Assembly: GCA_035609245.1 (NCBI GenBank)
Contig: CP141202.1
Location: 682,001-746,000 of the forward strand
DNA: 64,000 nucleotides
Direction of reading: 5' to 3'
Source of the DNA: Bacteroidales bacterium MB20-C3-3
GTDB lineage: Bacteria; Bacteroidota; Bacteroidia; Bacteroidales; UBA932
Shown here: positions 1 to 64,000 of the stretch, piece by piece
How positions within the stretch are numbered: position 1 is the first letter of the stretch
How the letters are laid out: each line of letters begins with the position of its first letter
Program-made: the position numbers and the translations under genes
Notes under the pieces: generated by a model
The model's input: only the letters and a program-made list of their open reading frames with translations
Database searches by the model: none
What the model was told of the DNA's origin: nothing

Positions 1-167
1 AGGTTTCTGGCAAAAGTATAGCCTGTCACAGAACATTCGTGAAAAGCTACTGCATCGGCCCCTTCAGCTGCCGCTTTTGCAGCAAATTTTTCAATAACTC
101 CCAGGTTATACTCTTTATCGCCGGAGCGATTTTCAAACTGGACTGTGGATATTTTTACACTCTTCAT
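1..167 (-). CDS. Carbon-nitrogen hydrolase (nitrilase superfamily), 5' part only
   Basis: The first 55 codons of a leftward gene are visible, from ATG at 167-165 to the window edge, where the frame is still open. The start (MKSVKISTVQFE) is the usual first beta strand of the nitrilase superfamily. Near residue 43 the motif HECSVTGY matches the family's E-x-x-x-T-G-Y segment that carries the catalytic Glu. The family cleaves non-peptide C-N bonds in nitriles, amides or carbamoyl compounds with a Glu-Lys-Cys triad; the Lys and Cys lie outside the window. The substrate cannot be told from this fragment. The gene is divergent from the lipoprotein gene at 427, with a long hairpin (195-295) between them. 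Confidence 0.75.
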   Translation of the reverse strand, partial: MKSVKISTVQFENRSGDKEYNLGVIEKFAAKAAAEGADAVAFHECSVTGYTFARN

Positions 168-194
168 AGTTGATCAAAAATAGTGAATATTCTA

Positions 195-295
195 ACTCCT
201 TCTGCAAACTGCCTCTGCATATACGCCTCCCCGTAAACGGGGTCCCCTCCCTCCTCGGGCGCGAGGTATCTGCAGAGGCAGTTTGCAGAAGGAGT
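195..295. repeat. Long hairpin element with 25-bp perfect arms
   Basis: Bases 195-219 are the exact reverse complement of 271-295. The 51-nt centre is GC-rich, unlike its surroundings, and itself folds: CCCC at 229-232 faces GGGG at 239-242 across GTAAAC, and CCTC near 253 faces GAGG near 263. The element lies between two divergent genes, so it is not a terminator at a gene end. No TAnnTTTG box is seen inside it, which argues against an invertible promoter. Its nature (structured RNA, mobile palindrome or regulator-binding cruciform) is open. Bases 296-426, up to the next gene, are AT-rich with nothing else I can support. Confidence 0.8.
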
Positions 296-426
296 ACAAA
301 GCTTATATTTAGATGAATGTTAACAACATCCAGGAGGTGTAAGTATTATTGTCATTAAGAACTACATTTGAAAATAATTTTCACTATATTCGTTAGCTAG
401 GTATAGAAACAATTAATTTTCATAAA

Positions 427-1455
427 ATGAGAATATCAGTATTATTACTCCTCGGATTTTTCGTTATTCAATCTTGCAATATGAGAGAATCGAAATTTCC
501 TATTGAGGAGAGAGTAACTCAGGAGCTGATGCCATTGGAGGGCTCTGTAGATCCTTTTATGATTGAGGTTAAGCAACCTTTTTTAGTTTTATTGAACTCT
601 AAGAAGGAGGATAGCATCTTTCACTTTTACAATCTTTCTGAAAGAAAACTTGTAAACATCTTTGGTGTTAAGGGAGAAGAATTGAAAGAGAGTTCAACCC
701 CATGGAAATACAAAATTGGTGAGTTCATTCTCCCGATACTCCATAATGTACAGAGTGGAGATATATTGATTAGTGATGATATAAGAAGAGTAATTTACAG
801 ATTTGGGATTAACAAAGATGGTGTTTTCAATTTGAAAGAGAGAAGAAATTACAGCGATTCGGTAGACAATATGTTTCCGGCGGCTTTCATAAACGACACA
901 TTATATGCACTTGATGCAGAATATCAGGCTCCCAGTTTGTGGCTTATGTCTATAAACAAAAAAGGTCCAATAATGGTTAAACAATATAGGAATCCTGATA
1001 TATTTGACCAATATGCAGATCCCGATATGGGAAGAGTATATGCGAATGAGAGTCGTATTGCTCTGTGTTATGGCTGGAAAAAGAAGATTGACTTTCTGGA
1101 TACTAACTTTAAACTCATAAGAAGCATTAATTATAAGTTTGATGATGCTGTTGATATAACAACGGAAAATGAAGATGATGTAAAAGCCACCTATGTTTAT
1201 GGCTATTTTGGTAAGAGATATTTTTACACAGTATTTTTTGGAAAATCCTGGAAAGAGCACAGGAAGACATTTAGCGGAACGACACTGGAGGTTTACGATT
1301 TGGATGGCAATCCTGTTGCAAAATATATATTTGATGGAATAAGCCCATCCCGCTTTGTTGTTGATGAGAGTACATTCACTCTGTATGGAACAATTGACAG
1401 ATACTCTGAGCTAAAGAATTTTCTAGTTGTGTACAAACTCAAGGGACTATCCTAG
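427..1455 (+). CDS. Putative lipoprotein of the BF3164 / TolB-like 6-bladed propeller type
   Basis: A 342-residue protein with a lipoprotein signal: a hydrophobic stretch at residues 4-14 followed by the lipobox VIQSC with Cys17 as the likely lipidated residue. The mature part has the repeated pattern of aromatic and Asp/Gly-rich beta strands seen in Bacteroidetes propeller lipoproteins, such as FHFYNLSERKLV near residue 66 and LEVYDLDGNPVAKY near 290. These proteins are thought to sit on the outer membrane or face the periplasm; their ligand is generally unknown. It stands alone, divergent from the hydrolase gene and convergent with the next gene (15 bases apart). The family assignment comes from overall pattern only, so the function should be read as unknown. 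Confidence 0.6.
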   Translation: MRISVLLLLGFFVIQSCNMRESKFPIEERVTQELMPLEGSVDPFMIEVKQPFLVLLNSKKEDSIFHFYNLSERKLVNIFGVKGEELKESSTPWKYKIGEFILPILHNVQSGDILISDDIRRVIYRFGINKDGVFNLKERRNYSDSVDNMFPAAFINDTLYALDAEYQAPSLWLMSINKKGPIMVKQYRNPDIFDQYADPDMGRVYANESRIALCYGWKKKIDFLDTNFKLIRSINYKFDDAVDITTENEDDVKATYVYGYFGKRYFYTVFFGKSWKEHRKTFSGTTLEVYDLDGNPVAKYIFDGISPSRFVVDESTFTLYGTIDRYSELKNFLVVYKLKGLS

Positions 1456-1470
1456 GTGGATAATTGAATA

Positions 1471-2781
1471 TCACTGATATCCAAGAGGTGTATATATAAA
1501 TAAATTGGGACGGGAGTTTGAGTCGCCGGGGCGGTATCTTCTGGTTGAGATCAAGACAACACCGGAGAGCGATTTGTAAAGGAGCCCGTCATTGCCGTTT
1601 AGGACAATCAGAGTCTCAACATCTCTTACATCCATCCCTTTTAGCGCAGGGAACTCCAGATCATCATCATTATATCTGACACCGTCAACATAGATGATTG
1701 TTTTATTATATGATGGAGAGCCACCACTTCCCTTTGTAGTAATTGATCTCCTTGAATATAGATAATCATTAAATGCAAAAAAAGAGGGGTAATTTGCAAC
1801 AATGTATTCCAAAACAGATTTGTGGTCATCTCTCTTCAAATCCTCCCGCTCCTTTACGCTTCTCCTCTCAAAGGCGTTTCCAAATGGAGAGGGGTTAATC
1901 TTTGGTCTGTATAGTCCGTTAATCTGTTTTCTGTCAACAATAATCTTCACTGCATCCAGTTTTATAACTCCCGATGTGTCATACAGGATTACCGGAGATG
2001 AATTGTCTGATCTCTCTGTAATATTTCCCGATTCATTACTATAAAGAGACAAATAATCATAATAGGGCGCAAAAGTCTCTGGCAGACAAACCGGATAATA
2101 TCTCTTTTTGCCGCTCAGGTCAGTAGCCTTGATAATATACTGAGTCCCTTCAGGAGTATCCAGTTCCGTAATCAGGAAATTGAATGGATTATTCTCCACA
2201 ATAGCCTGCCTGGTAAAACCGGTCTGAGGAGAGAAAACATCCAGAATATAACTGTCAACTCTTTTGCCTGAAGCATTTTCTACCCACCCCTCAATATAGT
2301 GGGAAGACTCTTTCAAATAGGATTTTGGTTTATTCTCTTCAATTGACTTATTTGTAGTATAATCAGCAATGGAAAAAGTGCTCCTCCCCGGAGTAAATGG
2401 TTCATTCGGCTTAATTATACTTATTTTGGTAAAAAACAGATCTTCCGTTGGTTCGTTTAACATATACCGGGTGTAAGCTCTCAAAATATAATCACCATAC
2501 GGCAAATCTCCCCTGAAAGGAAAATATCCGCTAAACCCATCTTCATCCCTCTTAATCTTCACTCTTGTTATGACACTATCTTTCAGAAGCTCTACATAGA
2601 TATAGTTGCTTCTGATATTAGAAAGACCGGCATCGCTATCATAAACAGAGGCTTTAAACCTTATTGTATCTCCGGGAATATAGTATGCTCTGTTTAGCTC
2701 AAGAGTGAGAACCTCCTTTGCAGTGAGAGTATTTACAACAATGGAAAATACAGTAGAGGCAATTAAGCATATAGCTTTCAC
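1471..2781 (-). CDS. Secreted MG2-like / TonB plug-like protein of unknown function
   Basis: 436 residues with a Sec signal peptide (hydrophobic residues 4-20, cleavage probably after TAKE or thereabouts). Residues 25-125 resemble the MG2 domain found at the start of bacterial alpha-2-macroglobulin-like proteins: LNRAYYIPGDTIRFKASV, then DGFSGYFPF and DLPYGDYILRAYTRYM. The C-terminal 90 residues resemble a TonB receptor plug: TIIYVDGVRYND followed by VETLIVLNG and GVVLISTRR. No beta barrel follows, so it cannot be a transporter by itself. Such plug-tailed MG2 proteins are common and uncharacterised in Bacteroidales. It follows clpX on the same strand but is separated from it by a terminator and an inverted-repeat element. 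Confidence 0.6.
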   Translation of the reverse strand: MKAICLIASTVFSIVVNTLTAKEVLTLELNRAYYIPGDTIRFKASVYDSDAGLSNIRSNYIYVELLKDSVITRVKIKRDEDGFSGYFPFRGDLPYGDYILRAYTRYMLNEPTEDLFFTKISIIKPNEPFTPGRSTFSIADYTTNKSIEENKPKSYLKESSHYIEGWVENASGKRVDSYILDVFSPQTGFTRQAIVENNPFNFLITELDTPEGTQYIIKATDLSGKKRYYPVCLPETFAPYYDYLSLYSNESGNITERSDNSSPVILYDTSGVIKLDAVKIIVDRKQINGLYRPKINPSPFGNAFERRSVKEREDLKRDDHKSVLEYIVANYPSFFAFNDYLYSRRSITTKGSGGSPSYNKTIIYVDGVRYNDDDLEFPALKGMDVRDVETLIVLNGNDGLLYKSLSGVVLISTRRYRPGDSNSRPNLFIYTPLGYQ

Positions 2782-2851
2782 TTACGGTTTTTTAAAGTTT
2801 ATGCAATTTAAACAAAAATGTTATAGATAGCACTAATCGCACACAGATTTT

Positions 2852-2957
2852 GCCTCAGAGGAAAAGTGTCAAACACTTGATATTCTATTGCTTACCAAAT
2901 CTTGCAAATAGCTCTAATTGCTTAATTATGTGACATTTGACACTTTACCTCTGAGGC
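2852..2957. repeat. Inverted-repeat element, copy A (homologous to 49005-49115)
   Basis: Arms 2852-2873 and 2936-2957 are reverse complements over 22 bp with a single A-A mismatch (2862/2947); a 62-nt AT-rich centre separates them. The left end (2852-2884) aligns without gaps to 49007-49039 with 26 of 33 bases identical, including the junction CAAACACTTGA. Five of the seven differences fall at arm positions where the opposite arm changes too and pairing is kept (G-C/A-T, A-T/G-C, G-C/T-A, T-A/G-C, T-A/C-G). This is evidence for selection on, or copying of, a hairpin. It lies just beyond the clpX terminator. Bases 2782-2851 hold the leader of the gene at 1471-2781, with no promoter I can support. 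Confidence 0.8.
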
Positions 2958-2968
2958 TGTAAGGCTGT

Positions 2969-2992
2969 AAAAAAAAGAGGCCTAAGCCTCTT
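2969..2992 (-). terminator. Rho-independent terminator of clpX
   Basis: On the minus strand AAGAGGC, loop TTAG, GCCTCTT is followed by a run of T (plus-strand A run 2969-2976). The loop contains the clpX stop codon, so the hairpin overlaps the gene's last codons. Confidence 0.8.
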
Positions 2993-4217
2993 TCATCATC
3001 TGCAATGCCCCGGTGAACTTGGCCACCTTATCTCTGGCATAGGGGAGTTTTATAGTCAAGCTTTTTTTGTTCTGAGATGGGGTTTCATACATTGCGTCAA
3101 CCATTATGGCCTCGCAGATTGACCGCAATCCCCTCGCTCCAAGTCTAAACTCTATTGATGTATCTACAATATAGTCAAGTACCTCCTCTTCAATATTCAA
3201 CTTAACACCGTCCATCTCAAAAAGTCTCTCGTACTGTTTTACCAGAGCATTCTTTGGTTTTGTGAGAATGTTTCTGAGAGCTGTTCTGTCAAGCGGCTCA
3301 AGATATGTGAGAACCGGAAGTCTTCCTATTATTTCAGGGATAAGGCCGTACGATCTAAGATCCTGAGGAGCAATGTATCTCATAAGATTCTCTCTGTCAA
3401 TATGCTCGGTCTTCTGAGAGGCTCCGTAGCCCACCACCTGAGTATTCAATCTCTGTGATATCTTCCTCTCAATTCCCTCAAAAGCTCCTCCGCATATAAA
3501 GAGAATATTCTTAGTATCAACAGCTATCATCCTCTGCTCAGGGTGTTTTCTACCTCCCTGAGGCGGAACATTCACAACGCTACCCTCAAGCAGTTTAAGC
3601 ATGGCCTGCTGAACCCCCTCCCCTGACACATCTCTGGTAATTGACGGATTATCGCCCTTTCTCGCAATTTTATCTATCTCATCAATAAAGACAATTCCCC
3701 TCTGTGCCCTTTGAACATCATAATCGGCCTCCTGCAACAGCCTTGTCAGGATACTCTCAACATCCTCCCCCACATATCCGGCCTCTGTAAGAACAGTAGC
3801 ATCCACAATAGTAAAAGGGACATCAAGCATTTTTGCGATGGTTCTTGCAAGAAGAGTCTTTCCTGTTCCGGTACGGCCAACCAGAAGAATATTTGATTTC
3901 TCCAGATCCAGATCATCTCCGTTATTACCGTTAATTCTTTTGTAATGGTTATATACAGCAACAGAGAGATACTTCTTTGCCTCCTCCTGACCAATTACAT
4001 AATCGTCCAGAAAGGCAGCAATCTCTTTTGGTTTGAGTAGAGGTTTTGCCGATGTTTTCTTCTTCCCCTTTTTTGCGGCAAGGGCCTCTCTGGAATAATC
4101 TACCGCCTGCTGAGCACACTCATTACAGATAGATGCAATTTCACCTGCAATTAGGACATCAACCTCGCTCTTACCCCTCCCGCAAAAAGAGCAATAATCT
4201 GTGTATTTGGAGGCCAT
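2982..4217 (-). CDS. clpX: ATP-dependent Clp protease ATP-binding subunit ClpX
   Basis: 411 residues, the normal length. The N-terminal zinc domain has Cys9, Cys12, Cys31 and Cys34. The AAA+ module shows Walker A GRTGTGKT (114-121), the pore loop GYVGED and Walker [11 protein letters not shown], followed by the sensor and C-terminal ClpX domain. ClpX forms a hexamer that recognises tagged or unfolded substrates, unfolds them with ATP and feeds them to ClpP. The start directly abuts the clpP stop (4217/4218), so the two are translated from one message in the order tig-clpP-clpX, as in many bacteria. A terminator lies in its 3' end. Confidence 0.98.
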
Positions 4218-4889
4218 CTACTTCTTAGCTTTAATAAGAATTTCGTCAATCATTCCGTACTCCTTCGCCTCCCTGGCATTCATCCAGTAATCTCTGTCTG
4301 CATCTTTTTCAATCTGCTTTAGTGATTTGCCAGAGTGAAGTGCAATTATCTCATACAACTCCTTTTTAAGAGTAACAATCTGTCTGGCTGTTATCTCAAT
4401 ATCACTTGCCTGACCCTCTGCACCTCCCATAGGCTGATGAATCATCACCCTGGAGTGAGGAAGTGCAGATCTTTTGCCGTTTGCACCTGCGGTAAGAAGA
4501 ATGGCAGCCATTGAAGCGGCCATACCTGTACATATAGTTGCAACCTCAGAAGATACCAACTGCATTGTGTCATAAATACCCAGTCCTGCATAAACTCCCC
4601 CGCCGGGAGAGTTTATGTATAACTGAATATCGGCTTTTGATTCTGTAGAATCCAGATACAGTAGCTGAGCCTGGATTATGTTGGCTACATCGTCAGTGAT
4701 GGGTACACCCAGAAAGATGATTCTGTCCATCATAAGACGGGAAAACACATCCATTGCAGCAACATTTAGTTGTCTCTCCTCAATTATTGTAGGATTGATA
4801 TAGGCGCTGCTTATTGAGTTAAACCTGTGCAGTGAAAGACTGCTTATGCCTTTGTGATGAACTGCATATTTTTCAAAATCTGTAGCCAT
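4218..4889 (-). CDS. clpP: ATP-dependent Clp protease proteolytic subunit ClpP
   Basis: 223 residues. The serine-protease triad is visible: Ser126 in GMAASMA and His151 in MIHQPMGG, with the Asp expected in the ADRDYW segment near residue 200. The handle and head helices and the glycine-rich INSPGGGV loop are in place. The N-terminus is about 25-30 residues longer than the mature E. coli enzyme, consistent with a processed propeptide. ClpP forms a double heptameric barrel that degrades proteins delivered by ClpX. It starts 10 bases after tig and ends directly at the clpX start. Confidence 0.98.
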   Translation of the reverse strand: MATDFEKYAVHHKGISSLSLHRFNSISSAYINPTIIEERQLNVAAMDVFSRLMMDRIIFLGVPITDDVANIIQAQLLYLDSTESKADIQLYINSPGGGVYAGLGIYDTMQLVSSEVATICTGMAASMAAILLTAGANGKRSALPHSRVMIHQPMGGAEGQASDIEITARQIVTLKKELYEIIALHSGKSLKQIEKDADRDYWMNAREAKEYGMIDEILIKAKK

Positions 4890-4899
4890 ATATTTTTTA

Positions 4900-6228
4900 T
4901 TAGTTTGTCATTTCACGAAGTTTCTCAACAGAGACACTCTTTTTGTCAAGTTTTACGACAGACCTTACATATCCTATCACCTTATCCTCCTCTACCTTGT
5001 CAAATATTCTTCTCCCCTCTTTCTCATTTGAAAGCAGAGACTCTGCATACTGATTAAGTTGCTCTTCCGGTACATTTGGAAGACCATACATAGCAAACTG
5101 GTATGCTGCTATGCTCTTTGCCTGGGCAAGCAGATCTTCACGGTTTACATCCAGTTTCTGCTCTTTAACAAAGTACTGCCTTATCATCTGCCAGCGGAAA
5201 TCTTTAAGGAACAGGCCAAAATCCTTCTCAATCTCCTCCATAGAGAATTTACCCTCGTTAGCAGTGAAAAGCCAGCGTTTCAGGAAATTTTCAGGTACTG
5301 TAATGGCGGCTTTCTCGATAAGATAGTCACGCGCATCAAGCATAAACCTGTAGTCGCTCTCCTGAGCATATTCAGCCTTCATTCTCTCAACATTTTTTGC
5401 ATCAAGCCCCTCTTCATTTGTTACAACACCCTCACCAAACATTTTGTTGAAAAGATCCTGGTTAATCTCAGGCTCAACAAACCGTTTCACCTCTTTAACA
5501 ATTATCTTCCACATTGGCTCAACTGTTGACAGCTCCTCTTTTTTAATTTTAAGAAGAGCGGCTCTGTCGGCCTCATTTGTAAAGGTCTTGTTAACATCTA
5601 CCTCAATTTCATCTCCTGCTCTCTTGCCCATAAACTGCTTCTTGATCTTTTTGTCCTCAATTGATCTAAGTGCAACATATGTTCCCTCTACTCTGTTTTC
5701 TCCCTGAATGAGATCTGCAATGATAAAGTCCTCCTCCTGATCAATTGATTCAGCAACACCCAGCTGACCAAATTGTCTCAGTACATTACTTTTATATTTT
5801 GCAATTTCATCTTTTGAAAGGTCAGCTTCGTAGTATACAATTTTGTCATCTGCAGAGAGAGCTATATCAACTTTAGGTGCAAGAGCTATATCAAAAATAA
5901 ACTCCATATCTTCACCGGCCTTCCAGCTTACCGGCTTCTGCTCTGTCTCGTTTGCAAGAGGCTCACCAATAATGTTTAGTTTGTTATCATTGATAAAGTT
6001 GTTCAGCCCTTCTGAAATAAGATTATTCACAGCGTCCACCATTGCAGACTGACCGTGCATCTTCTCAATCATTGACATTGGAGCCATACCTTTGCGGAAA
6101 CCTTTGATGTCTGCATTTCTGCGATAGTCTCCAAGAATCTTCTTAATTTTGGGAGCATAGTCATCGTTTCCTATGGTAAGAGAAACCATAAGCGTTAGAT
6201 CTTCAGCTTGTTTCTGTGTAACTTTCAT
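4900..6228 (-). CDS. tig: Trigger factor
   Basis: 442 residues. The N-terminal ribosome-binding domain carries GFRKGMAP near residue 43, the signature that docks on ribosomal protein L23. The C-terminal helical arms follow. The middle domain, normally an FKBP-type prolyl isomerase, is divergent: the usual aromatic active-site pattern of this domain is not recognisable around residues 150-250, so isomerase activity is doubtful, as in other Bacteroidetes copies. Trigger factor is the first chaperone met by nascent chains. It heads the tig-clpP-clpX unit. No promoter with a convincing -33/-7 pair is seen upstream. Confidence 0.95.
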   Translation of the reverse strand: MKVTQKQAEDLTLMVSLTIGNDDYAPKIKKILGDYRRNADIKGFRKGMAPMSMIEKMHGQSAMVDAVNNLISEGLNNFINDNKLNIIGEPLANETEQKPVSWKAGEDMEFIFDIALAPKVDIALSADDKIVYYEADLSKDEIAKYKSNVLRQFGQLGVAESIDQEEDFIIADLIQGENRVEGTYVALRSIEDKKIKKQFMGKRAGDEIEVDVNKTFTNEADRAALLKIKKEELSTVEPMWKIIVKEVKRFVEPEINQDLFNKMFGEGVVTNEEGLDAKNVERMKAEYAQESDYRFMLDARDYLIEKAAITVPENFLKRWLFTANEGKFSMEEIEKDFGLFLKDFRWQMIRQYFVKEQKLDVNREDLLAQAKSIAAYQFAMYGLPNVPEEQLNQYAESLLSNEKEGRRIFDKVEEDKVIGYVRSVVKLDKKSVSVEKLREMTN

Positions 6229-6263
6229 CGTTTATTTTGTTTTGTATTATCTCAAATAAAATC

Positions 6264-6293
6264 AAAGCAGACCACCCGATGGGTATCTGCTTT
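6264..6293 (-). terminator. Probable terminator of tRNA-Leu
   Basis: AAAGCAGA (6264-6271 region) pairs with TCTGCTTT (6286-6293) and ACCC pairs with GGGT, with a small internal loop. On the minus strand it is followed by a T-rich tract running into the tig leader. It may also act as an attenuator-like separator between the tRNA and tig. Confidence 0.55.
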
Positions 6294-6297
6294 TGAG

Positions 6298-6379
6298 TGC
6301 GGGCAAAGGGACTCGAACCCCCACGCCTTTCGGCACCAGATCCTAAGTCTGGCGCGGCTACCAATTACGCCATGCCCGC
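6298..6379 (-). tRNA. tRNA-Leu, anticodon UAG
   Basis: An 82-nt cloverleaf on the minus strand: acceptor GCGGGCA pairs with TGCCCGC, the D-arm has AATTGGTA, the anticodon stem CCAGA/TCTGG encloses the loop CTTAGGA (anticodon TAG, reading CUA), there is a long class II variable arm (TGCCGAAAGGCG) and a T-arm with GGTTCGAGTCC. The long variable arm and anticodon both specify leucine. CCA is not encoded. It lies between prmA and tig and has its own promoter at 6391-6421. Confidence 0.97.
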
Positions 6380-6390
6380 TTTGGGGAGTG

Positions 6391-6421
6391 CAAAGGTAAA
6401 ACATTTTTTTAAACTTCCAAA
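6391..6421 (-). promoter_or_regulatory. Promoter of tRNA-Leu (TTTG-N19-TACCTTTG)
   Basis: On the minus strand TTTG (6421-6418) is followed after 19 bases by TACCTTTG (6398-6391), a full match to the Bacteroidetes -33/-7 consensus. Its -33 box lies inside the last codons of prmA. The -7 box ends 12 bases before the tRNA 5' end. Confidence 0.75.
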
Positions 6422-7260
6422 AGCATCTTAACAAATGCCCAGTTATCTTTTGTCTCTGAATATAAAAATTTCAATCCGCACCTCTCTCCCTCCTCTCTGA
6501 CAATCTTAATATCCTCACTGTAGAAACCACTTAACAGAAGGTGAGCTCCGGGTAACATAGCCGCAACATATGTTTCCATATCTTTTACAATAATATTTCT
6601 GTTGATGTTTGCAAGAACGAGTGAGTATTTTCCGGTGCTGTTAAGTACTCCTGCATCACCGTGCAGCACTCTTATTTTGGAGGAGACTCCGTTTACTGCA
6701 GTATTTTCCAGAGAGGAGCTTACTGCATCAATATCGTTATCAACAGCAATCACCTCTGATGCTCCCATCTTTGCAGCCAGAATAGCCAGAATTGAGGTAC
6801 CGCAGCCCATATCCAGAACCCTGATACCATTAACCTCCTCCTTCATCAGATTGGAGGCCACCAGGTGTGTTGTCTGGTGATGTCCGGTACCAAAGGCCAT
6901 TTTTGGATCAATGATAATATTGTATTTGGTATCCGGAAGATCTTTATGGAAACTTGCCTTTACAGTACAGAGATTGTCCACCACCAAAGGGGGAAAATTG
7001 GATTCCCAAAGCGCATTCCAATTCTCTCCCTTTACCAGTGAATATTCAATTTTTGAAGAGAAGGCATCAAAAAGAGAGAGACTCTCCTTCAGAGCAGAAA
7101 AGTCATCATCTCTGAAAAGCTGAGCCTTTATGTATCCCTTAACAAAAGGTGACTCTGCAGAGAAACTCTCAAATTCATAATCTCCCATTACAGCAAGAAC
7201 TATTTCAGAATTCTCTTCAGTAAATGGTCTTAGCTCAACTGATACCTCTGTGTAATCCAT
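6409..7260 (-). CDS. prmA: Ribosomal protein L11 methyltransferase
   Basis: 283 residues, typical for PrmA. The N-terminal substrate-recognition domain is followed by a class I SAM methyltransferase fold with DPKMAFGTGHHQTT and motif I VLDMGCGTSILAI (around residues 145-157), then VIAVDND and the post-motif LANINRN, which corresponds to the NPPY-like position of PrmA. The enzyme trimethylates lysines and the N-terminus of ribosomal protein L11. Its start codon overlaps the tpiA stop by one base (TGATG), indicating translational coupling. Confidence 0.93.
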   Translation of the reverse strand: MDYTEVSVELRPFTEENSEIVLAVMGDYEFESFSAESPFVKGYIKAQLFRDDDFSALKESLSLFDAFSSKIEYSLVKGENWNALWESNFPPLVVDNLCTVKASFHKDLPDTKYNIIIDPKMAFGTGHHQTTHLVASNLMKEEVNGIRVLDMGCGTSILAILAAKMGASEVIAVDNDIDAVSSSLENTAVNGVSSKIRVLHGDAGVLNSTGKYSLVLANINRNIIVKDMETYVAAMLPGAHLLLSGFYSEDIKIVREEGERCGLKFLYSETKDNWAFVKMLLEV

Positions 7261-8018
7261 CAGAATGATTTAACAATTTCAATAAAGTCTTTTGCATCAA
7301 GAGAGGCTCCGCCAATTAAACCTCCATCAACATCATCTTTGGAGAATATCTCTTTTGCATTTGAGGGTTTGCAGCTTCCGCCATAGAGTATTGGAATTCT
7401 GTCTGAGTGATCTCCAAATTTATCACCAATTACTCTCCTTATATATGCATGCATCTCCTCGGCCTGGTCAGAAGTGGCTGTCATCCCTGTGCCAATAGCC
7501 CATACAGGCTCGTAAGCAACTATAACATTATCCAGCTCAACTCCTCTTAATCTGTAAAGAACATCTTTAATCTGTTGTGCAACAACTTCAAAATGTCTGT
7601 GAGCCTCTCTCTCCTCCAGTTTCTCACCTACACAGAATATTGGCTGCATACCCTCATTAATCACAAGATTAATTTTTTTGTACAGACTTTCGCTGTTCTC
7701 AGCATAATACTCCCTTCTCTCAGAGTGGCCCAGAATAATATATTTACAGCCGAGATTCCTCAGCATAGATGCAGAGACCTCGCCGGTAAAGGCACCTTTG
7801 TCATGATCTGCACAATTCTGAGCTGCGAGAGCAATTTTCATCCTGTTCTCTTTCATGTATTTCCCCAATACCGCAAGATGTGTGAAAGGTGGTGCAATTA
7901 CTATCTCAACATCAGATTCCATCTCTCTTGTAAGAAATTCGAGTTGCTTAACAAGCACCTCTCCCTCCGGCATCAGGGTATTCATTTTCCAGTTGCCGGC
8001 AACAATTTTTCTTCTCAT
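7260..8018 (-). CDS. tpiA: Triosephosphate isomerase
   Basis: About 252 residues from the preferred start. The active site is complete: Asn and Lys in AGNWKMNT at the N-terminus, the electrophilic His in ILGHSERREYY, the catalytic Glu in AYEPVWAIGTG, and the phosphate loop IGGASL near the end. It interconverts dihydroxyacetone phosphate and glyceraldehyde 3-phosphate. An in-frame upstream ATG at 8051 would add 11 residues, but MRRKIVAGNWK fits the family start, and a -7-like box (TATTTTTG, minus strand, 8058-8051) would place the transcript start downstream of 8051, supporting 8018. Confidence 0.97.
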   Translation of the reverse strand: MRRKIVAGNWKMNTLMPEGEVLVKQLEFLTREMESDVEIVIAPPFTHLAVLGKYMKENRMKIALAAQNCADHDKGAFTGEVSASMLRNLGCKYIILGHSERREYYAENSESLYKKINLVINEGMQPIFCVGEKLEEREAHRHFEVVAQQIKDVLYRLRGVELDNVIVAYEPVWAIGTGMTATSDQAEEMHAYIRRVIGDKFGDHSDRIPILYGGSCKPSNAKEIFSKDDVDGGLIGGASLDAKDFIEIVKSF

Positions 8019-8074
8019 CGCTGTGATTTTTTTGGTTTTGTTTGATGACACAAAAATAACAATTTTTTTTGCAC

Positions 8075-8082
8075 TATCTTCG
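8075..8082 (+). promoter_or_regulatory. Possible -7 box for the permease gene
   Basis: TATCTTCG resembles the TAnnTTTG box (one mismatch) and lies 25 bases before the TTG start at 8107. No -33 TTTG is found at the right distance, so the call is weak. Just to the left, 8058-8051 on the minus strand holds TATTTTTG for tpiA. Confidence 0.3.
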
Positions 8083-8106
8083 CAGGGTTAAATTGATAAC
8101 AGAGAG

Positions 8107-9129
8107 TTGAGACCAGGGAAATCATACTTCAGAATATACGCAGCAATTGCCGTTTCACTTGTTGTTCTGATAATAATGAATCTAATTCTGGGCTCTGTTA
8201 TTATCCCTGTCAGAGAGTTATTTGCCTCTATAACAAACAGCTCATCAATATCCTATGTGAATGATATTTTGTGGAATTTCAGGATTCCAAAGGTTATTAC
8301 GGCTCTTCTGGCAGGAGTTGCACTCTCAGTTTGCGGCCTTCAGATGCAGACCCTTTTCAGAAACCCTCTTGCTGACCCGTTTATACTGGGAATTAGTTCC
8401 GGTGCCGGACTAGGAGTAGCCCTCTTTGTAATGGGCTCATCGGCCTTTGGCATTACTATGGCCGGCAGCATTTTTTTTAACCTGGGAATTGCAGCTGCAG
8501 CCTGGGCAGGAGCTGCCGGAGTCACCCTTTTGATACTTCTTGTATCTCACCGTCTAAAGGAGAACTCTTCACTGCTTATTTTTGGCATCATGATTGGCAG
8601 TATTACAAGTGCAATAATTACTTTGATACAATATTTCTCATCCTCTTCTGAATTAAAGGCCTTTGTCACATGGACAATGGGGAGTTTCTCAGGCCTTACC
8701 AGTGCTCAGATCTGGATAATGTCCATGCTGGTTTTTCCCGGTATAGTGCTCTCTGTCTACAATATAAAAGAGTTAAATATCCTTCTTCAGGGGGAGGCCT
8801 ATGCAAAAAGTCTGGGACTCAATCTTGAGAGAACACGCAGAAGAATACTTATTGCCACCACTCTTCTTGCCGGCAGTATTACTGCTTTTTGCGGTCCAAT
8901 CGGCTTTATAGGAATAGCAGTACCTCACATTGCAAGGCTACTCTTCAGAAATGCAGATCATAAAGTACTGGTACCCGCCACAGCCCTTACAGGAGCAGCA
9001 ATTATGGTATTTACAGATATGGTTGCTCAACTCCCCGGACAATCCGGAGTAATCCCGATAAACACAGTAAGTGCCCTTATTGGAGTTCCGGTAATTTTAT
9101 ATTTAATTATGAAAAGCAGATTTGCATGA
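8107..9129 (+). CDS. FecCD/BtuC-family ABC transporter permease
   Basis: 340 residues with about ten hydrophobic segments. It has the family hallmarks: FRIPKVITALLAGVALSVCGLQMQ at residues 58-80, RNPLADPFILGISSGA after it, and GPIGFIGIAVPHIAR (the loop contacting the ATPase) near residue 260. Such permeases import ferric siderophores, haem or cobalamin through a periplasmic binding protein that is not present in this window, so the substrate is unresolved. The start is TTG at 8107; the next ATG (8176) would cut the first membrane helix. The stop overlaps the ATPase start by four bases (ATGA). Confidence 0.88.
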   Translation: MRPGKSYFRIYAAIAVSLVVLIIMNLILGSVIIPVRELFASITNSSSISYVNDILWNFRIPKVITALLAGVALSVCGLQMQTLFRNPLADPFILGISSGAGLGVALFVMGSSAFGITMAGSIFFNLGIAAAAWAGAAGVTLLILLVSHRLKENSSLLIFGIMIGSITSAIITLIQYFSSSSELKAFVTWTMGSFSGLTSAQIWIMSMLVFPGIVLSVYNIKELNILLQGEAYAKSLGLNLERTRRRILIATTLLAGSITAFCGPIGFIGIAVPHIARLLFRNADHKVLVPATALTGAAIMVFTDMVAQLPGQSGVIPINTVSALIGVPVILYLIMKSRFA

Positions 9130-9884
9130 GCGGAGAACTTCTCATAATGGAAAGCCTCAGGCTGGGATATGACAGGGAGATCTACGGACCTGTTGACGCC
9201 TCTGCTTCTCCCGGAGAGATGATAGCTTTGGTTGGGCCGAATGGTGTGGGGAAAAGTACTCTTCTTAAAAGTATTTCCGGTATCCAGCACTTCAGGTCAG
9301 GTGTGATCAGATTAGACTCAAGAGATATCAGAAAAATAGGCCACACAGAGATTGCCTCCCTCATCTCTTTTGTACCTTCTCAAAGCCCCAGGGCAAAGAA
9401 CCTATCTCTTTTTGATATGGTATCATCCGGCTGTTTCAACAGAACAAACTGGCTGGGAGAGACCACAGAAGAGGACAGGATGCTGATTATTGAGACGCTT
9501 GACAGAGTTGGGCTAAACGGCTTTGCGGAGAGAGACTCCAGCCAGCTTAGTGACGGAGAGTTTCAGAGAGCTGCAATAGCCCGCTCTTTAGTTCAGCAAA
9601 GTGGTATAATTCTTCTTGATGAGCCAACAGCCTTCCTGGACATTGAGAATAAGCTGATAATAACAAGGTTGCTCAAAAAGCTTGCAACAGAAGAGAAGAG
9701 ATGTATAATATTCTCAACCCACGACCTGCAACTAGCAATAAAACTGTGTGACAAAATCTGGCTTATGGGGAGCGATGGCTTTCACCAGGGAGCCCCTTCA
9801 GAATTAATAGAAAATGGAGCCTTTGATACTATGTTCAAAGACTCCACTCTAAAATTTGACAAAACCCTTTATACCTTTGTCTAG
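9126..9884 (+). CDS. ABC transporter ATP-binding protein (FecE/BtuD type)
   Basis: 252 residues with Walker A GPNGVGKST (around residue 38), a Q-loop region, the signature LSDGEFQRAAIARSL (LSDGE replaces LSGGQ, common in this subfamily), Walker B IILLDEPTAFLD and the switch His in FSTHD. It powers the FecCD-type permease encoded just upstream with a 4-base overlap. No solute-binding protein or TonB receptor gene is adjacent, so uptake of siderophore, haem or B12 are all possible. The gene ends convergently with the aminotransferase: both use the palindrome CTAG (9881-9884) as stop codon. Confidence 0.9.
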   Translation: MSGELLIMESLRLGYDREIYGPVDASASPGEMIALVGPNGVGKSTLLKSISGIQHFRSGVIRLDSRDIRKIGHTEIASLISFVPSQSPRAKNLSLFDMVSSGCFNRTNWLGETTEEDRMLIIETLDRVGLNGFAERDSSQLSDGEFQRAAIARSLVQQSGIILLDEPTAFLDIENKLIITRLLKKLATEEKRCIIFSTHDLQLAIKLCDKIWLMGSDGFHQGAPSELIENGAFDTMFKDSTLKFDKTLYTFV

Positions 9885-11101
9885 AATGTAGTTGGCGTTT
9901 CCGGTTTTGGCGCTGTCTCAAACATTTTTGCAATAGCTTTTGCCAGTCTCTTTACACCCTCCTCAGTTCTCTCTTCATTCATAAAAGAGAAGTTAATCCT
10001 CATTGTATTCTTACCTGAACCATCGCAGTGGAAGGCCTCTCCAATAACAAAGGCCACATCCTCCTTGATTGCAACATTAAACAGCTCAGTAGCATCATAT
10101 CCCTCAGGAAGAGTTACAAAGAGGAAGAGGCCACCCTCAGGTGTTGTCCACTTAACCCCTTCAGGCATATATTTTTCGAAACAAGAGATCATATGGTCTC
10201 TCTTTATTCTGTACATATCAATTGTCTTCTTGAGATTTTTGTCAAAAAGGCCCTTCTCAAGATATCTTGCGGCAACTGCCTGATCAAAAACAGGAGCACA
10301 AAGGTCTGTAGACTGTTTTGCTACAATTAACTTCTCAATTATGTTTGTTGGAGCAATTATCCAGCCAAGACGGAAGCCGGGCAGGAAGGTTTTAGAGAAT
10401 GTACCAAGAAGAACAACTCTTTCGTTATCCATAGAGTACATCATAGGCATCTCTACTCCGTCAAATCTAAGCTCTCTGTATGGACTATCTTCAATTACAA
10501 GAAGATCATATTTTTTTGCAACTGCCAGAACATCTTTTCTTTGCTGAACACTCATTGTTATTCCTGACGGATTCTGAAAATCAGGAATTGCATAAATAAA
10601 TTTTGGTTTTTTACCACTTCCCATAAGAGCCTTAACAACAACATCAAGCTCTTCATCCTTTGTAATACCAATTGGTTTAGCCTGATATGACCAGAATGCC
10701 TGAAGCGCCCCAAGATAAGAAGGCAAACCGCAAATCAAAGTATCACCCGGGTCGATAAATATCTTTGTAACAAGGTCTATAGCCTGCTGAGAAGATGTTG
10801 TAATAAGAATATTCTCCTTTGAAATCTCCAGCCCTTGCTCACGGTAGCGTGTTGCCAGCAACTCCCTGAGTTTTGCGTTACCCTCTGTAGGTCCGTACTG
10901 AAGGGCAGATGTACTCTCCTGCTCCAGAACCTCCTGCATGATAACCTTTAAATCCTCAACCGGGAAGGTAGCAGGATTTGGAAAACCACCTGCAAAAGAG
11001 ATTACTTCCGGTCTGTTTGCTACGCTTAAAAGGTCTCTGATTGCAGACCTTCTCATGCTCTTGGCATTGGCAGAAAGAATGTTTTGAATGTTCATGGCCA
11101 T
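9881..11101 (-). CDS. PLP-dependent aminotransferase (class I/II, MocR/LysN-like domain)
   Basis: 406 residues of the fold-type I aminotransferase family. It has FAGGFPNP near residue 36, the LQYGPTEG segment, IPDFQNPSG in the middle, the Asp-Ser-Pro-Tyr stretch EDSPYRELRF that contacts the PLP ring and the Schiff-base Lys in GTFSKTFLPGFRLGW. The best-fitting relatives are 2-aminoadipate or aromatic/branched-chain aminotransferases; exact substrates cannot be read from sequence. No N-terminal GntR domain is present. The start may be ATG at 11101 or 11095. A well-spaced promoter is visible upstream. It is a single-gene unit between converging and diverging neighbours. Confidence 0.88.
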   Translation of the reverse strand: MAMNIQNILSANAKSMRRSAIRDLLSVANRPEVISFAGGFPNPATFPVEDLKVIMQEVLEQESTSALQYGPTEGNAKLRELLATRYREQGLEISKENILITTSSQQAIDLVTKIFIDPGDTLICGLPSYLGALQAFWSYQAKPIGITKDEELDVVVKALMGSGKKPKFIYAIPDFQNPSGITMSVQQRKDVLAVAKKYDLLVIEDSPYRELRFDGVEMPMMYSMDNERVVLLGTFSKTFLPGFRLGWIIAPTNIIEKLIVAKQSTDLCAPVFDQAVAARYLEKGLFDKNLKKTIDMYRIKRDHMISCFEKYMPEGVKWTTPEGGLFLFVTLPEGYDATELFNVAIKEDVAFVIGEAFHCDGSGKNTMRINFSFMNEERTEEGVKRLAKAIAKMFETAPKPETPTTF

Positions 11102-11119
11102 ATATTAGTTAGTTTTTTA

Positions 11120-11150
11120 CAAAAATAAAGAATTGTTATAAAAATTCAAA
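11120..11150 (-). promoter_or_regulatory. Promoter of the aminotransferase gene (TTTG-N19-TATTTTTG)
   Basis: On the minus strand TTTG (11150-11147), a 19-base spacer and TATTTTTG (11127-11120) match the Bacteroidetes consensus. The predicted 5' leader is only about 10-15 bases. The rest of 11102-11256 is AT-rich; TACTTTTG at 11238-11245 on the plus strand is a likely -7 box for queD, without a clear -33 partner. Confidence 0.65.
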
Positions 11151-11256
11151 GTTTAATTTACTTTTTTAATTAATCAGGCGACATTTCATTACATCCCGTT
11201 AGCCAAACGGTCAAAAGGCAGATTCCCTAATTTTTAGTACTTTTGCAAAAAAATGT

Positions 11257-11697
11257 ATGTCAACAATAAGAATAACCAAAGAATTTCGTTTTGAAGGGGC
11301 TCACGCTCTTCAAAACTATGATGGCAAATGCAGACATATACACGGCCACTCCTACAGACTATTTGTCACGCTCAAGGGAAGTCCCATTGCTGAGGCTTCA
11401 AGTCCAAAAAACGGAATGGTAGTTGATTTTGGCGATCTTAAGAGAGTCGTAAATAAATATATAGTTGATCCGTTTGACCACGCACTTCTGCTCAGAAGCG
11501 ATGCTCCTGTTAAAGAGGAGATATCAGCAGCCTACCAGAATGTAATCATTCTTGACTTCCAGCCCACCTGTGAAAACCTGGCCATTTACTTTGCCGGGCT
11601 ATTAAAGGATAATCTGCCTGACGGGACAACTCTCCATAGCATTAAGCTGTACGAAACACCTACATCTTTTGTAGAGTGGCTTGCATCTGAAAATTAG
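11257..11697 (+). CDS. queD: 6-carboxytetrahydropterin synthase QueD family
   Basis: 146 residues. Zinc ligands are present in FEGAHAL (His) and HIHGHSY (two His), and the catalytic Cys in GKCRH. The segment VVDFGDLKRVV with DHALLL and the C-terminal ETPTSFVEW are the family's substrate-binding parts. The enzyme converts dihydroneopterin triphosphate to 6-carboxytetrahydropterin in queuosine synthesis; 6-pyruvoyl tetrahydropterin synthase homologs share the fold, but the QueD function is usual in bacteria. No other queuosine genes are in the window. It is followed seven bases later by polA. Confidence 0.88.
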   Translation: MSTIRITKEFRFEGAHALQNYDGKCRHIHGHSYRLFVTLKGSPIAEASSPKNGMVVDFGDLKRVVNKYIVDPFDHALLLRSDAPVKEEISAAYQNVIILDFQPTCENLAIYFAGLLKDNLPDGTTLHSIKLYETPTSFVEWLASEN

Positions 11698-11704
11698 AAA
11701 AAAT

Positions 11705-14356
11705 ATGAAAAAGCTATACCTGATTGATGGTCACGCCCTGATTTTTCGTTCATATTATGCCTTTCTGAGAAGGCCGATGATAAACTCCAAAGGGGAAGAT
11801 ACATCTATTCTTTTCGGGTTTACAAAGACTCTGACAGATTTGATTATCCGGGAGAGACCATCACACCTGGCTGTAGCTTTTGACCCTCCGTCAAAGACAT
11901 TCCGCCACGAACTCTACCCCCTTTACAAGGCAAACAGAGCAGAGACACCTGAGTTGATTAAAAGTGCACTGGACCCCCTGATTGAAATAGTCAGCTCAAT
12001 GTCTATTCCTGTTTTGATGAGACCCGGATTTGAGGCAGATGATGTAATAGGAACGCTGGCAAAAAAGGCAGAGAGTGAAGGGTTCACAGTTTTTATGCTG
12101 ACTCCTGATAAAGACTACGGTCAATTGGTTTCTGAAAAAATATTTCAGTGTAAGCCGGGAAAAAATGGTGGAGAGAATATAATAATAGGTCCAGAGCAGA
12201 TTAAAGAGGAGTATGGAATTAATGATCCCCGGAGCGTTATTGATATTCTGGCAATTTGGGGAGACGCCTCTGACAATGTACCCGGAGTCAGAGGAGTTGG
12301 AGAGGTTGGCTCCAGAAAGCTGATTCAGAAATACGGAACCGTTGAAAACATTTACAAACATTTAGATGAGTTACCTGCCAAACAACAGGATGCATTCAGA
12401 GAGGCGGAGAGTCACATCTCCCTGAGTAAACATCTTGTCACAATTGAGACATCTGTGGATGTAGAGTGCAAAGAGGATGATCTTATCCTTGGCACTCCTC
12501 ACTTTGCTGAGCTCAAAAAATTGTTTGACAAATATGAATTTCCATCTCTTAAGAGGCAGATTCCTCAACTTGAAGAGATTTTTATAACAGACAAAAGTAT
12601 AACTCTTACAGAGGCAACAGCTTCTGAAGAAAAATCAGGCAATACCCTAAGTTTTTCAGTTGCAACACCAGATAAAGTGATTGAAGAGGCTATAATCAAG
12701 GGAATAGTGGGAGTCAGTGTCAGGGGGAATAAAATCTCAATAAGCTCATCAAATCTTGTTGCAAACCTCCGCCCTGATCAAAAGATTTTACTCAGAGATA
12801 TCCTGCAGAATAGAGATGTTACCATATGCGGATTTGATATTAAATCGCTGCTCAATTCTATGTCTGCAATTGGTATAAAACCTCTTGGAAAATTGTGGGA
12901 TGTTGAGCTTATGCACTATCTTCTCATGCCGGAGAGATCACATAAAATTGAGATACTATCCCAGTCATATCTTGGAATCAACCTGGAATCAGAGAAGGAG
13001 CTTGTGCAGGCAGATCTCTTTTCATCACAAAACATTGCAGCCGAGGAGGAGTCCGGAGAGAAGCTTAACGCAGAGGCATCAGTAATGATCCCCCTTGCTC
13101 AGAAACTTAGAGAGGAGCTGGAGAGGGGAGGTACTTTAAAGCTTTATGAAGATATTGAGATGCCCCTGATTTATGTACTTGCCTCTATGGAACAGGAGGG
13201 GATAAACCTTGACACAGCAATGCTAAAAGAGTATGGCATGGCCCTCTCAAAAGAGCTTGATGATATTGAAAAGAGGGTGAGGGAGATGGCTGAGGATCCC
13301 TCTCTTAATGTATCATCCCCAAAACAGCTCTCTGTCATTCTTTACGACAAGATGGATCTGGGATTAGGCAAAAAGGGAGGGGGAAGATCTACCGATGAGG
13401 AGACTCTGATGGAGATAATTGATAAACATCCTATTATTCCTGCAATATTGGAGTACAGGAATCTTAAAAAACTCATTTCTACATATATAGAGCCACTTCC
13501 GGCTCTTGTATCGGGAAGCAGCGGAAAGCTTCACACCACATACAATCAAGCTCTTACAGCAACCGGAAGACTTAGCTCTGTAAAGCCCAATCTTCAGAAC
13601 ATACCAATAAGAACAGAACGGGGCAGAGAGATAAGGAGGGCATTTATACCATCAAGACCAGATGGAGTGATACTATCTGCAGATTACTCCCAGATTGAAT
13701 TAAGGCTGATGGCCCACATGAGCGGTGACCCCGATTTCATTGACGCATTCAGACAGGGCAGAGATATCCATTCGGCTACTGCATCAAAGATATTTGGTAT
13801 ACCGGAGGAGGAACTGACAAAGGAGCAGAGGGGAAGGGCAAAAACTGCCAATTTTGGAATTATATACGGGATCTCATCTTTTGGGCTCTCCCAGAGGTTG
13901 AATATTCCAAGGGCAGAGTCAAAAAAACTTATTGAAGATTACTTCAGAAGCTATCCTAAGGTGAAGGAGTACATGACCGGCATGACAGAGATGGCAAAAA
14001 AGGATGGATATGTAACTACTCTCTACGGAAGAAGAAGATACCTCCCGGATATTAATTCCAGGAATCAGGTGGTGAGAGGACTGGCAGAGAGGAATGCGGT
14101 AAACGCACCTATACAGGGGAGTGCAGCTGATATTATTAAAGTTGCTATGATTCGCCTCTGGAAAAGGTTGCAAAATGAGAATTTAAAGAGCAAGATGGTA
14201 CTGCAGGTTCATGACGAACTGGTCTTTGATGTTTTTCCCGGTGAAGAGGAGATACTTTCAGTAATTGTCAAGGAGGAGATGGAGAGAGTAATTGAACTAT
14301 CTGTTCCGCTAACCGTTGAATGTCAGTATGGGAGAAATTGGCTTGAAGCACATTAA
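11705..14356 (+). CDS. polA: DNA polymerase I
   Basis: About 883 residues from ATG 11705 (MKKLYLIDGHALIFRSYY). Order: 5'-nuclease domain (Asp-rich metal sites in GFEADDVIG and WGDASDNVPG, residues 1-290), a central 3'-5' exonuclease-like domain, and the polymerase domain with motif A SADYSQIELR, motif B RAKTANFGIIYG and motif C QVHDELVF. The central domain lacks the Asp-x-Glu exonuclease I motif (the matching stretch reads FSVATPDKV), and the other exonuclease acidic residues are not evident, so proofreading is probably lost. The enzyme fills gaps and removes RNA primers. It overlaps the sigma factor gene by 29 bases. Confidence 0.97.
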   Translation: MKKLYLIDGHALIFRSYYAFLRRPMINSKGEDTSILFGFTKTLTDLIIRERPSHLAVAFDPPSKTFRHELYPLYKANRAETPELIKSALDPLIEIVSSMSIPVLMRPGFEADDVIGTLAKKAESEGFTVFMLTPDKDYGQLVSEKIFQCKPGKNGGENIIIGPEQIKEEYGINDPRSVIDILAIWGDASDNVPGVRGVGEVGSRKLIQKYGTVENIYKHLDELPAKQQDAFREAESHISLSKHLVTIETSVDVECKEDDLILGTPHFAELKKLFDKYEFPSLKRQIPQLEEIFITDKSITLTEATASEEKSGNTLSFSVATPDKVIEEAIIKGIVGVSVRGNKISISSSNLVANLRPDQKILLRDILQNRDVTICGFDIKSLLNSMSAIGIKPLGKLWDVELMHYLLMPERSHKIEILSQSYLGINLESEKELVQADLFSSQNIAAEEESGEKLNAEASVMIPLAQKLREELERGGTLKLYEDIEMPLIYVLASMEQEGINLDTAMLKEYGMALSKELDDIEKRVREMAEDPSLNVSSPKQLSVILYDKMDLGLGKKGGGRSTDEETLMEIIDKHPIIPAILEYRNLKKLISTYIEPLPALVSGSSGKLHTTYNQALTATGRLSSVKPNLQNIPIRTERGREIRRAFIPSRPDGVILSADYSQIELRLMAHMSGDPDFIDAFRQGRDIHSATASKIFGIPEEELTKEQRGRAKTANFGIIYGISSFGLSQRLNIPRAESKKLIEDYFRSYPKVKEYMTGMTEMAKKDGYVTTLYGRRRYLPDINSRNQVVRGLAERNAVNAPIQGSAADIIKVAMIRLWKRLQNENLKSKMVLQVHDELVFDVFPGEEEILSVIVKEEMERVIELSVPLTVECQYGRNWLEAH

Positions 14357-14924
14357 GGAAGAATCGGACAAGTCACTTGCCAGACTCTCTGCCAGCGGGA
14401 GCCAGGAGGCATCGCGTGAGCTTGTAAAAAGATATTCTGAAAAGATAAAGAAGCATATAGGAACACTGGTCTCTGACACCCGCGATACTGAAGATATATC
14501 ACAGGAGGTCTTTGCCAAAGCTTTCCAGATGATAGAGAGTTATAATCCGGAATTTGCATTCTCAACCTGGATATATACTATTGCAAGAAACAGCAGTATC
14601 GACTTTATAAGGCGGAAGAGGGTTACCACCAGATCCCTGGAACTATTTGAAGGTTCTGACGAGGCTTCCGGGGGAGATCATTGGGTACCAAGTCCGGAAG
14701 AGCACCTTATCTACGAACAGGAGATAGAGAAAATACAAAAGGCGATAAATCTGCTGCCAGATCTTTACAGGGTTGTTGCAGAGATGAGATTTATTCATGA
14801 ATATGCATACGAGGAGATGGCCAAAGAGCTGGCTCTTCCGGTTGGAACAATTAAAAGCAGAGTAAGAAGAGCAAAAGAGAGATTACAGAAAGATGGAAAC
14901 CTTAATATTCAACTACTTCCCTGA
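14328..14924 (+). CDS. ECF-type RNA polymerase sigma factor
   Basis: About 198 residues from ATG 14328, which lies inside the end of polA. Sigma region 2 is clear (DTEDISQEVFAKAF followed by FSTWIYTIARNSSIDFIRRKR), with a short acidic linker and then region 4 with a helix-turn-helix (YAYEEMAKELALPVGTIKSRVRRAKERL). It directs RNA polymerase to an unknown set of promoters. No anti-sigma gene follows; rsmG starts within its last 32 bases. Its tight placement between polA and rsmG implies it is expressed with housekeeping genes rather than only under stress. Confidence 0.9.
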   Translation: MGEIGLKHIKEESDKSLARLSASGSQEASRELVKRYSEKIKKHIGTLVSDTRDTEDISQEVFAKAFQMIESYNPEFAFSTWIYTIARNSSIDFIRRKRVTTRSLELFEGSDEASGGDHWVPSPEEHLIYEQEIEKIQKAINLLPDLYRVVAEMRFIHEYAYEEMAKELALPVGTIKSRVRRAKERLQKDGNLNIQLLP

Positions 14925-15537
14925 CCTTACACCTAAGCAGAGAGAGCAAATTACTGCTCTCTTCCCTCTTTACAAAGAATGGAACTCAAAAATTAATGTT
15001 GTATCCAGAAAGGATATTGACAACTTGTATTTGCATCATGTTTTACATTCGATGGCAATAGCTAAGGTTCTTTCACCACCTCCCCTCTCCCGCATACTGG
15101 ATGTTGGTACCGGCGGAGGCTTCCCCGGAATACCCTTAGCAATACTCTTCCCGGAAAGTCATTTTACTCTGTGCGACTCAATCGGCAAAAAGATACTTGT
15201 AGCTGAAAGTGTAGCCGGGGAGTTAGGACTCTCAAATGTTTCTGCAGTAAATAAAAGAGCCGAGGAGATTGAGGGCAGTTTTAATTTTGTTGTATCCAGG
15301 GCTGTTACTGAATTAAAGAGTTTTCTGCCATGGGTGTGGAGTAAAATTCTCAACGGGGAGAGAGATGGGATAGCCGGTGGCGTCTATTATCTCAAGGGTG
15401 GCGATCTTAAGATAGAGCTGGCTGAAGCAACCCAAAGAATGAAGCTCTCACCATCCCGGATTACCCAATACAGGATATCTGAGATATTTAAAGAGCCATT
15501 TTTTGAAGAAAAAAAGATAATATTCATAAAACGGTAG
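14893..15537 (+). CDS. rsmG: 16S rRNA (guanine(527)-N7)-methyltransferase RsmG
   Basis: 214 residues. The N-terminal helices contain YKEWNSKINVVSRKD and LYLHHVLHSMAI, typical of GidB/RsmG. The SAM site ILDVGTGGGFPGIPLAILFP (about residues 70-89) is a near-perfect family signature, followed by VSRAV near residue 135. It methylates G527 of 16S rRNA; its loss gives low-level streptomycin resistance in other bacteria. The start overlaps the sigma factor gene by 32 bases. A promoter for rpmH begins nine bases after its stop. Confidence 0.95.
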   Translation: METLIFNYFPDLTPKQREQITALFPLYKEWNSKINVVSRKDIDNLYLHHVLHSMAIAKVLSPPPLSRILDVGTGGGFPGIPLAILFPESHFTLCDSIGKKILVAESVAGELGLSNVSAVNKRAEEIEGSFNFVVSRAVTELKSFLPWVWSKILNGERDGIAGGVYYLKGGDLKIELAEATQRMKLSPSRITQYRISEIFKEPFFEEKKIIFIKR

Positions 15538-15545
15538 CATAAATA

Positions 15546-15576
15546 TTTGCGTTTAAAAACATTTTGCATATCTTTG
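15546..15576 (+). promoter_or_regulatory. Promoter of rpmH (TTTG-N19-TATCTTTG)
   Basis: TTTG at 15546-15549, a 19-base spacer, and TATCTTTG at 15569-15576: the strongest form of the Bacteroidetes promoter. It gives rpmH its own transcript with a leader of about 35 bases. Confidence 0.8.
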
Positions 15577-15616
15577 CACTCCCTTTTGCGAAAATAATAA
15601 TAGTAGAATATATACC

Positions 15617-15769
15617 ATGAAACGCACTTTTCAACCATCATTACGCAAGCGCCGCAACAAGCACGGCTTTCGTGAGCGCATGTCAACACCTAACGGCCGT
15701 CGGGTTCTTGCTGCACGCCGTCGTCGTGGACGCAAAAAACTGACTGTGTCATCTGAAGATCGTTTCTAA
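15617..15769 (+). CDS. rpmH: 50S ribosomal protein L34
   Basis: A 50-residue, very basic protein starting [18 protein letters not shown] and containing [16 protein letters not shown], the universal L34 pattern. Bacterial L34 is usually 44-50 residues; the extra C-terminal residues (VSSEDRF) fit Bacteroidetes. Codon use is rich in CGC and CGT for Arg, unlike the AGA-rich neighbours, as expected for a highly expressed ribosomal gene. It has its own promoter and terminator, and no dnaA or rnpA next to it, unlike the classic arrangement. Confidence 0.98.
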
Positions 15770-15800
15770 TCTGTAAGAGGCATAAATGAGATTCATTTAA

Positions 15801-15825
15801 AGAGGCTCCATAAGGCCTCTTTTTT
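15801..15825 (+). terminator. Rho-independent terminator of rpmH
   Basis: AGAGGC, loop of eight bases, GCCTCT, then TTTTT. A TATATTTG box at 15828-15835, just past it, may be the -7 element for mqnE. Confidence 0.8.
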
Positions 15826-15858
15826 GTTATATTTGCCACTCAAAATAATATTCAGAAA

Positions 15859-16914
15859 ATGGCAAGAAGAGTTGGATTTGAAGAGGCCCTCTCACTGTAC
15901 AAAAACACAGATATGAACCTCATATCCCGTTTGGCTTCTGAGATAAGAGAAGAAATTAACGGGAACAGAGTATACTATAACAGAAATTTTCACCTTGAAC
16001 CAAGCAATGTATGTCTCCACAGATGTACCTTCTGCTCATACAGAAGAGAGAGTGACCAGGAGGCCGGAGCCTGGTCAATGGATATAAATGATATCAGGGA
16101 GTATTGCCGGGATAAATACAAAAACGGAGAGACCGAGGTCCATATTGTGGGCAGTGTCCACCCTGACAGAGATTTTAATTATTATCTATCTGTTGTGGAT
16201 GCAGTGAGGGAAGAGCTTCCTGAAACTGTAACAATTAAGGCATATACTGCAGTTGAGATTGATGATATGACAAAATCATCCGGCCTTTCACCTAAAGAGG
16301 TTCTCTCAAAATTAATGGAGAGAGGGGTAAAACTATTACCTGGAGGTGGCGCAGAGATTTTCAATCCAAAAATACGAGACCAGATATGTCCCGACAAAAC
16401 TGATAGCAAAAGATGGCTTGAAATTCACAAAGAGGCCCACAAACTGGGGATGAGGACAAACTGCACCATGCTTTTTGGGCACATTGAGAGCAGAAGAGAC
16501 CGGATTGAACACCTTATGGCCCTTAGAGACCTTCAAGATGAGACAGGGGGATTTGACGCCTTTATTCCGCTTCTGTTCAAACCCTCTAATAATCCCCTCT
16601 CCCACCTTGGAGAGTTGAACATAATTGAGGTGCTTAAAACATTTGCCATCTCCAGAATTGTTCTTGACAATATTCCTCATATTAAATCATACTGGCCTAT
16701 GCTTGGAAAAGATATGTGCCAGCTGGCTCTATTATACGGAGCCGATGATATGGATGGTACAATAAACGACTCTACCAAAATTTATAGTATGGCAGGATCA
16801 AAAGAGAAAAACCCTCACATGACCACATCTGATCTGGAGCGTATGGCTGCTGAGACAGGTTACGAGGCCGTAGAGAGAGACAGTTTTTACAACATTATCA
16901 TAAAAAAATCATAA
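15859..16914 (+). CDS. mqnE: Aminofutalosine synthase MqnE (radical SAM)
   Basis: 351 residues. The radical-SAM cluster motif is CLHRCTFC (C-x3-C-x2-C) preceded by HLEPSNV, the form characteristic of MqnE rather than MqnC or CofH. The TIM-barrel continues with EVHIVGSVHPD and a glycine-rich LLPGGGAEIF, then NCTMLFGHIE. MqnE joins a chorismate-derived enolpyruvyl benzoate to adenosine in the futalosine route to menaquinone. The other mqn genes are not in this window. The call rests on the CxxxCxxC context; CofH-like relatives share the fold, but deazaflavin synthesis is not expected here. Confidence 0.85.
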   Translation: MARRVGFEEALSLYKNTDMNLISRLASEIREEINGNRVYYNRNFHLEPSNVCLHRCTFCSYRRESDQEAGAWSMDINDIREYCRDKYKNGETEVHIVGSVHPDRDFNYYLSVVDAVREELPETVTIKAYTAVEIDDMTKSSGLSPKEVLSKLMERGVKLLPGGGAEIFNPKIRDQICPDKTDSKRWLEIHKEAHKLGMRTNCTMLFGHIESRRDRIEHLMALRDLQDETGGFDAFIPLLFKPSNNPLSHLGELNIIEVLKTFAISRIVLDNIPHIKSYWPMLGKDMCQLALLYGADDMDGTINDSTKIYSMAGSKEKNPHMTTSDLERMAAETGYEAVERDSFYNIIIKKS

Positions 16915-16937
16915 TTTTGTTTAAGAACAGGAAAAAG

Positions 16938-17759
16938 ATGAAAAACAAAGGAGCAGAGAAACCCTGGTACAAAGGGTGGTTTATGATGGAATTGTACAAA
17001 ATTTCTGCAATTCTTGTCGCATTTCTGATAGTTGTTATAATTCTCCTGAAAATTATTACCAGGCACAATTCAGAACTAGAGGTACCCGATTTCACCAGAA
17101 TGACAGTATCAGAGGCAGAAGATGTTGCCAGAAGAGCAAATCTCAGATTGGAAGTTACGGACTCTGTTTTTCTCCCAAGGATGGGAAGAGGAGAAATTTT
17201 TCGTCAGAATCCTGTTGCCGGAAGTAATGTAAAAAAGAACAGAAGAGTACTTCTGACTATCAACTCTCTTCAGCCAAAGAAAGTGTCAATGCCATCAGTC
17301 ACCGGCTATTCACTTCGCCAGGCAAAGGCAGAGCTTGTTGCAAGACAGCTTCGCGTAGGGAGACTCATATATGTTAGTGATATGGCCACAAATAATGTCC
17401 TTGCCCAGAGATACAACGGCTCTCGTGTGGCCCCCGGGACACTTATTGAGACAGAGAGTGAAATTGATCTTGAAGTTGGGATTAGCAGCGAGAGCGAGCG
17501 CACATTTGTACCTGATGTAATTGCCCTGCCACTTACAACAGCAAGAGACATTCTTATTGATAACTCCCTGAATTTATCAAAATTAAAATACGATAAATCT
17601 GTCCAAAATTACTCAGATTCAATATCCGGTTTTGTGATAAAACAGAGCCCGGAACCATCTCAGTCCATCTCCAGGGCGCTTGGCTCCTATGTTGAACTTA
17701 CATTAAGCGTTGACAGATCACTGATTGACAGTCTTAAGAAGAGAGAGGAGAAAAAATGA
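16938..17759 (+). CDS. Membrane-anchored PASTA domain protein
   Basis: About 273 residues from ATG 16938; a TTG at 16917 is in frame but unlikely. One transmembrane helix (SAILVAFLIVVIILLKII, near residues 20-40) is followed by three PASTA units, starting at VPDFTRMTVSEAE, MPSVTGYSLRQA and VPDVIALPLTTA. PASTA domains bind peptidoglycan fragments or beta-lactams in penicillin-binding proteins and Ser/Thr kinases. Here no kinase or transpeptidase is attached, so it is a stand-alone envelope protein as found across Bacteroidetes; its role is unknown. The stop overlaps rluD by four bases. Confidence 0.85.
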   Translation: MKNKGAEKPWYKGWFMMELYKISAILVAFLIVVIILLKIITRHNSELEVPDFTRMTVSEAEDVARRANLRLEVTDSVFLPRMGRGEIFRQNPVAGSNVKKNRRVLLTINSLQPKKVSMPSVTGYSLRQAKAELVARQLRVGRLIYVSDMATNNVLAQRYNGSRVAPGTLIETESEIDLEVGISSESERTFVPDVIALPLTTARDILIDNSLNLSKLKYDKSVQNYSDSISGFVIKQSPEPSQSISRALGSYVELTLSVDRSLIDSLKKREEKK

Positions 17760-18823
17760 TTAATGAGGAGCTAGAAGATCAGTTTGAACTCGATCCGGAT
17801 GAGATTGGTGATGACGAAGAGTCCGGGGGATCATTTGAACATTACAGATTTGTTGCTGACAAGGGTCAAAGCACCATAAGGGTAGATAAATATTTAACCG
17901 CCCATATGGAGAAGACCTCCAGGCACAGAATACAGCTTGCTATAGGTGCCGGTTATGTTCTTGTTAACGATAGAATTGTCAAAGCAAACTACACAGTAAA
18001 GCCAAATGATATAATAAGGATTGTCCTCCCATACAAAAGAAAAGGTATGGAGGTCAGACCTGAAAACATACCTCTTGACATTGTATACGAAGACGACTCT
18101 CTTCTGGTCTTAAACAAACCTGCCGGACTGGTAGTACACCCGGGACACGGCCATTTTTCCGGGACACTGGTAAATGCCCTTGCATATCATCTTAACATTT
18201 CTCAGGATGAGAAGGCCCCTGACGAGAGAATGGGAGTACTCGTTCACAGAATTGACAAAAACACCTCCGGTCTTCTGCTGGTAGCAAAAGATGATGAATC
18301 TCAGCTTTATCTGGCAAAACAATTTTTTGACCACACAATTGAAAGAAAATATATAGCTCTGGTTTGGGGGAACTTAAAAGAGGATTCAGGAACCATAACA
18401 GGCAATTTAGCAAGAGATCCAAACAACAGACTAAAATTCAAAGTATTTCCGGACGGAGAGACTGGCAAACACGCAGTAACTCATTATAAAGTAATTGAGA
18501 GATTCGGCTATACAACACTGGTAGAGTGTGAGCTTGAAACAGGCAGAACACACCAGATCAGAGTACATATGGATTGGATAGGTCATCCCCTTTTCAACGA
18601 CGACAGGTATGGTGGAGATAAAATCCTAAAGGGAACTTTATACTCAAAATACAAAAAGTTCATTGACAATTGTTTTGAGATGCTGCCAAGACACGCCCTC
18701 CACGCAAAAACTCTCGGCTTTGTACATCCAAAAACAAAAGAGAACCTCTTTTTTGAAAAAGAGATTCCCTTTGATATGCTCTCAGTTATTGAGAAGTGGA
18801 GAAACTACTCCTCATCCCGCTAG
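17756..18823 (+). CDS. rluD: 23S rRNA pseudouridine synthase, RluA/RluD family
   Basis: 355 residues. An acidic N-terminus (to residue 30) precedes an S4 RNA-binding domain (RVDKYLTAHMEKTSRHRIQ) and the RluA-type catalytic domain with LVHRIDKNTSGLLL (catalytic Asp in the HRxDxxTSG motif) and GRTHQIRVHM. The closest functional match is RluD, which modifies helix 69 of 23S rRNA, though RluA/RluC paralogs cannot be excluded. It is translationally coupled to the PASTA gene and shares the palindromic stop CTAG (18820-18823) with the convergent barrel gene. Confidence 0.9.
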   Translation: MINEELEDQFELDPDEIGDDEESGGSFEHYRFVADKGQSTIRVDKYLTAHMEKTSRHRIQLAIGAGYVLVNDRIVKANYTVKPNDIIRIVLPYKRKGMEVRPENIPLDIVYEDDSLLVLNKPAGLVVHPGHGHFSGTLVNALAYHLNISQDEKAPDERMGVLVHRIDKNTSGLLLVAKDDESQLYLAKQFFDHTIERKYIALVWGNLKEDSGTITGNLARDPNNRLKFKVFPDGETGKHAVTHYKVIERFGYTTLVECELETGRTHQIRVHMDWIGHPLFNDDRYGGDKILKGTLYSKYKKFIDNCFEMLPRHALHAKTLGFVHPKTKENLFFEKEIPFDMLSVIEKWRNYSSSR

Positions 18824-21636
18824 CGGTGAAATCTTCCGCCACCCATTCCGGGTCCCCTCATTGGCTGGCTACCACCTTTTTGCCCTCCAAAACTACCAAA
18901 TCTCCAGGTAAAGCTTAGCATAAAATATTGCTGAAGAGTGTTATTCTGGACATCTTCAATGTAGTTATCTGTGGTTGTTCTGAACACACTCTTAGATTGG
19001 TTGAGTATATCAAATACCTTTAATCTTAGAGTTGAAGAATTTTTGAAGAGTAGTTTGGAAATCTCAGCATTCCAGACAGCAGCGGGGGTGTTATATCCCT
19101 CTCCGTATCCTATGTAGAAGTTGTAGTCAAAGTCAGAAGCAAGGTTGAATCCGGCAGGTAATGTCCAGTTTACTGATCCGTTAACAGCATTATTCCAGGT
19201 AGCAGGCTGTGCATTCTGCTGAATAGTATACCATGCATAGTTGTATCTGGCTCTGCCTCCGATACTGAGCTCAATCTTTTCACCCCTGTACATAAATCTT
19301 AACATCTCACTAAAAGAGAGTGTTGTTGTAAAACCCTTCTGAAGTGTTTCCAGCGTTCTTCCTGAGAAGCTTACCCCTCTGTTAACACCGGCATTGGTAA
19401 AGTTCATGATTGAGAACTTTGATTTATTGATTGGAGTGTTGTACATCAGATTAAGATTTACTCCGTATGAACCTGATGCATTTACAGGCATTGTATATTG
19501 TACACCGGCCTCGTCATACCATCTCTGGGTTACAATTCTGTCCTGAGTGTAGTTTGCCCTTAAACCCGCATCTATAGTACGGAAAGTCTCTCTCTTTGTA
19601 TCCCTGTAATTTGCCCACAATGAGTGCTCAAACTCCGGTAAAAGGTCTGTATTACCCATAGGAATAAGCAGAGGATTAGAGTTATCCCTTACAGGTTGAA
19701 GCTGATTTACAGATGGCTGCCTTGTTCTTCCGTTATACCTGAATCTTAGATTCTGAGTGTCAGAAAACTTTAAATCCAGTTGAGCAGAAGGGGCAAAATT
19801 AACGACAGATCTGTTGATAACAGTTCCATCACTCCTTATACTTCTTGTCAGAGAAGGCTGAGCATTTACACCAATTACATAGCTGTATTTCTCCTCATTC
19901 TTTCTCAGATTAATCTCTGCTCTGTGATTAATAAAGATATTCTCGAAATAGTTAGAGTAAAGAGTATCTAGTATATCATAGTTACCGGAAATGCCCTTAT
20001 TATAGACTTTTTTATCTGAATCAGAGAATCTGTAACCAAATCTGTAGGCAAGCTCCATATAATAGTTCTTTCCCAGCGGCTCTGTATATGATGCTCTGGC
20101 AGATATATCGTAAGATTTTGAATCGGTTGTGTAATTCTGATCTGTTATTGTTGAGTCTGCCTTATCACCAATAATATTTCTTGACCTGTTTATTCCGTTA
20201 AAAAGTTCGTTATTTGAATATCCAAAATCCATGTTTACTGAGAAAGTTCTTCCGGGTTTTGAAAAACGATGTCTGAGCAACAGGTCTCCCTCGAATGACT
20301 GAGCACTGTTCTCACCTCTGAGAATGCTGCTTCCCTCATTGATTTTTGTGCCTGCTCCACCCCTGGTCCAAAATTCTCTGGTATCCTCAAATGAACCTTT
20401 TGTTATACTTACATTTGGTCTGAAGAGTATAGATGTCTTGTCATTGAATTTGTACTCAATATTGAGAGCTGCTCTGTGCCCATCTGAGAAATTGTTTGAC
20501 ACAGACTCCTCTGAATAGTTAAAAGTACTATCCTTCAGGAAATTCTGACGGAAGGTTTTGTTTTCTGAAAGTCTGTCGCTACCACTGTAAAGATAATTTC
20601 CTCCAATTTTAAGTTTACCGTCATTAATGTCTTTGTTTGCATTTATTCCACCCATCCAGGAAGTAGTAAGACCACTTCCGCCAAATCTCATTGTTGCGCC
20701 ACCCATTCTTATAGCTCCTCCACCCATACCGGATGAGTTTCTCATTGCCGCCATCATTCCACCTGCAATGTCTGAGAATCCACGATTATTTGTGTTATTT
20801 ATATTGGCAACTGCTGTAAGTTGACTGGTCTTTGTGAAATTTCCAACCATACCGGCAGCCTGATACCTATCCTCTGTACCATATCCGGCAGATGCGTTTC
20901 CAAACCATCCGTTCATCATACCCGGCCTGATACTCAAATCTATAACAGTCTCCTCCTCACCATCGTCTATTCCGGTAAACTCCGCCTGTTCAGATTTTTT
21001 CTCAAGTACCTTAACCTTTTCAATAATCTTTGCAGGAAGATTCTTTGTTGCCAGCTGAGGATCATTGAGGAAGAATGCCTTTCCGTCAATCATTATTTTA
21101 TTAATCTCCTTACCATTTGCAGTAATCTTTCCATCCGCGTCAACCTCAATACCCGGAAGCTTTTTCAGCAGCTCCTCAAGCATATCACTGTCTGTTGTTT
21201 TAAAAGAGGAGGCGTTGTATTCAACTGTGTCCTTTTTAACAATTATCGGATTACCTACAGCCGATACTACCACAGAGTTAAGGGTATTAAGCTGCTCTTT
21301 AAGCTTAACCTCTCCAAGCTCTATTATTCTGTGTTCATCAAGAGTTATCTCTTTCAGATAAGTCTGATAGCCCAGGTATTCAATTTTTAAAAGGTATTTA
21401 CCGGGAATGATACCTCTTATCTCAGCTCTTCCCCTTGCATCTGAGAGCGCATATTTAAAGGGAGTCTCCTCCCCTATCTTGGTGACGGAGGCAGTAGCAA
21501 ACTCAATCGGCTCTGCTCTCAAACTGTCAAGTACCGCAACCCGTATTCTTATCTCCCTCTGCTCTTCACTGGCAAAGACATTGATAAAAAGAAGTGTAAA
21601 AAAAGTTAACAGGACAAATTGCTTAAAGGATTTCAT
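18820..21636 (-). CDS. Outer membrane beta-barrel protein with N-terminal carboxypeptidase-like and plug domains
   Basis: 938 residues with a signal peptide (QFVLLTFFTLLFINVFA). Residues 28-115 form a carboxypeptidase regulatory-like domain (ending GKYLLKIEYLGYQTYLKEI), then a short plug-like segment (KKLPGIEVDADGKITANG with KIMIDGKAF), then a long barrel with many aromatic beta strands of the OMP_b-brl_3 type ending in FMLSFTWRFG. A Gly/Met-rich loop lies near residues 285-325 and a GGG-MRGPGMGGG tail at the end. Related proteins are TonB-dependent-receptor-like but no TonB box can be identified. No SusD partner is adjacent. The substrate is unknown. Confidence 0.85.
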   Translation of the reverse strand: MKSFKQFVLLTFFTLLFINVFASEEQREIRIRVAVLDSLRAEPIEFATASVTKIGEETPFKYALSDARGRAEIRGIIPGKYLLKIEYLGYQTYLKEITLDEHRIIELGEVKLKEQLNTLNSVVVSAVGNPIIVKKDTVEYNASSFKTTDSDMLEELLKKLPGIEVDADGKITANGKEINKIMIDGKAFFLNDPQLATKNLPAKIIEKVKVLEKKSEQAEFTGIDDGEEETVIDLSIRPGMMNGWFGNASAGYGTEDRYQAAGMVGNFTKTSQLTAVANINNTNNRGFSDIAGGMMAAMRNSSGMGGGAIRMGGATMRFGGSGLTTSWMGGINANKDINDGKLKIGGNYLYSGSDRLSENKTFRQNFLKDSTFNYSEESVSNNFSDGHRAALNIEYKFNDKTSILFRPNVSITKGSFEDTREFWTRGGAGTKINEGSSILRGENSAQSFEGDLLLRHRFSKPGRTFSVNMDFGYSNNELFNGINRSRNIIGDKADSTITDQNYTTDSKSYDISARASYTEPLGKNYYMELAYRFGYRFSDSDKKVYNKGISGNYDILDTLYSNYFENIFINHRAEINLRKNEEKYSYVIGVNAQPSLTRSIRSDGTVINRSVVNFAPSAQLDLKFSDTQNLRFRYNGRTRQPSVNQLQPVRDNSNPLLIPMGNTDLLPEFEHSLWANYRDTKRETFRTIDAGLRANYTQDRIVTQRWYDEAGVQYTMPVNASGSYGVNLNLMYNTPINKSKFSIMNFTNAGVNRGVSFSGRTLETLQKGFTTTLSFSEMLRFMYRGEKIELSIGGRARYNYAWYTIQQNAQPATWNNAVNGSVNWTLPAGFNLASDFDYNFYIGYGEGYNTPAAVWNAEISKLLFKNSSTLRLKVFDILNQSKSVFRTTTDNYIEDVQNNTLQQYFMLSFTWRFGSFGGQKGGSQPMRGPGMGGGRFHR

Positions 21637-21725
21637 ATAGTTATTGATACGATTACTCTTGTTATTAAATATTCAACAACCCTTTGACAAACGAAAGGGC
21701 AAAAGGTTAAATGGACTTAAAAAAA

Positions 21726-22277
21726 TTATTTGATTCTTTCAGGATGAGCCTTGACAAATGCTTCCCATCCCTTTCCACCGGTGGAGGACTTAACCGTGCG
21801 TTCAGATTCATAATAGTGACAAAGTGCAACAGCAAGACCATCTGTAGCGTCCAGATAATCCGGTATATCTTTTGTTTTTAGAATGTTTGTAAGTAAAGCA
21901 GCAACCTGCTCCTTAGAGGCTGCCCCCTTTCCAGTTATTGAGAGTTTTATTTTTCTTGGAGCATATTCAAAAACAGGCATATTTCTGTTTAATGCAGCTG
22001 CAATCGCAGAGCCCTGAGCTCTTCCCAATTTGAGCATAGACTGAATGTTCTTTCCGTAGAATGGGGCCTCTACAGCAAGTTCGTCAGGTTTATAATGCTC
22101 TATAAGCTCTGTAACCTCAATAAATATTTTTCTGATTTTGGCAAAATGATCCTTCTCCTTTCTTAAATCCACAACTCCCATAGCAACATACTTAGGAGAT
22201 AAAGGGGTGGCCTCAACCACCCCAAATCCCAATATCTGCGTTCCGGGGTCAATCCCCAATATCACCTTATTTGCCAT
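21726..22277 (-). CDS. ruvC: Crossover junction endodeoxyribonuclease RuvC
   Basis: 183 residues. The four acidic residues of the RNase H-like active site are visible: Asp in ILGIDPGTQILGFG at the N-terminus, Glu in LAVEAPF near residue 69, and the pair in LDATDGLAVALCHY near residue 143. RuvC resolves Holliday junctions with RuvAB, which are not in this window. It follows serS by 14 bases on the same strand, and probably shares its transcript. The segment 21637-21725 between it and the barrel gene has no clear terminator. Confidence 0.96.
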   Translation of the reverse strand: MANKVILGIDPGTQILGFGVVEATPLSPKYVAMGVVDLRKEKDHFAKIRKIFIEVTELIEHYKPDELAVEAPFYGKNIQSMLKLGRAQGSAIAAALNRNMPVFEYAPRKIKLSITGKGAASKEQVAALLTNILKTKDIPDYLDATDGLAVALCHYYESERTVKSSTGGKGWEAFVKAHPERIK

Positions 22278-22291
22278 TATATATATCCGGC

Positions 22292-23560
22292 TCAGTCAAT
22301 TATATCAAATCCGCAGTAATCCCTGAGAACCTCAGGTACTTTTATTCCTTCAGGGGACTGATTATTTTCAAGAATGGCTGCAAGAATTCTTGGAAGTGCA
22401 AGAGAGCTCCCGTTTAATGTATGAGCAAGAGCCGGTTTACCATTTTCGTCTTTAAAGCGCAATTTAAGCCTGTTAGACTGGAACGACTCAAAATTTGAAA
22501 CAGAACTAACCTCAAGCCACCTTTGCTGAGCTGCGGAGTAAACCTCAAAATCGTATGTCAAAGCGGATGTAAAGCTCATATCACCTCCGCAAAGTCTAAG
22601 AATTCTGTATGGAAGCCCCAGTGATTTTACCAAACTTTCAACATGGGCAACCATTCCCTCCAATGCTTCGTATGAGTTATCAGGGTGTGAAATCTGGACA
22701 ATCTCCACCTTGTCAAACTGATGCAATCTGTTAAGTCCCCTGACATCCTTTCCGTAAGATCCGGCCTCTCTTCTGAAACAAGGAGTGTAGGCTGTTACTT
22801 TTACGGGAAGTTCAGCAGCTGAAAGTATCACATCTCTGAAGATATTTGTAACAGGCACCTCTGCTGTAGGAATAAGATAGAAATTATCCAACCCGACATG
22901 GTACATCTGCTCTCCTTTATCCGGAAGCTGACCTGTACCAAAACCTGAAGCTTCGTTAACCATAAGAGGGGGCTGAACCTCTGTATAACCCGCTTTTGTG
23001 TTAACATCCAGAAAATATGAAATAAGTGCCCTCTGTATCCTGGCTCCTTTACCCTTATAGACAGGGAATCCGGCTCCGGTCAATTTCACGCCAAGGTCAA
23101 AATCAATAATATCGTATTTCTTTGCAAGTTCCCAGTGAGGGATAGCGTCAACAAGATGAGGTAAAGCCCCACCCTCTTTTACATTCAAATTATCCTCTGC
23201 GCTCTTTCCTGCCGGCACAGATGAATGGGGTAGATTTGGCAGCTGAACCAATAACTCATTTAACTCATCGGCAGATCTGTTCATTCTCTCCTCGAGAGAT
23301 TTTGACTCCTCCTTCAAAGAGGCAACCCTGCTCTTGGCAACCTCGGCCTCATCTCTTTTACCGGACTTCATAAGAGCTCCAATCTCCTTCGCAAGTGTAT
23401 TCTGTTCCGAGAGAATATTGTCAAGTTCTGTTTGTGAATTCCTTCTTGCAACATCAAGGGTATTAATTCTCCTGATAATTTCAGCAGCATCAAAGTTTTT
23501 TACACGCAGCCTCTCTGTTACATAATCAGGCTGCTCTCTTAAAAGTCTAATGTTTAACAT
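22292..23560 (-). CDS. serS: Seryl-tRNA synthetase
   Basis: 422 residues. The N-terminal coiled-coil arm (residues 30-105, rich in Glu, Lys and Ser) binds the long variable arm of tRNA-Ser. The class II core has motif 2 with CFRREAGSYGKD and motif 3 with NGSSLALPRILAAILEN near the C-terminus, plus LIPTAEVPVTN and the TSALTYDFEVY segment. It charges tRNA-Ser. It is upstream of ruvC on one transcript. A TAACTTTG box on the minus strand (23589-23582) could be its -7 element, next to the ferredoxin terminator. Confidence 0.98.
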   Translation of the reverse strand: MLNIRLLREQPDYVTERLRVKNFDAAEIIRRINTLDVARRNSQTELDNILSEQNTLAKEIGALMKSGKRDEAEVAKSRVASLKEESKSLEERMNRSADELNELLVQLPNLPHSSVPAGKSAEDNLNVKEGGALPHLVDAIPHWELAKKYDIIDFDLGVKLTGAGFPVYKGKGARIQRALISYFLDVNTKAGYTEVQPPLMVNEASGFGTGQLPDKGEQMYHVGLDNFYLIPTAEVPVTNIFRDVILSAAELPVKVTAYTPCFRREAGSYGKDVRGLNRLHQFDKVEIVQISHPDNSYEALEGMVAHVESLVKSLGLPYRILRLCGGDMSFTSALTYDFEVYSAAQQRWLEVSSVSNFESFQSNRLKLRFKDENGKPALAHTLNGSSLALPRILAAILENNQSPEGIKVPEVLRDYCGFDIID

Positions 23561-23591
23561 AGGGTTAAATTATTGAGGCATCAAAGTTATG

Positions 23592-23632
23592 AAAAAAAAA
23601 CAGACCGACTTAATTAATAAGTCGGTCTGTTC
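23592..23632 (-). terminator. Rho-independent terminator of the ferredoxin gene
   Basis: On the minus strand AACAGACCGACTTA, loop TTAAT region, TAAGTCGGTCTGTT is followed by a run of nine T. The stem is near perfect over 14 bp, so it may also act on the other strand. Confidence 0.88.
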
Positions 23633-23647
23633 ATATAAAAATCAGTA

Positions 23648-23815
23648 TTAAGCCGGGCTAATAGCACCTACTGGGCAAACATCTGCACATGAACCGCAAT
23701 CTGAACAGATATCCGGATCAATTTTATAGATATCGCCGGGAGAGATAGCTTCAACCGGACACTCATCAATACATGTACCGCAAGCGGTGCAATCTTCTGA
23801 AATTTTGTAAGCCAT
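23648..23815 (-). CDS. 2[4Fe-4S] ferredoxin
   Basis: A 55-residue protein with two clostridial-type cluster motifs: Cys9, Cys12, Cys15, Cys19-Pro and Cys37, Cys40, Cys43, Cys47-Pro, each of form CxxCxxCxxxCP. Length and spacing match small soluble ferredoxins that carry low-potential electrons for pyruvate:ferredoxin oxidoreductase and hydrogenases. It is a candidate electron partner for the HydABC hydrogenase at 49-53.6 kb (inference). It is monocistronic, with a consensus promoter and a strong terminator. It is too short to be noticed by simple length-filtered gene searches. Confidence 0.96.
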
Positions 23816-23847
23816 TATTGAAAATGTTTGAATTGGTTTATTATTTG

Positions 23848-23878
23848 CAAAGATATAAAAAGGTTGGAACAGAACAAA
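23848..23878 (-). promoter_or_regulatory. Promoter of the ferredoxin gene (TTTG-N19-TATCTTTG)
   Basis: On the minus strand TTTG (23878-23875), 19 bases, TATCTTTG (23855-23848): a full consensus match, 33 bases before the ATG. It interleaves with the opposite promoter at 23864-23894, so the two RNA polymerase footprints overlap. Confidence 0.8.
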
Positions 23879-23894
23879 TACAAATGTATCTTTG
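23864..23894 (+). promoter_or_regulatory. Promoter of the DUF1573 gene (TTG-N20-TATCTTTG)
   Basis: TTG at 23864-23866, 20 bases, TATCTTTG at 23887-23894, followed 28 bases later by the ATG at 23922. It overlaps the ferredoxin promoter on the other strand. Confidence 0.7.
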
Positions 23895-23921
23895 TTGTCT
23901 CAACCATAACAGGAAAGAGAG

Positions 23922-25016
23922 ATGAGAGTAATAAGAATTTTCAGACCATTTGCCATTCTTGTACTGCTCTTGTTTACATTGACATCTGCAGCACAGAACA
24001 ACATAAACGGCATTATTGAATTCAATAAACAGGTGCACGATTTTGGCGACATAACGCTAAGTTCCGGGAAGCACAAATACTCGTTTACATTCAGAAATGT
24101 TTCAAAGATACCTATTGTAATACAGACAGTAATTTCATCCTGTGGCTGTACTACTCCTGTATGGACCAGAAACCCCGTTAAACCGGGCGAGAGCGGGAAA
24201 ATAGAGGTGACATTTCTTAATGACCAGGGCCCATATCCGTTTGACAAAGCTCTTACGGTATATGTGAGCGGGGTAAACAGGCCAATTATACTAAGAATTA
24301 AAGGGGTTGTCCACGAAAAGGCCAAATCACTCTCTCAGCTTTTCCCATATAAGATTGGAGAGCTCTCCTTCAGAGGCAGTTTTGCCGATATCGGTCAGAT
24401 TGCACAGGGGGATACAAAGAGGGAGAGCATAACAGTAGCAAACACCGGAGGAAGGCCATTAAGAATAGGGTTCACAAACCTACCCGACGGACTCAGGATG
24501 TCTGCAAATCCCGCAATACTAGGCCCGGGCAAAAAGGGTGAAATTAATATTGAACTTGACACAAAAGCAGAGAAGAGATGGGGATCAGTAAATCTGTCTG
24601 GAGAATTAGTACTCGACGGAAATAGCATATCATCACCAAAATTTGAGGTAAGAGCAAGAATTCTTGACAACTTCTCATCTTTGACAGATGAAGAGGTTGA
24701 TCAGGCACCCCTTCCAATGACAGACAACAATGTCTATGCATACGGAAGCGTTAAGCCTGGAACAAAAATTCAGCACACATTTGAGATCCGCAATCTTGGC
24801 CGCAAACCACTTACTCTCTACAAGTACGAATCTAACTTTGAAGGAGTTTCTGTCACACATCCCACTACAATAGCTCCCGGTGCCTCCGGTAAAGCCGTAG
24901 TAGTAGCGATTACCGGCAGTGAGACCGGAGACAAACTCTATCAAATAACTTTTATAACCAACTCTCCGGGAAGACCGGCCTTTAGCCTTCTCCTCTCAGG
25001 AGCAGTAATAAGATAA
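23922..25016 (+). CDS. DUF1573 domain secreted protein
   Basis: 364 residues with a Sec signal peptide (FAILVLLLFTLTSAAQ). Residues 30-130 form a DUF1573 immunoglobulin-like domain: FNKQVHDFGDIT, SFTFRNVSKIPIVI and the signature SSCGCTTPVW. Two further beta-sandwich repeats follow, each with a KFTF/HTFEIRN-LGRKPLTL pattern. DUF1573 proteins are periplasmic or surface proteins, very common in Bacteroidetes, with no established function. The Cys-Gly-Cys may be a metal or redox site (inference). It begins a four-base to eleven-base spaced rightward unit with meaB and the metal exporter gene. Confidence 0.85.
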   Translation: MRVIRIFRPFAILVLLLFTLTSAAQNNINGIIEFNKQVHDFGDITLSSGKHKYSFTFRNVSKIPIVIQTVISSCGCTTPVWTRNPVKPGESGKIEVTFLNDQGPYPFDKALTVYVSGVNRPIILRIKGVVHEKAKSLSQLFPYKIGELSFRGSFADIGQIAQGDTKRESITVANTGGRPLRIGFTNLPDGLRMSANPAILGPGKKGEINIELDTKAEKRWGSVNLSGELVLDGNSISSPKFEVRARILDNFSSLTDEEVDQAPLPMTDNNVYAYGSVKPGTKIQHTFEIRNLGRKPLTLYKYESNFEGVSVTHPTTIAPGASGKAVVVAITGSETGDKLYQITFITNSPGRPAFSLLLSGAVIR

Positions 25017-25027
25017 CGAGATTTGAG

Positions 25028-26125
25028 ATGCAGGATAAGAACCACATAAATCACGACAGTGCACTTATAGTAAACGAAGGGATAGAGCAACCCCCTATTG
25101 TTAACCCGTATATTGGTAACTTCTACAAAAAAAACAGAGTTAAAAACCTCTCCATTGATGAATATGTTACCGGAATCCAACAGGGCAATATTTCCGTTCT
25201 GAGCCAGGCAATAACACTTGTTGAGAGCAACAGGCATGAACACAGGATAATGGCGACAGAGATTCTTGAAAGATGCCAGACCCACAAAAATGAATCAATG
25301 AGGATCGGTATCACAGGGGTTCCGGGAGCCGGGAAAAGCACCTTTATTGAGGCCTTTGGAGGCATGATCACCTCTTTGGGCCATAAACTTGCAGTCCTGG
25401 CAATTGACCCAAGTTCTGAAAGGAGCAAGGGTTCCATTTTAGGCGATAAAACCAGGATGGAGACACTATGCTCAGACCCCAATGCATTTATCAGACCAAG
25501 TCCCAGCGGAGGATCTCTGGGCGGGGTTGCAAGAAAAACAAGAGAGAGCATTGCACTTTGTGAGGCAGCCGGATTTGATGTTATTTTTATTGAGACAGTA
25601 GGTGTAGGGCAATCAGAGACCACAGTCCACTCTATGAGTGATTTCTTTTTACTTTTAATGCTTGCAGGGGCAGGAGATGAGCTTCAGGGTATTAAAAGGG
25701 GGATTATGGAGATGTCTGACCTTATTGCCATTACAAAGGCCGATGGTAGCAACATCGATAAAGCCACTTTGGCAAAAGCTCTCTATTCAAATGCTCTTCA
25801 TCTTTTTCCGCCATCTGAGTCAGGCTGGATTCCTACAGCATTGACATCATCCTCAGTTACTAAATCAGGATTAAAGGAGATTCTGGAAAAAATTGAAGAG
25901 TACTTTAAGATGGCTAAGGCAAACGGCTACTACTATAAAAAAAGAAAAGAGCAGTCCCGTTTCTGGATGTATGAAACAATTAACGAAGGACTCAGGGACA
26001 GATTTTTTGAAAACAGGGAGGTACTCTCCAAGCTTTCACATTACGAAGTTGAAGTAATGGAGGGGAGGCTTGGATCATTTGCAGCCGCCGCAGAACTGCT
26101 TAACATCTACAAAAACAATATATGA
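25028..26125 (+). CDS. meaB: Methylmalonyl-CoA mutase-associated GTPase MeaB
   Basis: 365 residues of the SIMIBI G3E family. Walker A is GVPGAGKST (near residue 100), a base-specific Mg site follows in AIDPSSERSKGSILGDKTRM, switch II region IETVGVGQSET, and the guanine-specificity segment ITKADG. MeaB protects adenosylcobalamin-dependent methylmalonyl-CoA mutase and gates cofactor loading. The mutase genes are not in the window. The B12 dependence links loosely to the FecCD-type importer at 8.1 kb (inference). The stop overlaps the exporter gene start (ATGA). Confidence 0.93.
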   Translation: MQDKNHINHDSALIVNEGIEQPPIVNPYIGNFYKKNRVKNLSIDEYVTGIQQGNISVLSQAITLVESNRHEHRIMATEILERCQTHKNESMRIGITGVPGAGKSTFIEAFGGMITSLGHKLAVLAIDPSSERSKGSILGDKTRMETLCSDPNAFIRPSPSGGSLGGVARKTRESIALCEAAGFDVIFIETVGVGQSETTVHSMSDFFLLLMLAGAGDELQGIKRGIMEMSDLIAITKADGSNIDKATLAKALYSNALHLFPPSESGWIPTALTSSSVTKSGLKEILEKIEEYFKMAKANGYYYKKRKEQSRFWMYETINEGLRDRFFENREVLSKLSHYEVEVMEGRLGSFAAAAELLNIYKNNI

Positions 26126-27297
26126 ACATAATATTTGAGGCTCTTAAAAACAGCATCCTTATTACCGGACTTGTTATGGTAATGATGTTGCTCATAGAAT
26201 ACATCAATATTCGCTCGCATGGCGAGTCATTTAACAAACTAAAAAAATCTCCCGTAAAACAGGTATTTCTTGCAGCTCTGCTTGGACTTGTACCAGGATG
26301 CATCGGAGGTTTTGCCGTGGTATCACTATTTACCCATAACTTGTTAAGTTTTGGCTCATTGGTAGCTATGATGATAGCATCATCTGGAGACGAAGCATTC
26401 GTTATGATGGCAATGATACCAAAAACAGCCATTATACTTTTTATCATACTATTTATCATTGGGGTTGCAGCTGGTATCCTTGTGGATAAAGTTTACAAAG
26501 GAGATAAAAGACCTTTTGCCCCTGAAGAGTTCAAGTTGCACGATGAGTGCTGTCACGAAAAACACGACCACACTTCCCACCACCCTGTAAAAGAGACAAA
26601 GAGAAGTATGACAAGGGAGAGGATTATTATAATGGCAGGTATTGCTATTTTTATTGTAGCAGTTTTCGCGGGAATACTTGAGCACGATCATGCATCTCAT
26701 GCTGCCGAAACTGTTACTGTTACTACTTCTGATGTTCATATTCATGACCATGATGGGGATCATAATCACTTACACGATCACGACCATGCTATTGCTGATG
26801 CAGAACACTCTCACCAGAGTTTTGATATCTTTTCAGAAAGGTGGATGAATCTGCTCTTTGCAGGAGTGAGTATATTTCTGCTTTTCCTGACAGCAAGAGC
26901 AGGAGACCATTTTATCAGGGAGCACCTCTGGGGCCATGTTGTAAAGAAACACTTTAAATCAATTTTCCTCTGGACATTTGGTGCACTTCTGATCATTCAC
27001 TTTGGAATGCAGTTTCTGGATATTGAACACTGGCTCAGAGATAATATAATCCTAATGATTCTGCTTGCTGTTCTCATTGGGATTATACCAGAATCCGGGC
27101 CTCATATGGTGTTTATTACTCTGTTTGCAGGTGGCCTTATACCATTCTCGGTACTACTTGCCAGCTCTATTGCCCAGGATGGTCATACAGCCCTGCCACT
27201 CCTTGCAGAAAGCAAAAAAGGCTTTGTACTCGCCAAAGCCATCAATATTACAATTGGATTCGTTATTGGATTAGCAGTTCACCTGGCCGGATTTTAA
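26122..27297 (+). CDS. Putative heavy-metal (manganese) exporter, PF11449-like, His-rich
   Basis: 391 residues with about ten membrane segments arranged as two halves: residues 1-120 and 225-390. Conserved turns LGLVPGCIGGF and IGIIPESGPHMVF occupy matching positions in the two halves, as in the ArsP_2 / putative manganese transporter family. Between them lies a soluble loop very rich in His, with clusters HDECCHEKHDHTSHH near residue 140 and HIHDHDGDHNHLHDHDH near residue 205. These suggest binding of Zn, Ni, Co or Mn. Transport direction and metal are inferences from family naming. It is translationally coupled to meaB. Confidence 0.75.
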   Translation: MNIIFEALKNSILITGLVMVMMLLIEYINIRSHGESFNKLKKSPVKQVFLAALLGLVPGCIGGFAVVSLFTHNLLSFGSLVAMMIASSGDEAFVMMAMIPKTAIILFIILFIIGVAAGILVDKVYKGDKRPFAPEEFKLHDECCHEKHDHTSHHPVKETKRSMTRERIIIMAGIAIFIVAVFAGILEHDHASHAAETVTVTTSDVHIHDHDGDHNHLHDHDHAIADAEHSHQSFDIFSERWMNLLFAGVSIFLLFLTARAGDHFIREHLWGHVVKKHFKSIFLWTFGALLIIHFGMQFLDIEHWLRDNIILMILLAVLIGIIPESGPHMVFITLFAGGLIPFSVLLASSIAQDGHTALPLLAESKKGFVLAKAINITIGFVIGLAVHLAGF

Positions 27298-27318
27298 ACC
27301 CGGCCGGGCTTCTTACCG

Positions 27319-29220
27319 CTACTCCCCATTCATGGAGATTAAAAACTCCATATTATTATCTGTCCTCAACAGTCTTGTTTTCATAAACTCCATTGCCTCC
27401 ACAGAGTTCATATCAGCAAGATAGTTTCTAAGGATCCATATCCTGTTAAGAGTCTCCTTATCAAAGAGAAGATCATCTCTTCTTGTACTACTTAAAGTAA
27501 CATCAACAGCAGGGAATATCCTTTTATTAGAGAGTTTCCTGTCAAGCTGAAGCTCCATATTACCGGTTCCTTTAAACTCCTCAAAAATCACCTCATCCAT
27601 TTTTGAACCTGTCTCTGTAAGTGCAGTAGCAATAATTGTCAGCGATCCTCCATTTTCAATATTTCTGGCAGCTCCAAAGAACCTTTTTGGTTTATGAAGT
27701 GCATTTGCATCCACACCTCCGCTGAGAACCTTTCCGGAAGCGGGCTGAACAGTATTAAAGGCCCTTGCAAGACGGGTAATTGAATCCAGAAGAATTACGA
27801 CATCATGTCCACACTCAACCAATCTCTTCGCCTTCTCAAGTACAATATTTGCAACCTTTACATGCCTCTCGGCCGGTTCGTCAAAAGTAGAAGCAATAAC
27901 CTCTCCCTTTACACTTCTCTGCATATCTGTAACCTCTTCAGGTCTCTCATCTATTAACAGAACAATCATGTAAACTTCCGGATGGTTATCAGCAATAGCA
28001 TTTGCAATATCCTTCAGAAGAACAGTCTTTCCAGTTTTAGGCTGAGCTACAATCAGACCACGCTGCCCCTTACCAATTGGAGCAAACAGATCAACAACCC
28101 TTGTTGACATATTGTTATGACCATTTGATGTAATATCAAACTTCTCTTCCGGAAAGAGAGGTGTAAGAAAATCAAATGGGACCCTATCTCTTATGAATTC
28201 GGGACTTCTGCCGTTTATCTGCTTTACCTTTACAAGAGGAAAGTATTTATCCCCCTCTCTTGGTGGTTTAATCTCACCTGTAAGAGTATCTCCGGTCTTA
28301 AGTCCGTATAGTTTAATCTGAGATTGTGAGACATAGATATCATCCGGAGAGTTCAGATAGTTGTAATCTGATGACCTTAGAAATCCATACCCGTCCGGCA
28401 TTATCTCAAGAACACCGGTAGCCTCAACCTCTCCCTCAAATTCAATTTTTGGTCTTACTTGATTCTCTTTAGGTTTTTTATCTCTGGCCTCATTATTATT
28501 TGGAGTATTTTGCTGCTGCCCCTGAACAGGTGCTACCTGAGAAGACTCATTATCAATCTTTTCAGTGATTTTTTCAGCTCTAACACTATCAGCCACAGGA
28601 GTGGCATCCTCTTTCACAGCTTTATTAACAAACTCCTTTACAGTCTTTGGTTTGTTGTTTTCCTCTCTAATCTCCTTAGTTACAGCAACAATAGCTGCAA
28701 TCTCTGCATCTGATGCCACAGGATTAGGCAGAACCTTAACCTCTGACTCAGGAGCCCTTTTTCTTGCAGGTCTTCCTCTCTTTCTCTCCCCTTTGGAATC
28801 ATCTCCCTTTTTAGCAGATGCATTCTGGGCACTCACTGAAGCATTTGATTGAGCTACAGCTGGAGTATTCTCCGTAGCAGGTGCAGGTGCAACTGAAAGA
28901 ACCACCGAAGGAGAAGCTGAAGGTGCAGCTGAAGGGATAACCGATGCTGGCTTAACAGGAGCATCTGCAGCTGGTTTCTTTAAGTTATCCTCTCTCTTTT
29001 TAGGACCCCTTTTATTTTGTTTCTGATTAATTATTTGTGGCTGAGGTTTCTTTACAATCAACGGGGTGCCTGATTTGCTACCCACTCTGGCCTGCTCATC
29101 CAATATTTCATAAACAAGCTCCTCTTTTGAAAATTTTTTGAAATTGCTCAGCTTAAGCTCTTCAGCTATTGCAAACAGATCATCCAGACCCTTATTGCTT
29201 AACTCTTTTATATCGTACAT
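27319..29220 (-). CDS. rho: Transcription termination factor Rho
   Basis: 633 residues, about 200 longer than E. coli Rho. The Rho N-terminal SAP-like domain (residues 1-50) is followed by a low-complexity insert (about residues 55-250) rich in Ala, Pro, Lys and Glu, as in other Bacteroidetes and high-GC Rho proteins. Then come the cold-shock RNA-binding domain ([20 protein letters not shown]) and the ATPase core with [13 protein letters not shown] (Walker A), [16 protein letters not shown] (Walker B) and the Q- and R-loops. Rho terminates untranslated transcripts. It is monocistronic with its own promoter at 29282-29312. The 21 bases between its stop and the exporter stop hold only a short CCCGGCCGGG palindrome. 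Confidence 0.97.
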
Positions 29221-29281
29221 TAAATTTGATTGGGAATTGTATTGTGGATTTATCTGAACTGTAAATCACCCGAATTCTCTG

Positions 29282-29312
29282 CAAATATAGATAAATTCTC
29301 TAAAAACACAAA
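29282..29312 (-). promoter_or_regulatory. Promoter of rho (TTTG-N19-TATATTTG)
   Basis: On the minus strand TTTG (29312-29309), a 19-base spacer and TATATTTG (29289-29282). It leaves a leader of about 55 bases before the rho ATG. The -33 box touches the ridA terminator. Confidence 0.75.
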
Positions 29313-29338
29313 AAAGTGGAGATAAAACTCCACTTTTC
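29311..29338 (-). terminator. Rho-independent terminator of ridA
   Basis: On the minus strand AAAAGTGGAG, loop TTTTAT, CTCCACTTTT and further T. It lies four bases after the ridA stop and separates ridA from rho. Confidence 0.85.
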
Positions 29339-29341
29339 AAT

Positions 29342-29722
29342 TTACTTTGCTGCTACCACATCTGCCTCAACAAGACCACCTTTGGGAAGTCCCTTTACAG
29401 CAAAGGCAACCCTTGCAGGAAACGGTTCCTTAAAGAATGTTGCATAAACTTCATTCATTGTGAGAAAATCTGCCATATCTGTAAGGTAAACAGTTGTCTT
29501 TACAACATTTTCAAAACCATACCCGGCTTCATTAAGGATATAGCCTATGTTCTTAAATACCTGAATACACTGCTCCTTTACTCCTCCCGGAACAAACTCA
29601 CCTGTTGCAACATCAATAGGGAGTTGTCCTGATACATAAAGAAACCCGTTTATTTCAACCGCTTGATTGTAAGGACCCACTGCTTTTGGAGCAGCCGGAG
29701 AAGATATAATTCTCTTGTTCAT
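29342..29722 (-). CDS. ridA: RidA family protein (enamine/imine deaminase)
   Basis: 126 residues, the exact RidA length. Typical parts are APKAVGPYNQAVEING near residue 10, LYVSGQLPID, the FENVVKTTVYLTDM helix-strand segment with the catalytic Arg expected in FPARVAFAVKGLPKGGLVEADVVA. RidA hydrolyses reactive 2-aminoacrylate and related enamines formed by PLP enzymes, and forms a trimer. It lies 38 bases downstream of lptD on the same strand and may be partly cotranscribed with it. Confidence 0.95.
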   Translation of the reverse strand: MNKRIISSPAAPKAVGPYNQAVEINGFLYVSGQLPIDVATGEFVPGGVKEQCIQVFKNIGYILNEAGYGFENVVKTTVYLTDMADFLTMNEVYATFFKEPFPARVAFAVKGLPKGGLVEADVVAAK

Positions 29723-29760
29723 AATTTATTTAATGATTAATAGTAAAGTTATAATAATTA

Positions 29761-32481
29761 TTAGAAATTATCCCAATAACTTGACCCTTTTTTAAACTTG
29801 AGTAAATCTGCCAGAGCAGAAGCATTTGCACTTATCCGGAAGCTCCAGCTCTGCCATTGCCCCGTTGGAACCCATGATACAGACATGTTAAAACAGTGGA
29901 GATCATATGAAGCACTTAGCTGAGTTGTTGTTAGTGTAAAATTTGATAAGTCCACATTAGTATTAATATTAATGTTAAATGCCTTTGTAAGCCTGATCTG
30001 TCCGGACAAGCCCAGAGTCTGAGTATGCTGATGAAGTGTTTTAAGACTCTTCTCATCTGCATTGTACTCATATCTGCGTCCGTATGAATAGTGGTAATTA
30101 AAACTAACTGTCCATGGAACAGATGGATCAAGATAATATACCCATCCCCCCGGTATATACTCTCCTGTCACAGGATGATGATAAATTTTTGTATAATCTC
30201 TAGGCTCAGAAACAACACCTCCAAAGGTATCACCCTGAGTATTCTGCGTTGTGTTTGCACCCGGAAATTTTCTTACTCCACCCTCTCTCTCTCCCTTCCC
30301 GGATAATTGGTAAGACAGAGTCATACTGGCATTCTCCATTCTTGCAATTTTTATCCCGCCCTCCTTTACAATATTGAAAGTATTCATAACTCTTCCTCTA
30401 TCATCTACTGCATAAGGATTTAAAGAGGCATTGGCACTCAGACCCAGTGAGCCGAAAATAGTAGTGTTCATATTAACAGAGATAGTTGAGAGTTTCAGTG
30501 AATCCGCCAGAAAATTATAAGACCCGCCTAATGCGAGGTTGTCAATAAGTTTAAGTTTGGTTGTTCCTGTCCCTGTTGTATCATCCAGATTTCTGATTTT
30601 TGCCTCTACATTGTTTCCTACAGAAAAATTGAGAGAAGCATTTCTTCCCGGAGCTGGTGGTGAATTAATCATCCCCTCGTAACGGTTATAGTTAACAAGG
30701 TGCTGTATCCCATTATCATCAACATAATCTAACACTCTGTAACCATTTGCAGGAGTTCCTAGCTCAGGCCTGTAACTCAGAGAGATCTGAGGTGTAATCA
30801 TATGCCTTATGGCTTGCAATTTCCCTTTAGTTCCAAAGTTGAACATACCATACAATCTGGTATTCACCGAGAGTGATGCCGAAAAATCCTGTGTGAGTCC
30901 AAAATGGCTGAACATTTTGGAAACACTGCTCTCTACAACCTTTTTCTCCTCGTTATAATATTTATCGTTGGTCTGAAAATACCAGTTCATTCCATAATTA
31001 ACACCAGGAGAGAAGTTTATATATTTTAGCAGAGTAAATGTAGGAAGCCCGATAGAGAAATTATGCTTCATCCCGCTTCTGAAGAGAGAGAGAAAATCAG
31101 GGGAGCTGAAATCTTTTAACTTAAAATTGACTTTATTCTCAAATGTTGTGTTATAGCTGAATGTAACAGATTCATAAAATCTCTCCTTTCCTACCCTGTC
31201 TCTCTTTTTAAAAGGATATATCCTGTTCATGGTGAGGGTAAAATTAGGTACGGTAAGCGCGTAAGAGCTATCGAGAGAATTCTGACTGTGTAATAGATTC
31301 ATAGAGAGGCTGAATGGAGAATCTGCAAATGTCTTTGAATAAGAGATTGATGAAGAGACCTGATTTTGAAGACTCTGTTGAACATCCATTGAGTTAAACC
31401 TGTTATTCAATGGTGTAGAGAAGTTCACAGAGGCTCTGAAAGAGGCACCGGGCATAGATTTTGAATCCTGAGAGTGGCTCCACCTCACAGAGAAGTCCTT
31501 TGACTGAAAAAAGTCTGTACTTCCACTCTCACCTGTTTGATTATTTGAATAGTTAACAGAAAAATCCCCGTTAAATTTATACCTCTTTTTATATCTCGCA
31601 GTTAACATTGCATTCCAGGAGCCAAGGGAGTAAATATCTCCTGTGATAGAGACATCAAAATACTCGCCTATAACAAAATAGTATCCTAGTCCCTTTAGGC
31701 CGAATCCCCTTGCTGCCTCCTCCTGAAAAGAGGGAATCAACAGACCACCTGAGCGCTCAGGCTTTTCCGGAACAAATCCAAATGGAAGAGCAAGCGGCAG
31801 AGGGACATCCTCAAGTACCAGATAAGCCGGTCCAAAGACGGTAGTTTTCTTTGGCTCGGTAACCATGCGAGCTTTGGTCATCCTAAGATAGAAATGGGGG
31901 TGTTCGTGGTCACATGTAGTATATTTTCCCTGTGATATATTTATTGAGTTGTCAGCCATTTTCTTTATGTTGTATCCATGCAGAAAACCCTCTGACTCCT
32001 GAGTAATCATATTTGTAATTCTGGCCTTTCGGGAGGCAAAATTATAGTACACCTTCTCCATCTCGTATTTACTGCTGCCCTCAGTTAGCACCGGTCTGCC
32101 AATAACAGCACCTGTGCTGTCCTTGATACCAGTTGCAAAGACTGTTTTTGAATCAAGATCATACTCCATGTATTCAGCAGTCAACTCAATATTCTCGTAA
32201 TTAACCTTCACATCACCGTAATAATAAATCATTTTCCTTCCATTTCTAAAATCCTCAACAATAGAGTCTCTTGCTACTGAAAAAGCAGGAAAATCTATCT
32301 GACTCTTCTTTGTAAGAGTGTCAGATTTAACTTTAAGGGTGTCTGTAATAGTCTTTAGAGTGTCTGGTTTCAAAGACTGGCCCTCCGCCTTTTGACTAAA
32401 CATCAACAACCCCAAAACGGCCAGAATGGTATAAGTGATTCTCTTCAAAAACAAAATAATTGCTACTTTTGCAAAGTGCAA
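29761..32481 (-). CDS. lptD: LPS-assembly protein LptD-like outer membrane protein
   Basis: About 900 residues. A signal region (ITYTILAVLGLLMFSQKAEGQ) precedes an OstA/LptA-like jellyroll (KMIYYYGDVKVNYENIELTAEYMEYD, residues 80-240 with GPAYLVLEDVPLPLALPFGFVP) and a long beta barrel rich in aromatic strands ending near SFRISANASALADLLKF. This is the Bacteroidetes form of LptD, which inserts lipopolysaccharide in the outer leaflet. The furthest upstream start is a TTG at 32481; it lies in a likely -7 box (32486-32479), so TTG at 32454 or 32448 is more likely. No ATG is available before the signal peptide core. Confidence 0.85.
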   Translation of the reverse strand: MHFAKVAIILFLKRITYTILAVLGLLMFSQKAEGQSLKPDTLKTITDTLKVKSDTLTKKSQIDFPAFSVARDSIVEDFRNGRKMIYYYGDVKVNYENIELTAEYMEYDLDSKTVFATGIKDSTGAVIGRPVLTEGSSKYEMEKVYYNFASRKARITNMITQESEGFLHGYNIKKMADNSINISQGKYTTCDHEHPHFYLRMTKARMVTEPKKTTVFGPAYLVLEDVPLPLALPFGFVPEKPERSGGLLIPSFQEEAARGFGLKGLGYYFVIGEYFDVSITGDIYSLGSWNAMLTARYKKRYKFNGDFSVNYSNNQTGESGSTDFFQSKDFSVRWSHSQDSKSMPGASFRASVNFSTPLNNRFNSMDVQQSLQNQVSSSISYSKTFADSPFSLSMNLLHSQNSLDSSYALTVPNFTLTMNRIYPFKKRDRVGKERFYESVTFSYNTTFENKVNFKLKDFSSPDFLSLFRSGMKHNFSIGLPTFTLLKYINFSPGVNYGMNWYFQTNDKYYNEEKKVVESSVSKMFSHFGLTQDFSASLSVNTRLYGMFNFGTKGKLQAIRHMITPQISLSYRPELGTPANGYRVLDYVDDNGIQHLVNYNRYEGMINSPPAPGRNASLNFSVGNNVEAKIRNLDDTTGTGTTKLKLIDNLALGGSYNFLADSLKLSTISVNMNTTIFGSLGLSANASLNPYAVDDRGRVMNTFNIVKEGGIKIARMENASMTLSYQLSGKGEREGGVRKFPGANTTQNTQGDTFGGVVSEPRDYTKIYHHPVTGEYIPGGWVYYLDPSVPWTVSFNYHYSYGRRYEYNADEKSLKTLHQHTQTLGLSGQIRLTKAFNININTNVDLSNFTLTTTQLSASYDLHCFNMSVSWVPTGQWQSWSFRISANASALADLLKFKKGSSYWDNF

Positions 32482-32486
32482 ATTTA
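32464..32486. promoter_or_regulatory. Back-to-back -7 boxes for lptD and the amidase gene
   Basis: TACTTTTG at 32464-32471 (plus strand, for the amidase at 32507) and TAAATTTG at 32486-32479 (minus strand, for lptD) both match TAnnTTTG. Neither has a TTTG at -33, so both would be weak or activator-dependent. Their closeness means the two envelope genes share one control region. Confidence 0.45.
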
Positions 32487-32506
32487 AATATTAATCAACA
32501 TAAATA

Positions 32507-33619
32507 ATGCTCTTCAGAATACTTTTGATCTTTTTTTGCCTGACCCTTCAGATACCTGCATCTGCACAGAGCAATTCAAGAGTTGCTATTAAGAAAGTTG
32601 TAATTGATCCCGGCCATGGTGGTAAAGACCCCGGAGCAGTCAGTATAAACAAAAGACACAGAGAAAAAGATATAACTCTGTCTGTTTCACTGATGCTTGG
32701 CAAACTTATTAAAGAGGCATATCCGGATGTTGAAATTATTTATACACGCTCAACAGACATTTTCATTCCTCTGGACAAAAGAAGCGACATAGCCAATAAA
32801 GAGAAGGCAGATCTATTTATATCAATTCATGTAAACTCCGCAAGGGCCAGGGCAGCATCCGGGACAGAGACATTTGTTATGGGTCTAGACAAAAGCAGTT
32901 CAAATCTGGAGGTGTCAAAACTGGAAAATAGTGTAATTGTACTTGAAGGAGATGATTATTCAAGCAAATATGAGGGATTTGACCCCAATGTTCCTGAATC
33001 TTACATTATCTTTTCACTATTACAGAACTCACATCTTGAACAGAGCCTCTCCTTTGCCTCACTTGTTCAGGAAAATCTCTCAAGAGGTCCAGTAAAGATA
33101 AACAGAGGTGTTAAGCAGGCCGGTCTTGTAGTATTATGGAAAACAACAATGCCTGCAGTTCTTGTTGAACTGGGATTTATTTCCAATAGTAATGATATGG
33201 CCATCCTTGTTCAGCAAAACAATCAGCAGAAAATGGCAAATGCAATCTTTAACGCCTTTTCCAAATATAAAAAGATATACGAAGGGGAAAACACTTATGC
33301 AGTTCCGGCCTCTCATCAACCAGAGTTAAAACCCACTCCTCAAGTCCCTGATACAATAAAAAGAGAGGCAATTGAAGCAACATCGGATTTTTACTCAATA
33401 CAGCTGCTTGCTGTAACTAAAGCACTCCCTAAGGGTGCAGCGGATTTAAAAGGAATAAAAGATTACGATTATAAAAAAATTGGCGCATTCTATAAATATC
33501 ATACAGGCAAATACACAACCCAAACAGATGCTTCTGAAGCTCTGAAAATAATCCGCAGAAAATTCCCTCAGGCATTTATAATAAGAATTCAAAATAACAC
33601 AATAGTACCATTGAAATAA
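32507..33619 (+). CDS. N-acetylmuramoyl-L-alanine amidase (Amidase_3) with C-terminal SPOR-like region
   Basis: 370 residues with a signal peptide (FRILLIFFCLTLQIPASAQ). The Amidase_3 zinc site is complete: His in DPGHGGKDPGA, Glu in HREKDITLS and His in SIHVNSA, with the catalytic Glu in LVELGFISN. An insert typical of AmiC-like enzymes lies between (GTETFVMGLDKS). The last 80 residues (FYSIQLLAVTKAL to FIIRIQNN) resemble a SPOR domain, which binds denuded glycan at division sites. It cleaves the amide bond of peptidoglycan in the periplasm, so a role in daughter-cell separation is likely. The MCE gene follows six bases later. Confidence 0.92.
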   Translation: MLFRILLIFFCLTLQIPASAQSNSRVAIKKVVIDPGHGGKDPGAVSINKRHREKDITLSVSLMLGKLIKEAYPDVEIIYTRSTDIFIPLDKRSDIANKEKADLFISIHVNSARARAASGTETFVMGLDKSSSNLEVSKLENSVIVLEGDDYSSKYEGFDPNVPESYIIFSLLQNSHLEQSLSFASLVQENLSRGPVKINRGVKQAGLVVLWKTTMPAVLVELGFISNSNDMAILVQQNNQQKMANAIFNAFSKYKKIYEGENTYAVPASHQPELKPTPQVPDTIKREAIEATSDFYSIQLLAVTKALPKGAADLKGIKDYDYKKIGAFYKYHTGKYTTQTDASEALKIIRRKFPQAFIIRIQNNTIVPLK

Positions 33620-33625
33620 AACAAG

Positions 33626-34543
33626 ATGAAAATAAAACTAACTAAGGAACAGAAGACAGGACTCTTTGCTCTGGTAACATTGATTGCAACATACTTTCTG
33701 ATAAACTTTCTTAAGGGGCAGGACTTCTTTAACAAGAATAATATTTATTTAGTAGAGTATGAAAATGTTGAAGGGCTCACACCTACAGGACCAGTTTTTT
33801 TCAAAGGGCACAAGATTGGTACTGTAGAATCAATTGAGTACAAAGAGAATAGTGGCAATTTTATTGCAAAATTTAAAATTAATGCACAGTATCCTATACC
33901 ATCCAACTCGGTTGCAATGATATACTCGGCAGATCTGCTTGGTTCAAAGGCTGTTAAGATTGTGCCGGGTGATTCTCAGAGACTACTTGCCAACAAGGAC
34001 ACACTAGCATCAGGTATAGAGGCCGGACTTGTAGATATGCTTGTTGCAGAGATACTTCCTCTTAAAGACAGCATCTCCACTCTCCTCACCTCTCTTAACA
34101 CTACTGTAACAGGAATCAACCATATCCTTGACCAGGAGGGACAGGCCAATATAAAAGGTATAATTACCGGACTTAACAGAACTATCAAAAACTTTGAGAA
34201 AATTTCCGCAACACTAGGCGAAAGTACTCCTGAAATTGAATCTGCGCTGGAGAATCTAAAGAGTCTTACCGCTAAACTTGACAATGCAGCTGAGCCGCTT
34301 GGCACGACTATAGGTAATCTTTCAAAAATAACAGACTCTCTTGCGTCAGCAGACTTATCTGCAACAATTGGATCTCTAAAAATGCTGCTGGAGGATATGA
34401 GGAATCCTCAGGGATCTCTTGGCAAACTTATGACATCAGACTCACTCCATACATCGGTTAACACTTTGGTAAAAAATCTGGATGAGTTGATAGAGAATAT
34501 CAATAATAATCCAAAAAAATATATAAAGATCACAGTATTCTAA
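33626..34543 (+). CDS. MlaD/MCE family lipid-transport protein
   Basis: 305 residues. One N-terminal membrane helix (residues 8-27, TGLFALVTLIATYFLINFL) is followed by an MCE domain: NIYLVEYENVEGLTPTGPVFFKGHKIGTVESI and SNSVAMIYSADLLGSKAVKI. The rest (residues 145-300) is helical with SLNTTVTGINHIL and LKSLTAKLDNAAEPL-type repeats, as in MlaD-like proteins that form hexameric rings. It is anchored in the inner membrane and likely moves phospholipids. The partner MlaE/MlaF ABC genes are not in the window. It is the last gene before the dnaA leader. Confidence 0.88.
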   Translation: MKIKLTKEQKTGLFALVTLIATYFLINFLKGQDFFNKNNIYLVEYENVEGLTPTGPVFFKGHKIGTVESIEYKENSGNFIAKFKINAQYPIPSNSVAMIYSADLLGSKAVKIVPGDSQRLLANKDTLASGIEAGLVDMLVAEILPLKDSISTLLTSLNTTVTGINHILDQEGQANIKGIITGLNRTIKNFEKISATLGESTPEIESALENLKSLTAKLDNAAEPLGTTIGNLSKITDSLASADLSATIGSLKMLLEDMRNPQGSLGKLMTSDSLHTSVNTLVKNLDELIENINNNPKKYIKITVF

Positions 34544-34710
34544 ATCAGCTACTTACAAAACAATAAAAAGTTGATTTAATCTTTCTAAAAATAATTTTAT
34601 CTGAGTAACAAGCAATTGAAAAATTCTTGAAATTTGCAAGTGCTTTTTGATTTTTTTTTACAGAATTTATCCCCAATTTTGTAGGAGATCTAAACTTCAA
34701 ACCATAAACC
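34544..34710 (+). promoter_or_regulatory. dnaA upstream region with one DnaA-box-like site
   Basis: A very AT-rich leader with T tracts. TTATCCCCA at 34677-34685 differs from the DnaA box TTATCCACA at one position, and may serve autoregulation. Only one such box is seen, so I do not call oriC here. No well-spaced TTTG/TAnnTTTG pair was found. Confidence 0.35.
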
Positions 34711-36126
34711 ATGACCGATCAGAAACATATAGCTGTATGGGATAATTGTCTGCGAATTATAAAAGACAACATTCCGCCAAGCAGCTTCAAGACATGGTTC
34801 GTTCCAATAAAGGCGGTCAAATTTCTGGACTCAGTATTAACAATTGAGGTACCTTCTGACTTCTTCCGTGAATATCTGGAAGAGCAATTTATTGAACTTA
34901 TAGGAAAGACACTGAGGAGAGTTGTGGGAAGCAGTGCTAAACTTGAGTACAATGTAAGAGTAGTATCCAACGAAGAGGCTGTTACCATGCCTCAGCAAGG
35001 GGTGCAGGAACTAACAAACAAAACAGTACCATTTCCGGCTCAGGCAGGAACATTTGCAAATCCGTTTGTTATACCAGGACTTCAACAGAGACAGATAGAC
35101 CCACAGTTGAATCCTAACTTCAGTTTTCGTAATTTTGTAGAGGGAGAGTGCAATCGTCTGGCCAGAGCTGCCGGACTTAACATTTCATCCAGTCCCGGTA
35201 ATAACTCTTTCAATCCGCTGTTCCTTTACGGAGGTTCCGGCCTTGGGAAAACCCACCTGGCACAAGCAATAGGAATTGAGATAAAAGAGCGGTTCCCGGA
35301 TAAAATAGTACTCTATGTAAGTGCGAACAGGTTTCAGACTCAATTCATGGACGCTGCAAATGTCAAGAATAAGCTTACAGACTTTCTCCACTTTTATCAA
35401 ATGATAGATGTGCTCATAATTGATGATGTTCACGAATTTGCAGGAAAACCCGGCACTCAAAATGCATTTTTTCACATCTTCAGCCACCTGCACAATATAG
35501 GGAAGCAATTGATACTCACATCAGACAAGGCCCCTTCTGAACTTCAGGATCTTGAACAAAGACTTCTCTCCAGATTTAAATGGGGACTCGTAGCAGAGCT
35601 GGTTCAGCCGGATTTTGAGACCAGAATTGCAATACTAAAAGCAAAGAGTTACAAGGATGGAATAGTACTTCCGGAGGAGGTCATAACATACCTTGCAAAT
35701 AATATAACCAGCAATGTAAGAGAGATTGAGGGAACCCTTATTTCTCTGCTGGCACAATCAACATTAACCCACAGAGAGATTACTCTTGAATTGGCTCAGT
35801 CATTAACTGATAGATTTGTGAGCAGAACAAAAACTGAAATCTCTGTAGGTAAGATCCAGAAAATAGTTTGCGAATATTTTAAAATCAGCACAGAGTCCTT
35901 CCTTTCACAATCAAGAAAAAGAGAGTTTGTTCAAGCAAGACAAATTGCAATGTACATAAGCAGAAATATGACAAATAATTCGCTTGCATCAATTGGTGCT
36001 CAGATTGGAGGAAGAGATCATGCAACTGTACTTCACGCATACAATACTGTAAAGGACCTGATTGATACAAACAGATCTTTCCGCAAATATGTTTCGGATA
36101 TTGAGGGACAGCTTAAATCAAACTAA
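34711..36126 (+). CDS. dnaA: Chromosomal replication initiator protein DnaA
   Basis: 471 residues. Domain I (residues 1-90) has SSFKTWFVPIKAV. Domain III has Walker A LYGGSGLGKTHL, Walker B VLIIDDVHEF and sensor residues (LTSDKAPSEL), and domain IV ends with the DNA-binding signature GGRDHATVLHAYNTV. DnaA binds boxes at oriC and melts the origin. Walker B here reads DDVHEF rather than DDIQFL, an ordinary variant in Bacteroidetes. The neighbours (MCE upstream, pepD downstream) are not dnaN or rpmH, so the origin need not be here. Confidence 0.98.
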   Translation: MTDQKHIAVWDNCLRIIKDNIPPSSFKTWFVPIKAVKFLDSVLTIEVPSDFFREYLEEQFIELIGKTLRRVVGSSAKLEYNVRVVSNEEAVTMPQQGVQELTNKTVPFPAQAGTFANPFVIPGLQQRQIDPQLNPNFSFRNFVEGECNRLARAAGLNISSSPGNNSFNPLFLYGGSGLGKTHLAQAIGIEIKERFPDKIVLYVSANRFQTQFMDAANVKNKLTDFLHFYQMIDVLIIDDVHEFAGKPGTQNAFFHIFSHLHNIGKQLILTSDKAPSELQDLEQRLLSRFKWGLVAELVQPDFETRIAILKAKSYKDGIVLPEEVITYLANNITSNVREIEGTLISLLAQSTLTHREITLELAQSLTDRFVSRTKTEISVGKIQKIVCEYFKISTESFLSQSRKREFVQARQIAMYISRNMTNNSLASIGAQIGGRDHATVLHAYNTVKDLIDTNRSFRKYVSDIEGQLKSN

Positions 36127-36134
36127 GAAACACA

Positions 36135-37571
36135 ATGGAGTCAGCAAGAGTTTTCTCGATTTTCAGTGAAATAACCAAAATTCCAAGAGAATCTGGTCAC
36201 GAAGAGCACATTATTAAATACCTTCAAAATTTTGCCAGTTCAAGAGGATTGGAGTGCAAAACAGATAAAGCAAGGAATGTTGTAATAAAGAAGCCTGCAA
36301 CTGCCGGAATGGAACAGGCACCAACTGTTATTTTGCAGAGCCACTCAGATATGGTTTGTGAGAAGAACTCCGGAACTCAGCACGACTTCAGAAAAGATCC
36401 CATCAAGGTAACTGAGGAGAATGGATGGCTAATAGCAAAGGAGACGACGCTGGGAGCCGACTGTGGTATAGGTATGGCAGCACAACTTGCCGTTCTGGAG
36501 AACGAAACCATTCCTCACGGTCCAATTGAGGCCCTCTTTACAACAGAGGAGGAGACTGGACTTACAGGAGCAAAATCGCTTGAAAAAGATTTTCTTAAAG
36601 GCACAATTCTGATTAATCTGGACTCAGAGGACGAGGGTGAATTGTTTATTGGCTGCGCAGGTGGAATTGATACTACCGGCAGATTCAGATACACTCCACG
36701 AAAGAGCAAAAACGGAGTAAAGTTTCTAAAATATGGAGTTTTTGGAGCAACCGGAGGGCACAGTGGAGACGATATTGAGAAGAACAGAGCAAATGCAAAT
36801 CAGATTCTTCTCAGATTCCTTTTTGAGGCTTACTCTAAATTCCCTGTATCATTGTGTGAAATTGACGGAGGGAATAAAAGAAACGCTATTTCAAGAGAGG
36901 CTTATGCTATAATAGCTGTTGACCCTGCTGACGAAGATATTATAAACGAATTGTTCCAGAGAGTTGTTTCTGAAGCGCAAAATGAGCATTTTATATCTGA
37001 CCCTCAGCTTGCGGGAAAAATTGGATATGCTCAGCCGTTTGAAACTTGTATAGATGACGAATCCTTTATAAGACTGGTCTGTTCTCTCTACGCAATGCCA
37101 CACGGAGTAATTGCAATGAGTCAGACAATCCCCGGTTTTGTTGAGACCTCAACAAACCTTGCAAGTATTAAAATGGAGGGCGAAAACACAATTAAGGTTG
37201 CTACCAGCCAGAGAAGCTCAATTAACAGTGCTAAACATAATGCAGCTAAAAGAGTTGAAGCAGTCCTTAAACTTGCAGGCGCAGATGTCACTCATGAAAC
37301 AGAGTATCCGGGCTGGCAGCCCAATACAGAATCAAAAGTTCTTAAGATAACTGAGAGCTCATACAGAGAATTATTTGATAATCCTCCGGTTGTAAGAGCA
37401 ATACACGCAGGGCTTGAGTGCGGGATTCTTATTGACAAACTCCCTCATCTGGATATTATATCATTTGGTCCAACAGTTAAAGGAGCCCATGCTCCCGGGG
37501 AGAGACTGGAGATTGCATCAGTTGAAAAATTCTGGAAATTGCTGGTTGATGTACTGGCAAAATTAAAATAG
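36135..37571 (+). CDS. pepD: Aminoacyl-histidine dipeptidase (beta-Ala-His dipeptidase, M20C)
   Basis: 478 residues, typical of PepD. Metal-binding residues appear in LQSHSDMVCEKN (His, Asp), TLGADCGIGMA (bridging Asp), FTTEEETGLTGA (catalytic and metal Glu), LINLDSEDEGELF, and the C-terminal His of TVKGAHAPGERLE. The lid domain in the middle contains FGATGGHSGDDI. The enzyme hydrolyses Xaa-His and other dipeptides with two Zn ions in the cytoplasm. It lies 8 bases after dnaA and 5 bases before rpe, so the three may share a message. Confidence 0.94.
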   Translation: MESARVFSIFSEITKIPRESGHEEHIIKYLQNFASSRGLECKTDKARNVVIKKPATAGMEQAPTVILQSHSDMVCEKNSGTQHDFRKDPIKVTEENGWLIAKETTLGADCGIGMAAQLAVLENETIPHGPIEALFTTEEETGLTGAKSLEKDFLKGTILINLDSEDEGELFIGCAGGIDTTGRFRYTPRKSKNGVKFLKYGVFGATGGHSGDDIEKNRANANQILLRFLFEAYSKFPVSLCEIDGGNKRNAISREAYAIIAVDPADEDIINELFQRVVSEAQNEHFISDPQLAGKIGYAQPFETCIDDESFIRLVCSLYAMPHGVIAMSQTIPGFVETSTNLASIKMEGENTIKVATSQRSSINSAKHNAAKRVEAVLKLAGADVTHETEYPGWQPNTESKVLKITESSYRELFDNPPVVRAIHAGLECGILIDKLPHLDIISFGPTVKGAHAPGERLEIASVEKFWKLLVDVLAKLK

Positions 37572-37576
37572 TAATT

Positions 37577-38233
37577 ATGGCTACTCTCATAGCACCATCT
37601 ATGCTCTCTGCCAATTTTGGCAACCTTGCTTCCGATATTGAGATGGTAAATAACAGCGAAGCAGATCTCTTCCATTTAGATATAATGGATGGTCTGTTTG
37701 TGCCGAATATATCTTACGGATTTCCCGTTGTAAAGGCAATATCAGAGCTGGCAAAGAAACCTATGGATGCACATCTGATGATAGTTGATCCTGACAGGTA
37801 CATAGAGAGATTTGCAAAAGAGGGTGTGAAATATCTAAGTGTGCACATTGAGGCATGTACTCATCTTCACCGTACCATCCAAAATATTAAAGAGTGTGGA
37901 ATGAAGGCAGGAGTGGCACTTAATCCCCACACGCCTGCATATATGATTAAGGAGATAATTGCAGACACAGATTTTGTACTTGTAATGTCTGTAAATCCGG
38001 GATTTGGAGGTCAGTCATTTATAGCATCCTCTCTTAATAAGATAAGAGAAATAAGAGATATGGCTTCAAAAGCAGCTCCAAATCTTCTGATAGAGGTTGA
38101 CGGAGGTGTTAGTAAAGAAAATGCCCCTCTCCTCGTTGAGGCAGGGGCAGATATTTTAGTAGCGGGAAACAGCATCTTCTCAAAGTCCTCTCCATCAGAA
38201 ACAATAAAAGAACTCAAGCAGCTCACCCGTTAG
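37577..38233 (+). CDS. rpe: Ribulose-phosphate 3-epimerase
   Basis: 218 residues. The TIM barrel begins IAPSMLSANF and carries the metal and catalytic residues in FHLDIMDGLFVPN (His, Asp), DAHLMI (His) and VDGGVSKENAP (Asp), plus the MSVNPGFGGQSFI loop. It interconverts ribulose 5-phosphate and xylulose 5-phosphate in the pentose phosphate pathway. It ends two bases before the birA stop on the opposite strand. Confidence 0.97.
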   Translation: MATLIAPSMLSANFGNLASDIEMVNNSEADLFHLDIMDGLFVPNISYGFPVVKAISELAKKPMDAHLMIVDPDRYIERFAKEGVKYLSVHIEACTHLHRTIQNIKECGMKAGVALNPHTPAYMIKEIIADTDFVLVMSVNPGFGGQSFIASSLNKIREIRDMASKAAPNLLIEVDGGVSKENAPLLVEAGADILVAGNSIFSKSSPSETIKELKQLTR

Positions 38234-38234
38234 A

Positions 38235-38981
38235 TCAAATAATATATTTTATCTCTTTAAATGCATAAGAGACTGTAGAACCATCCAGTTTTTCAATCAA
38301 AATACAAGCATTTTTGTCTGTTCCAATAATTCTTCCTTCAAAAATTTCTCCGGAAGGTGTCTCCTGGAATTTGTGCAGCTCCTCATATCTGTATAAGTTT
38401 CTGTGGTACATTGAAGATATCTTTTCAGAGATACTTCCCCATGAAAAGTTTTTAAAAGGGATGTATAGGTCGTACAGATAGAAAGCAAGCTTCTCCAACT
38501 CCTCTTTGCGGTCATAATTTTCACCGGTAATAGCTTTTAAAGAGACAGGATTAGGAGCACCTGAATCAAATTTTTCCTGATTAAGATTAAGTCCAACCCC
38601 AACTATTGATTCTGACAAACTGTCACCCTCAATGAAGTTCTCAATTAATATTCCTGCAATCTTTTTGTCACCTACATATATATCATTTGGCCATTTAATC
38701 TTAGCATCAACACCTTTGCTTACAAGGTACTCATATACACCTACGGCAGCAATCTGAGAGATAATAAACTGGTTCTCAGCTTTTATCATATCTGGTTTAA
38801 GGACTAGAGAAAAGGTTAGGTTTGAACCCTTGGCACTCTCCCAGGATGTCCCTTTCTGTCCTCTTCCTTTAGATTGGTACTCAGCAGCAAGAATTGTAAA
38901 GTCAGTAAGGTCATCAGACCTTCTAAGTGCCTCTTTATTAGTGGAATCAATAGTTTCAAGCCAAATTATGTCAATTGCCAT
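38235..38981 (-). CDS. birA: Biotin--[acetyl-CoA-carboxylase] ligase
   Basis: 248 residues, catalytic domain only; the N-terminal winged-helix repressor domain of E. coli BirA is missing, so it is a non-regulatory class I ligase. The biotinyl-AMP loop is GRGQKGTSWES (GRGRRG in E. coli), followed by KWPNDIYVGDKKIAGILIE and the C-terminal SH3-like domain (EIFEGRIIGTDKNACILIEKL). It attaches biotin to carboxylase subunits. It is divergent from rsfS, with 71 bases between. Confidence 0.93.
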   Translation of the reverse strand: MAIDIIWLETIDSTNKEALRRSDDLTDFTILAAEYQSKGRGQKGTSWESAKGSNLTFSLVLKPDMIKAENQFIISQIAAVGVYEYLVSKGVDAKIKWPNDIYVGDKKIAGILIENFIEGDSLSESIVGVGLNLNQEKFDSGAPNPVSLKAITGENYDRKEELEKLAFYLYDLYIPFKNFSWGSISEKISSMYHRNLYRYEELHKFQETPSGEIFEGRIIGTDKNACILIEKLDGSTVSYAFKEIKYII

Positions 38982-39052
38982 ATCAATAAAAGTTTAAATT
39001 GGTCGCAAAATTGCAGTATTTTTACAGAAATTACGAAAAAACGACAATTATT

Positions 39053-39478
39053 GTGCCAGTAAAGAAGACAACAACCAAAAGATTTAAAGTTGCCCAAAGC
39101 AGCGCAGCTAAAGAGATTATCACAGACGAGATTGAACTGAAATGCATAACAGAAGCTATGCTTGACAAAAAAGCTCAGGCTGTATGTTCTATGGATTTAA
39201 GAAATATAGGAACAGCAATTACAGACCATTTTGTCATATGTCACGCAGATTCTGCACCACAGGTCATTGCTATAGCAGACAATGTAGAGGAGAAGATGTA
39301 CACACAGTGCAACAGAAAGGTAGTAAGAGCACAAGGGAAGGAGAATGCATTCTGGATTATAATGGACTTCACCAACATTGTTGTACACATATTTAAGACA
39401 GAGTACAGACAATTCTACAGGCTTGAAGAGCTGTGGGCAGATGCAATAAAGACTAACTATCAAGACGACAAGCAATGA
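39053..39478 (+). CDS. rsfS: Ribosome silencing factor RsfS
   Basis: 141 residues if started at GTG 39053; a TTG at 38999 in the same frame would give 159 residues but would overlap a likely -7 box (TATTTTTA, 39018-39025). The RsfS/Iojap core is present: DLRNIGTAITDHFVICHADSAPQVIAIADNVEE and the Trp-containing FWIIMDFTNIVVHIF. RsfS binds L14 of the large subunit and blocks subunit joining in starvation. The stop overlaps the ftsH start (ATGA), so they are coupled. The 60-residue C-terminal part is normal. Confidence 0.88.
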   Translation: MPVKKTTTKRFKVAQSSAAKEIITDEIELKCITEAMLDKKAQAVCSMDLRNIGTAITDHFVICHADSAPQVIAIADNVEEKMYTQCNRKVVRAQGKENAFWIIMDFTNIVVHIFKTEYRQFYRLEELWADAIKTNYQDDKQ

Positions 39479-41415
39479 GCGAAGAAAATAAAAACAACCT
39501 CAACAAGAAATTATCAAATTTTAAGCCCCAGAAGTTTAACAACCTCTGGATTATCTTAATAATCCTTACCGGTATAGCCATAATGTGGAACTCATACCAG
39601 GGTGGTGAGCCGGTTAAAACAGAGTGGTTCTCAGTAAAGGAGAAAATGATCCCTGCCGGCGATATTGAAAAAATTATTTTCGTTACAAACGAGAATATGG
39701 CTGAAGTCTTCATAAGAAAAGATAGCCTGTCAAAATACAAAAATCAGTTTGGTGGCAAGGAGCCAAAATTTGGCCCTCAGTTCTACTTTATTGTATCAGG
39801 GAATTTTAACCTTGAAGAGCAGGTAGACGCAGTTATGGCAGGTGTTGAACCTGAAAAGAGATTTGCTGTTGAGACTGAGCAAAGAACAAACTATTTTGGA
39901 AAAATGCTTGAATGGCTCTTACTCCCTCTTATGTTAATCGGCCTTTGGATATTCTTCTTCAGAAGGATGAACAAATCCATGGGCGGTGGCGGATCCCAGG
40001 GAGGAGGTATCTTCTCTGTAGGGAAATCACAGGCTAAACTTTTTGACAGGGACAACAATGTTAAAGTAACATTTAAGGATGTTGCCGGACTTGAAGAGGC
40101 TAAGGTAGAGGTAATGGAAATTGTAGATTTTCTTAAGAATCCAAAAAAATACACCAACCTTGGAGGTAAAATCCCTAAAGGAGCTCTTCTGATAGGCCCT
40201 CCGGGCACAGGAAAAACACTTCTTGCAAAAGCAGTAGCAGGTGAAGCCGATGTCCCTTTCTTCTCCATATCCGGATCGGACTTTGTTGAGATGTTTGTAG
40301 GTGTGGGAGCATCCCGGGTAAGAGACCTCTTCCGCCAGGCAAAAGAGAAAGCACCCTGCATTGTCTTCATTGACGAGATAGATGCTGTGGGTCGTGCCAG
40401 AGGCAAAAATGCAGGCTTCTCATCAAACGACGAGAGAGAGAATACACTCAACCAACTTCTTACTGAGATGGATGGTTTTGGATCTAATTCAGGGGTAATC
40501 ATACTTGCTGCAACAAACAGAGCAGATATTCTGGACAAAGCTCTTATGAGGGCAGGCCGGTTCGACAGGCAGATACATGTAGATTTACCGGAACTGAAAG
40601 AGAGGATGGAGATTTTCAAGGTACACCTGCGCAACCTGAAACTTGTTGAGGGATTTGACATTGAATTCCTTGCCAAACAGACTCCCGGATTTTCAGGAGC
40701 AGACATCGCTAATGTATGTAACGAAGCAGCTCTTATTGCAGCAAGAAACAATAAAGAGTTTATCGAGAAGCAGGACTTCCTGGACGCAGTAGACAGAATA
40801 ATTGGAGGCCTTGAAAGGAGAAGCAAGATCATCTCTCCTGAGGAGAAGAGAACAATTGCATTTCACGAAGCCGGGCACGCAACTGTAAGCTGGATGCTTC
40901 CTCACGCAAACCCTCTTCTTAAAGTAACAATTATTCCAAGAGGCAGAGCTCTTGGTGCAGCCTGGTACCTTCCTGAAGAGAGACAAATCACAACCACCGA
41001 ACAGATGATGGACGAGATGGCTGCTACGCTTGGGGGCAGGGTTGCCGAAGAGATAATCAACGGAAAAATCTCAACCGGTGCTTTAAGCGATCTTGAGAAG
41101 ATTACAAAACAGGCCTATGCGATGGTCTCATATCTTGGAATGAGCAAAGAGGTTGGTAATATATCATTTTACGACTCATCTGAATCAGCCGGGTTTAATC
41201 TTGGGAAGCCATACAGTGAAAAGACTGCTGAGCTTATTGACTCTGAGGTGAAGAAATTCATTGAAGAGGCCCATAAAATGGCAAAAAAAGTTCTTACAGA
41301 AAACAGAGAGGGATTCACAAAACTGGCAGAACTACTTCTTGAAAAAGAGGTTATCTTTGCAGAAGATCTGGAAATTATTTTTGGTAAAAGAGCCGGCAAG
41401 CAACCTATAGAGTAA
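39475..41415 (+). CDS. ftsH: ATP-dependent zinc metalloprotease FtsH
   Basis: 646 residues. Two membrane helices (residues 23-38 and about 143-162) flank a small periplasmic domain. The AAA+ module has Walker A GPPGTGKT, Walker [11 protein letters not shown], the second region of homology ([20 protein letters not shown]) and the pore motif FVEMFVG. The protease site HEAGH, with the third zinc Asp expected in the [10 protein letters not shown] segment, follows. FtsH degrades membrane and short-lived cytosolic proteins. It is coupled to rsfS and followed one base later by cdsA. Confidence 0.98.
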
Positions 41416-41416
41416 T

Positions 41417-42247
41417 ATGAACAATACAGTGGTGAGAACATTGAGCGGATTAGTCTTCCTTTTAATTATGGTAGGCTCTCTGCTCATAGGTCCCATTGCT
41501 TACGCAGCAGTAATACTGTTTATTATTGCAGTGGTAATGCACGAATACCTTGAAATTAGTCTTGGAAAGAGTTATATGTTTCCGCGTATTTTTGCAATAT
41601 TAACAGGCCTCTCGCTCTTTCTTCTGCTTTTTCTGATACTGGAATACAAGCTTGAGGTGAAACTTCTTCTTCTGGTCCTGGTTCCTCTTGTAGCAACATA
41701 TATTTCTCTTATATGGGAGAAAAACTCTGAAAATTACAACAGAAATCAGTATCTGGCCGGATCAATTCTCTACACAGCCCTGCCATTTGCCCTGACTACC
41801 CTGATAGTATACAAAGAGGATGGATCCTTTGACGGAACCACACTCCTCTTTTTCTTTATTATTCTATGGGTATCTGATATTGGAGCCTATGTATTCGGGA
41901 TGCTATTTGGACAGAAAAACGGGCACAAGCTCTTTCCCTCAATATCTCCAAAGAAATCCTGGGAGGGTTTTTACGGAGGGCTGGGATCTGCATTAGCTTT
42001 TTCAATAATAATTTATTATTCCGGGTTCTCTGATTTTAACCTTACTCATACAATAATTATTGCTCTTATAATTAACGTAACAAGTGTTCTGGGTGACCTT
42101 GCAGAGTCTCAGTTTAAGAGAAACTTTGGAGTCAAAGATTCCGGTTCTCTAATGCCTGGTCACGGAGGTCTTCTGGACAGATTTGACGGAGCTCTTACAT
42201 CATTCCCGCTTGCAATAGCTTATATTAAACTCCTATCACTATTCTAA
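41417..42247 (+). CDS. cdsA: Phosphatidate cytidylyltransferase
   Basis: 276 residues with about eight hydrophobic segments. The C-terminal CDP-alcohol signature region is present: SVLGDLAESQFKRNFGVKDSGSLMPGHGGLLDRFDG, here in short: LGDLAES, then KDSG, then PGHGGLLDRFD. It forms CDP-diacylglycerol from phosphatidate and CTP in the inner membrane. The next gene, psd, uses a product of this pathway, so ftsH-cdsA-psd forms a phospholipid unit. The spacing is one base from ftsH and three bases to psd. Confidence 0.96.
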   Translation: MNNTVVRTLSGLVFLLIMVGSLLIGPIAYAAVILFIIAVVMHEYLEISLGKSYMFPRIFAILTGLSLFLLLFLILEYKLEVKLLLLVLVPLVATYISLIWEKNSENYNRNQYLAGSILYTALPFALTTLIVYKEDGSFDGTTLLFFFIILWVSDIGAYVFGMLFGQKNGHKLFPSISPKKSWEGFYGGLGSALAFSIIIYYSGFSDFNLTHTIIIALIINVTSVLGDLAESQFKRNFGVKDSGSLMPGHGGLLDRFDGALTSFPLAIAYIKLLSLF

Positions 42248-42250
42248 AAC

Positions 42251-42922
42251 ATGAAAATACACAAAGAGGGTTATAAAATAATTACAAACAGTTTCTTAAT
42301 ACTGGCCATTCCTGTTGTTGCACTATATTTTATATTTCCGGATGATAATATATTCTGGTATGCTCTTATTGCTGCACTTCTGCTTTTTACTCTTGTCGTA
42401 AGATTCTTCAGGTTTCCGAATATTACACCTGCAATAAACGATAGTGTAGTGCTTGCACCGGCAGATGGTAAAATTGTTATTGTAAAAGAGGTATATGAGG
42501 GCGAATTTCTAAAAAAAGAGTGTCTGCAGGTATCTGTATTTATGAGTGTTTTCAATGTGCATATAAATTGGTTTCCTGTAAAGGGAGTAGTTAAATATTT
42601 CAAATACCACCCGGGAAGATACCTTGTAGCAATGCATCCAAAATCTTCAGAAAAGAATGAAAGAACAACCATAGTTGTTGAGAATGACAGAGGGACTGTA
42701 TTATTCCGGCAGATTGCAGGATATCTGGCAAGAAGAATCGTCTGTTATGCGGAGGAGGGGAAATTTTATCAACAGGGTGAGCAGGCCGGATTTATAAAAT
42801 TTGGTTCAAGGGTTGATCTCTTCCTTCCACTTGACTCAAGGGTTCAAGTCACAAAGGGTCAAAAGGTGAAAGGTTCGCAAACAATAATTGCCACCCTTCC
42901 GGAGCTTATCAATGAGAGTTAA
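42251..42922 (+). CDS. psd: Phosphatidylserine decarboxylase family protein
   Basis: 223 residues, the short form common in Bacteroidetes. Two N-terminal helices are followed by VVLAPADGKIVIVKEV, VSVFMSVFNVHINWFP and the self-processing site at the Gly-Ser pair in IKFGSRVDLFLP near residue 190; the Ser becomes the pyruvoyl group after cleavage. It converts phosphatidylserine to phosphatidylethanolamine at the membrane. It is the last gene of the ftsH-cdsA-psd unit and ends two bases from the pyrF stop on the opposite strand. Confidence 0.95.
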   Translation: MKIHKEGYKIITNSFLILAIPVVALYFIFPDDNIFWYALIAALLLFTLVVRFFRFPNITPAINDSVVLAPADGKIVIVKEVYEGEFLKKECLQVSVFMSVFNVHINWFPVKGVVKYFKYHPGRYLVAMHPKSSEKNERTTIVVENDRGTVLFRQIAGYLARRIVCYAEEGKFYQQGEQAGFIKFGSRVDLFLPLDSRVQVTKGQKVKGSQTIIATLPELINES

Positions 42923-42923
42923 T

Positions 42924-43718
42924 TTATCTAATATAATTTGACATTTCAAGGGCGGCTTCGGCTGCCCTTTTCTCTGCCATAGCGGCAAAATCTTCACCAC
43001 CGCCGGCAAAAATTATATTTCTTGAGATATTTACAAGCAGTCCACATTTGGAATTCATTCCTGCTTGGGCAACCTGAGAAATAGTACCCCCCTGGGCTCC
43101 CACACCGGGAACAAGAAAAAAGTGTTCAGGAGATATAGCTCTTATCTCTGCAAGCTTTTCAGGCCTGGTTGCTCCCACAACAAACATTAGATTATCGGGA
43201 CTACCCCACTCCATCCCCTTTTTTATAACCTTTTCGTATATATCCAACTCAAAATCTTCAGCTGATGGATTTGAGGTTAGAGCAAGTATCACTGACCATT
43301 TGCCATCGTATTTCAAGAAAGGCTCAACAGAGTCCCTGCCCATATAGGGAGCCAGAGTAACTGCATCAAAATCCATTCTCTCAAAAAAGGCTTTGGCATA
43401 TCTGTCGGCAGTATTGCCAATATCTCCCCTTTTTGCATCGGCAATAATAAATAGAGAAGAATCTACTCTGCGGATGTACTCCACTGTCATCTCCAGCTGT
43501 TCCCACCCCTTAGCACCCTCGGCCTCATAAAAGGCGAGATTAGGCTTATAGGCCACTGCATAGCCGTAAGTAGCGTCAATGATGGCTTTATTAAATTCAA
43601 AGATGGGATACTTTGCAGACAAAAGCGAAGTTGGGAATAAGGAAGGATCTGAGTCCAGCCCTACACAAAGGAAGCTCCTTTTTCTTAAAATATTTCCGTA
43701 AAGCTCTTCTCTGTTCAT
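42924..43718 (-). CDS. pyrF: Orotidine 5'-phosphate decarboxylase (type 2)
   Basis: 264 residues, the longer type 2 form. The catalytic tetrad segment IADAKRGDIGNTADRYA holds the Asp-Lys-Asp residues; CVGLDSDPSLFP at the N-terminus and LVPGVGAQGG near the end are the phosphate-binding parts. It decarboxylates OMP to UMP in pyrimidine synthesis. It follows prfA by 12 bases on the same strand. The expression partner prfA is a common neighbour of pyrF in Bacteroidetes. Confidence 0.96.
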   Translation of the reverse strand: MNREELYGNILRKRSFLCVGLDSDPSLFPTSLLSAKYPIFEFNKAIIDATYGYAVAYKPNLAFYEAEGAKGWEQLEMTVEYIRRVDSSLFIIADAKRGDIGNTADRYAKAFFERMDFDAVTLAPYMGRDSVEPFLKYDGKWSVILALTSNPSAEDFELDIYEKVIKKGMEWGSPDNLMFVVGATRPEKLAEIRAISPEHFFLVPGVGAQGGTISQVAQAGMNSKCGLLVNISRNIIFAGGGEDFAAMAEKRAAEAALEMSNYIR

Positions 43719-43730
43719 ACTATCCGCGGC

Positions 43731-44816
43731 TTATTCTCCGGACTCTTTAAGTCTCTCGGCATTCTCAGCAATCTGAAGCAGGTCAATAACCTCCTGTACT
43801 GCTCCATCCATAAAGACAGGGAGATTATACATTGTATAGTTAATCCTGTGATCGGTTACCCTTGACTGCGGATAATTATAGGTTCTGATTTTTGCTGAAC
43901 GGTCTCCAGTGGATACCATTGTCTTTCTCTTGGCAGAGATTTCGTTAAGGTATTTTTCATACTCTAAATTATAGAGACGAGTCCTTAGCTCTGCAAGAGC
44001 TTTTTCGTAGTTCTTTATCTGAGACTTCTCATCCTGACACTGGACAACAATACCGGTTGGCATATGTGTAAGCCTGATTGCAGAATATGTAGTATTAACC
44101 GACTGACCTCCGGGACCGGAAGAGCAGAAGGTATCTTTCCTTATATCACTAATATTAAGTTCAATATCAAACTCCTCTGCCTCGGGAAGAACTGCCACAG
44201 AGGCTGCAGATGTATGTACGCGACCCTGGGTCTCAGTTTGAGGAACCCTCTGTACACGGTGAACACCGCTCTCATATTTTAAAACGCCATATACACCCTG
44301 ACCGGATATTTTACAAATTACCTCTTTAAAACCACCCGAAGTACCCTCACTCTGGCTGTTTATTTCAAGTTTCCACCCCTTCCTCTCAGCAAATTTAGCA
44401 TACATCCGGAAGAGATCTCCAGCAAAAATTGAGGCCTCATCACCACCGGCACCCGCCCTGATCTCAACAATAGCATTTTTGGCATCCTGAGGATCGGCAG
44501 GAATAAGCAGAAGCTTAATCTCCTCCTCCATTGCCGGCATAGCCTCCTCTATCATAGTTATCTCCTCCTTGGCCATCTCTCTTAGCTCCTCATCCTTCTC
44601 ATTCTGAATTATATCCTTTGCATTCTCCAGATCAATTACCATTTTGCGGTATTTGTTTCCAACCTCCACAAGTGGTTCAAGATCCCTGTACTCCTTGTTG
44701 AGAGAGACATACCTCTTCATATCAGACATTACTCCCGGATCTGATATCTGAGCTGCAATGCTTTCAAATTTCTCCTTTAGCCCCTCAAGTTTGGTATATA
44801 GATTATTATCGCTCAT
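43731..44816 (-). CDS. prfA: Peptide chain release factor 1
   Basis: 361 residues, full length. The long N-terminal helical domain is followed by GGDEASIFAGDLFRMY, the GGQ motif in SGPGGQSVNTTYSA (contacts the peptidyl transferase centre), and the codon-recognition part, where RF1 has a PxT motif in place of RF2's SPF. RF1 reads UAA and UAG. A TAATTTTG box (minus strand, 44845-44838) may be its -7 element, without a clear -33. Confidence 0.97.
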   Translation of the reverse strand: MSDNNLYTKLEGLKEKFESIAAQISDPGVMSDMKRYVSLNKEYRDLEPLVEVGNKYRKMVIDLENAKDIIQNEKDEELREMAKEEITMIEEAMPAMEEEIKLLLIPADPQDAKNAIVEIRAGAGGDEASIFAGDLFRMYAKFAERKGWKLEINSQSEGTSGGFKEVICKISGQGVYGVLKYESGVHRVQRVPQTETQGRVHTSAASVAVLPEAEEFDIELNISDIRKDTFCSSGPGGQSVNTTYSAIRLTHMPTGIVVQCQDEKSQIKNYEKALAELRTRLYNLEYEKYLNEISAKRKTMVSTGDRSAKIRTYNYPQSRVTDHRINYTMYNLPVFMDGAVQEVIDLLQIAENAERLKESGE

Positions 44817-44870
44817 ATTTCTTTGTCAAATTGGCTGCAAAATTAGTGAAATTAGTTGATTCCCGGAATT

Positions 44871-45335
44871 TTATTCTGAAGCCGCTCTTTTATATCTGAT
44901 TCTCAAGACATTTCTCTCAGAATCAAAATCAGAAGATATAATTTTCACACCACCTATTTCAGATGTGTTCTCAACATGCAGACCAATACAGGGACATTTG
45001 TCATAGTCACCCACTGATATTATTCTTACAGTATCACCAGCCTCAGGTGGCAGTTTACTTGTGTTTACAACCCTTTCAGCCTCTTCTCTTGATATAAAGG
45101 ACTCCTTAACTTCCAGATTCATCCCAATTACCCTGTTGACCTCCATCTCCAACCCTGCTATCTCCTCCTCACTCAAAGGCCTCTCAAAATAGTAATCAAC
45201 TTTTGATTTCTTTTTCTCAATATGATTACTGAATGACCTTTCGGTCCCAAACATCCTGACCATTGTCTGGTTAATAATATGCTCAGCCGTATGCATAGGT
45301 GCGTTGTAATCCTTTTTGGCTTCGTTTAACTCCAT
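44871..45335 (-). CDS. AlaX-like alanyl-tRNA editing domain protein
   Basis: 154 residues, a free-standing copy of the threonyl/alanyl-tRNA synthetase second additional domain. The zinc ligands are HTAEH near residue 17 and the Cys in DKCPCIGLHVENT (Cys...His) near residue 117. These trans-editing proteins hydrolyse mischarged Ser- or Gly-tRNA(Ala). The sequence lacks the N-terminal extension of AlaX-L. It is monocistronic, between prfA and the GC-rich repeat patch at 45376-45650; 55 bases separate it from prfA. Confidence 0.85.
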   Translation of the reverse strand: MELNEAKKDYNAPMHTAEHIINQTMVRMFGTERSFSNHIEKKKSKVDYYFERPLSEEEIAGLEMEVNRVIGMNLEVKESFISREEAERVVNTSKLPPEAGDTVRIISVGDYDKCPCIGLHVENTSEIGGVKIISSDFDSERNVLRIRYKRAASE

Positions 45336-45375
45336 TTAATTCCTCATTTATCCGTAAAGTTAATTATTTTGCGGC

Positions 45376-45523
45376 AGTTTTTCCTTCTCGCTCCCTTCGT
45401 TCGCTGTGGCGGAGACTCCTTCAAATCATATCTGGCAATCTTCCTGCATTCACAGAGTATCCGCATAACTTCCGGAGTTTTTCCTCCTCGCTCTCTGCGT
45501 TCGCTGTGGCGGAGACTCCTTCA
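45376..45523. repeat. Two 48-bp direct repeats, 100 bp apart
   Basis: 45376-45423 and 45476-45523 are identical at 45 of 48 positions; both read AGTTTTTCCT(T/C)CTCGCTC..., then GTTCGCTGTGGCGGAGACTCC. Only two copies exist and the spacer is not conserved, so this is not a CRISPR. The gap 45336-45722 between the AlaX-like gene and hcp (387 bases) consists of this and the related inverted repeats; no convincing gene is in it. Confidence 0.85.
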
Positions 45524-45559
45524 GTTATGCGGACTACTCTGTGATAAGACATGCAGGAA
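45441..45559. repeat. Imperfect inverted repeat enclosing the second direct repeat
   Basis: The left arm 45441-45469 (TTCCTGCAT..CACAGAGTA.TCCGCATAAC) is reverse-complementary to 45524-45559, with a few extra bases in the right arm. Between the arms lies the direct-repeat copy at 45476-45523. The structure suggests a nested palindromic element inserted next to a partial copy. Confidence 0.75.
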
Positions 45560-45568
45560 TTCTTGCCC

Positions 45569-45650
45569 AGTCATCCGCTGCCACGACGGAACCCCCGCCG
45601 CAGACGGCAAAGCCGGCGAGGAGGAATCGTTCCGGAGTGACAGTGGATAA
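45569..45650. repeat. GC-rich imperfect inverted repeat
   Basis: CATCCGCTGCCAC.ACGGAAC (about 45572-45593) resembles the reverse complement of 45626-45650 (GTTCCGGAGTGACAGTGGAT), with GC-rich sequence rich in CCGCCG and CCGGCG in the middle. It is compositionally unlike the AT-rich surroundings and probably belongs to the same repeat family as the two entries to its left. Confidence 0.5.
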
Positions 45651-45657
45651 GATGGAC

Positions 45658-45687
45658 AAAAAAGAGGCTGCCTCTTCAGACAGCCTC
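45658..45687 (-). terminator. Rho-independent terminator of hcp
   Basis: On the minus strand GAGGCTG, a 10-base loop and CAGCCTC are followed by TTTTTT (plus-strand A run 45658-45663), 36 bases after the hcp stop. Confidence 0.85.
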
Positions 45688-45722
45688 AGCGGGGTTGTAA
45701 ATGTAAATAACTAACCAAATAC

Positions 45723-47381
45723 TTACTCGCCCAGGAACAGTTTCATATCCTCATCAACAGAGCCTATCGGAGCAATCCCAAAATTCTTTACCAGAACCTC
45801 TGCAACATTTGGAGAGAGGAAAGCAGGGAGTGTAGGGCCCAGGTGAATATTTTTCACACCCAGATAAAGAAGAGCAAGGAGAACAATTACTGCTTTCTGC
45901 TCATACCAGGCAATATTGTAAGCAATCGGCAGTTCGTTAATGCTGTTTGCATTAAACACCTCCTTAAGCTTAAGAGCAATTACAGCAAGAGAGTAAGAGT
46001 CGTTGCACTGACCTGCATCAAGTACCCTTGGAATTCCTCCAATGTCTCCCAATGGAAGTTTATTGTATCTGTATTTTGCACAGCCTGCCGTTAGTATGAT
46101 TGTGTCCTTTGGAAGAGCCGATGCAAATTCAGTGTAGTAGTTCCTGTCCTTCATCCTTCCGTCACAACCTGCCATCACAAAGAACTTACGGATAGCACCA
46201 CTTTTAACAGCCTCAACAACCTTGTCTGCAAGAGCAAATACCTGTGCATGAGCAAAACCACCAATCAGTTCACCAGTCTCAATCTCTTTAGGAGATGCAC
46301 ATTTTTTTGCATGCTCAATAATTCCTGAAAAATCCTTTGGTTTACCATCTTTTCTCTCCTCAATATGCTTAAATCCGGGGAATCCCGATGAGCCGGTAGT
46401 GTAGATTCTGTCGGCATAAGTAGATGACTTCCTTGGAGGTACAATACAATTAGTAGTAAACAGAACCGGACCGTTGAAAGTCTCAAAATCCTCAATCTGA
46501 TGCCACCATGAAGAGCCATAGTTACCAACAAAATGGCTGTATTTCTTGAATGCCGGATAGTAGTTTGCAGGAAGCATTTCCGAGTGTGTGTAAACATCTA
46601 CTCCCGTTCCCTCTGTTTGCTTAAGCAGCTCTTCCATATCCTTAAGGTCGTGGCCGGAGATAAGGATAGCAGGATTATTACGCACACCCAGGTTTACCTT
46701 TGTAATTTCAGGATTTCCGTAAGCCGATGTATTTGCCTTGTCAAGAAGGGCCATAACCTTCACACCATGTTCGCCTGTTTTGAGAACAAGTGCTGTCAGC
46801 TCGTCTGCCGATAGTGTATCGTTTGTAGTATCCACTAGCGCCTGCTGCATAAACGCATAAACATCCTTGTCTTCATGACCAAGGTTGAAGGCATGCTCAG
46901 CATAAGCAGCCATACCCTTTAGTCCATAAATAGTAAGTTCACGAAGAGAGCGAACATCCTCATTTTCTGTTGCAAGAACCCCAACCTCAAGGGCTTTTGC
47001 ATCCATATCCGACTCCTCTTTAGAGGCCCAGAAAGCACCTTCAAAAGTAATATCAGAGATATTTCCACCCTTGGAAACATAAAGTGCTTTTACAGCCTCT
47101 CTCAGATCAATAGCCTGTTTAACTCTTGTAATAAATCTCTCTCTGTCAAAGTTTGCATTAGTGATTGTCATAAAAAGAGAATCCACAACGAACTTGTTTA
47201 CTTCGTTACTCTCAACTCCCTTTTCTCTTAATCTTACTGTGTAGTGAGATATACCCTTGCACAGATAAATCAGCAAATCCTGAAGATTAGCCACATCTGC
47301 AGGTTTACCGCAGACTCCGTTTACTGTACATCCGGTGTTCTTTGCCGCCTCCTGGCACTGAAAACAAAACATGTTACTCAT
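45723..47381 (-). CDS. hcp: Hydroxylamine reductase / hybrid cluster protein
   Basis: 552 residues. The N-terminal Cys motif C-x2-C-x8-C-x5-C ([12 protein letters not shown] onwards) carries a [4Fe-4S] cluster of the anaerobe class. The hybrid-cluster ligands appear in [37 protein letters not shown] and GQCNDSYS, and near [11 protein letters not shown]. Hcp reduces hydroxylamine in vitro and acts as an NO reductase or S-nitrosylase in nitrosative stress. It is divergent from an Hcp-type Crp/Fnr regulator, with the predicted operator between them. Start ATG 47381; an ATG three codons later is also possible. Confidence 0.97.
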
Positions 47382-47414
47382 AAGTCAATTTTTATTTGGT
47401 TAATTATTACAGTA

Positions 47415-47461
47415 CAAAAGTAGGGAACCTCAAAACAAAGAAGTGTAATTCTTGTTACACT
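47415..47461 (-). promoter_or_regulatory. hcp promoter with -7 box and Crp/Fnr-type palindrome at about -40
   Basis: On the minus strand TACTTTTG (47422-47415) is a -7 box. At the place expected for the -33 TTTG (47445-47442) there is none; instead the palindrome AGTGTAA-N6-TTACACT (47442-47461) is centred about 40 bases upstream of the predicted transcript start. This is the usual place for a class II activator site. The divergent regulator gene starts at 47501, so the same site may also control it. Confidence 0.7.
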
Positions 47462-47500
47462 AAAGATAATTATATTAAATTAGCATTACAAACAGAGTGT

Positions 47501-48187
47501 ATGCAAAATATGGATTTTTCCCGATGCCCTATAATGGGCAATCTCGGCAATGAAAAAATAGGTAAACTTTTCAAAGACGCCCGCTTCAAAGTGGAGACAT
47601 TTGACAAAGGTGAAGTTATAGCTATGCAGGGATCACCCTGCAAACACCTTTACATTCTGCTTACGGGATCTGTCCGTACAGAGATGACTACAGAGACAGG
47701 CGGCTTGATGACCATTGAGAACATAGAGGCAGTAAGACCATTAGCCTCCGCATTTCTTTTTGCCGAGGATAATACCTTCCCGGTTGATGTTACAGCAACA
47801 ACACAGTGCCGAATTCTTATGGTTCCAAGAGATGAGGTAATAAGAATGTTTCAGAAGGATGGCCAGTTTCTTGAGAACTACATTAAATTCAATTCAAACA
47901 AGACTCAATTTCTCTCAAACAGGCTCAAAGTACTGAATATTAAAACCATTAAGGGGAAGCTTGCCTACTATATTATTGAAGGGCTTGACCAGGCAAGAGA
48001 GTCACTACCCAATACAGATTCTTACAGAATGGATAAGAATCAGACCGAATTAGCAAAGTTTTTTGGAGTTACCCGCCCAGCACTGGCCAGATGCATATCG
48101 GAAATGGAAGAGGCAGGCATAATTGAACTACAGAAAAAAGTGGTAAAAGTTAAAAACATTAGAGCGCTTAATAATCTGCTAGGATAG
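47501..48187 (+). CDS. hcpR: Crp/Fnr family transcriptional regulator, HcpR-like
   Basis: 228 residues from ATG 47501; an upstream TTG (47396) in frame would overlap the hcp promoter and is unlikely. The N-terminal cyclic-nucleotide-like beta roll has FDKGEVIAMQGSPCKHLYILLTGSV, a long dimer helix follows, and the C-terminal winged helix has QTELAKFFGVTRPALARCISEME. HcpR regulators control hcp in response to NO in several anaerobes. The gene is divergent from hcp and 104 bases upstream of a peroxiredoxin. The ligand is not deduced. The symbol is given by synteny with hcp, not by a diagnostic residue. Confidence 0.85.
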   Translation: MQNMDFSRCPIMGNLGNEKIGKLFKDARFKVETFDKGEVIAMQGSPCKHLYILLTGSVRTEMTTETGGLMTIENIEAVRPLASAFLFAEDNTFPVDVTATTQCRILMVPRDEVIRMFQKDGQFLENYIKFNSNKTQFLSNRLKVLNIKTIKGKLAYYIIEGLDQARESLPNTDSYRMDKNQTELAKFFGVTRPALARCISEMEEAGIIELQKKVVKVKNIRALNNLLG

Positions 48188-48218
48188 ATTGTATTTATAC
48201 AGGAATGTTTTTAATCTA

Positions 48219-48250
48219 TTTGATTTATCAAACAAACCAAGGTATCTTTG
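48219..48250 (+). promoter_or_regulatory. Promoter of the peroxiredoxin gene (TTTG-N20-TATCTTTG)
   Basis: TTTG at 48219-48222, a 20-base spacer, TATCTTTG at 48243-48250, and an AT-rich leader of about 35 bases to ATG 48292. Confidence 0.75.
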
Positions 48251-48291
48251 TTACCATAATAAAAACATTAATAATATAAAAAAATAAAATT

Positions 48292-48993
48292 ATGGAAGAT
48301 CAAGTTTATTCTATGCCTAGAATTGGTGACAAAGCACCCGAGTTTAAAGCAGTAACAACACAGGGAGATATTAATTTTCCCGGAGATTATAAAGGAAAAT
48401 GGGTAATTCTTTTCAGCCATCCGGCAGACTTTACACCTGTGTGTACATCTGAGTTTATGACATTTGCATCAATGGCAGATGATTTCAAAAAGATGAACAC
48501 AGAGCTTGTTGGCCTCTCTGTTGACGGACTTTACAGCCACATTGCCTGGCTAAGGACTATCAAAGAGAAGATAGAGTACAAAGGGATGAAAGATGTTGAG
48601 GTTAAGTTTCCTCTTATTGAAGATATTACAATGGAGGTATCAAAAAGATACGGTATGTTACAGCCTGGAGAGAGCAGTACAAAAGCGGTAAGAGCAGTAT
48701 TTTTCATTGATCCAAAAGGTGTGATTCGTACTATTATCTACTACCCTCTTGCAGTGGGAAGGAACTTTGATGAAATTAAGAGAGTACTTATAGCGCTTCA
48801 GACAGCAGACAATTTCAGTGTTGCACTACCTGCAGACTGGCGTCCCGGTGATGATGTTATTGTACCAACAGCAGGATCTTGCGGAGTTGCAAAAGAGCGT
48901 ATAGAGAGTAAAGATGAGATGCATTGCTACGATTGGTTCTTCTGCACAAAGAAACTTGACAAGGAGAAAGTCCTTAACGCTCTGGGCAAGTAG
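48292..48993 (+). CDS. Peroxiredoxin, 1-Cys Prx6-like (AhpC/TSA family)
   Basis: 233 residues. The peroxidatic Cys lies in HPADFTPVCTSEF near residue 47, with the conserved Arg expected in the ESSTKAVRAVFFIDPKG region. Three Cys occur in the C-terminal part (GSCGVAKE, MHCYDWFFCTK), so a resolving Cys may exist as in archaeal Prx6-type enzymes. It reduces hydrogen and organic peroxides. Its position next to hcpR and hcp puts it in an oxidative/nitrosative defence neighbourhood. Its stop is followed 11 bases later by inverted-repeat element B. Confidence 0.9.
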   Translation: MEDQVYSMPRIGDKAPEFKAVTTQGDINFPGDYKGKWVILFSHPADFTPVCTSEFMTFASMADDFKKMNTELVGLSVDGLYSHIAWLRTIKEKIEYKGMKDVEVKFPLIEDITMEVSKRYGMLQPGESSTKAVRAVFFIDPKGVIRTIIYYPLAVGRNFDEIKRVLIALQTADNFSVALPADWRPGDDVIVPTAGSCGVAKERIESKDEMHCYDWFFCTKKLDKEKVLNALGK

Positions 48994-49004
48994 GCAAGCA
49001 GAGA

Positions 49005-49115
49005 TTACCTCAGGGGTAAATGGCCAAACACTTGAAATTAAGCCAGATACTCTATTTTTACGCTTTCTTTTAAATAATTGGCATTCAATCGTTTGGCCAT
49101 TTACCCCTGAGGTAA
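49005..49115. repeat. Inverted-repeat element, copy B (homologous to 2852-2957)
   Basis: Arms 49005-49029 and 49091-49115 are perfect 25-bp reverse complements, with a 61-base AT-rich centre. It aligns to copy A at 26 of 33 bases (49007-49039 vs 2852-2884), and the differences in the stem mostly come as paired compensatory changes. It lies between the peroxiredoxin stop and the bidirectional terminator at 49114-49150. Confidence 0.85.
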
Positions 49116-49150
49116 AAAAAGAGGCTGACCATTTTGGTCAGCCTCTTTTT
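49114..49150. terminator. Bidirectional Rho-independent terminator
   Basis: GAGGCTGACC (49121-49130) and GGTCAGCCTC (49136-49145) form a 10-bp stem with an A run before and a T run after. It ends the hydrogenase unit on the minus strand (stop at 49149) and the peroxiredoxin transcript on the plus strand. Confidence 0.9.
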
Positions 49151-49628
49151 AGTCAGTATAGCTATCCAGAATCTCCTTGATCTGGCCAGGTTCAACTCTG
49201 CCGTATACCTTCTCTCCGATAAGCAATACAGGAGCAAGACCGCAGGCGCCAACACAACGAAGTGAATCGAGAGAGAATTTACCATCCTCAGTTACTCCAC
49301 CCACTTTTATGTTTAATTGCTTTTTAAGTTCATCCAGAACCTTCTCGGCACCTCTTACATAACATGCAGTACCCATACAAACAGATATTGCATGTCTGCC
49401 TTTAGGTGTCATAGTAAAGAAAGAGTAGAATGTAACAACTCCATAAACTTTAGCCACTGAAATCTTTAGTTTCTTGGCAATCTCGCGCTGAACACTCTCC
49501 GGCAGATAGCCAAAATGTGTCTGAGCTGAGTGTAGTATCTTGATAAGATCTCCCGGATCGTTTTTGTATGAGTCACATATTTCGTGAATACTCTTAATAT
49601 GGCACTCTTGTAGTTTCAAATTACTCAT
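49149..49628 (-). CDS. hydC: Hydrogenase subunit HydC / NuoE-like [2Fe-2S] protein
   Basis: 159 residues of the thioredoxin-like [2Fe-2S] (NuoE) family. The cluster ligands are in CMGTACYVRGAEKVL (C-x4-C) and RCVGACGLAPVLL (C-x3-C). The N-terminal helical part has the usual NuoE KPLGLYLPES-like pattern (FGYLPESVQREIAKKL). It is the smallest subunit of the HydABC-type electron-bifurcating [FeFe] hydrogenase and lies last in the unit hydC-last behind hydA. The spacing to hydA is six bases. Confidence 0.92.
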   Translation of the reverse strand: MSNLKLQECHIKSIHEICDSYKNDPGDLIKILHSAQTHFGYLPESVQREIAKKLKISVAKVYGVVTFYSFFTMTPKGRHAISVCMGTACYVRGAEKVLDELKKQLNIKVGGVTEDGKFSLDSLRCVGACGLAPVLLIGEKVYGRVEPGQIKEILDSYTD

Positions 49629-49633
49629 GACTC

Positions 49634-51397
49634 TTAGTTTTTATCTTTTTCAAAATAGTGTGTATGGAGCAAATGGTGAGCTTTTTCACTCATTGGATGG
49701 CCCAGGAATTCCTCATATAGTTTAATGATATAAGGATTCTCATGAGATTTACGCAGTTTTTTCTGTGAATCCTCTCTGTAGATAGCCTCAGACCTTGCTT
49801 TAATTATACTTGAGTCTCCATGGTGCAGAGGCTGACCAGCGCCACCGATACATCCACCCGGACAAGCCATAATCTCAATAGCGTGGAAATTGTACATTCC
49901 GGAACGGATTCCATCAAGAAGTTTTCTTGCGTTTCCAAGCTGATGAGCTATTCCGATATGAATAGGAGTACCATCAAAATCAATGGTTGCCATTCTGATT
50001 CCCTCAAGACCGCGAAGCTCTGTAAAGTCAACTTTATTAAGTTTCTTACCGGTATGAAGTTCGTAAGCAGTACGAACAGCAGCCTCAATCACACCACCTG
50101 TTACACCAAAGATAACACCAGCACCGGTTGATTCACCCAGCGGTTTATCAAACTCCTCCTCAGGAAGCTTTTCAAAGTTCATATTGCAGCTCTTAATAAG
50201 TGAAGCAAGCTCTCTGGTTGAAATTGAGAAATCTACATCCGGGTTACCGTCTACAATAAATTCTTCTCTCTGGCACTCATATTTCTTTGCCAAACAAGGC
50301 ATTACAGAAACTACTACCAGATCTTCCCTCTTCACACCCATAAGCTTGGTGTAATAGTTCTTGGCAATAGAGCCGAACATCTGCTGTGGTGAGCGTGCAG
50401 TAGAAGGAATGTCAAGCATACAAGGGTAGTACTCCTCAAAGAAGTTAACCCAGGCAGGACAGCAAGATGTAAGAATTGGAAGTTTTACATCCTTATCACC
50501 TGCAAGATATTTTGAAATTCTTCCCAAAAGCTCTGTACCCTCTTCCATAATGGTAAGGTCAGCCGCAAAGTCGGTATCAAACACCTTGTCGAATCCAAGA
50601 GAGCGGAGTGCTGCAACCATTTTGCCGGTTACAAGGGTTCCCGGCTCAAGGCCGAACTCCTCACCCAGTGCAGCACGAACTGCAGGAGCAGTCTGAACAA
50701 TAACAGTCTTTGTAGGGTCTGCAAGAGCTCTCAGCACCTTCTGAGTATCATCATAAGGAGTCAAGGCTCCTGTAGGACAAACAGCAACACACTGTCCGCA
50801 GAAAGTACAAGGAGAGTCAACCAAATCCTGCTCAAAAGCAGGGGCAACTACTGCCATAAAACCTCTGTTAACAGCACTTAGTGCTCCTACTGTCTGAACA
50901 TCATTACAAATGGTCTCGCAGCGGCGGCACATAATACACTTATCCATATCTCTCTTAAGCGCAGGAGAGAAGTCCTTTCTGTAAGTTGACATCTCAGCAT
51001 GCTCAACAGCGTGAATCTCTCTGATACCCATCTTCTGAGAGAGAGTCTGAAGATCACACTGACCAGATGAAGAACATGTAAGACACTCTTTAGGGTGGTC
51101 AGAAAGAATAAGTTCAAGAACTGTCTTTCTAGCATTCATAACTCTTAAGTTATGAGTATTAATTACCATTCCCGGAGTACATTCGGTAGAACATGAAGGG
51201 GCGAGGTTTCTTCTTCCCTCAACCTCAACCACACAAATACGGCAACCACCCGGGCGGTTTTCAATATTCAGGTGTTCAAGATTCAAATAGCAGAGAATAG
51301 GAATATCAATTCCCACCTTTTTAGCTGCCTGGTAGATGGTAGTTCCCTTTGCTACCTCTACTTCAATATTGTCAATTTTAATTTTGATATTTTCCAT
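49634..51397 (-). CDS. hydA: [FeFe] hydrogenase catalytic subunit HydA, NADH-dependent type
   Basis: 587 residues. The N-terminus has a NuoG-like [2Fe-2S] domain (Cys near 36, 52, 55, 69), then a His-Cys3 cluster (HPKECLTCSSSGQC, residues 101-114), then two [4Fe-4S] clusters (CIMCRRCETIC; CTFCGQCVAVCP). The H-cluster domain is intact: TSCCPAW (310-316) with both Cys, MPCLAKK (366-372) and the two Cys of MACPGGC (510-516). The small-subunit-like C-terminus follows. It makes or oxidises H2. Together with HydB and HydC it forms the usual bifurcating trimer using ferredoxin and NAD. Confidence 0.97.
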   Translation of the reverse strand: MENIKIKIDNIEVEVAKGTTIYQAAKKVGIDIPILCYLNLEHLNIENRPGGCRICVVEVEGRRNLAPSCSTECTPGMVINTHNLRVMNARKTVLELILSDHPKECLTCSSSGQCDLQTLSQKMGIREIHAVEHAEMSTYRKDFSPALKRDMDKCIMCRRCETICNDVQTVGALSAVNRGFMAVVAPAFEQDLVDSPCTFCGQCVAVCPTGALTPYDDTQKVLRALADPTKTVIVQTAPAVRAALGEEFGLEPGTLVTGKMVAALRSLGFDKVFDTDFAADLTIMEEGTELLGRISKYLAGDKDVKLPILTSCCPAWVNFFEEYYPCMLDIPSTARSPQQMFGSIAKNYYTKLMGVKREDLVVVSVMPCLAKKYECQREEFIVDGNPDVDFSISTRELASLIKSCNMNFEKLPEEEFDKPLGESTGAGVIFGVTGGVIEAAVRTAYELHTGKKLNKVDFTELRGLEGIRMATIDFDGTPIHIGIAHQLGNARKLLDGIRSGMYNFHAIEIMACPGGCIGGAGQPLHHGDSSIIKARSEAIYREDSQKKLRKSHENPYIIKLYEEFLGHPMSEKAHHLLHTHYFEKDKN

Positions 51398-51408
51398 TGA
51401 GTGGGAGA

Positions 51409-53202
51409 TTATTGAACATGAATAGCTGTGAACTTACACTTCTCGTAGCAGGCACCGCAGCGGATACATTTATCTGCATCAATCACATGAGGCTGACGCT
51501 TCTCGCCGGTAATTGCATCAACAGGACAAGCCCTGACACAAGCCGTACAACCGGTACATTTGTCTGCAATAATTGTATAAAGCTTAAGAGCTTTGCAACT
51601 TCCTGCAGGGCAAACCCTCTCTGTTACGTGAGCAAGATACTCATCATAGAAATTCTCAATAGTTGAGAGAACCGGATTAGGTGAAGTTTGTCCCAAACCG
51701 CACAAAGATGTATCCTTAATAACACGGCTAAGATTCTTAAGATATTCAATATCTTCAGGAACGCCCTTACCTGAGGTTATCTTCTCAAGCATCTCGTGCA
51801 ATCTCTTGTTACCTACACGACAAGGAGCACACTTTCCGCAAGACTCCTCAACTGTAAATTCCAGGTAGAATTTAGCTACAGAAACCATACAGTCATCCTC
51901 GTCCATAACAATCATACCACCAGATCCCATCATAGAACCTGCAGCAAGAAGATTATCAAAATCAATAGGTGTATCAAGGTGCTTTTCAGTAAGACATCCG
52001 CCTGAAGGTCCACCTGTCTGAACAGCCTTGAATTTTTTACCATCCTTTATACCTCCACCAATTTCATATATTACCTCTCTTAAAGTAATACCCATTGGAA
52101 CCTCAATCAAACCCACATTGTTGATTTTTCCGGCTAACGCAAAAACCTTTGTCCCCTTTGATTTTTCTGTTCCAATTGAGGAGTACCACTCGGCACCCTT
52201 TAGGAAAATAGCAGGCACATTAGCAAATGTCTCAACATTATTAACATTTGTTGGTTTGCCAAGATAACCCTTCTCAGCAGGGAATGGTGGCTTAACAGTA
52301 GGCTCTCCGCGAAGACCCTCCATTGAGTGAATAAGTGCAGTCTCCTCTCCGCAGACAAAGGCACCTGCACCATATCTCAGCTCAATATCAAATTCAAAAC
52401 CGGAACCCAGTATCTCTTTTCCAAGAAGGCCATACTCACGCGCCTGTCTTGCAGCAACCTTAAGCCTCTTGATTGCAAGCGGATACTCGGCACGGATATA
52501 AACAATACCCTTAGTAGCGCCAATACAATACCCGCATATAGCCATAGCCTCAATTACAGAATGAGGATCACCCTCAAGGATTGAACGGTCCATAAATGCA
52601 CCCGGGTCTCCCTCGTCTGCATTACAGACAACATATTTTTGATCAGCTTTATTTTTTGAAGCAATTTCCCATTTAAGACCTGTAGGGAAACCTCCGCCGC
52701 CCCTGCCGCGAAGACCTGCCTTTTTCAGCAGATCAATAGCCTCCTGAGGAGTCATATCAGCCAAAATATTTCCTAACGCTGCATATCCATCTCTTGCAAT
52801 GTACTCATCAATATTTTCAGGATCAATAAAACCGCAGTTTCTAAGGGCAATTCTCATCTGTTTCTGATAGAATCCCATATGCTTTGAGTCCTCAATATGT
52901 TTCTGAGTCTCCGGATCTTCATACAGAAGTCTGTGAACTTTTCTTCCCTTAAGGACATGTTCACGAATAATCTCGGCACAATCCTCTTTCTTAACCTGAG
53001 TATAGAAAGTATTGTCCGGTATAATCTTAACAATCGGCCCCTTTTCACAAAAGCCAAAACAACCAGTTGTAACAACCTGAGCGTCGTTTTCCAGCCCAAG
53101 GTTCTTTATTTCCGATTTGAGATTCTCTACGATCTGCTCGCTCTCTGAAGCTCTGCAACCCGTTCCGCCGCAAACCAGAAGATGCAATTTATACTGTGCC
53201 AT
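51409..53202 (-). CDS. hydB: Hydrogenase subunit HydB / NuoF-like flavoprotein
   Basis: 597 residues. Domains in order: an N-terminal thioredoxin-like [2Fe-2S] domain (GGTGCRASES and TTGCFGFCEKGP), the NuoF FMN/NADH region (LRGRGGGGFPTGLKWE; CNADEGDPGAF), an SLBB domain, a [4Fe-4S] site (ESCGKCAPCRVG), and a C-terminal 2[4Fe-4S] ferredoxin domain (CTGCTACVRACP; CIRCGACYEKC). The arrangement is that of HydB in bifurcating hydrogenases rather than of Complex I. Spacing is seven bases from the next gene upstream and 11 bases to hydA. Confidence 0.95.
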   Translation of the reverse strand: MAQYKLHLLVCGGTGCRASESEQIVENLKSEIKNLGLENDAQVVTTGCFGFCEKGPIVKIIPDNTFYTQVKKEDCAEIIREHVLKGRKVHRLLYEDPETQKHIEDSKHMGFYQKQMRIALRNCGFIDPENIDEYIARDGYAALGNILADMTPQEAIDLLKKAGLRGRGGGGFPTGLKWEIASKNKADQKYVVCNADEGDPGAFMDRSILEGDPHSVIEAMAICGYCIGATKGIVYIRAEYPLAIKRLKVAARQAREYGLLGKEILGSGFEFDIELRYGAGAFVCGEETALIHSMEGLRGEPTVKPPFPAEKGYLGKPTNVNNVETFANVPAIFLKGAEWYSSIGTEKSKGTKVFALAGKINNVGLIEVPMGITLREVIYEIGGGIKDGKKFKAVQTGGPSGGCLTEKHLDTPIDFDNLLAAGSMMGSGGMIVMDEDDCMVSVAKFYLEFTVEESCGKCAPCRVGNKRLHEMLEKITSGKGVPEDIEYLKNLSRVIKDTSLCGLGQTSPNPVLSTIENFYDEYLAHVTERVCPAGSCKALKLYTIIADKCTGCTACVRACPVDAITGEKRQPHVIDADKCIRCGACYEKCKFTAIHVQ

Positions 53203-53208
53203 TTCTCC

Positions 53209-53610
53209 TTAGTTTTTGTCGTTAATAGTTTTGTAGTTAGTTGGTATTATACCATCCAGCAACTCACCGTTTACAATATATTTGTCAACGATTTCAATTG
53301 CCTTTGCAGTATCTACATAACCAAAGACAACAGGATCCTTGCCGGGAACCTTTACCTCAATTGTCGGCTCAGCATAGCAATAGCCCATACAACCACCCTG
53401 TGTTACAACCGCAGGAATTTTTTCCTTCTCGATCTTCTCCACAAGAGTATTCATTACCGTTCTGGCTCCTGATGCAATGCCGCAAGTAGCCATAGCAACA
53501 CGGATCTGAACAAGAGACTCAGGCTCATTACTCTTTTCACGGATGTTCATTCCGTGTTCGAGATTTTGCTTCATCTTGCGCAAATCTTCTAGGGACTTGA
53601 TTTTGTTCAT
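53209..53610 (-). CDS. Small [2Fe-2S] thioredoxin-like ferredoxin (HndB-like)
   Basis: 133 residues of the (2Fe-2S) ferredoxin-like family. The Cys residues are in MATCGIASGARTV and VTQGGCMGYCYAEP, spaced as in NuoE-type clusters. Such proteins occur as a fourth subunit with NADH- or NADP-linked [FeFe] hydrogenases. It is the first gene of the hydrogenase structural unit. The 103-base gap upstream (53611-53713) is AT-rich; TAATTTTG at 53685-53678 on the minus strand is a possible -7 box without a -33. Confidence 0.88.
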   Translation of the reverse strand: MNKIKSLEDLRKMKQNLEHGMNIREKSNEPESLVQIRVAMATCGIASGARTVMNTLVEKIEKEKIPAVVTQGGCMGYCYAEPTIEVKVPGKDPVVFGYVDTAKAIEIVDKYIVNGELLDGIIPTNYKTINDKN

Positions 53611-53713
53611 ATTTTATGATGTTATTGAAATTCCCTGTTTAAAACATAGGTAAAAATATATAATTTCCTACCATTTACAAAATTAAATAGTAGCGAAAGT
53701 GTAAAATTATAAG

Positions 53714-54400
53714 TTAAAAGTTTGAAATTAAAAGAGAGCACAATTCCGGCACCCCTTCGCAAGCCCTTTTCTTAATATGAGTAAACTCTCTGTATGAAGG
53801 TCTTACATCAGCAGGATCAACAAGAAAAGAGGAGACTCCGTGCCTTACATAATCAACAAGACCTGCAGCCGGATAGACAGCTAATGAGGTTCCCACAACA
53901 ATAAAAATATCGGCAAGTGAAACTAACTTTGCACCACTCTCCAGCTCCGGAACCTCTTCACCAAAGAAGACTATATGAGGCCGCAGCTGTGAGCCATCAG
54001 GCGCAAAATCGCCAATATGCACATCGCCCGGTGTATCTACAATTAATGATGGATTTTTAATACTTCTGCTCTTCAGCAACTCCCCGTGCAAATGAAGCAC
54101 ATTTGAAGAGCCGGCCCTCTCATGAAGATTATCAACATTTTGTGTTACTATATCAACAGTGAAATATTTTTCAAGCTCCACCAAAGCAAAGTGAGCAGCA
54201 TTAGGTTCAACTTTTGAAAGCTGTTCTCTTCTCATATTGTAAAAATTGAGAACCAGTTCAGGATTTCTCCTGAGTGCATCAGGAGTGCAGACATCCTCTA
54301 TTCTGTAGTTAGCCCACAAACCATTTGAATCTCTGAATGTATCCAACCCACTCTCAGCACTAATACCGGCACCGGAAAGAACAACTACCCTCTTTTTCAT
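53714..54400 (-). CDS. cobB: Sir2-type NAD-dependent protein deacylase
   Basis: 228 residues. The sirtuin core is present: VLSGAGISAESGLDTFRDSNGLW at the N-terminus, TQNVDNLHERAG, the catalytic His in VLHLHGELLKSR and VGTSLAVYPAAG. The usual zinc-ribbon Cys residues are not seen between HGEL and LRPHIVFFGE, as in other Bacteroidetes sirtuins, so this is a Zn-free variant. It removes acyl groups from Lys with NAD. It closes the sensory cluster 53714-58123, but may be independent. The gap to the ATPase gene upstream is 11 bases. Confidence 0.85.
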   Translation of the reverse strand: MKKRVVVLSGAGISAESGLDTFRDSNGLWANYRIEDVCTPDALRRNPELVLNFYNMRREQLSKVEPNAAHFALVELEKYFTVDIVTQNVDNLHERAGSSNVLHLHGELLKSRSIKNPSLIVDTPGDVHIGDFAPDGSQLRPHIVFFGEEVPELESGAKLVSLADIFIVVGTSLAVYPAAGLVDYVRHGVSSFLVDPADVRPSYREFTHIKKRACEGVPELCSLLISNF

Positions 54401-54411
54401 CTTAAGCCTGT

Positions 54412-54954
54412 TTAACTCTTTAACTCAGCAATATTTTCCATTATCATCTCCTCCAGCATCTTGATAACCCTTACATCACTGAGAGGAATTTCACCAAGCA
54501 CCTCAGCAACCTCAACACTGTCAAAAATATAATCATTATCATTGAATATATACCTGAATACAAAATGGATATCAGGATTTGCCGAGACCATCAGAACAAA
54601 TGAGTTTGCAACATTCCCAAGAGGAGGCCTGTCAATATTTGAGTGTCCGAACCAAGCCTTTACAACGCTACCCTTACCAGGTTCGGAAGATATAGAAAGC
54701 CCGCCGCCACTTTGCAAAGCCGATTGTTTATAGAGAGGAATTCCCATACCCACTCTCCTTGTTGTTCTGGTGGTATAGAACGGATCCTCCAGCCTCTCTA
54801 CCGTCTCTCTGCTCATCCCTTTACCGTTATCTTCAATAACTATTGTTAATGTATCGGCCGGAATATTCTCATCTACCATCAGGGTAATAAGGGTTGCCCC
54901 CGCACTTATTGAGTTCTGAATAATATCAATGATATGAAGAGATAAATCGTTCAT
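54412..54954 (-). CDS. GHKL ATPase domain protein without kinase acceptor domain
   Basis: 180 residues. The N-terminal two thirds are a histidine-kinase-type ATP-binding domain: N box DIIQNSISAGA, G1 box IEDNGKGM, F box FYTTRTTRR and G2 GMGIPLY. There is no HisKA helix and no phosphoacceptor His, and no response-regulator gene. The C-terminal region (residues 120-180) is of unknown type. The start overlaps the PHP gene stop by four bases. It is likely a partner-switching regulator or a kinase of the hydrogenase sensor module (inference). Confidence 0.8.
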   Translation of the reverse strand: MNDLSLHIIDIIQNSISAGATLITLMVDENIPADTLTIVIEDNGKGMSRETVERLEDPFYTTRTTRRVGMGIPLYKQSALQSGGGLSISSEPGKGSVVKAWFGHSNIDRPPLGNVANSFVLMVSANPDIHFVFRYIFNDNDYIFDSVEVAEVLGEIPLSDVRVIKMLEEMIMENIAELKS

Positions 54955-55685
54955 CTTGTTTTGTACTGAGGTGGATTTTTAGTTGAAGAAAGAGCACTTT
55001 TTAGAGAGGAGAATGAAACATCTGATATATCAAGCAGAGTATATGCACCCCCAATTTGTTCAGGATAGTGAGCATCAGAACTTTTGATAAAATTGAACCC
55101 TCTGATGGATTTATCTTTTGCAGCCATAGCAGAGGCATCTGCATTCTGAGAGATCTCCAGGGCCTCAGCACTCAACCCAAAGGGCAAAAACCCCAGCTGG
55201 CTGTATACAGAGTTTGACCCCTTGTCAATATGAGCAGGAATAAAAATTCCGCCAAGAGAATGGACAAAACCGCCAACCTCCTCTATACTCTTGTCAATTG
55301 CATTTATAAGCAGATACTCTACCTCGGCAACAACCTCCTCATCAGAATTAACTGCAAGCTGGTAGCCGAATACATCCGGATCATTAGGAATCTTTACGAT
55401 ACTCTTTTCCAGGAAATCCTGAAGCTCTGAAAGGCGATTCTGCTCTACAAAACAGAGGAGATGAACCTCCTCACGAGTAGTAACCTCAGCACCACATAAT
55501 ACAAATATACCCCTCTCCTCTCCAACTCTGGAGATTTCCAAACAATTAAGAGTACTATTATGATCTGCAATCCCAATAACATCCAACCCCTCATCTGCAG
55601 CCCTCGAGATAATGTTCAGAGGGGTCATTTCAATATCTCCGCAGGGAGAGAGAACTGTATGTATATGGAGGTCTGCCCTTATCAT
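54951..55685 (-). CDS. PHP domain metal-dependent phosphoesterase-like protein
   Basis: 244 residues of the PHP (polymerase and histidinol phosphatase) superfamily. Metal ligands are seen in DLHIHTVLSPCGD (HxH), GIADHNST and a late SSDAHYP. The residue order fits the TrpH/RNase AM-like PHP branch. Substrate unknown. PHP proteins often accompany [FeFe] hydrogenase regulatory clusters in Firmicutes and Thermotoga (family knowledge). Four-base overlaps at both ends with its neighbours imply strict co-translation. Confidence 0.85.
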   Translation of the reverse strand: MIRADLHIHTVLSPCGDIEMTPLNIISRAADEGLDVIGIADHNSTLNCLEISRVGEERGIFVLCGAEVTTREEVHLLCFVEQNRLSELQDFLEKSIVKIPNDPDVFGYQLAVNSDEEVVAEVEYLLINAIDKSIEEVGGFVHSLGGIFIPAHIDKGSNSVYSQLGFLPFGLSAEALEISQNADASAMAAKDKSIRGFNFIKSSDAHYPEQIGGAYTLLDISDVSFSSLKSALSSTKNPPQYKTR

Positions 55686-56014
55686 TTTAACATTTCGTAG
55701 AGCCTGCCTGCAAGTTCAAAAGCCTGCATCTTTGTACCCATAACCGGAATGCCCTCCTTTACGGAGAGCTCAATTGTATCAGGATCAGGCTCAAAACCCT
55801 TTACAAGAATAATAGCAGCGATATCCTTCAGAGATGCCACTGCCATAATGTTTTTATGAGTTTGAAGAGTAATCCAGATATGCCCCTCTTGTGCATGACC
55901 CATTACATCTGAGAGTAAATCCGATGCATAACCACCTGTAACCTCTCTGTCAAGCCCCTCAGGCGCAGAAAAAACATTCAGAGACAAACTCTCTGCGATA
56001 TCCCTTACTTTCAT
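55682..56014 (-). CDS. DRTGG domain protein (copy 2)
   Basis: 110 residues. It is a free DRTGG domain (about 100 residues, named after a conserved motif here seen as EVTGGYASD near residue 26; the domain sits in phosphotransacetylases and CBS proteins). It resembles the copy at 57779-58123 in length and pattern (both have GYASD/AFASD-LMSDV). The domain is a presumed ligand or nucleotide sensor. Its stop overlaps the PHP start. The 24-base gap to the hydrogenase-like sensor gene is the largest inside the cluster's core. Confidence 0.85.
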   Translation of the reverse strand: MKVRDIAESLSLNVFSAPEGLDREVTGGYASDLLSDVMGHAQEGHIWITLQTHKNIMAVASLKDIAAIILVKGFEPDPDTIELSVKEGIPVMGTKMQAFELAGRLYEMLK

Positions 56015-56038
56015 ATCCTTTATAATGTAAAATTTAGT

Positions 56039-57367
56039 TTATTCCTTATCAAAACGGGCATCACCCCATATTCTCTCCATTATCTTAACAGCCTCATCCA
56101 GACCCAGCTCCCCTCTCTTTTCATATATTGTCCTGAGAAATATACAAGAGTTTATCTCTCCCTGCCCCTTGGCAATATCCTCCGCAAGTGCCTCACAGCT
56201 TGGAGCGCCACAGGCACCACAGTCGATACCCGGAAATAGATCTTTTAGCTCTCTGGCCTTCTCCATCTTCTGTAATGCAACTTCAATATCCCAGTCATAT
56301 TTAACCATTGACCTGGGCTCAATCTGCTCCATATGAATCACAGCAGATGTGTATTTTTTATATTCATCAACTAATTTATGAATCTCAGGTGTTTGCGCAG
56401 CATATTTTCTCATTGTCTCTGCAGCAAGAAATCTGTTTCTGTGTGAAAGAATACCTCCTGCACAAGACTCATCGCAAGCCCTTAACTCAAGGAAATCAAC
56501 ATCCTCAATCTCCTCATTCTCCAGTAACTCAAGGAAATCTATGACATTTGCCATTCCGTCAATAGCCAGAGTTCTCCCTTCAATATGAGCAGCCTCGCCT
56601 CCTGTAGTAGGATAAAGAATTCCCTTTGAAGAGATTTCACTGTTAACTTTTACCGTTGTTGTGATTGGAATTCTCTGTTTATAAGCCAGAAAAACCTTGT
56701 TAAAGAAATAATCCATGTTAATAACACCCGTTATAGGAGAGGTGTAACCCCCTACAGGTGATTTAACTGCAGCTATTTTTCCAATGCAAGGTGTCAGGTA
56801 AAAAATCCCCAGATCTTCCGGGTTTCCGCCCTCCTGCTCGTGTTTTCTCTTATAATACTGAGCCGTAATCTCAAGGGGAGGAAGAAGAGTCATTATCTTG
56901 TCAACAAGAGAAGGGAATCTAACCTGAATAAGCCTGATCACAGCCGGACAAAAAGATGAAATAACCGGTTTTTCGGCATTTCTCACATACTCCTGCTCCT
57001 CCTCAAGAAGGGTATCAACACTCTGCTCAACAGCACAGACCTCAGTAAACCCAAGCTCTCCTATTATTTCAAATATTCTCTCTCTTGGAATAGCGTCATC
57101 AAACTGAGCAAAAAAGACAGAAGGGACAAGCAATAATCTTCTTTTGTAGCTGAAAATCTGCTTGAAGTCATCATCCATTACCCTTATAGCTCTGTTGGGA
57201 CAAATTCTGTAACACTCCCCGCAATCAATACACCAGTCTATATGAATTTTTGCCTTTCCTCCGGTAACTCTCAGAGCCTCGGTAGGGCAAACCTTCATAC
57301 AGTGCGAACACCCGATACATACATCGTTCAGGATCTCCAGCGCACGATTGTAGGTTGTACTACTCAT
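56039..57367 (-). CDS. Sensory [FeFe] hydrogenase-like protein with extra iron-sulfur domains
   Basis: 442 residues. Residues 17-27 and 46-56 form two [4Fe-4S] clusters (CxxCxxCxxxCP and CIDCGECYRIC). The H-cluster domain has SFCP (139-141) instead of SCCP, TPC with Cys194, and Cys298 and Cys302 of ACDESC. So the Cys ligands of the H-cluster (C140, C194, C298, C302) are kept, but the proton-relay Cys (C299 in Clostridium CpI numbering) is Phe139. This is the pattern of sensory or non-turnover group C/D-like enzymes. A C-terminal CxxC-x4-C-x16-C (383-408) adds one more cluster. It is predicted to be a redox or H2 sensor. Confidence 0.88.
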   Translation of the reverse strand: MSSTTYNRALEILNDVCIGCSHCMKVCPTEALRVTGGKAKIHIDWCIDCGECYRICPNRAIRVMDDDFKQIFSYKRRLLLVPSVFFAQFDDAIPRERIFEIIGELGFTEVCAVEQSVDTLLEEEQEYVRNAEKPVISSFCPAVIRLIQVRFPSLVDKIMTLLPPLEITAQYYKRKHEQEGGNPEDLGIFYLTPCIGKIAAVKSPVGGYTSPITGVINMDYFFNKVFLAYKQRIPITTTVKVNSEISSKGILYPTTGGEAAHIEGRTLAIDGMANVIDFLELLENEEIEDVDFLELRACDESCAGGILSHRNRFLAAETMRKYAAQTPEIHKLVDEYKKYTSAVIHMEQIEPRSMVKYDWDIEVALQKMEKARELKDLFPGIDCGACGAPSCEALAEDIAKGQGEINSCIFLRTIYEKRGELGLDEAVKIMERIWGDARFDKE

Positions 57368-57777
57368 CAGAAATTATAATTTATATATAGTGTTGTCCCT
57401 TTTCCAACCTCACTCTCTATCCTGAACTCATCGGCATTCTCGCTTATATTTGGCAAGCCCATCCCTGCTCCAAAACCCATCTCTCGCACCTGAGCAGATG
57501 CTGTAGAAAAACCGGGAGTCATCGCCTGCTCAATATCCGGAATACCAGGCCCCTCATCAGCAAGTTTAAGTCTCACTCCTGATGGAAGGATCTCTGCTGT
57601 GATGACACCCCTGTAGGCATGAGCAACAATGTTCACCTCAGCCTCGTAAAGAGCTATAACAACTCTTTTTACTACTCTTGGGTCAACATTGAGCTGCTTT
57701 AGCATCTTCTTTATTTGAGAAGAGGCATTCCCTGCAGCAGTGAAATCACCACCCTCCACCTTGAATTCCAGATTCAT
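57367..57777 (-). CDS. RsbW/SpoIIAB-like ATPase (anti-sigma-type kinase)
   Basis: 136 residues. The GHKL fold is complete: N box EAEVNIVAHAY near residue 47, G1 DEGPGI and G2 GFGAGMGLPN. The length and lack of other domains match RsbW-type Ser kinases that bind sigma factors or anti-sigma antagonists. No STAS antagonist or sigma gene is next to it, so its target may be the sensor protein or a DRTGG protein. Its stop overlaps the sensor start by one base and it lies one base after DRTGG copy 1. Confidence 0.88.
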   Translation of the reverse strand: MNLEFKVEGGDFTAAGNASSQIKKMLKQLNVDPRVVKRVVIALYEAEVNIVAHAYRGVITAEILPSGVRLKLADEGPGIPDIEQAMTPGFSTASAQVREMGFGAGMGLPNISENADEFRIESEVGKGTTLYINYNF

Positions 57778-57778
57778 A

Positions 57779-58123
57779 TTAATAAATAGGCTTTAAGCCG
57801 GCGGAATAAAGTATTCCGGCACATTTAAACATTGAAAAAGCAGAACTTATAATAAGCATATCGTTCTCAACAGCAAGGTCAAGCATCTCATTAGAAATCT
57901 CTTTGCCTCTGCAAATCAGCAAGTAAGGAGTATCAGACATCTCTGCGGTTCTTATTGCCTGAAGATTTGCCAATCCGGTAATAAGAATAAATTCATTTGT
58001 TTTAACCGTCAGAACATCACTCATCAGATCTGAAGCAAATGCCTGTTCAACATTTCCATCCAGATGCCCCTCTCCACAAAGTACGGTCCCCTCGACCAGT
58101 TTGCACAAATCCTTGATTTTCAT
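57779..58123 (-). CDS. DRTGG domain protein (copy 1)
   Basis: 114 residues, first gene of the sensory cluster. It is a single DRTGG-type domain: VEQAFASDLMSDVLTVKTNEF near residue 27, with PYLLICRGKEI later. It is diverged from copy 2 (55682-56014), so the two are paralogs rather than a recent duplication. No promoter could be found; the region 58124-58133 up to the next gene's stop is only ten bases, so its promoter must lie inside the upstream gene or transcription reads through from it. Confidence 0.8.
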   Translation of the reverse strand: MKIKDLCKLVEGTVLCGEGHLDGNVEQAFASDLMSDVLTVKTNEFILITGLANLQAIRTAEMSDTPYLLICRGKEISNEMLDLAVENDMLIISSAFSMFKCAGILYSAGLKPIY

Positions 58124-58133
58124 CTTTTTTATA

Positions 58134-59249
58134 TTACAAAGTCTTTATATAGCACCTTCTCTTCATATAGGGCTCAGAATTATATCTCTCCCACACTTTG
58201 AAAGCCGAGTTATTCTCTGCCTGAGGATTTGTAATTCCTACACTTACTCCCATCCTGTTCAGGTGAGCGCCTATATAAGTATGAAAAATAGATGTAACAC
58301 CTTTATGTTGCCATTCGGGTGCAGCTCCAATCATCATAAAATCAATAGTATCATATTTCCTGAATGCCCTTAGAATATGAAGAAGGCCAAATGGAAAAAG
58401 TCTCCCCTTTGCCTTCTGAAAAGCCTTGCTTAAACTAGGAAAACATATTCCAAAAGCGGCAATATTATCATCTTTATCCAGGACAATGCTTGTAAGCTCC
58501 GGCTTAAGTTTTGGAAAATACTCCTTACCTATGCTCCTGATCTCTGCAGGAGTCATTGGAACAAAATTATCAATCTCCCTGAAACTACCATTATAGCTCT
58601 TGAAAAATCTATCTACCAATGAATCAATGTCTTTAATCTTCTTTATATCAAGAACTTTAAGGTTATACTTCTCAAGAAGCATATTGTTAATATTTACAAT
58701 CCTTTTGTCAATAGGAGCTCCGGTAGCAATTTTAATCTGAATCCAGTCTAGCTGTTTGCCATATCCCATCCTCTCAAGGTAATCAGGGTAATAGGGATAA
58801 TTGTATATACAATTTACCGGAGGTATATTTTCAAAACCTTCAATCATCATACCCTGTTTACCCCATGTATTAAAACTGAGAGGGCCGTGAATCTCCTCCA
58901 TTCCCAACTCTCTTCCCCAATTTTCCACACAGTTGATAAGGGCCTCTGCCACCTCAAAATTTTCAATAAAATCTATCCACCCAAACCTCACCCTTTTTTC
59001 TGTATGAAATTCATTTGAGCGAGGATTAAAGATACCGGCAACCCGACCAATTACGACATTGTCTTCATCAGTTGCCAGCCACAGTTTAATTTTACAATAC
59101 TCAAGAGAGGGGCTTTTAGTAAGGATTGAGATCTCATCAATATCAAGTGACGGAACATACTGTTTGTTTCCTTTAAATAGCTTGTGAGGGAACCTTACGA
59201 ATCTTTTTATATCTGACTTTGATGTAATCTCTTTTACAGTAATTTTCAT
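58134..59249 (-). CDS. GNAT-like N-acetyltransferase fold protein (YghO-like)
   Basis: About 371 residues from ATG 59249; a GTG three codons before (59258) is in frame. It resembles a family of long (370-390) GNAT-fold proteins in Bacteroidetes (YghO-like): RFPHKLFKGNKQYVPSL near residue 20, a region with HGPLSFNTWGKQGMMIEGFENIPP, and a C-terminal SIFHTYIGAHLNRMGVSVGITNPQAENN. No specific acetyl-CoA motif or substrate could be read. A TATATTTG box on the minus strand (59288-59281) is a probable -7 element. It may read through into the DRTGG gene ten bases downstream. Confidence 0.65.
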   Translation of the reverse strand: MKITVKEITSKSDIKRFVRFPHKLFKGNKQYVPSLDIDEISILTKSPSLEYCKIKLWLATDEDNVVIGRVAGIFNPRSNEFHTEKRVRFGWIDFIENFEVAEALINCVENWGRELGMEEIHGPLSFNTWGKQGMMIEGFENIPPVNCIYNYPYYPDYLERMGYGKQLDWIQIKIATGAPIDKRIVNINNMLLEKYNLKVLDIKKIKDIDSLVDRFFKSYNGSFREIDNFVPMTPAEIRSIGKEYFPKLKPELTSIVLDKDDNIAAFGICFPSLSKAFQKAKGRLFPFGLLHILRAFRKYDTIDFMMIGAAPEWQHKGVTSIFHTYIGAHLNRMGVSVGITNPQAENNSAFKVWERYNSEPYMKRRCYIKTL

Positions 59250-59289
59250 CAGGAACACAATTGTTTAGGTATAGGCAAAACAAATATAA

Positions 59290-60033
59290 TCATTTTTTCT
59301 CATTAAGAGATAGCAGATCTTCAAGCACAACCTGGGCACAAAGACACCCAAACACAGCGGGCAGATATGAGATAGTTCCCACCATTGACTTTTTATTTTG
59401 CTCCTCAACAGGAACAATAGCGTCACTATCCGGCAGCTCCTCTGAGAAGACAACCCGGAAACCTTTGCTAATACCCTCTTTTCTCAATTTTTTTCTCAGA
59501 ATATAGGCTAAAGGACAATTGTATGACTTAGAAATATCCTTAACAGTAACCTTTGTAGCATCACTCTTGGCTCCGGCCCCCATTGAACTTACCAGATTTA
59601 TTCCGTTACTTACTGCATATTTAATTAGGGCAATCTTAGGTGATAAAGTATCAATGGCATCTACAATGAAATCAGGGTTGAATGGAGAGAGAAGTGTTTC
59701 AACATTCTCTTCTGTTAAGTACTCATTAATAGAAACAATATCAAGCTCAGGATTGATATCCTTCAGCCTCTCCCCCATCAGCTCGCTTTTATACCGCCCC
59801 ATTGTACTCTCGAGTGCAAGTAATTGTCTGTTCTTATTGGTATGGGTAACAACATCTGAATCAATAATTACGATCTTTCCAACTCCAGCCCTTACAATCA
59901 TCTCGGCAGCATAAGCCCCTACTCCGCCAAGACCTACAACAATCACCCCGGAATCTCTTAATTTTTGCATCCTCTCCTCGCCCAGAAAAAGAAGAGACCT
60001 CTCCTGCCATCTCCATTTATTTGAATACTCCAT
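59290..60033 (-). CDS. tcdA: tRNA threonylcarbamoyladenosine dehydratase
   Basis: 247 residues from ATG 60033; upstream in-frame codons overlap mazG and are not used. The ThiF/E1-like ATP site is VVGLGGVGAYAAEMIVRAGV and the Asp/Arg adenylation residues follow in IIDSDVVTHTNKNRQ. The Cys near the C-terminal domain (NCPLAYILRKKLRKEG) and VPVEEQNKKS are also typical. TcdA (CsdL) cyclises t6A37 in tRNA. Its start overlaps the mazG stop by one base (TAATG), so the two are coupled. Confidence 0.93.
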   Translation of the reverse strand: MEYSNKWRWQERSLLFLGEERMQKLRDSGVIVVGLGGVGAYAAEMIVRAGVGKIVIIDSDVVTHTNKNRQLLALESTMGRYKSELMGERLKDINPELDIVSINEYLTEENVETLLSPFNPDFIVDAIDTLSPKIALIKYAVSNGINLVSSMGAGAKSDATKVTVKDISKSYNCPLAYILRKKLRKEGISKGFRVVFSEELPDSDAIVPVEEQNKKSMVGTISYLPAVFGCLCAQVVLEDLLSLNEKK

Positions 60034-60833
60034 TATCCCACAATCTTTTTTGACTCTTCCCAAACCCTGTCCATCTCTTCTAGCGCCATCTCCTTGATAT
60101 TCTGCCCATTCTCCACAGCCCATCTCTCTAAATATCCAAACCTTTTAATAAATTTCATATTAGTCATCTCCAAAGCAGTGTCCGGATTAATATCATAAAG
60201 CCTGGCAGCGTTGACAAGAGAAAATAGAAGATCTCCAAACTCTTTTTCCATTTCACCTCTCTCCTCTCCTTCAATACTCCTGGAGCTGACAGCCTCGGCC
60301 TCAAACTCAGATATCTCCTCTTTTACCTTACTCCAGACATCCTCTCTGTTTGCCCAGTCAAAACCTACTGCTCTCACTTTATCCTGGATCCTGTAAGCCT
60401 TTACAAGAGAGGGAAGCGAGGCAGGCACACCGGAGAGGATGGTTTTGTTTCCATCCTTCTCTCTCCTTTTAAGCTGTTCCCAGTTCTGAATCACCTCTCC
60501 GGCTCCGCTGACTTCAACATTGCCAAAAACATGAGGATGACGGAAAATCAGCTTCTCACAAATCAAATTCATTACATCTGCAATGTCAAAAAGCCCCTTC
60601 TCCTTACCGATTTTCGCATAGAAAACCATATGAAGCATCAGATCTCCCAACTCTTTGCTAACCCCTTTATAATCTTTTTCCAGAATGGAATCACTAAGTT
60701 CATAAGTCTCCTCTATAGTCAGTGGTCTCAGGCTCTCCATTGTCTGTTTCATGTCCCAAGGACATCTCTCTCTCAATTCGTCCATAACATCAAGAAGGCG
60801 GACGAAAGCCTTAATCTCATTTTCCCTGCTCAT
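60033..60833 (-). CDS. mazG: Nucleoside triphosphate pyrophosphohydrolase MazG
   Basis: About 266 residues from ATG 60833. It has the two tandem MazG domains: the first with CPWDMKQTMESLRPLTIEETYEL and ELGDLMLHMVFYAKIG (metal Glu and Asp), the second with KVKEEISEFEAE and EFGDLLFSLVNAARLY. MazG clears aberrant nucleotides and regulates ppGpp in E. coli. It starts 17 bases inside the 3' end of the upstream gene and is coupled to tcdA. Confidence 0.95.
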   Translation of the reverse strand: MSRENEIKAFVRLLDVMDELRERCPWDMKQTMESLRPLTIEETYELSDSILEKDYKGVSKELGDLMLHMVFYAKIGKEKGLFDIADVMNLICEKLIFRHPHVFGNVEVSGAGEVIQNWEQLKRREKDGNKTILSGVPASLPSLVKAYRIQDKVRAVGFDWANREDVWSKVKEEISEFEAEAVSSRSIEGEERGEMEKEFGDLLFSLVNAARLYDINPDTALEMTNMKFIKRFGYLERWAVENGQNIKEMALEEMDRVWEESKKIVG

Positions 60834-61599
60834 TATCAAATTTTATTCTAATTTCTGCCCCGGGGACAATACTCTCAAGTTTTGCCAGGGAGTCCATATA
60901 AACTGCTATCTCCAGAAAGCCCAAAGAGTTAAACAGGGCCATAATACCTCCGGGATTTCCCTGGTAATACCCCCTTGATATACTTCTGATCTTAATATGC
61001 GGCCCCTGAACATAAATTGTAAAGGCCCTTGCCTTGTGAACCCTGTCAAATGTACTCTTCTCAATATTACTTATCGCATTCCCAAAAGAATCAATATATA
61101 ATACCTTTCCGGTAATTGTATTCTCATCGTATGCAACTCTTGCAAGAGACTCTTTCTTAAGATCACAAGCCTTTGTATTTGCCTCAAAAGAGTTTTCAAG
61201 AATAGTTTTCACCCCCTTTGCAAACAGAGAGACTGCAGTAAAAGTTGAAAAAGACTCTTCAACATTAATTGCAAATGCAATTGAAGGAGGATTTTCAAAC
61301 AACTGAGAGAATCTACCATCATTAATACCAATAAAGTAGTGATTATTCGCGTAAACAATCACCATCTGACTATCCGGCAAAGGTTCACTCATCACACCCA
61401 TAAGGTGAATTGAATTATGGGGGAAATGGGTATATGTGCTTTTTAAAATGAAAGTTTCCTGCAAAACATCAAAACTTGGAATGGAATTTGTTATCTCGAG
61501 CAGATTAATTTTTGACGAGACAGAAGCCAGCCTGCCCCTGAGAGCACCCAGATAGTAGTCATTTTTATTCCAATCACTTGTTAATGTAACAATTGTCAT
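60817..61599 (-). CDS. S-adenosylmethionine hydroxide adenosyltransferase (DUF62) family protein
   Basis: 260 residues. The family pattern of DUF62 SAM hydrolase/halogenase-like proteins is visible: TLTSDWNKNDYYLGALRG at the N-terminus (Asp residues that position SAM), FIGINDGRFS, and the late IDSFGNAISNIEK. These enzymes split SAM into adenosine and methionine using water. The Asp-Gly-Asn pieces are partly substituted relative to classic SAM hydroxide transferases. It opens the leftward unit with mazG, tcdA and perhaps the GNAT gene, and is divergent from the CoA-transferase gene. Confidence 0.8.
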   Translation of the reverse strand: MTIVTLTSDWNKNDYYLGALRGRLASVSSKINLLEITNSIPSFDVLQETFILKSTYTHFPHNSIHLMGVMSEPLPDSQMVIVYANNHYFIGINDGRFSQLFENPPSIAFAINVEESFSTFTAVSLFAKGVKTILENSFEANTKACDLKKESLARVAYDENTITGKVLYIDSFGNAISNIEKSTFDRVHKARAFTIYVQGPHIKIRSISRGYYQGNPGGIMALFNSLGFLEIAVYMDSLAKLESIVPGAEIRIKFDNEQGK

Positions 61600-61640
61600 T
61601 CAGGGCCGGAAAAGTGTCTTACAAAGATAGAAAATTTTCA

Positions 61641-61648
61641 TACATTTG
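61641..61648 (+). promoter_or_regulatory. -7 box of the CoA-transferase gene
   Basis: TACATTTG matches TAnnTTTG, 59 bases before ATG 61708. No TTTG is seen at -33, so the promoter would be weak or depend on an activator. Confidence 0.5.
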
Positions 61649-61707
61649 CGCCGTTTTTAAAACAGGGATGTAACACATAATATATAACTAATTTCTAATT
61701 ACTTATC

Positions 61708-63012
61708 ATGCACACTAATTTCAAATTTATCAGCGCCGACGAAGCAGTAAAGGTAGTGAAATCAGGAGATCACATTCATCTGAGCAGCGTGGCAAGCGCC
61801 CCAAAAGTTCTTATAGATGCACTCATCAGAAGAGGAGACGCAGGAGAACTTAAAGATGTAAGAATACACCACCTGCATACAGAGGGTGAGGCTCCCTACA
61901 CAGAACAAAAATACGAGGGAGTATTTTTCCATCAGGCCTTTTTCGTAGGAGCCAATGTAAGGAAGAGCGTTCAGGCCGGATACTCGGATTATATTCCTGT
62001 ATTCCTCAGTGAGACACAAAAACTTTACAGAAGCGGAACCCTTCCAATTAATGTAGCAATGATTCAGGTATCATCACCTGACAAACACGGATTTGTATCA
62101 CTTGGAACATCTGTAGACGCAACACTTGCTGCAATAGAATGTGCAGACTATGTTATTGCAGTTGTAAACAAGAATGTGCCAAGAGCCTGGGGCGATGCAA
62201 TGATTCCTTTAAGCATGATCAACTTCTTTGTAGAGGATAACACTCCACTTGAGGAGGCTCACTTCTCCACACCGGATGAGATTGAGACAGCTATAGGAAA
62301 GCACTGCGCAAACCTGATTGAAGACGGAGCCTGTCTGCAAATGGGTATCGGAGCAATCCCCAATGCAGTACTCGCACAACTCGGAAATCACAAAAATCTG
62401 GGTATCCATACAGAGATGTTTGCAGACGGTGTCCTCCCTCTTGTAGAGAAAGGGGTAATTAATGGAGCAAACAAATCAATAGACAAAGGCAAAATGGTTG
62501 CAACCTTCCTTATGGGATCACAGAAATGCTACGATTTTATTGATGATAATCCAATGGTACTTATGCAAGATGTTGCATACACAAATGACCCATTCATCAT
62601 TGCCAAAAATGCAAAAGTTACAGCAATAAACTCTGCACTTCAAATTGACCTTACAGGTCAGGTTTGCGCAGACTCAATAGGAACAAAATTCTATTCAGGA
62701 GTAGGTGGTCAGGTTGATTTTATTTATGGTGCCTCATTGTCACAAGGAGGAAAAGCGATGATTGCCATGCCTTCAGTTACAAACAAGGGACAAAGCAAAA
62801 TCTCCCCAACTCTTACACTTGGTGGAGGCGTTGTTACTACAAGAAACCACATCCACTGGTTTGTTACGGAATATGGAGCTGTGAACCTTTATGGCAAATC
62901 ACTTCAGGAGAGAGCAAGGCTGATTATATCAGTTGCCCATCCTGACCACCGCGAAGAGCTTGACAGAGCAGCATTCGAGAGATTCGGCCCTCACTTCCAC
63001 TTTATTGGATAG
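61708..63012 (+). CDS. Acetyl-CoA hydrolase/transferase family protein (4-hydroxybutyrate CoA-transferase-like)
   Basis: 434 residues of the family I CoA-transferase group. The N-terminal half has IHLSSVASAPKVLIDALIRRG and a PDKHGFVSLGTSVDA segment; the C-terminal half has GIGAIPNAVLAQL, the catalytic Glu in HTEMFADGVLP, and GGQVDFIYGA. It transfers CoA between acetate, butyrate, 4-hydroxybutyrate or similar acids, or hydrolyses acetyl-CoA. In an anaerobe this would end acid fermentation with ATP conserved elsewhere; precise substrates are not readable. It is monocistronic and ends in a strong palindrome. Confidence 0.9.
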   Translation: MHTNFKFISADEAVKVVKSGDHIHLSSVASAPKVLIDALIRRGDAGELKDVRIHHLHTEGEAPYTEQKYEGVFFHQAFFVGANVRKSVQAGYSDYIPVFLSETQKLYRSGTLPINVAMIQVSSPDKHGFVSLGTSVDATLAAIECADYVIAVVNKNVPRAWGDAMIPLSMINFFVEDNTPLEEAHFSTPDEIETAIGKHCANLIEDGACLQMGIGAIPNAVLAQLGNHKNLGIHTEMFADGVLPLVEKGVINGANKSIDKGKMVATFLMGSQKCYDFIDDNPMVLMQDVAYTNDPFIIAKNAKVTAINSALQIDLTGQVCADSIGTKFYSGVGGQVDFIYGASLSQGGKAMIAMPSVTNKGQSKISPTLTLGGGVVTTRNHIHWFVTEYGAVNLYGKSLQERARLIISVAHPDHREELDRAAFERFGPHFHFIG

Positions 63013-63043
63013 TAATAACGGCTGTAACACACTGTTTATCTAC

Positions 63044-63096
63044 GCATATTAACATTTAACCCCGCGGATAATCCGCGGGGTTAAATGTTAATATGC
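63044..63096. repeat. 53-bp near-perfect palindrome between convergent genes
   Basis: Bases 63044-63069 are the exact reverse complement of 63071-63096, with one base (63070) between. The core CCCCGCGGAT is GC-rich within AT-rich flanks. No T run follows on either side, so a Rho-independent terminator is not certain; it could still act as a bidirectional one between the CoA-transferase and the FKBP-like gene, or be an extreme cruciform. Confidence 0.85.
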
Positions 63097-63114
63097 ATTA
63101 TATGGCTTTTAAGA

Positions 63115-64000
63115 TTAGTTTTTCTTCACAACATAGATCTCAAAGAAAAGCGGCTGGAATACCCCAAAATTCTTCTCCTGGGAACCATAACCATATTCAG
63201 ATGAGAAAAACGATACGGCCTTTTCACCGTACTTCATATTAAGAAATGTTTTTGCAACACCTTTAATCACAGAGTTACCACTACCATCATCAGAGGTGTT
63301 TTCCGGATCTGAAACTGTGTTATTAAGAGGAGTATATGTTTTGGAAGAGCTGTATATACCATACTTTCTTGCAGTATCCTCAATATTGGTATCAAATACA
63401 AAACCATTGAGAAGCTTACCTACATAATAATATTCAAGATTATCTCCAACCTTAACAGAATCTCCTTCAGTGGCTTTAATAATTTTAAAATAGTAATCCA
63501 ACTCTGTTGAATCAATTCCTCCGTAATATAGATTACTGAAAGATCTCAAAGAGTCACGCTGAAATTTCTCAATATTTTTAACTACCCTGAGAATTTTAAA
63601 ATCATAAATGGTTGGTGAAGTATGAGATTTATTGCTGCCGGTGTAACCATAATCAGATAACCAGGATGGAATAATCAAGCTGAAATCAGAGCCAACTCGT
63701 TTATTATCCATACCCTCCTCAACACCTCTTATAACAGTATTTGCTCCTGTCTGCATCAAATAGGGTCCGTAGTAATTTGCGGCCGAATATGAGCCGACTC
63801 TCTTTGCCACCTGTTCGTCAGTTGTTGTCAGGAAATTACCCTTAAGATCCCTTGTAGAATATGTTACATAAACATACGATGTATCCTCAATCAAAGTACC
63901 TGCCCCCTTTGCTCTTGTAATAGTGTACAATCCGGAAGCAGCTGGTTTCAAAGTATCACTGTGAACCACCTTGATATATGACTCAAGAACTCTTCTTTCA
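63115..64000 (-). CDS. Tandem FKBP-type peptidyl-prolyl isomerase-like protein, 5' end missing
   Basis: At least 295 residues; the frame is open to the right edge (upstream codons read ERRVLESYIKVV), so the start is outside and the GTG at 63969 is not the real start. Two FKBP-like domains are seen: the first with VYVTYSTRDLKGNFL and VIRGVEEGMDNKRVGSDFSLIIPSWLSDYG, the second with NLEYYYVGKLLNGFVFDTNIED and KYGEKAVSFFSSEYGYGS. Related Bacteroidetes proteins are lipoproteins acting in the periplasm. The second domain has a Ser/Asn/Asp-rich insertion (NTVSDPENTSDDGSGNS). Isomerase activity is not proved, as key aromatic residues are only partly kept. Confidence 0.75.
   Translation of the reverse strand, partial: ERRVLESYIKVVHSDTLKPAASGLYTITRAKGAGTLIEDTSYVYVTYSTRDLKGNFLTTTDEQVAKRVGSYSAANYYGPYLMQTGANTVIRGVEEGMDNKRVGSDFSLIIPSWLSDYGYTGSNKSHTSPTIYDFKILRVVKNIEKFQRDSLRSFSNLYYGGIDSTELDYYFKIIKATEGDSVKVGDNLEYYYVGKLLNGFVFDTNIEDTARKYGIYSSSKTYTPLNNTVSDPENTSDDGSGNSVIKGVAKTFLNMKYGEKAVSFFSSEYGYGSQEKNFGVFQPLFFEIYVVKKN

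Follow-up and report, generated by a model that had tools for sequence, protein, structure and literature searches.

Six of seven neighbouring genes that lead into hydBAC in Bacteroidales bacterium MB20-C3-3 are a module with conserved order in Bacteroidales: DRTGG1, a SpoIIAB/RsbW-type kinase, a divergent [FeFe]-hydrogenase (HydS-D), DRTGG2, PHP and GHKL2. We hypothesized that the module is an H2- or redox-responsive, partner-switch-like kinase system around HydS-D in which lone DRTGG proteins take the STAS role, a reading that we hold tentatively and at somewhat less than an even chance. The DNA analysed (the window) was a stretch of 64,000 nt (CP141202.1, 682,001-746,000; assembly GCA_035609245.1), and the features discussed here are listed in Table 1.

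Table 1. Genes of the module and of the adjoining hyd locus, in window coordinates
Feature	Position	Strand	Basis
DRTGG1, lone DRTGG-fold protein, 114 aa	57779..58123	-	ORF; below-cut-off Pfam match, AF2 model, Foldseek
RsbW/SpoIIAB-type GHKL kinase (predicted), 136 aa, N/G1/G2 boxes intact	57367..57777	-	Pfam, NCBIfam, PDB relatives
HydS-D, PAS-less group D-like putative sensory [FeFe]-hydrogenase, 442 aa	56039..57367	-	Pfam, residues, tree
DRTGG2, second lone DRTGG protein, 110 aa	55682..56014	-	Pfam over cut-off
PHP-family metal-dependent phosphoesterase, 244 aa, likely metal ligands conserved	54951..55685	-	Pfam, PDB relative, conservation
GHKL2, lone GHKL ATPase, 180 aa, without HisKA	54412..54954	-	Pfam, AF2, Foldseek
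SIR2 sirtuin, 228 aa	53714..54400	-	Pfam; lineage-specific insert
Trx-like [2Fe-2S] protein, first of the hyd genes	53209..53610	-	Two 2Fe-2S ferredoxin models below curated cut-offs
HydB, NuoF-like flavoprotein subunit	51409..53202	-	ORF, Pfam
HydA, group A [FeFe]-hydrogenase	49634..51397	-	ORF, Pfam, tree
HydC, NuoE-like subunit	49149..49628	-	ORF, NCBIfam

An earlier reading made from the letters of the window (the sequence-only reading) had described seven leftward genes with overlaps of 1-4 bases at several junctions, ending 103 bases before the hyd genes. This layout was confirmed. Seven minus-strand ORFs occupy 53714-58123, and from DRTGG1 to the sirtuin gene their junctions are a gap of 1 base, an overlap of 1, a gap of 24, two overlaps of 4 and a gap of 11, i.e. 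three of the six overlap. The 103 bases separate the sirtuin gene from the Trx-like ORF, which is followed by HydB, HydA and HydC. The Trx-like ORF had no Pfam match, and its position between GHKL2 and HydB is kept in the loci of relatives. At the other end of the module, a 374-aa ORF, also with no Pfam match, ends 10 bases upstream of the DRTGG1 gene, so that the transcription unit may start further upstream in the genus of the window. Promoter-consensus sites numbered 39 (shuffled mean 26.8) and terminator sites 18 (shuffled mean 9.3), from which we drew no inference. HydS-D is encoded here together with the group A hydrogenase HydA of HydBAC, and HydABC of the window probably bifurcates.

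Gene order was compared in 295 Bacteroidales genomes, of which 97 encode HydS-D; 96 loci were fetched. The core triad DRTGG-RsbW-HydS stood in a row in 92/96 loci and was followed by DRTGG2-PHP-GHKL2-Trx-HydB-HydA-HydC in 54/96. GHKL2 lay immediately before the Trx-like gene in 59 loci, and HydB was present in the fetched stretch in 65. Since HydB was absent from the fetched 7-9 kb downstream in 21 loci, and Parabacteroides distasonis carries the six module genes together and intact ~58 kb from hydBAC, adjacency to hydABC is usual, not obligatory. A HydB orthologue (best E <= 1e-255) was found in 94 of the 97 genomes with HydS-D compared with 37 of the 198 without it, counts that ignore relatedness. 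A conserved module with a link to hydABC was thus supported, and across the fetched loci the genes were neither scattered nor invariably away from hydABC.

The triad also occurs in two Spirochaete-titled loci (L081, L082), in two loci from the phylum of genome G099 (L205, L206), in two loci of the window's own phylum from another class (L203, L204) and, with one ORF between RsbW and HydS, in the Clostridia locus L085, where GHKL2 has HydC on one side and the Trx-like gene on the other. HydS-D without upstream DRTGG1-RsbW was seen in two genomes of one genus (G791 and G661, the latter a 3.2-kb fragment). Acetoanaerobium (Clostridia) has HydCBA and a group C-like sensor, and the module was not in its fetched stretch.

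Because the same order recurs in relatives, the cluster is more than chance. Packing of unrelated genes beside hydABC does occur: the sirtuin gene, the 374-aa ORF, ThiF, MazG and SAM_HAT accompany the module in close relatives or scattered cases only, and we rejected the last four as module members, since they were seen beside it solely within the genus. As an account of the module itself, a chance gathering of unrelated regulators is very improbable and was rejected, since it would leave unexplained both the conserved order across Bacteroidales loci and other phyla and the six-gene set of P. distasonis so far from hydBAC. The sirtuin (SIR2, 137.8 bits in Pfam), which the sequence-only reading had counted in, had to be dropped as a lineage-specific insert: apart from the window it was found in 1/96 order-level loci, and in 13 close loci (L036-L047, L049) it was present in 8, absent in 4 and cut in 1.

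The close co-occurrence of HydS-D and HydB is also compatible with assembly or post-translational control, in which the module would mature, repair or gate HydABC directly. HydS-D would then serve as a redox scaffold and not signal as a sensor, and GHKL2, whose gene is the closest of the module to hydB, would be an assembly factor driven by ATP. The recurrent place of GHKL2 just before the Trx-like gene, and between HydC and that gene in L085, fits such a role; so does the HATPase HydE from the hyd operon of Acetobacterium woodii, which the passage describing it gives as absent from the active enzyme and which 'may be involved in assembly or signalling' (PMC3315566). However, the 37 genomes that keep a HydB orthologue in the absence of HydS-D indicate that such hydrogenases occur without the module, and neither a kinase of the SpoIIAB type nor conservation of the H-cluster site would be expected of an assembly factor. 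We consider this explanation rather unlikely, if far from negligible. GHKL2 itself carries HATPase_c (54.0 bits) and no HisKA by Pfam, in agreement with the GHKL ATPase without acceptor proposed before. The 50 Foldseek matches listed for its AF2 model (pLDDT 91.3) were all GHKL proteins, and the model has a well-folded C-terminal domain (about residues 105-180) that was not assigned to a family.

HydS-D (Fe_hyd_lg_C, 75.5 bits in Pfam) consists of a 2x[4Fe-4S] ferredoxin part, the H-domain and a C-terminal Cx2Cx4Cx16C motif. In 98 non-redundant sequences, the cysteines of the two N-terminal [4Fe-4S] motifs were conserved (C17, C23, C27, C46, C49, C52 and C56 in 97; C20 in 93), as were those assigned by motif to the H-cluster ligands C300, C355, C499 and C503 of CpI (C140, C298 and C302 in 98; C194 in 97) and all four of the C-terminal motif (C383, C386, C391 and C408; 98/98). 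The position of the proton-transfer cysteine (C299, CpI numbering here and below) is F139 in the window protein and was Cys in none of the 98 sequences (F 88, Y 7, S 2, A 1). At the M353 position HydS-D of the window has Thr (Thr 90/98, Ser 6/98) and at the M497 position Arg (88/98), and no PAS domain was found in the 442-aa protein by Pfam at E <= 0.01. In a tree whose reference rows came from groups A and C, a 100/100 branch separated the 28 HydS-D rows from both; the placement in group D is by hallmarks. The tested hallmarks agree with a known kind, group D (M2e, TamHydS) of putative sensory hydrogenases that lack PAS, and the divergent hydrogenase of the sequence-only reading thus appears to belong there.

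Charged residues described as conserved in group D are R30, R32, K35, D378, E392, D393 and D403 of TamHydS. Mapped by spacing alone, the HydS-D counterparts include R33 (94/98), K38 (80/98), D382 (97/98), E396 (77/98) and D397 (95/98); the R32 position was Arg in 44/98 and the D403 position Asp in 23/98, and these are Thr and Ser in the window protein. In TamHydS, H2 was described to leave the C-terminal cluster unreduced (PMC13104023), which by analogy would make that part of the signal path less certain.

The RsbW-like ATPase and DRTGG identities of the sequence-only reading were supported by Pfam, structure and PDB matches. The RsbW-type protein reached 46.0 bits for HATPase_c_2 (Pfam cut-off 27.4); its best NCBIfam relative was spIIAB (1.4e-15, under the curated cut-off) and its best PDB relatives were SpoIIAB structures (about 4e-11). 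Small GHKL proteins of the SpoIIAB/RsbW family are Ser/Thr kinases, and the ATP site appears intact here (E45, N49, D74, G76, G78, G103, G105 and G107 conserved in at least 95% of 87 sequences), suggesting that the protein is a kinase. A scan of viral contigs found no relatives of it.

Against a Pfam cut-off of 25.2 bits for DRTGG, DRTGG2 scored 30.0 and DRTGG1 21.9. A sequence search of DRTGG1 against the PDB gave no useful match. Its AF2 model (mean pLDDT 97.2) matched the solved DRTGG protein AF1212 (2ioj) at TM 0.84 in Foldseek, which points to a DRTGG fold despite the low Pfam score. The motif SDLMSDVL (residues 31-38) of DRTGG1 was near-invariant, and S35 and T49 were present in 102/102 non-redundant DRTGG1 sequences and in 89/89 sequences of DRTGG2. 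Further Foldseek matches of DRTGG1 were HPr kinase and CBS-DRTGG pyrophosphatase. The likeness to ligand-bound regulatory regions of the latter, whose ligands we take to be adenine nucleotides, raises nucleotide or energy-charge sensing, in which DRTGG would bind the nucleotide, PHP would hydrolyse it and HydS-D would be a coupled slow redox enzyme. The PHP protein (PHP 34.8 bits in Pfam; best PDB relative 3e0f, a remote putative metal-dependent phosphoesterase, 2e-6) would be equipped for this, with D5, H7, H9, D41, H42, E67, H75, H152, D204 and H206 conserved in at least 95% of 98 sequences. Yet no CBS domain was found in the DRTGG proteins by Pfam, and this account gives no reason why the kinase accompanies HydS in every phylum where the pair was observed, so that we regard nucleotide sensing as decidedly unlikely.

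An inventory of the window's own genome (97% complete), new in this study, gave one RsbW-type HATPase over the Pfam cut-off and two DRTGG proteins, all three encoded in the module, together with a single SpoIIE phosphatase, outside the module and beside a second sensor of PAS type (group C). No stand-alone STAS protein was found, the sole STAS match in this genome lying within a 596-aa sulfate permease. The partner switching suggested by the sequence-only reading is possible, with DRTGG rather than STAS as the antagonist in this genome. In the classical version, the RsbW-like protein would be an anti-sigma factor freed by a STAS protein encoded elsewhere, and the DRTGG proteins would be accessories. 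SpoIIAB as the best structural relative would fit, and the window holds a sigma factor gene (14316-14924; ECF type, confirmed by Pfam), but nothing ties this genuine sigma factor to the module and we rejected it as the target. At least 22 of the 97 genomes with HydS-D, including one of the window's own genus (G010), carry short (105-143 aa) stand-alone STAS frames, so STAS partners are possible in those genomes, a point against the reading that puts DRTGG in the STAS role. Given the missing lone STAS in the window's genome and 18 of the 97 with no STAS among the matches listed (read by eye), we consider classical switching quite unlikely.

A SpoIIE gene lay within the fetched locus near the module in 9/96 cases, from six families, and was not found within the fetched stretch in 87/96. 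This proximity may come about solely through hydrogenase gene clustering; the binomial value of 7e-10 assumes random placement (18 kb in 4 Mb), ignores such clustering and relatedness, and was not relied on. SpoIIE-type group C sensors were found in 11/14 HydS-D genomes compared with 1/7 others (Fisher 0.016), a comparison that covers 20 of 22 group C places (G011 and G003 left out) plus the own genome, includes G091, where SpoIIE is not beside the sensor, and draws 6 of the 11 from one genus. It is conceivable, albeit unlikely, that two H-cluster sensors feed one phospho-switch, with group D driving the RsbW-type kinase, group C (PAS) driving SpoIIE, and both acting on lone DRTGG proteins in place of STAS. 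If true, hydrogen would gate a partner switch that works through a new class of switch protein and sets how the cell routes electrons to H2.

In the partner-switch-like system that we favour, HydS-D would read H2 or electron load, as its family suggests, at an H-cluster site that is kept while the proton-transfer Cys and flanking Met are replaced, and its state would control the neighbouring kinase. DRTGG1, encoded just before this kinase, would be the likely substrate and binding partner, in the role of the STAS proteins SpoIIAA/RsbV. The invariant S35 and T49 could alternatively serve the fold or ligand binding, and in the literature consulted, which was searched on other questions, phosphorylation of a DRTGG protein did not come up. 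DRTGG2, the PHP phosphoesterase and GHKL2 may form a second, counteracting arm, and the SpoIIE phosphatase beside the group C sensor might reverse the phosphorylation. As output, the level or activity of HydABC would be adjusted. For the signal route of group D sensors, the kinase and the small protein are direct candidates, since both accompany the sensor across phyla. Should our proposal hold, it would reveal how H2 production is adjusted in fermenting bacteria and would establish DRTGG as a phospho-switch domain; the Arg conserved at the M497 position gives a handle on the chemistry of the H-cluster.

The closest known counterpart of HydS-D is TamHydS of Thermoanaerobacter mathranii (group D, M2e), as described in PMC8163306 and PMC13104023. 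Both have two N-terminal [4Fe-4S] motifs, an H-domain that lacks C299, a C-terminal Cx2Cx4Cx16C and no PAS, and the TamHydS gene likewise lies upstream of the genes for a trimeric bifurcating hydrogenase, with a histidine-kinase-like ATPase gene as its neighbour. They differ at M353/M497, which are Thr/Arg here and Ser/Leu in TamHydS, and the C299 position is Phe here. The TamHydS flanks as described there comprise an AraC regulator and one ATPase; DRTGG, RsbW-type and PHP genes are not named. The group C HydS of Ruminococcus albus (L225) is another H-domain sensor beside partner-switching machinery, and with its putative Ser/Thr phosphatase matches in gene kinds the second sensor cluster of this genome (as described in PMC6776011). 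In contrast to HydS-D, it includes a PAS part, weakly matched by Pfam, and is accompanied by a SpoIIE phosphatase where HydS-D has an RsbW-type kinase and DRTGG proteins; sensors of its type are on a separate branch of the tree. The hydA1-hydE operon of A. woodii, compared by description, shares a GHKL-type ATPase among hyd genes, like GHKL2; the passage on hydE does not mention HydS, DRTGG or PHP (PMC3315566).

With SpoIIAA-SpoIIAB and RsbV-RsbW, the module shares a small GHKL kinase encoded beside a small partner protein (PDB 1TH8, 1TID; cf. PMC7340262), and with partner-switching systems a SpoIIE-type phosphatase, here in the same genome outside the module. The partner slot, however, is filled by a DRTGG fold rather than STAS, with no known sigma target. 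In CapK-CapS, CapS is a STAS-wHTH repressor and the input is single-stranded DNA, not H2, as described in PMC13373217. There too, a SpoIIAB-type kinase has a small protein encoded next to it as its target, and the output is not a sigma factor, the arrangement that we infer here from the genes.

ORF listing placed seven minus-strand genes where the sequence-only reading had put them, and Pfam and NCBIfam scans gave the same domain identities: DRTGG1, an RsbW-type kinase, HydS-D (a divergent, PAS-less, group D-like putative sensory [FeFe]-hydrogenase of 442 aa), DRTGG2, a PHP protein, the GHKL ATPase GHKL2 and a sirtuin. The overlaps claimed at several junctions were also found (spacings, in gene order, of 1, −1, 24, −4, −4 and 11 bases, negative values marking overlaps), and 103 bases separate the sirtuin from a Trx-like [2Fe-2S] ORF (Trx), which is followed by HydB, HydA and HydC. 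The genes directly upstream (Table) accompany the module in the genus only. HydS-D of L049, a locus titled Bacteroidales bacterium, is 100% identical to that of the window.

Coordinates of the module and related features
Feature	Position	Content
Module with sirtuin	window 53714-58123, minus strand	DRTGG1 to sirtuin
GHKL2	window 54412-54954	C-terminal domain at residues about 105-180
Genes directly upstream	window 58134-61599, same strand	374-aa ORF with no Pfam match, then ThiF, MazG, SAM hydroxide adenosyltransferase
Second sensor cluster	L228 7558-11919 (own genome C1 about 1996057-2000418)	471-aa [FeFe]-hydrogenase, 572-aa group C-type HydS, SpoIIE phosphatase, in a row
Second hydrogenase set	L229 2225-7727	own genome; HydC-HydB-HydA, HydB within a 1066-aa open frame
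SpoIIE with small protein	L189 5209-7348; L196 9964-12073	divergent from DRTGG1-RsbW-HydS (G733, G571)
P. distasonis module	76.1-79.8 kb of a 375-kb record	six module genes
P. distasonis hydrogenase genes	13.3-17.8 kb of the same record	Trx-hydBAC

We sampled 295 genomes evenly across the order, all at least 90% complete, and HydS-D was present in 97 (E≤1e-50). Besides the window itself, 96 loci were examined, and DRTGG, RsbW-type and HydS genes stood in a row (the triad) in 92 of them. Two of the four exceptions are affected by the assembly: a contig end cuts the locus of G789, where part of DRTGG1 is visible, and RsbW of G592 turned up close to a contig end that has a run of N. The other two, G661 (a 3.2-kb fragment, L199) and G791 (L157), belong to one genus, have no DRTGG1 or RsbW upstream of HydS-D, and are probably a real exception. 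L157 has kept the DRTGG2-PHP-GHKL2 half. Downstream of HydS, 54/96 loci carry the full row DRTGG2-PHP-GHKL2-Trx-HydB-HydA-HydC in the same orientation, and the remainder are shorter, cut or rearranged, with DRTGG2-PHP-GHKL2 ahead of DRTGG1 in L165, L169, L178 and many of the rumen-titled loci L050-L080.

Conservation of this order beside hydABC held for the triad (92/96) and, as to adjacency, for the 65/96 fetched loci that contain HydB (score >800; same strand in 64), but not for 21 loci without HydB in the stretch fetched; of the other ten, two show the Trx gene only and eight end <3.5 kb past HydS. At genome level, a HydB orthologue (best E≤1e-255) occurs in 94/97 genomes with HydS-D versus 37/198 others (Fisher 6e-42, a value that ignores the relatedness of genomes). 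Below the threshold are G752, in which a contig end cuts HydB at the same locus, and G568 and G635, which carry a more distant HydB. In Parabacteroides distasonis both gene sets lie apart on one record; despite its plasmid label, this record is probably part of a chromosome, because it carries gyrA. A second hydrogenase set, which the window's own genome also possesses (Table), lies just upstream of the module in many Bacteroidales loci (e.g. L123, L124 and L125).

The triad also occurs outside the order: in L081 and L082 (titled Spirochaetales, Sphaerochaetaceae), in L205 and L206 (149 genomes from the phylum of G099 gave three positives, including these two), and in L203 and L204 (296 genomes from the window's phylum also gave three, namely these two and the window's own genome), where DRTGG2-PHP-GHKL2-HydC-Trx-HydB-HydA follows. 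Subdoligranulum variabile (Clostridia, L085) has DRTGG1-RsbW-(DUF3592 ORF)-HydS-DRTGG2-PHP divergent from HydC-GHKL2-Trx-HydB-HydA; it is the sole Clostridia module locus seen, and the stretches fetched from a second Clostridia genome, Acetoanaerobium, yielded no module. L207 and L208 carry DRTGG-RsbW-HydS and, farther along, HydC-HydB-HydA; neither has a PHP match. Comparison of these loci indicates that DRTGG-RsbW-HydS is the smallest common unit.

DRTGG1 scores 21.9 bits in Pfam, under the cut-off of 25.2. Its AlphaFold2 model (mean pLDDT 97.2, built on 50 sequences) matches the solved DRTGG protein AF1212 (2ioj; TM 0.84), the CBS-DRTGG pyrophosphatase regulatory region and HPr kinase. A near-invariant SDL(M/L)SDV(L/M) motif is common to DRTGG1 and DRTGG2, and S35 and T49 are invariant in 102/102 and 89/89 sequences, respectively. 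In the model, residues 31-33 of DRTGG1 link a strand (27-30) to a short helix (34-37), a predicted placement that recalls, as no proof, the serine that STAS antagonists are described as carrying on the second helix (PMC13373217). Against PDB, the RsbW-type protein comes closest to SpoIIAB structures (E about 4e-11), and among NCBIfam models it scores best with spIIAB (1.4e-15), at 57.4 bits against a curated cut-off of 135. Across 87 sequences, conservation of the N, G1 and G2 boxes is at least 95%. PHP retains its likely metal ligands. GHKL2, aligned by eye, has Asp (D10) in the N box versus Glu (E45) in RsbW; the Foldseek matches listed are GHKL proteins, and its C-terminal domain is confidently folded without a named family.

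The own genome (2.38 Mb, one contig, 97% complete) encodes five Fe_hyd_lg_C proteins. Its one HATPase_c_2 match over the cut-off is the module RsbW (two weaker ones fall under it), and both DRTGG matches, one under the cut-off, are in the module. The one STAS match lies inside a sulfate permease. A STAS-free reading is weakened by the wider set of HydS-D genomes: 79 of the 97 have STAS matches (18 have none), and a short stand-alone STAS frame occurs in at least 22, among them G010 from the window's genus. The single SpoIIE gene starts 19 bases past the group C-type HydS (PAS match weak, 19.8 versus 21.8 bits). HydS-SpoIIE-hydrogenase also occurs in Ruminococcus albus and Monoglobus. Among group C loci (20 of 22 places fetched), SpoIIE adjoins the sensor in ten and is further off in one (L253); two of the nine without SpoIIE were scanned, and both have a fused HisKA-HATPase.

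SpoIIE also lies inside the fetched stretch of 9/96 HydS-D loci, in six families. In G633, G086, G712 and G784 it is upstream of DRTGG1, on its strand and accompanied by a group C HydS; three bases separate its stop from the DRTGG1 ATG in G784. G571 and G733 have the divergent arrangement (Table), and the small protein of G733 (L189) has a PAS but no hydrogenase domain. In G552, G769 and G593 SpoIIE is elsewhere in the hyd region, the stretch end cutting the sensor in the latter two. These arrangements weakly suggest that the phosphatase and the RsbW-type kinase form one circuit; the sober alternative is that mere clustering of hydrogenase genes brings SpoIIE near the module.

In the proposed scheme, H2 or electron pressure would alter HydS-D, which would bind or release the RsbW-type kinase; the kinase would phosphorylate DRTGG1, and free versus phosphorylated DRTGG1 would set the output on HydABC, with DRTGG2, PHP and GHKL2 as a possible second arm. 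Only the parts list, the intact sites and the joint conservation are established. An H2-induced secondary-structure change is described for TamHydS, the group D (M2e) HydS of Thermoanaerobacter mathranii (PMC13104023). When R. albus is co-cultured with an H2-using partner, its cluster with the group C sensor is reported to be 111-fold lower (PMC6776011), evidence for H2 control in the sister family and not in the HydS-D module. In the open literature searched, as far as its text was accessible, DRTGG with hydrogenase gave solely an AAA-DRTGG protein needed for lactate growth, DRTGG with anti-sigma gave nothing, and a combination of SpoIIE, FeFe hydrogenase and phosphatase came up in one paper. 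No description of the module gene set was found in this literature; subscription papers may contain one.

The 51-row tree places 28 HydS-D rows, with Clostridia and Spirochaete sequences among them, on one side of a branch (100/100), apart from group C (13 rows, one of them R. albus HydS, 99/97) and group A (6 rows, 100/100), the letters being assigned here from domain make-up and papers. Among 98 non-redundant sequences, the ligand cysteines of the H-cluster and of the N- and C-terminal clusters are almost invariant. At positions assigned by motif (CpI numbering), C299 is Phe or Tyr in 95/98, M353 is Thr in 90/98 and Ser in 6/98, and M497 is Arg in 88/98. HydS-D shares the marks described for M2e enzymes: no C299, a C-terminal Cx2Cx4Cx16C, no PAS and a place upstream of a trimeric bifurcating hydrogenase (PMC8163306). 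Since Thermoanaerobacter is also reported to encode a group D-like hydrogenase, together with a histidine kinase protein, upstream of its A1 genes (PMC3608648), both the sensor type and its placement beside hydABC are already known; H2 sensing by such a sensor is putative in print too. HydS-D differs from TamHydS at both remaining positions, where the latter has Ser (M353) and Leu (M497) (PMC8163306).
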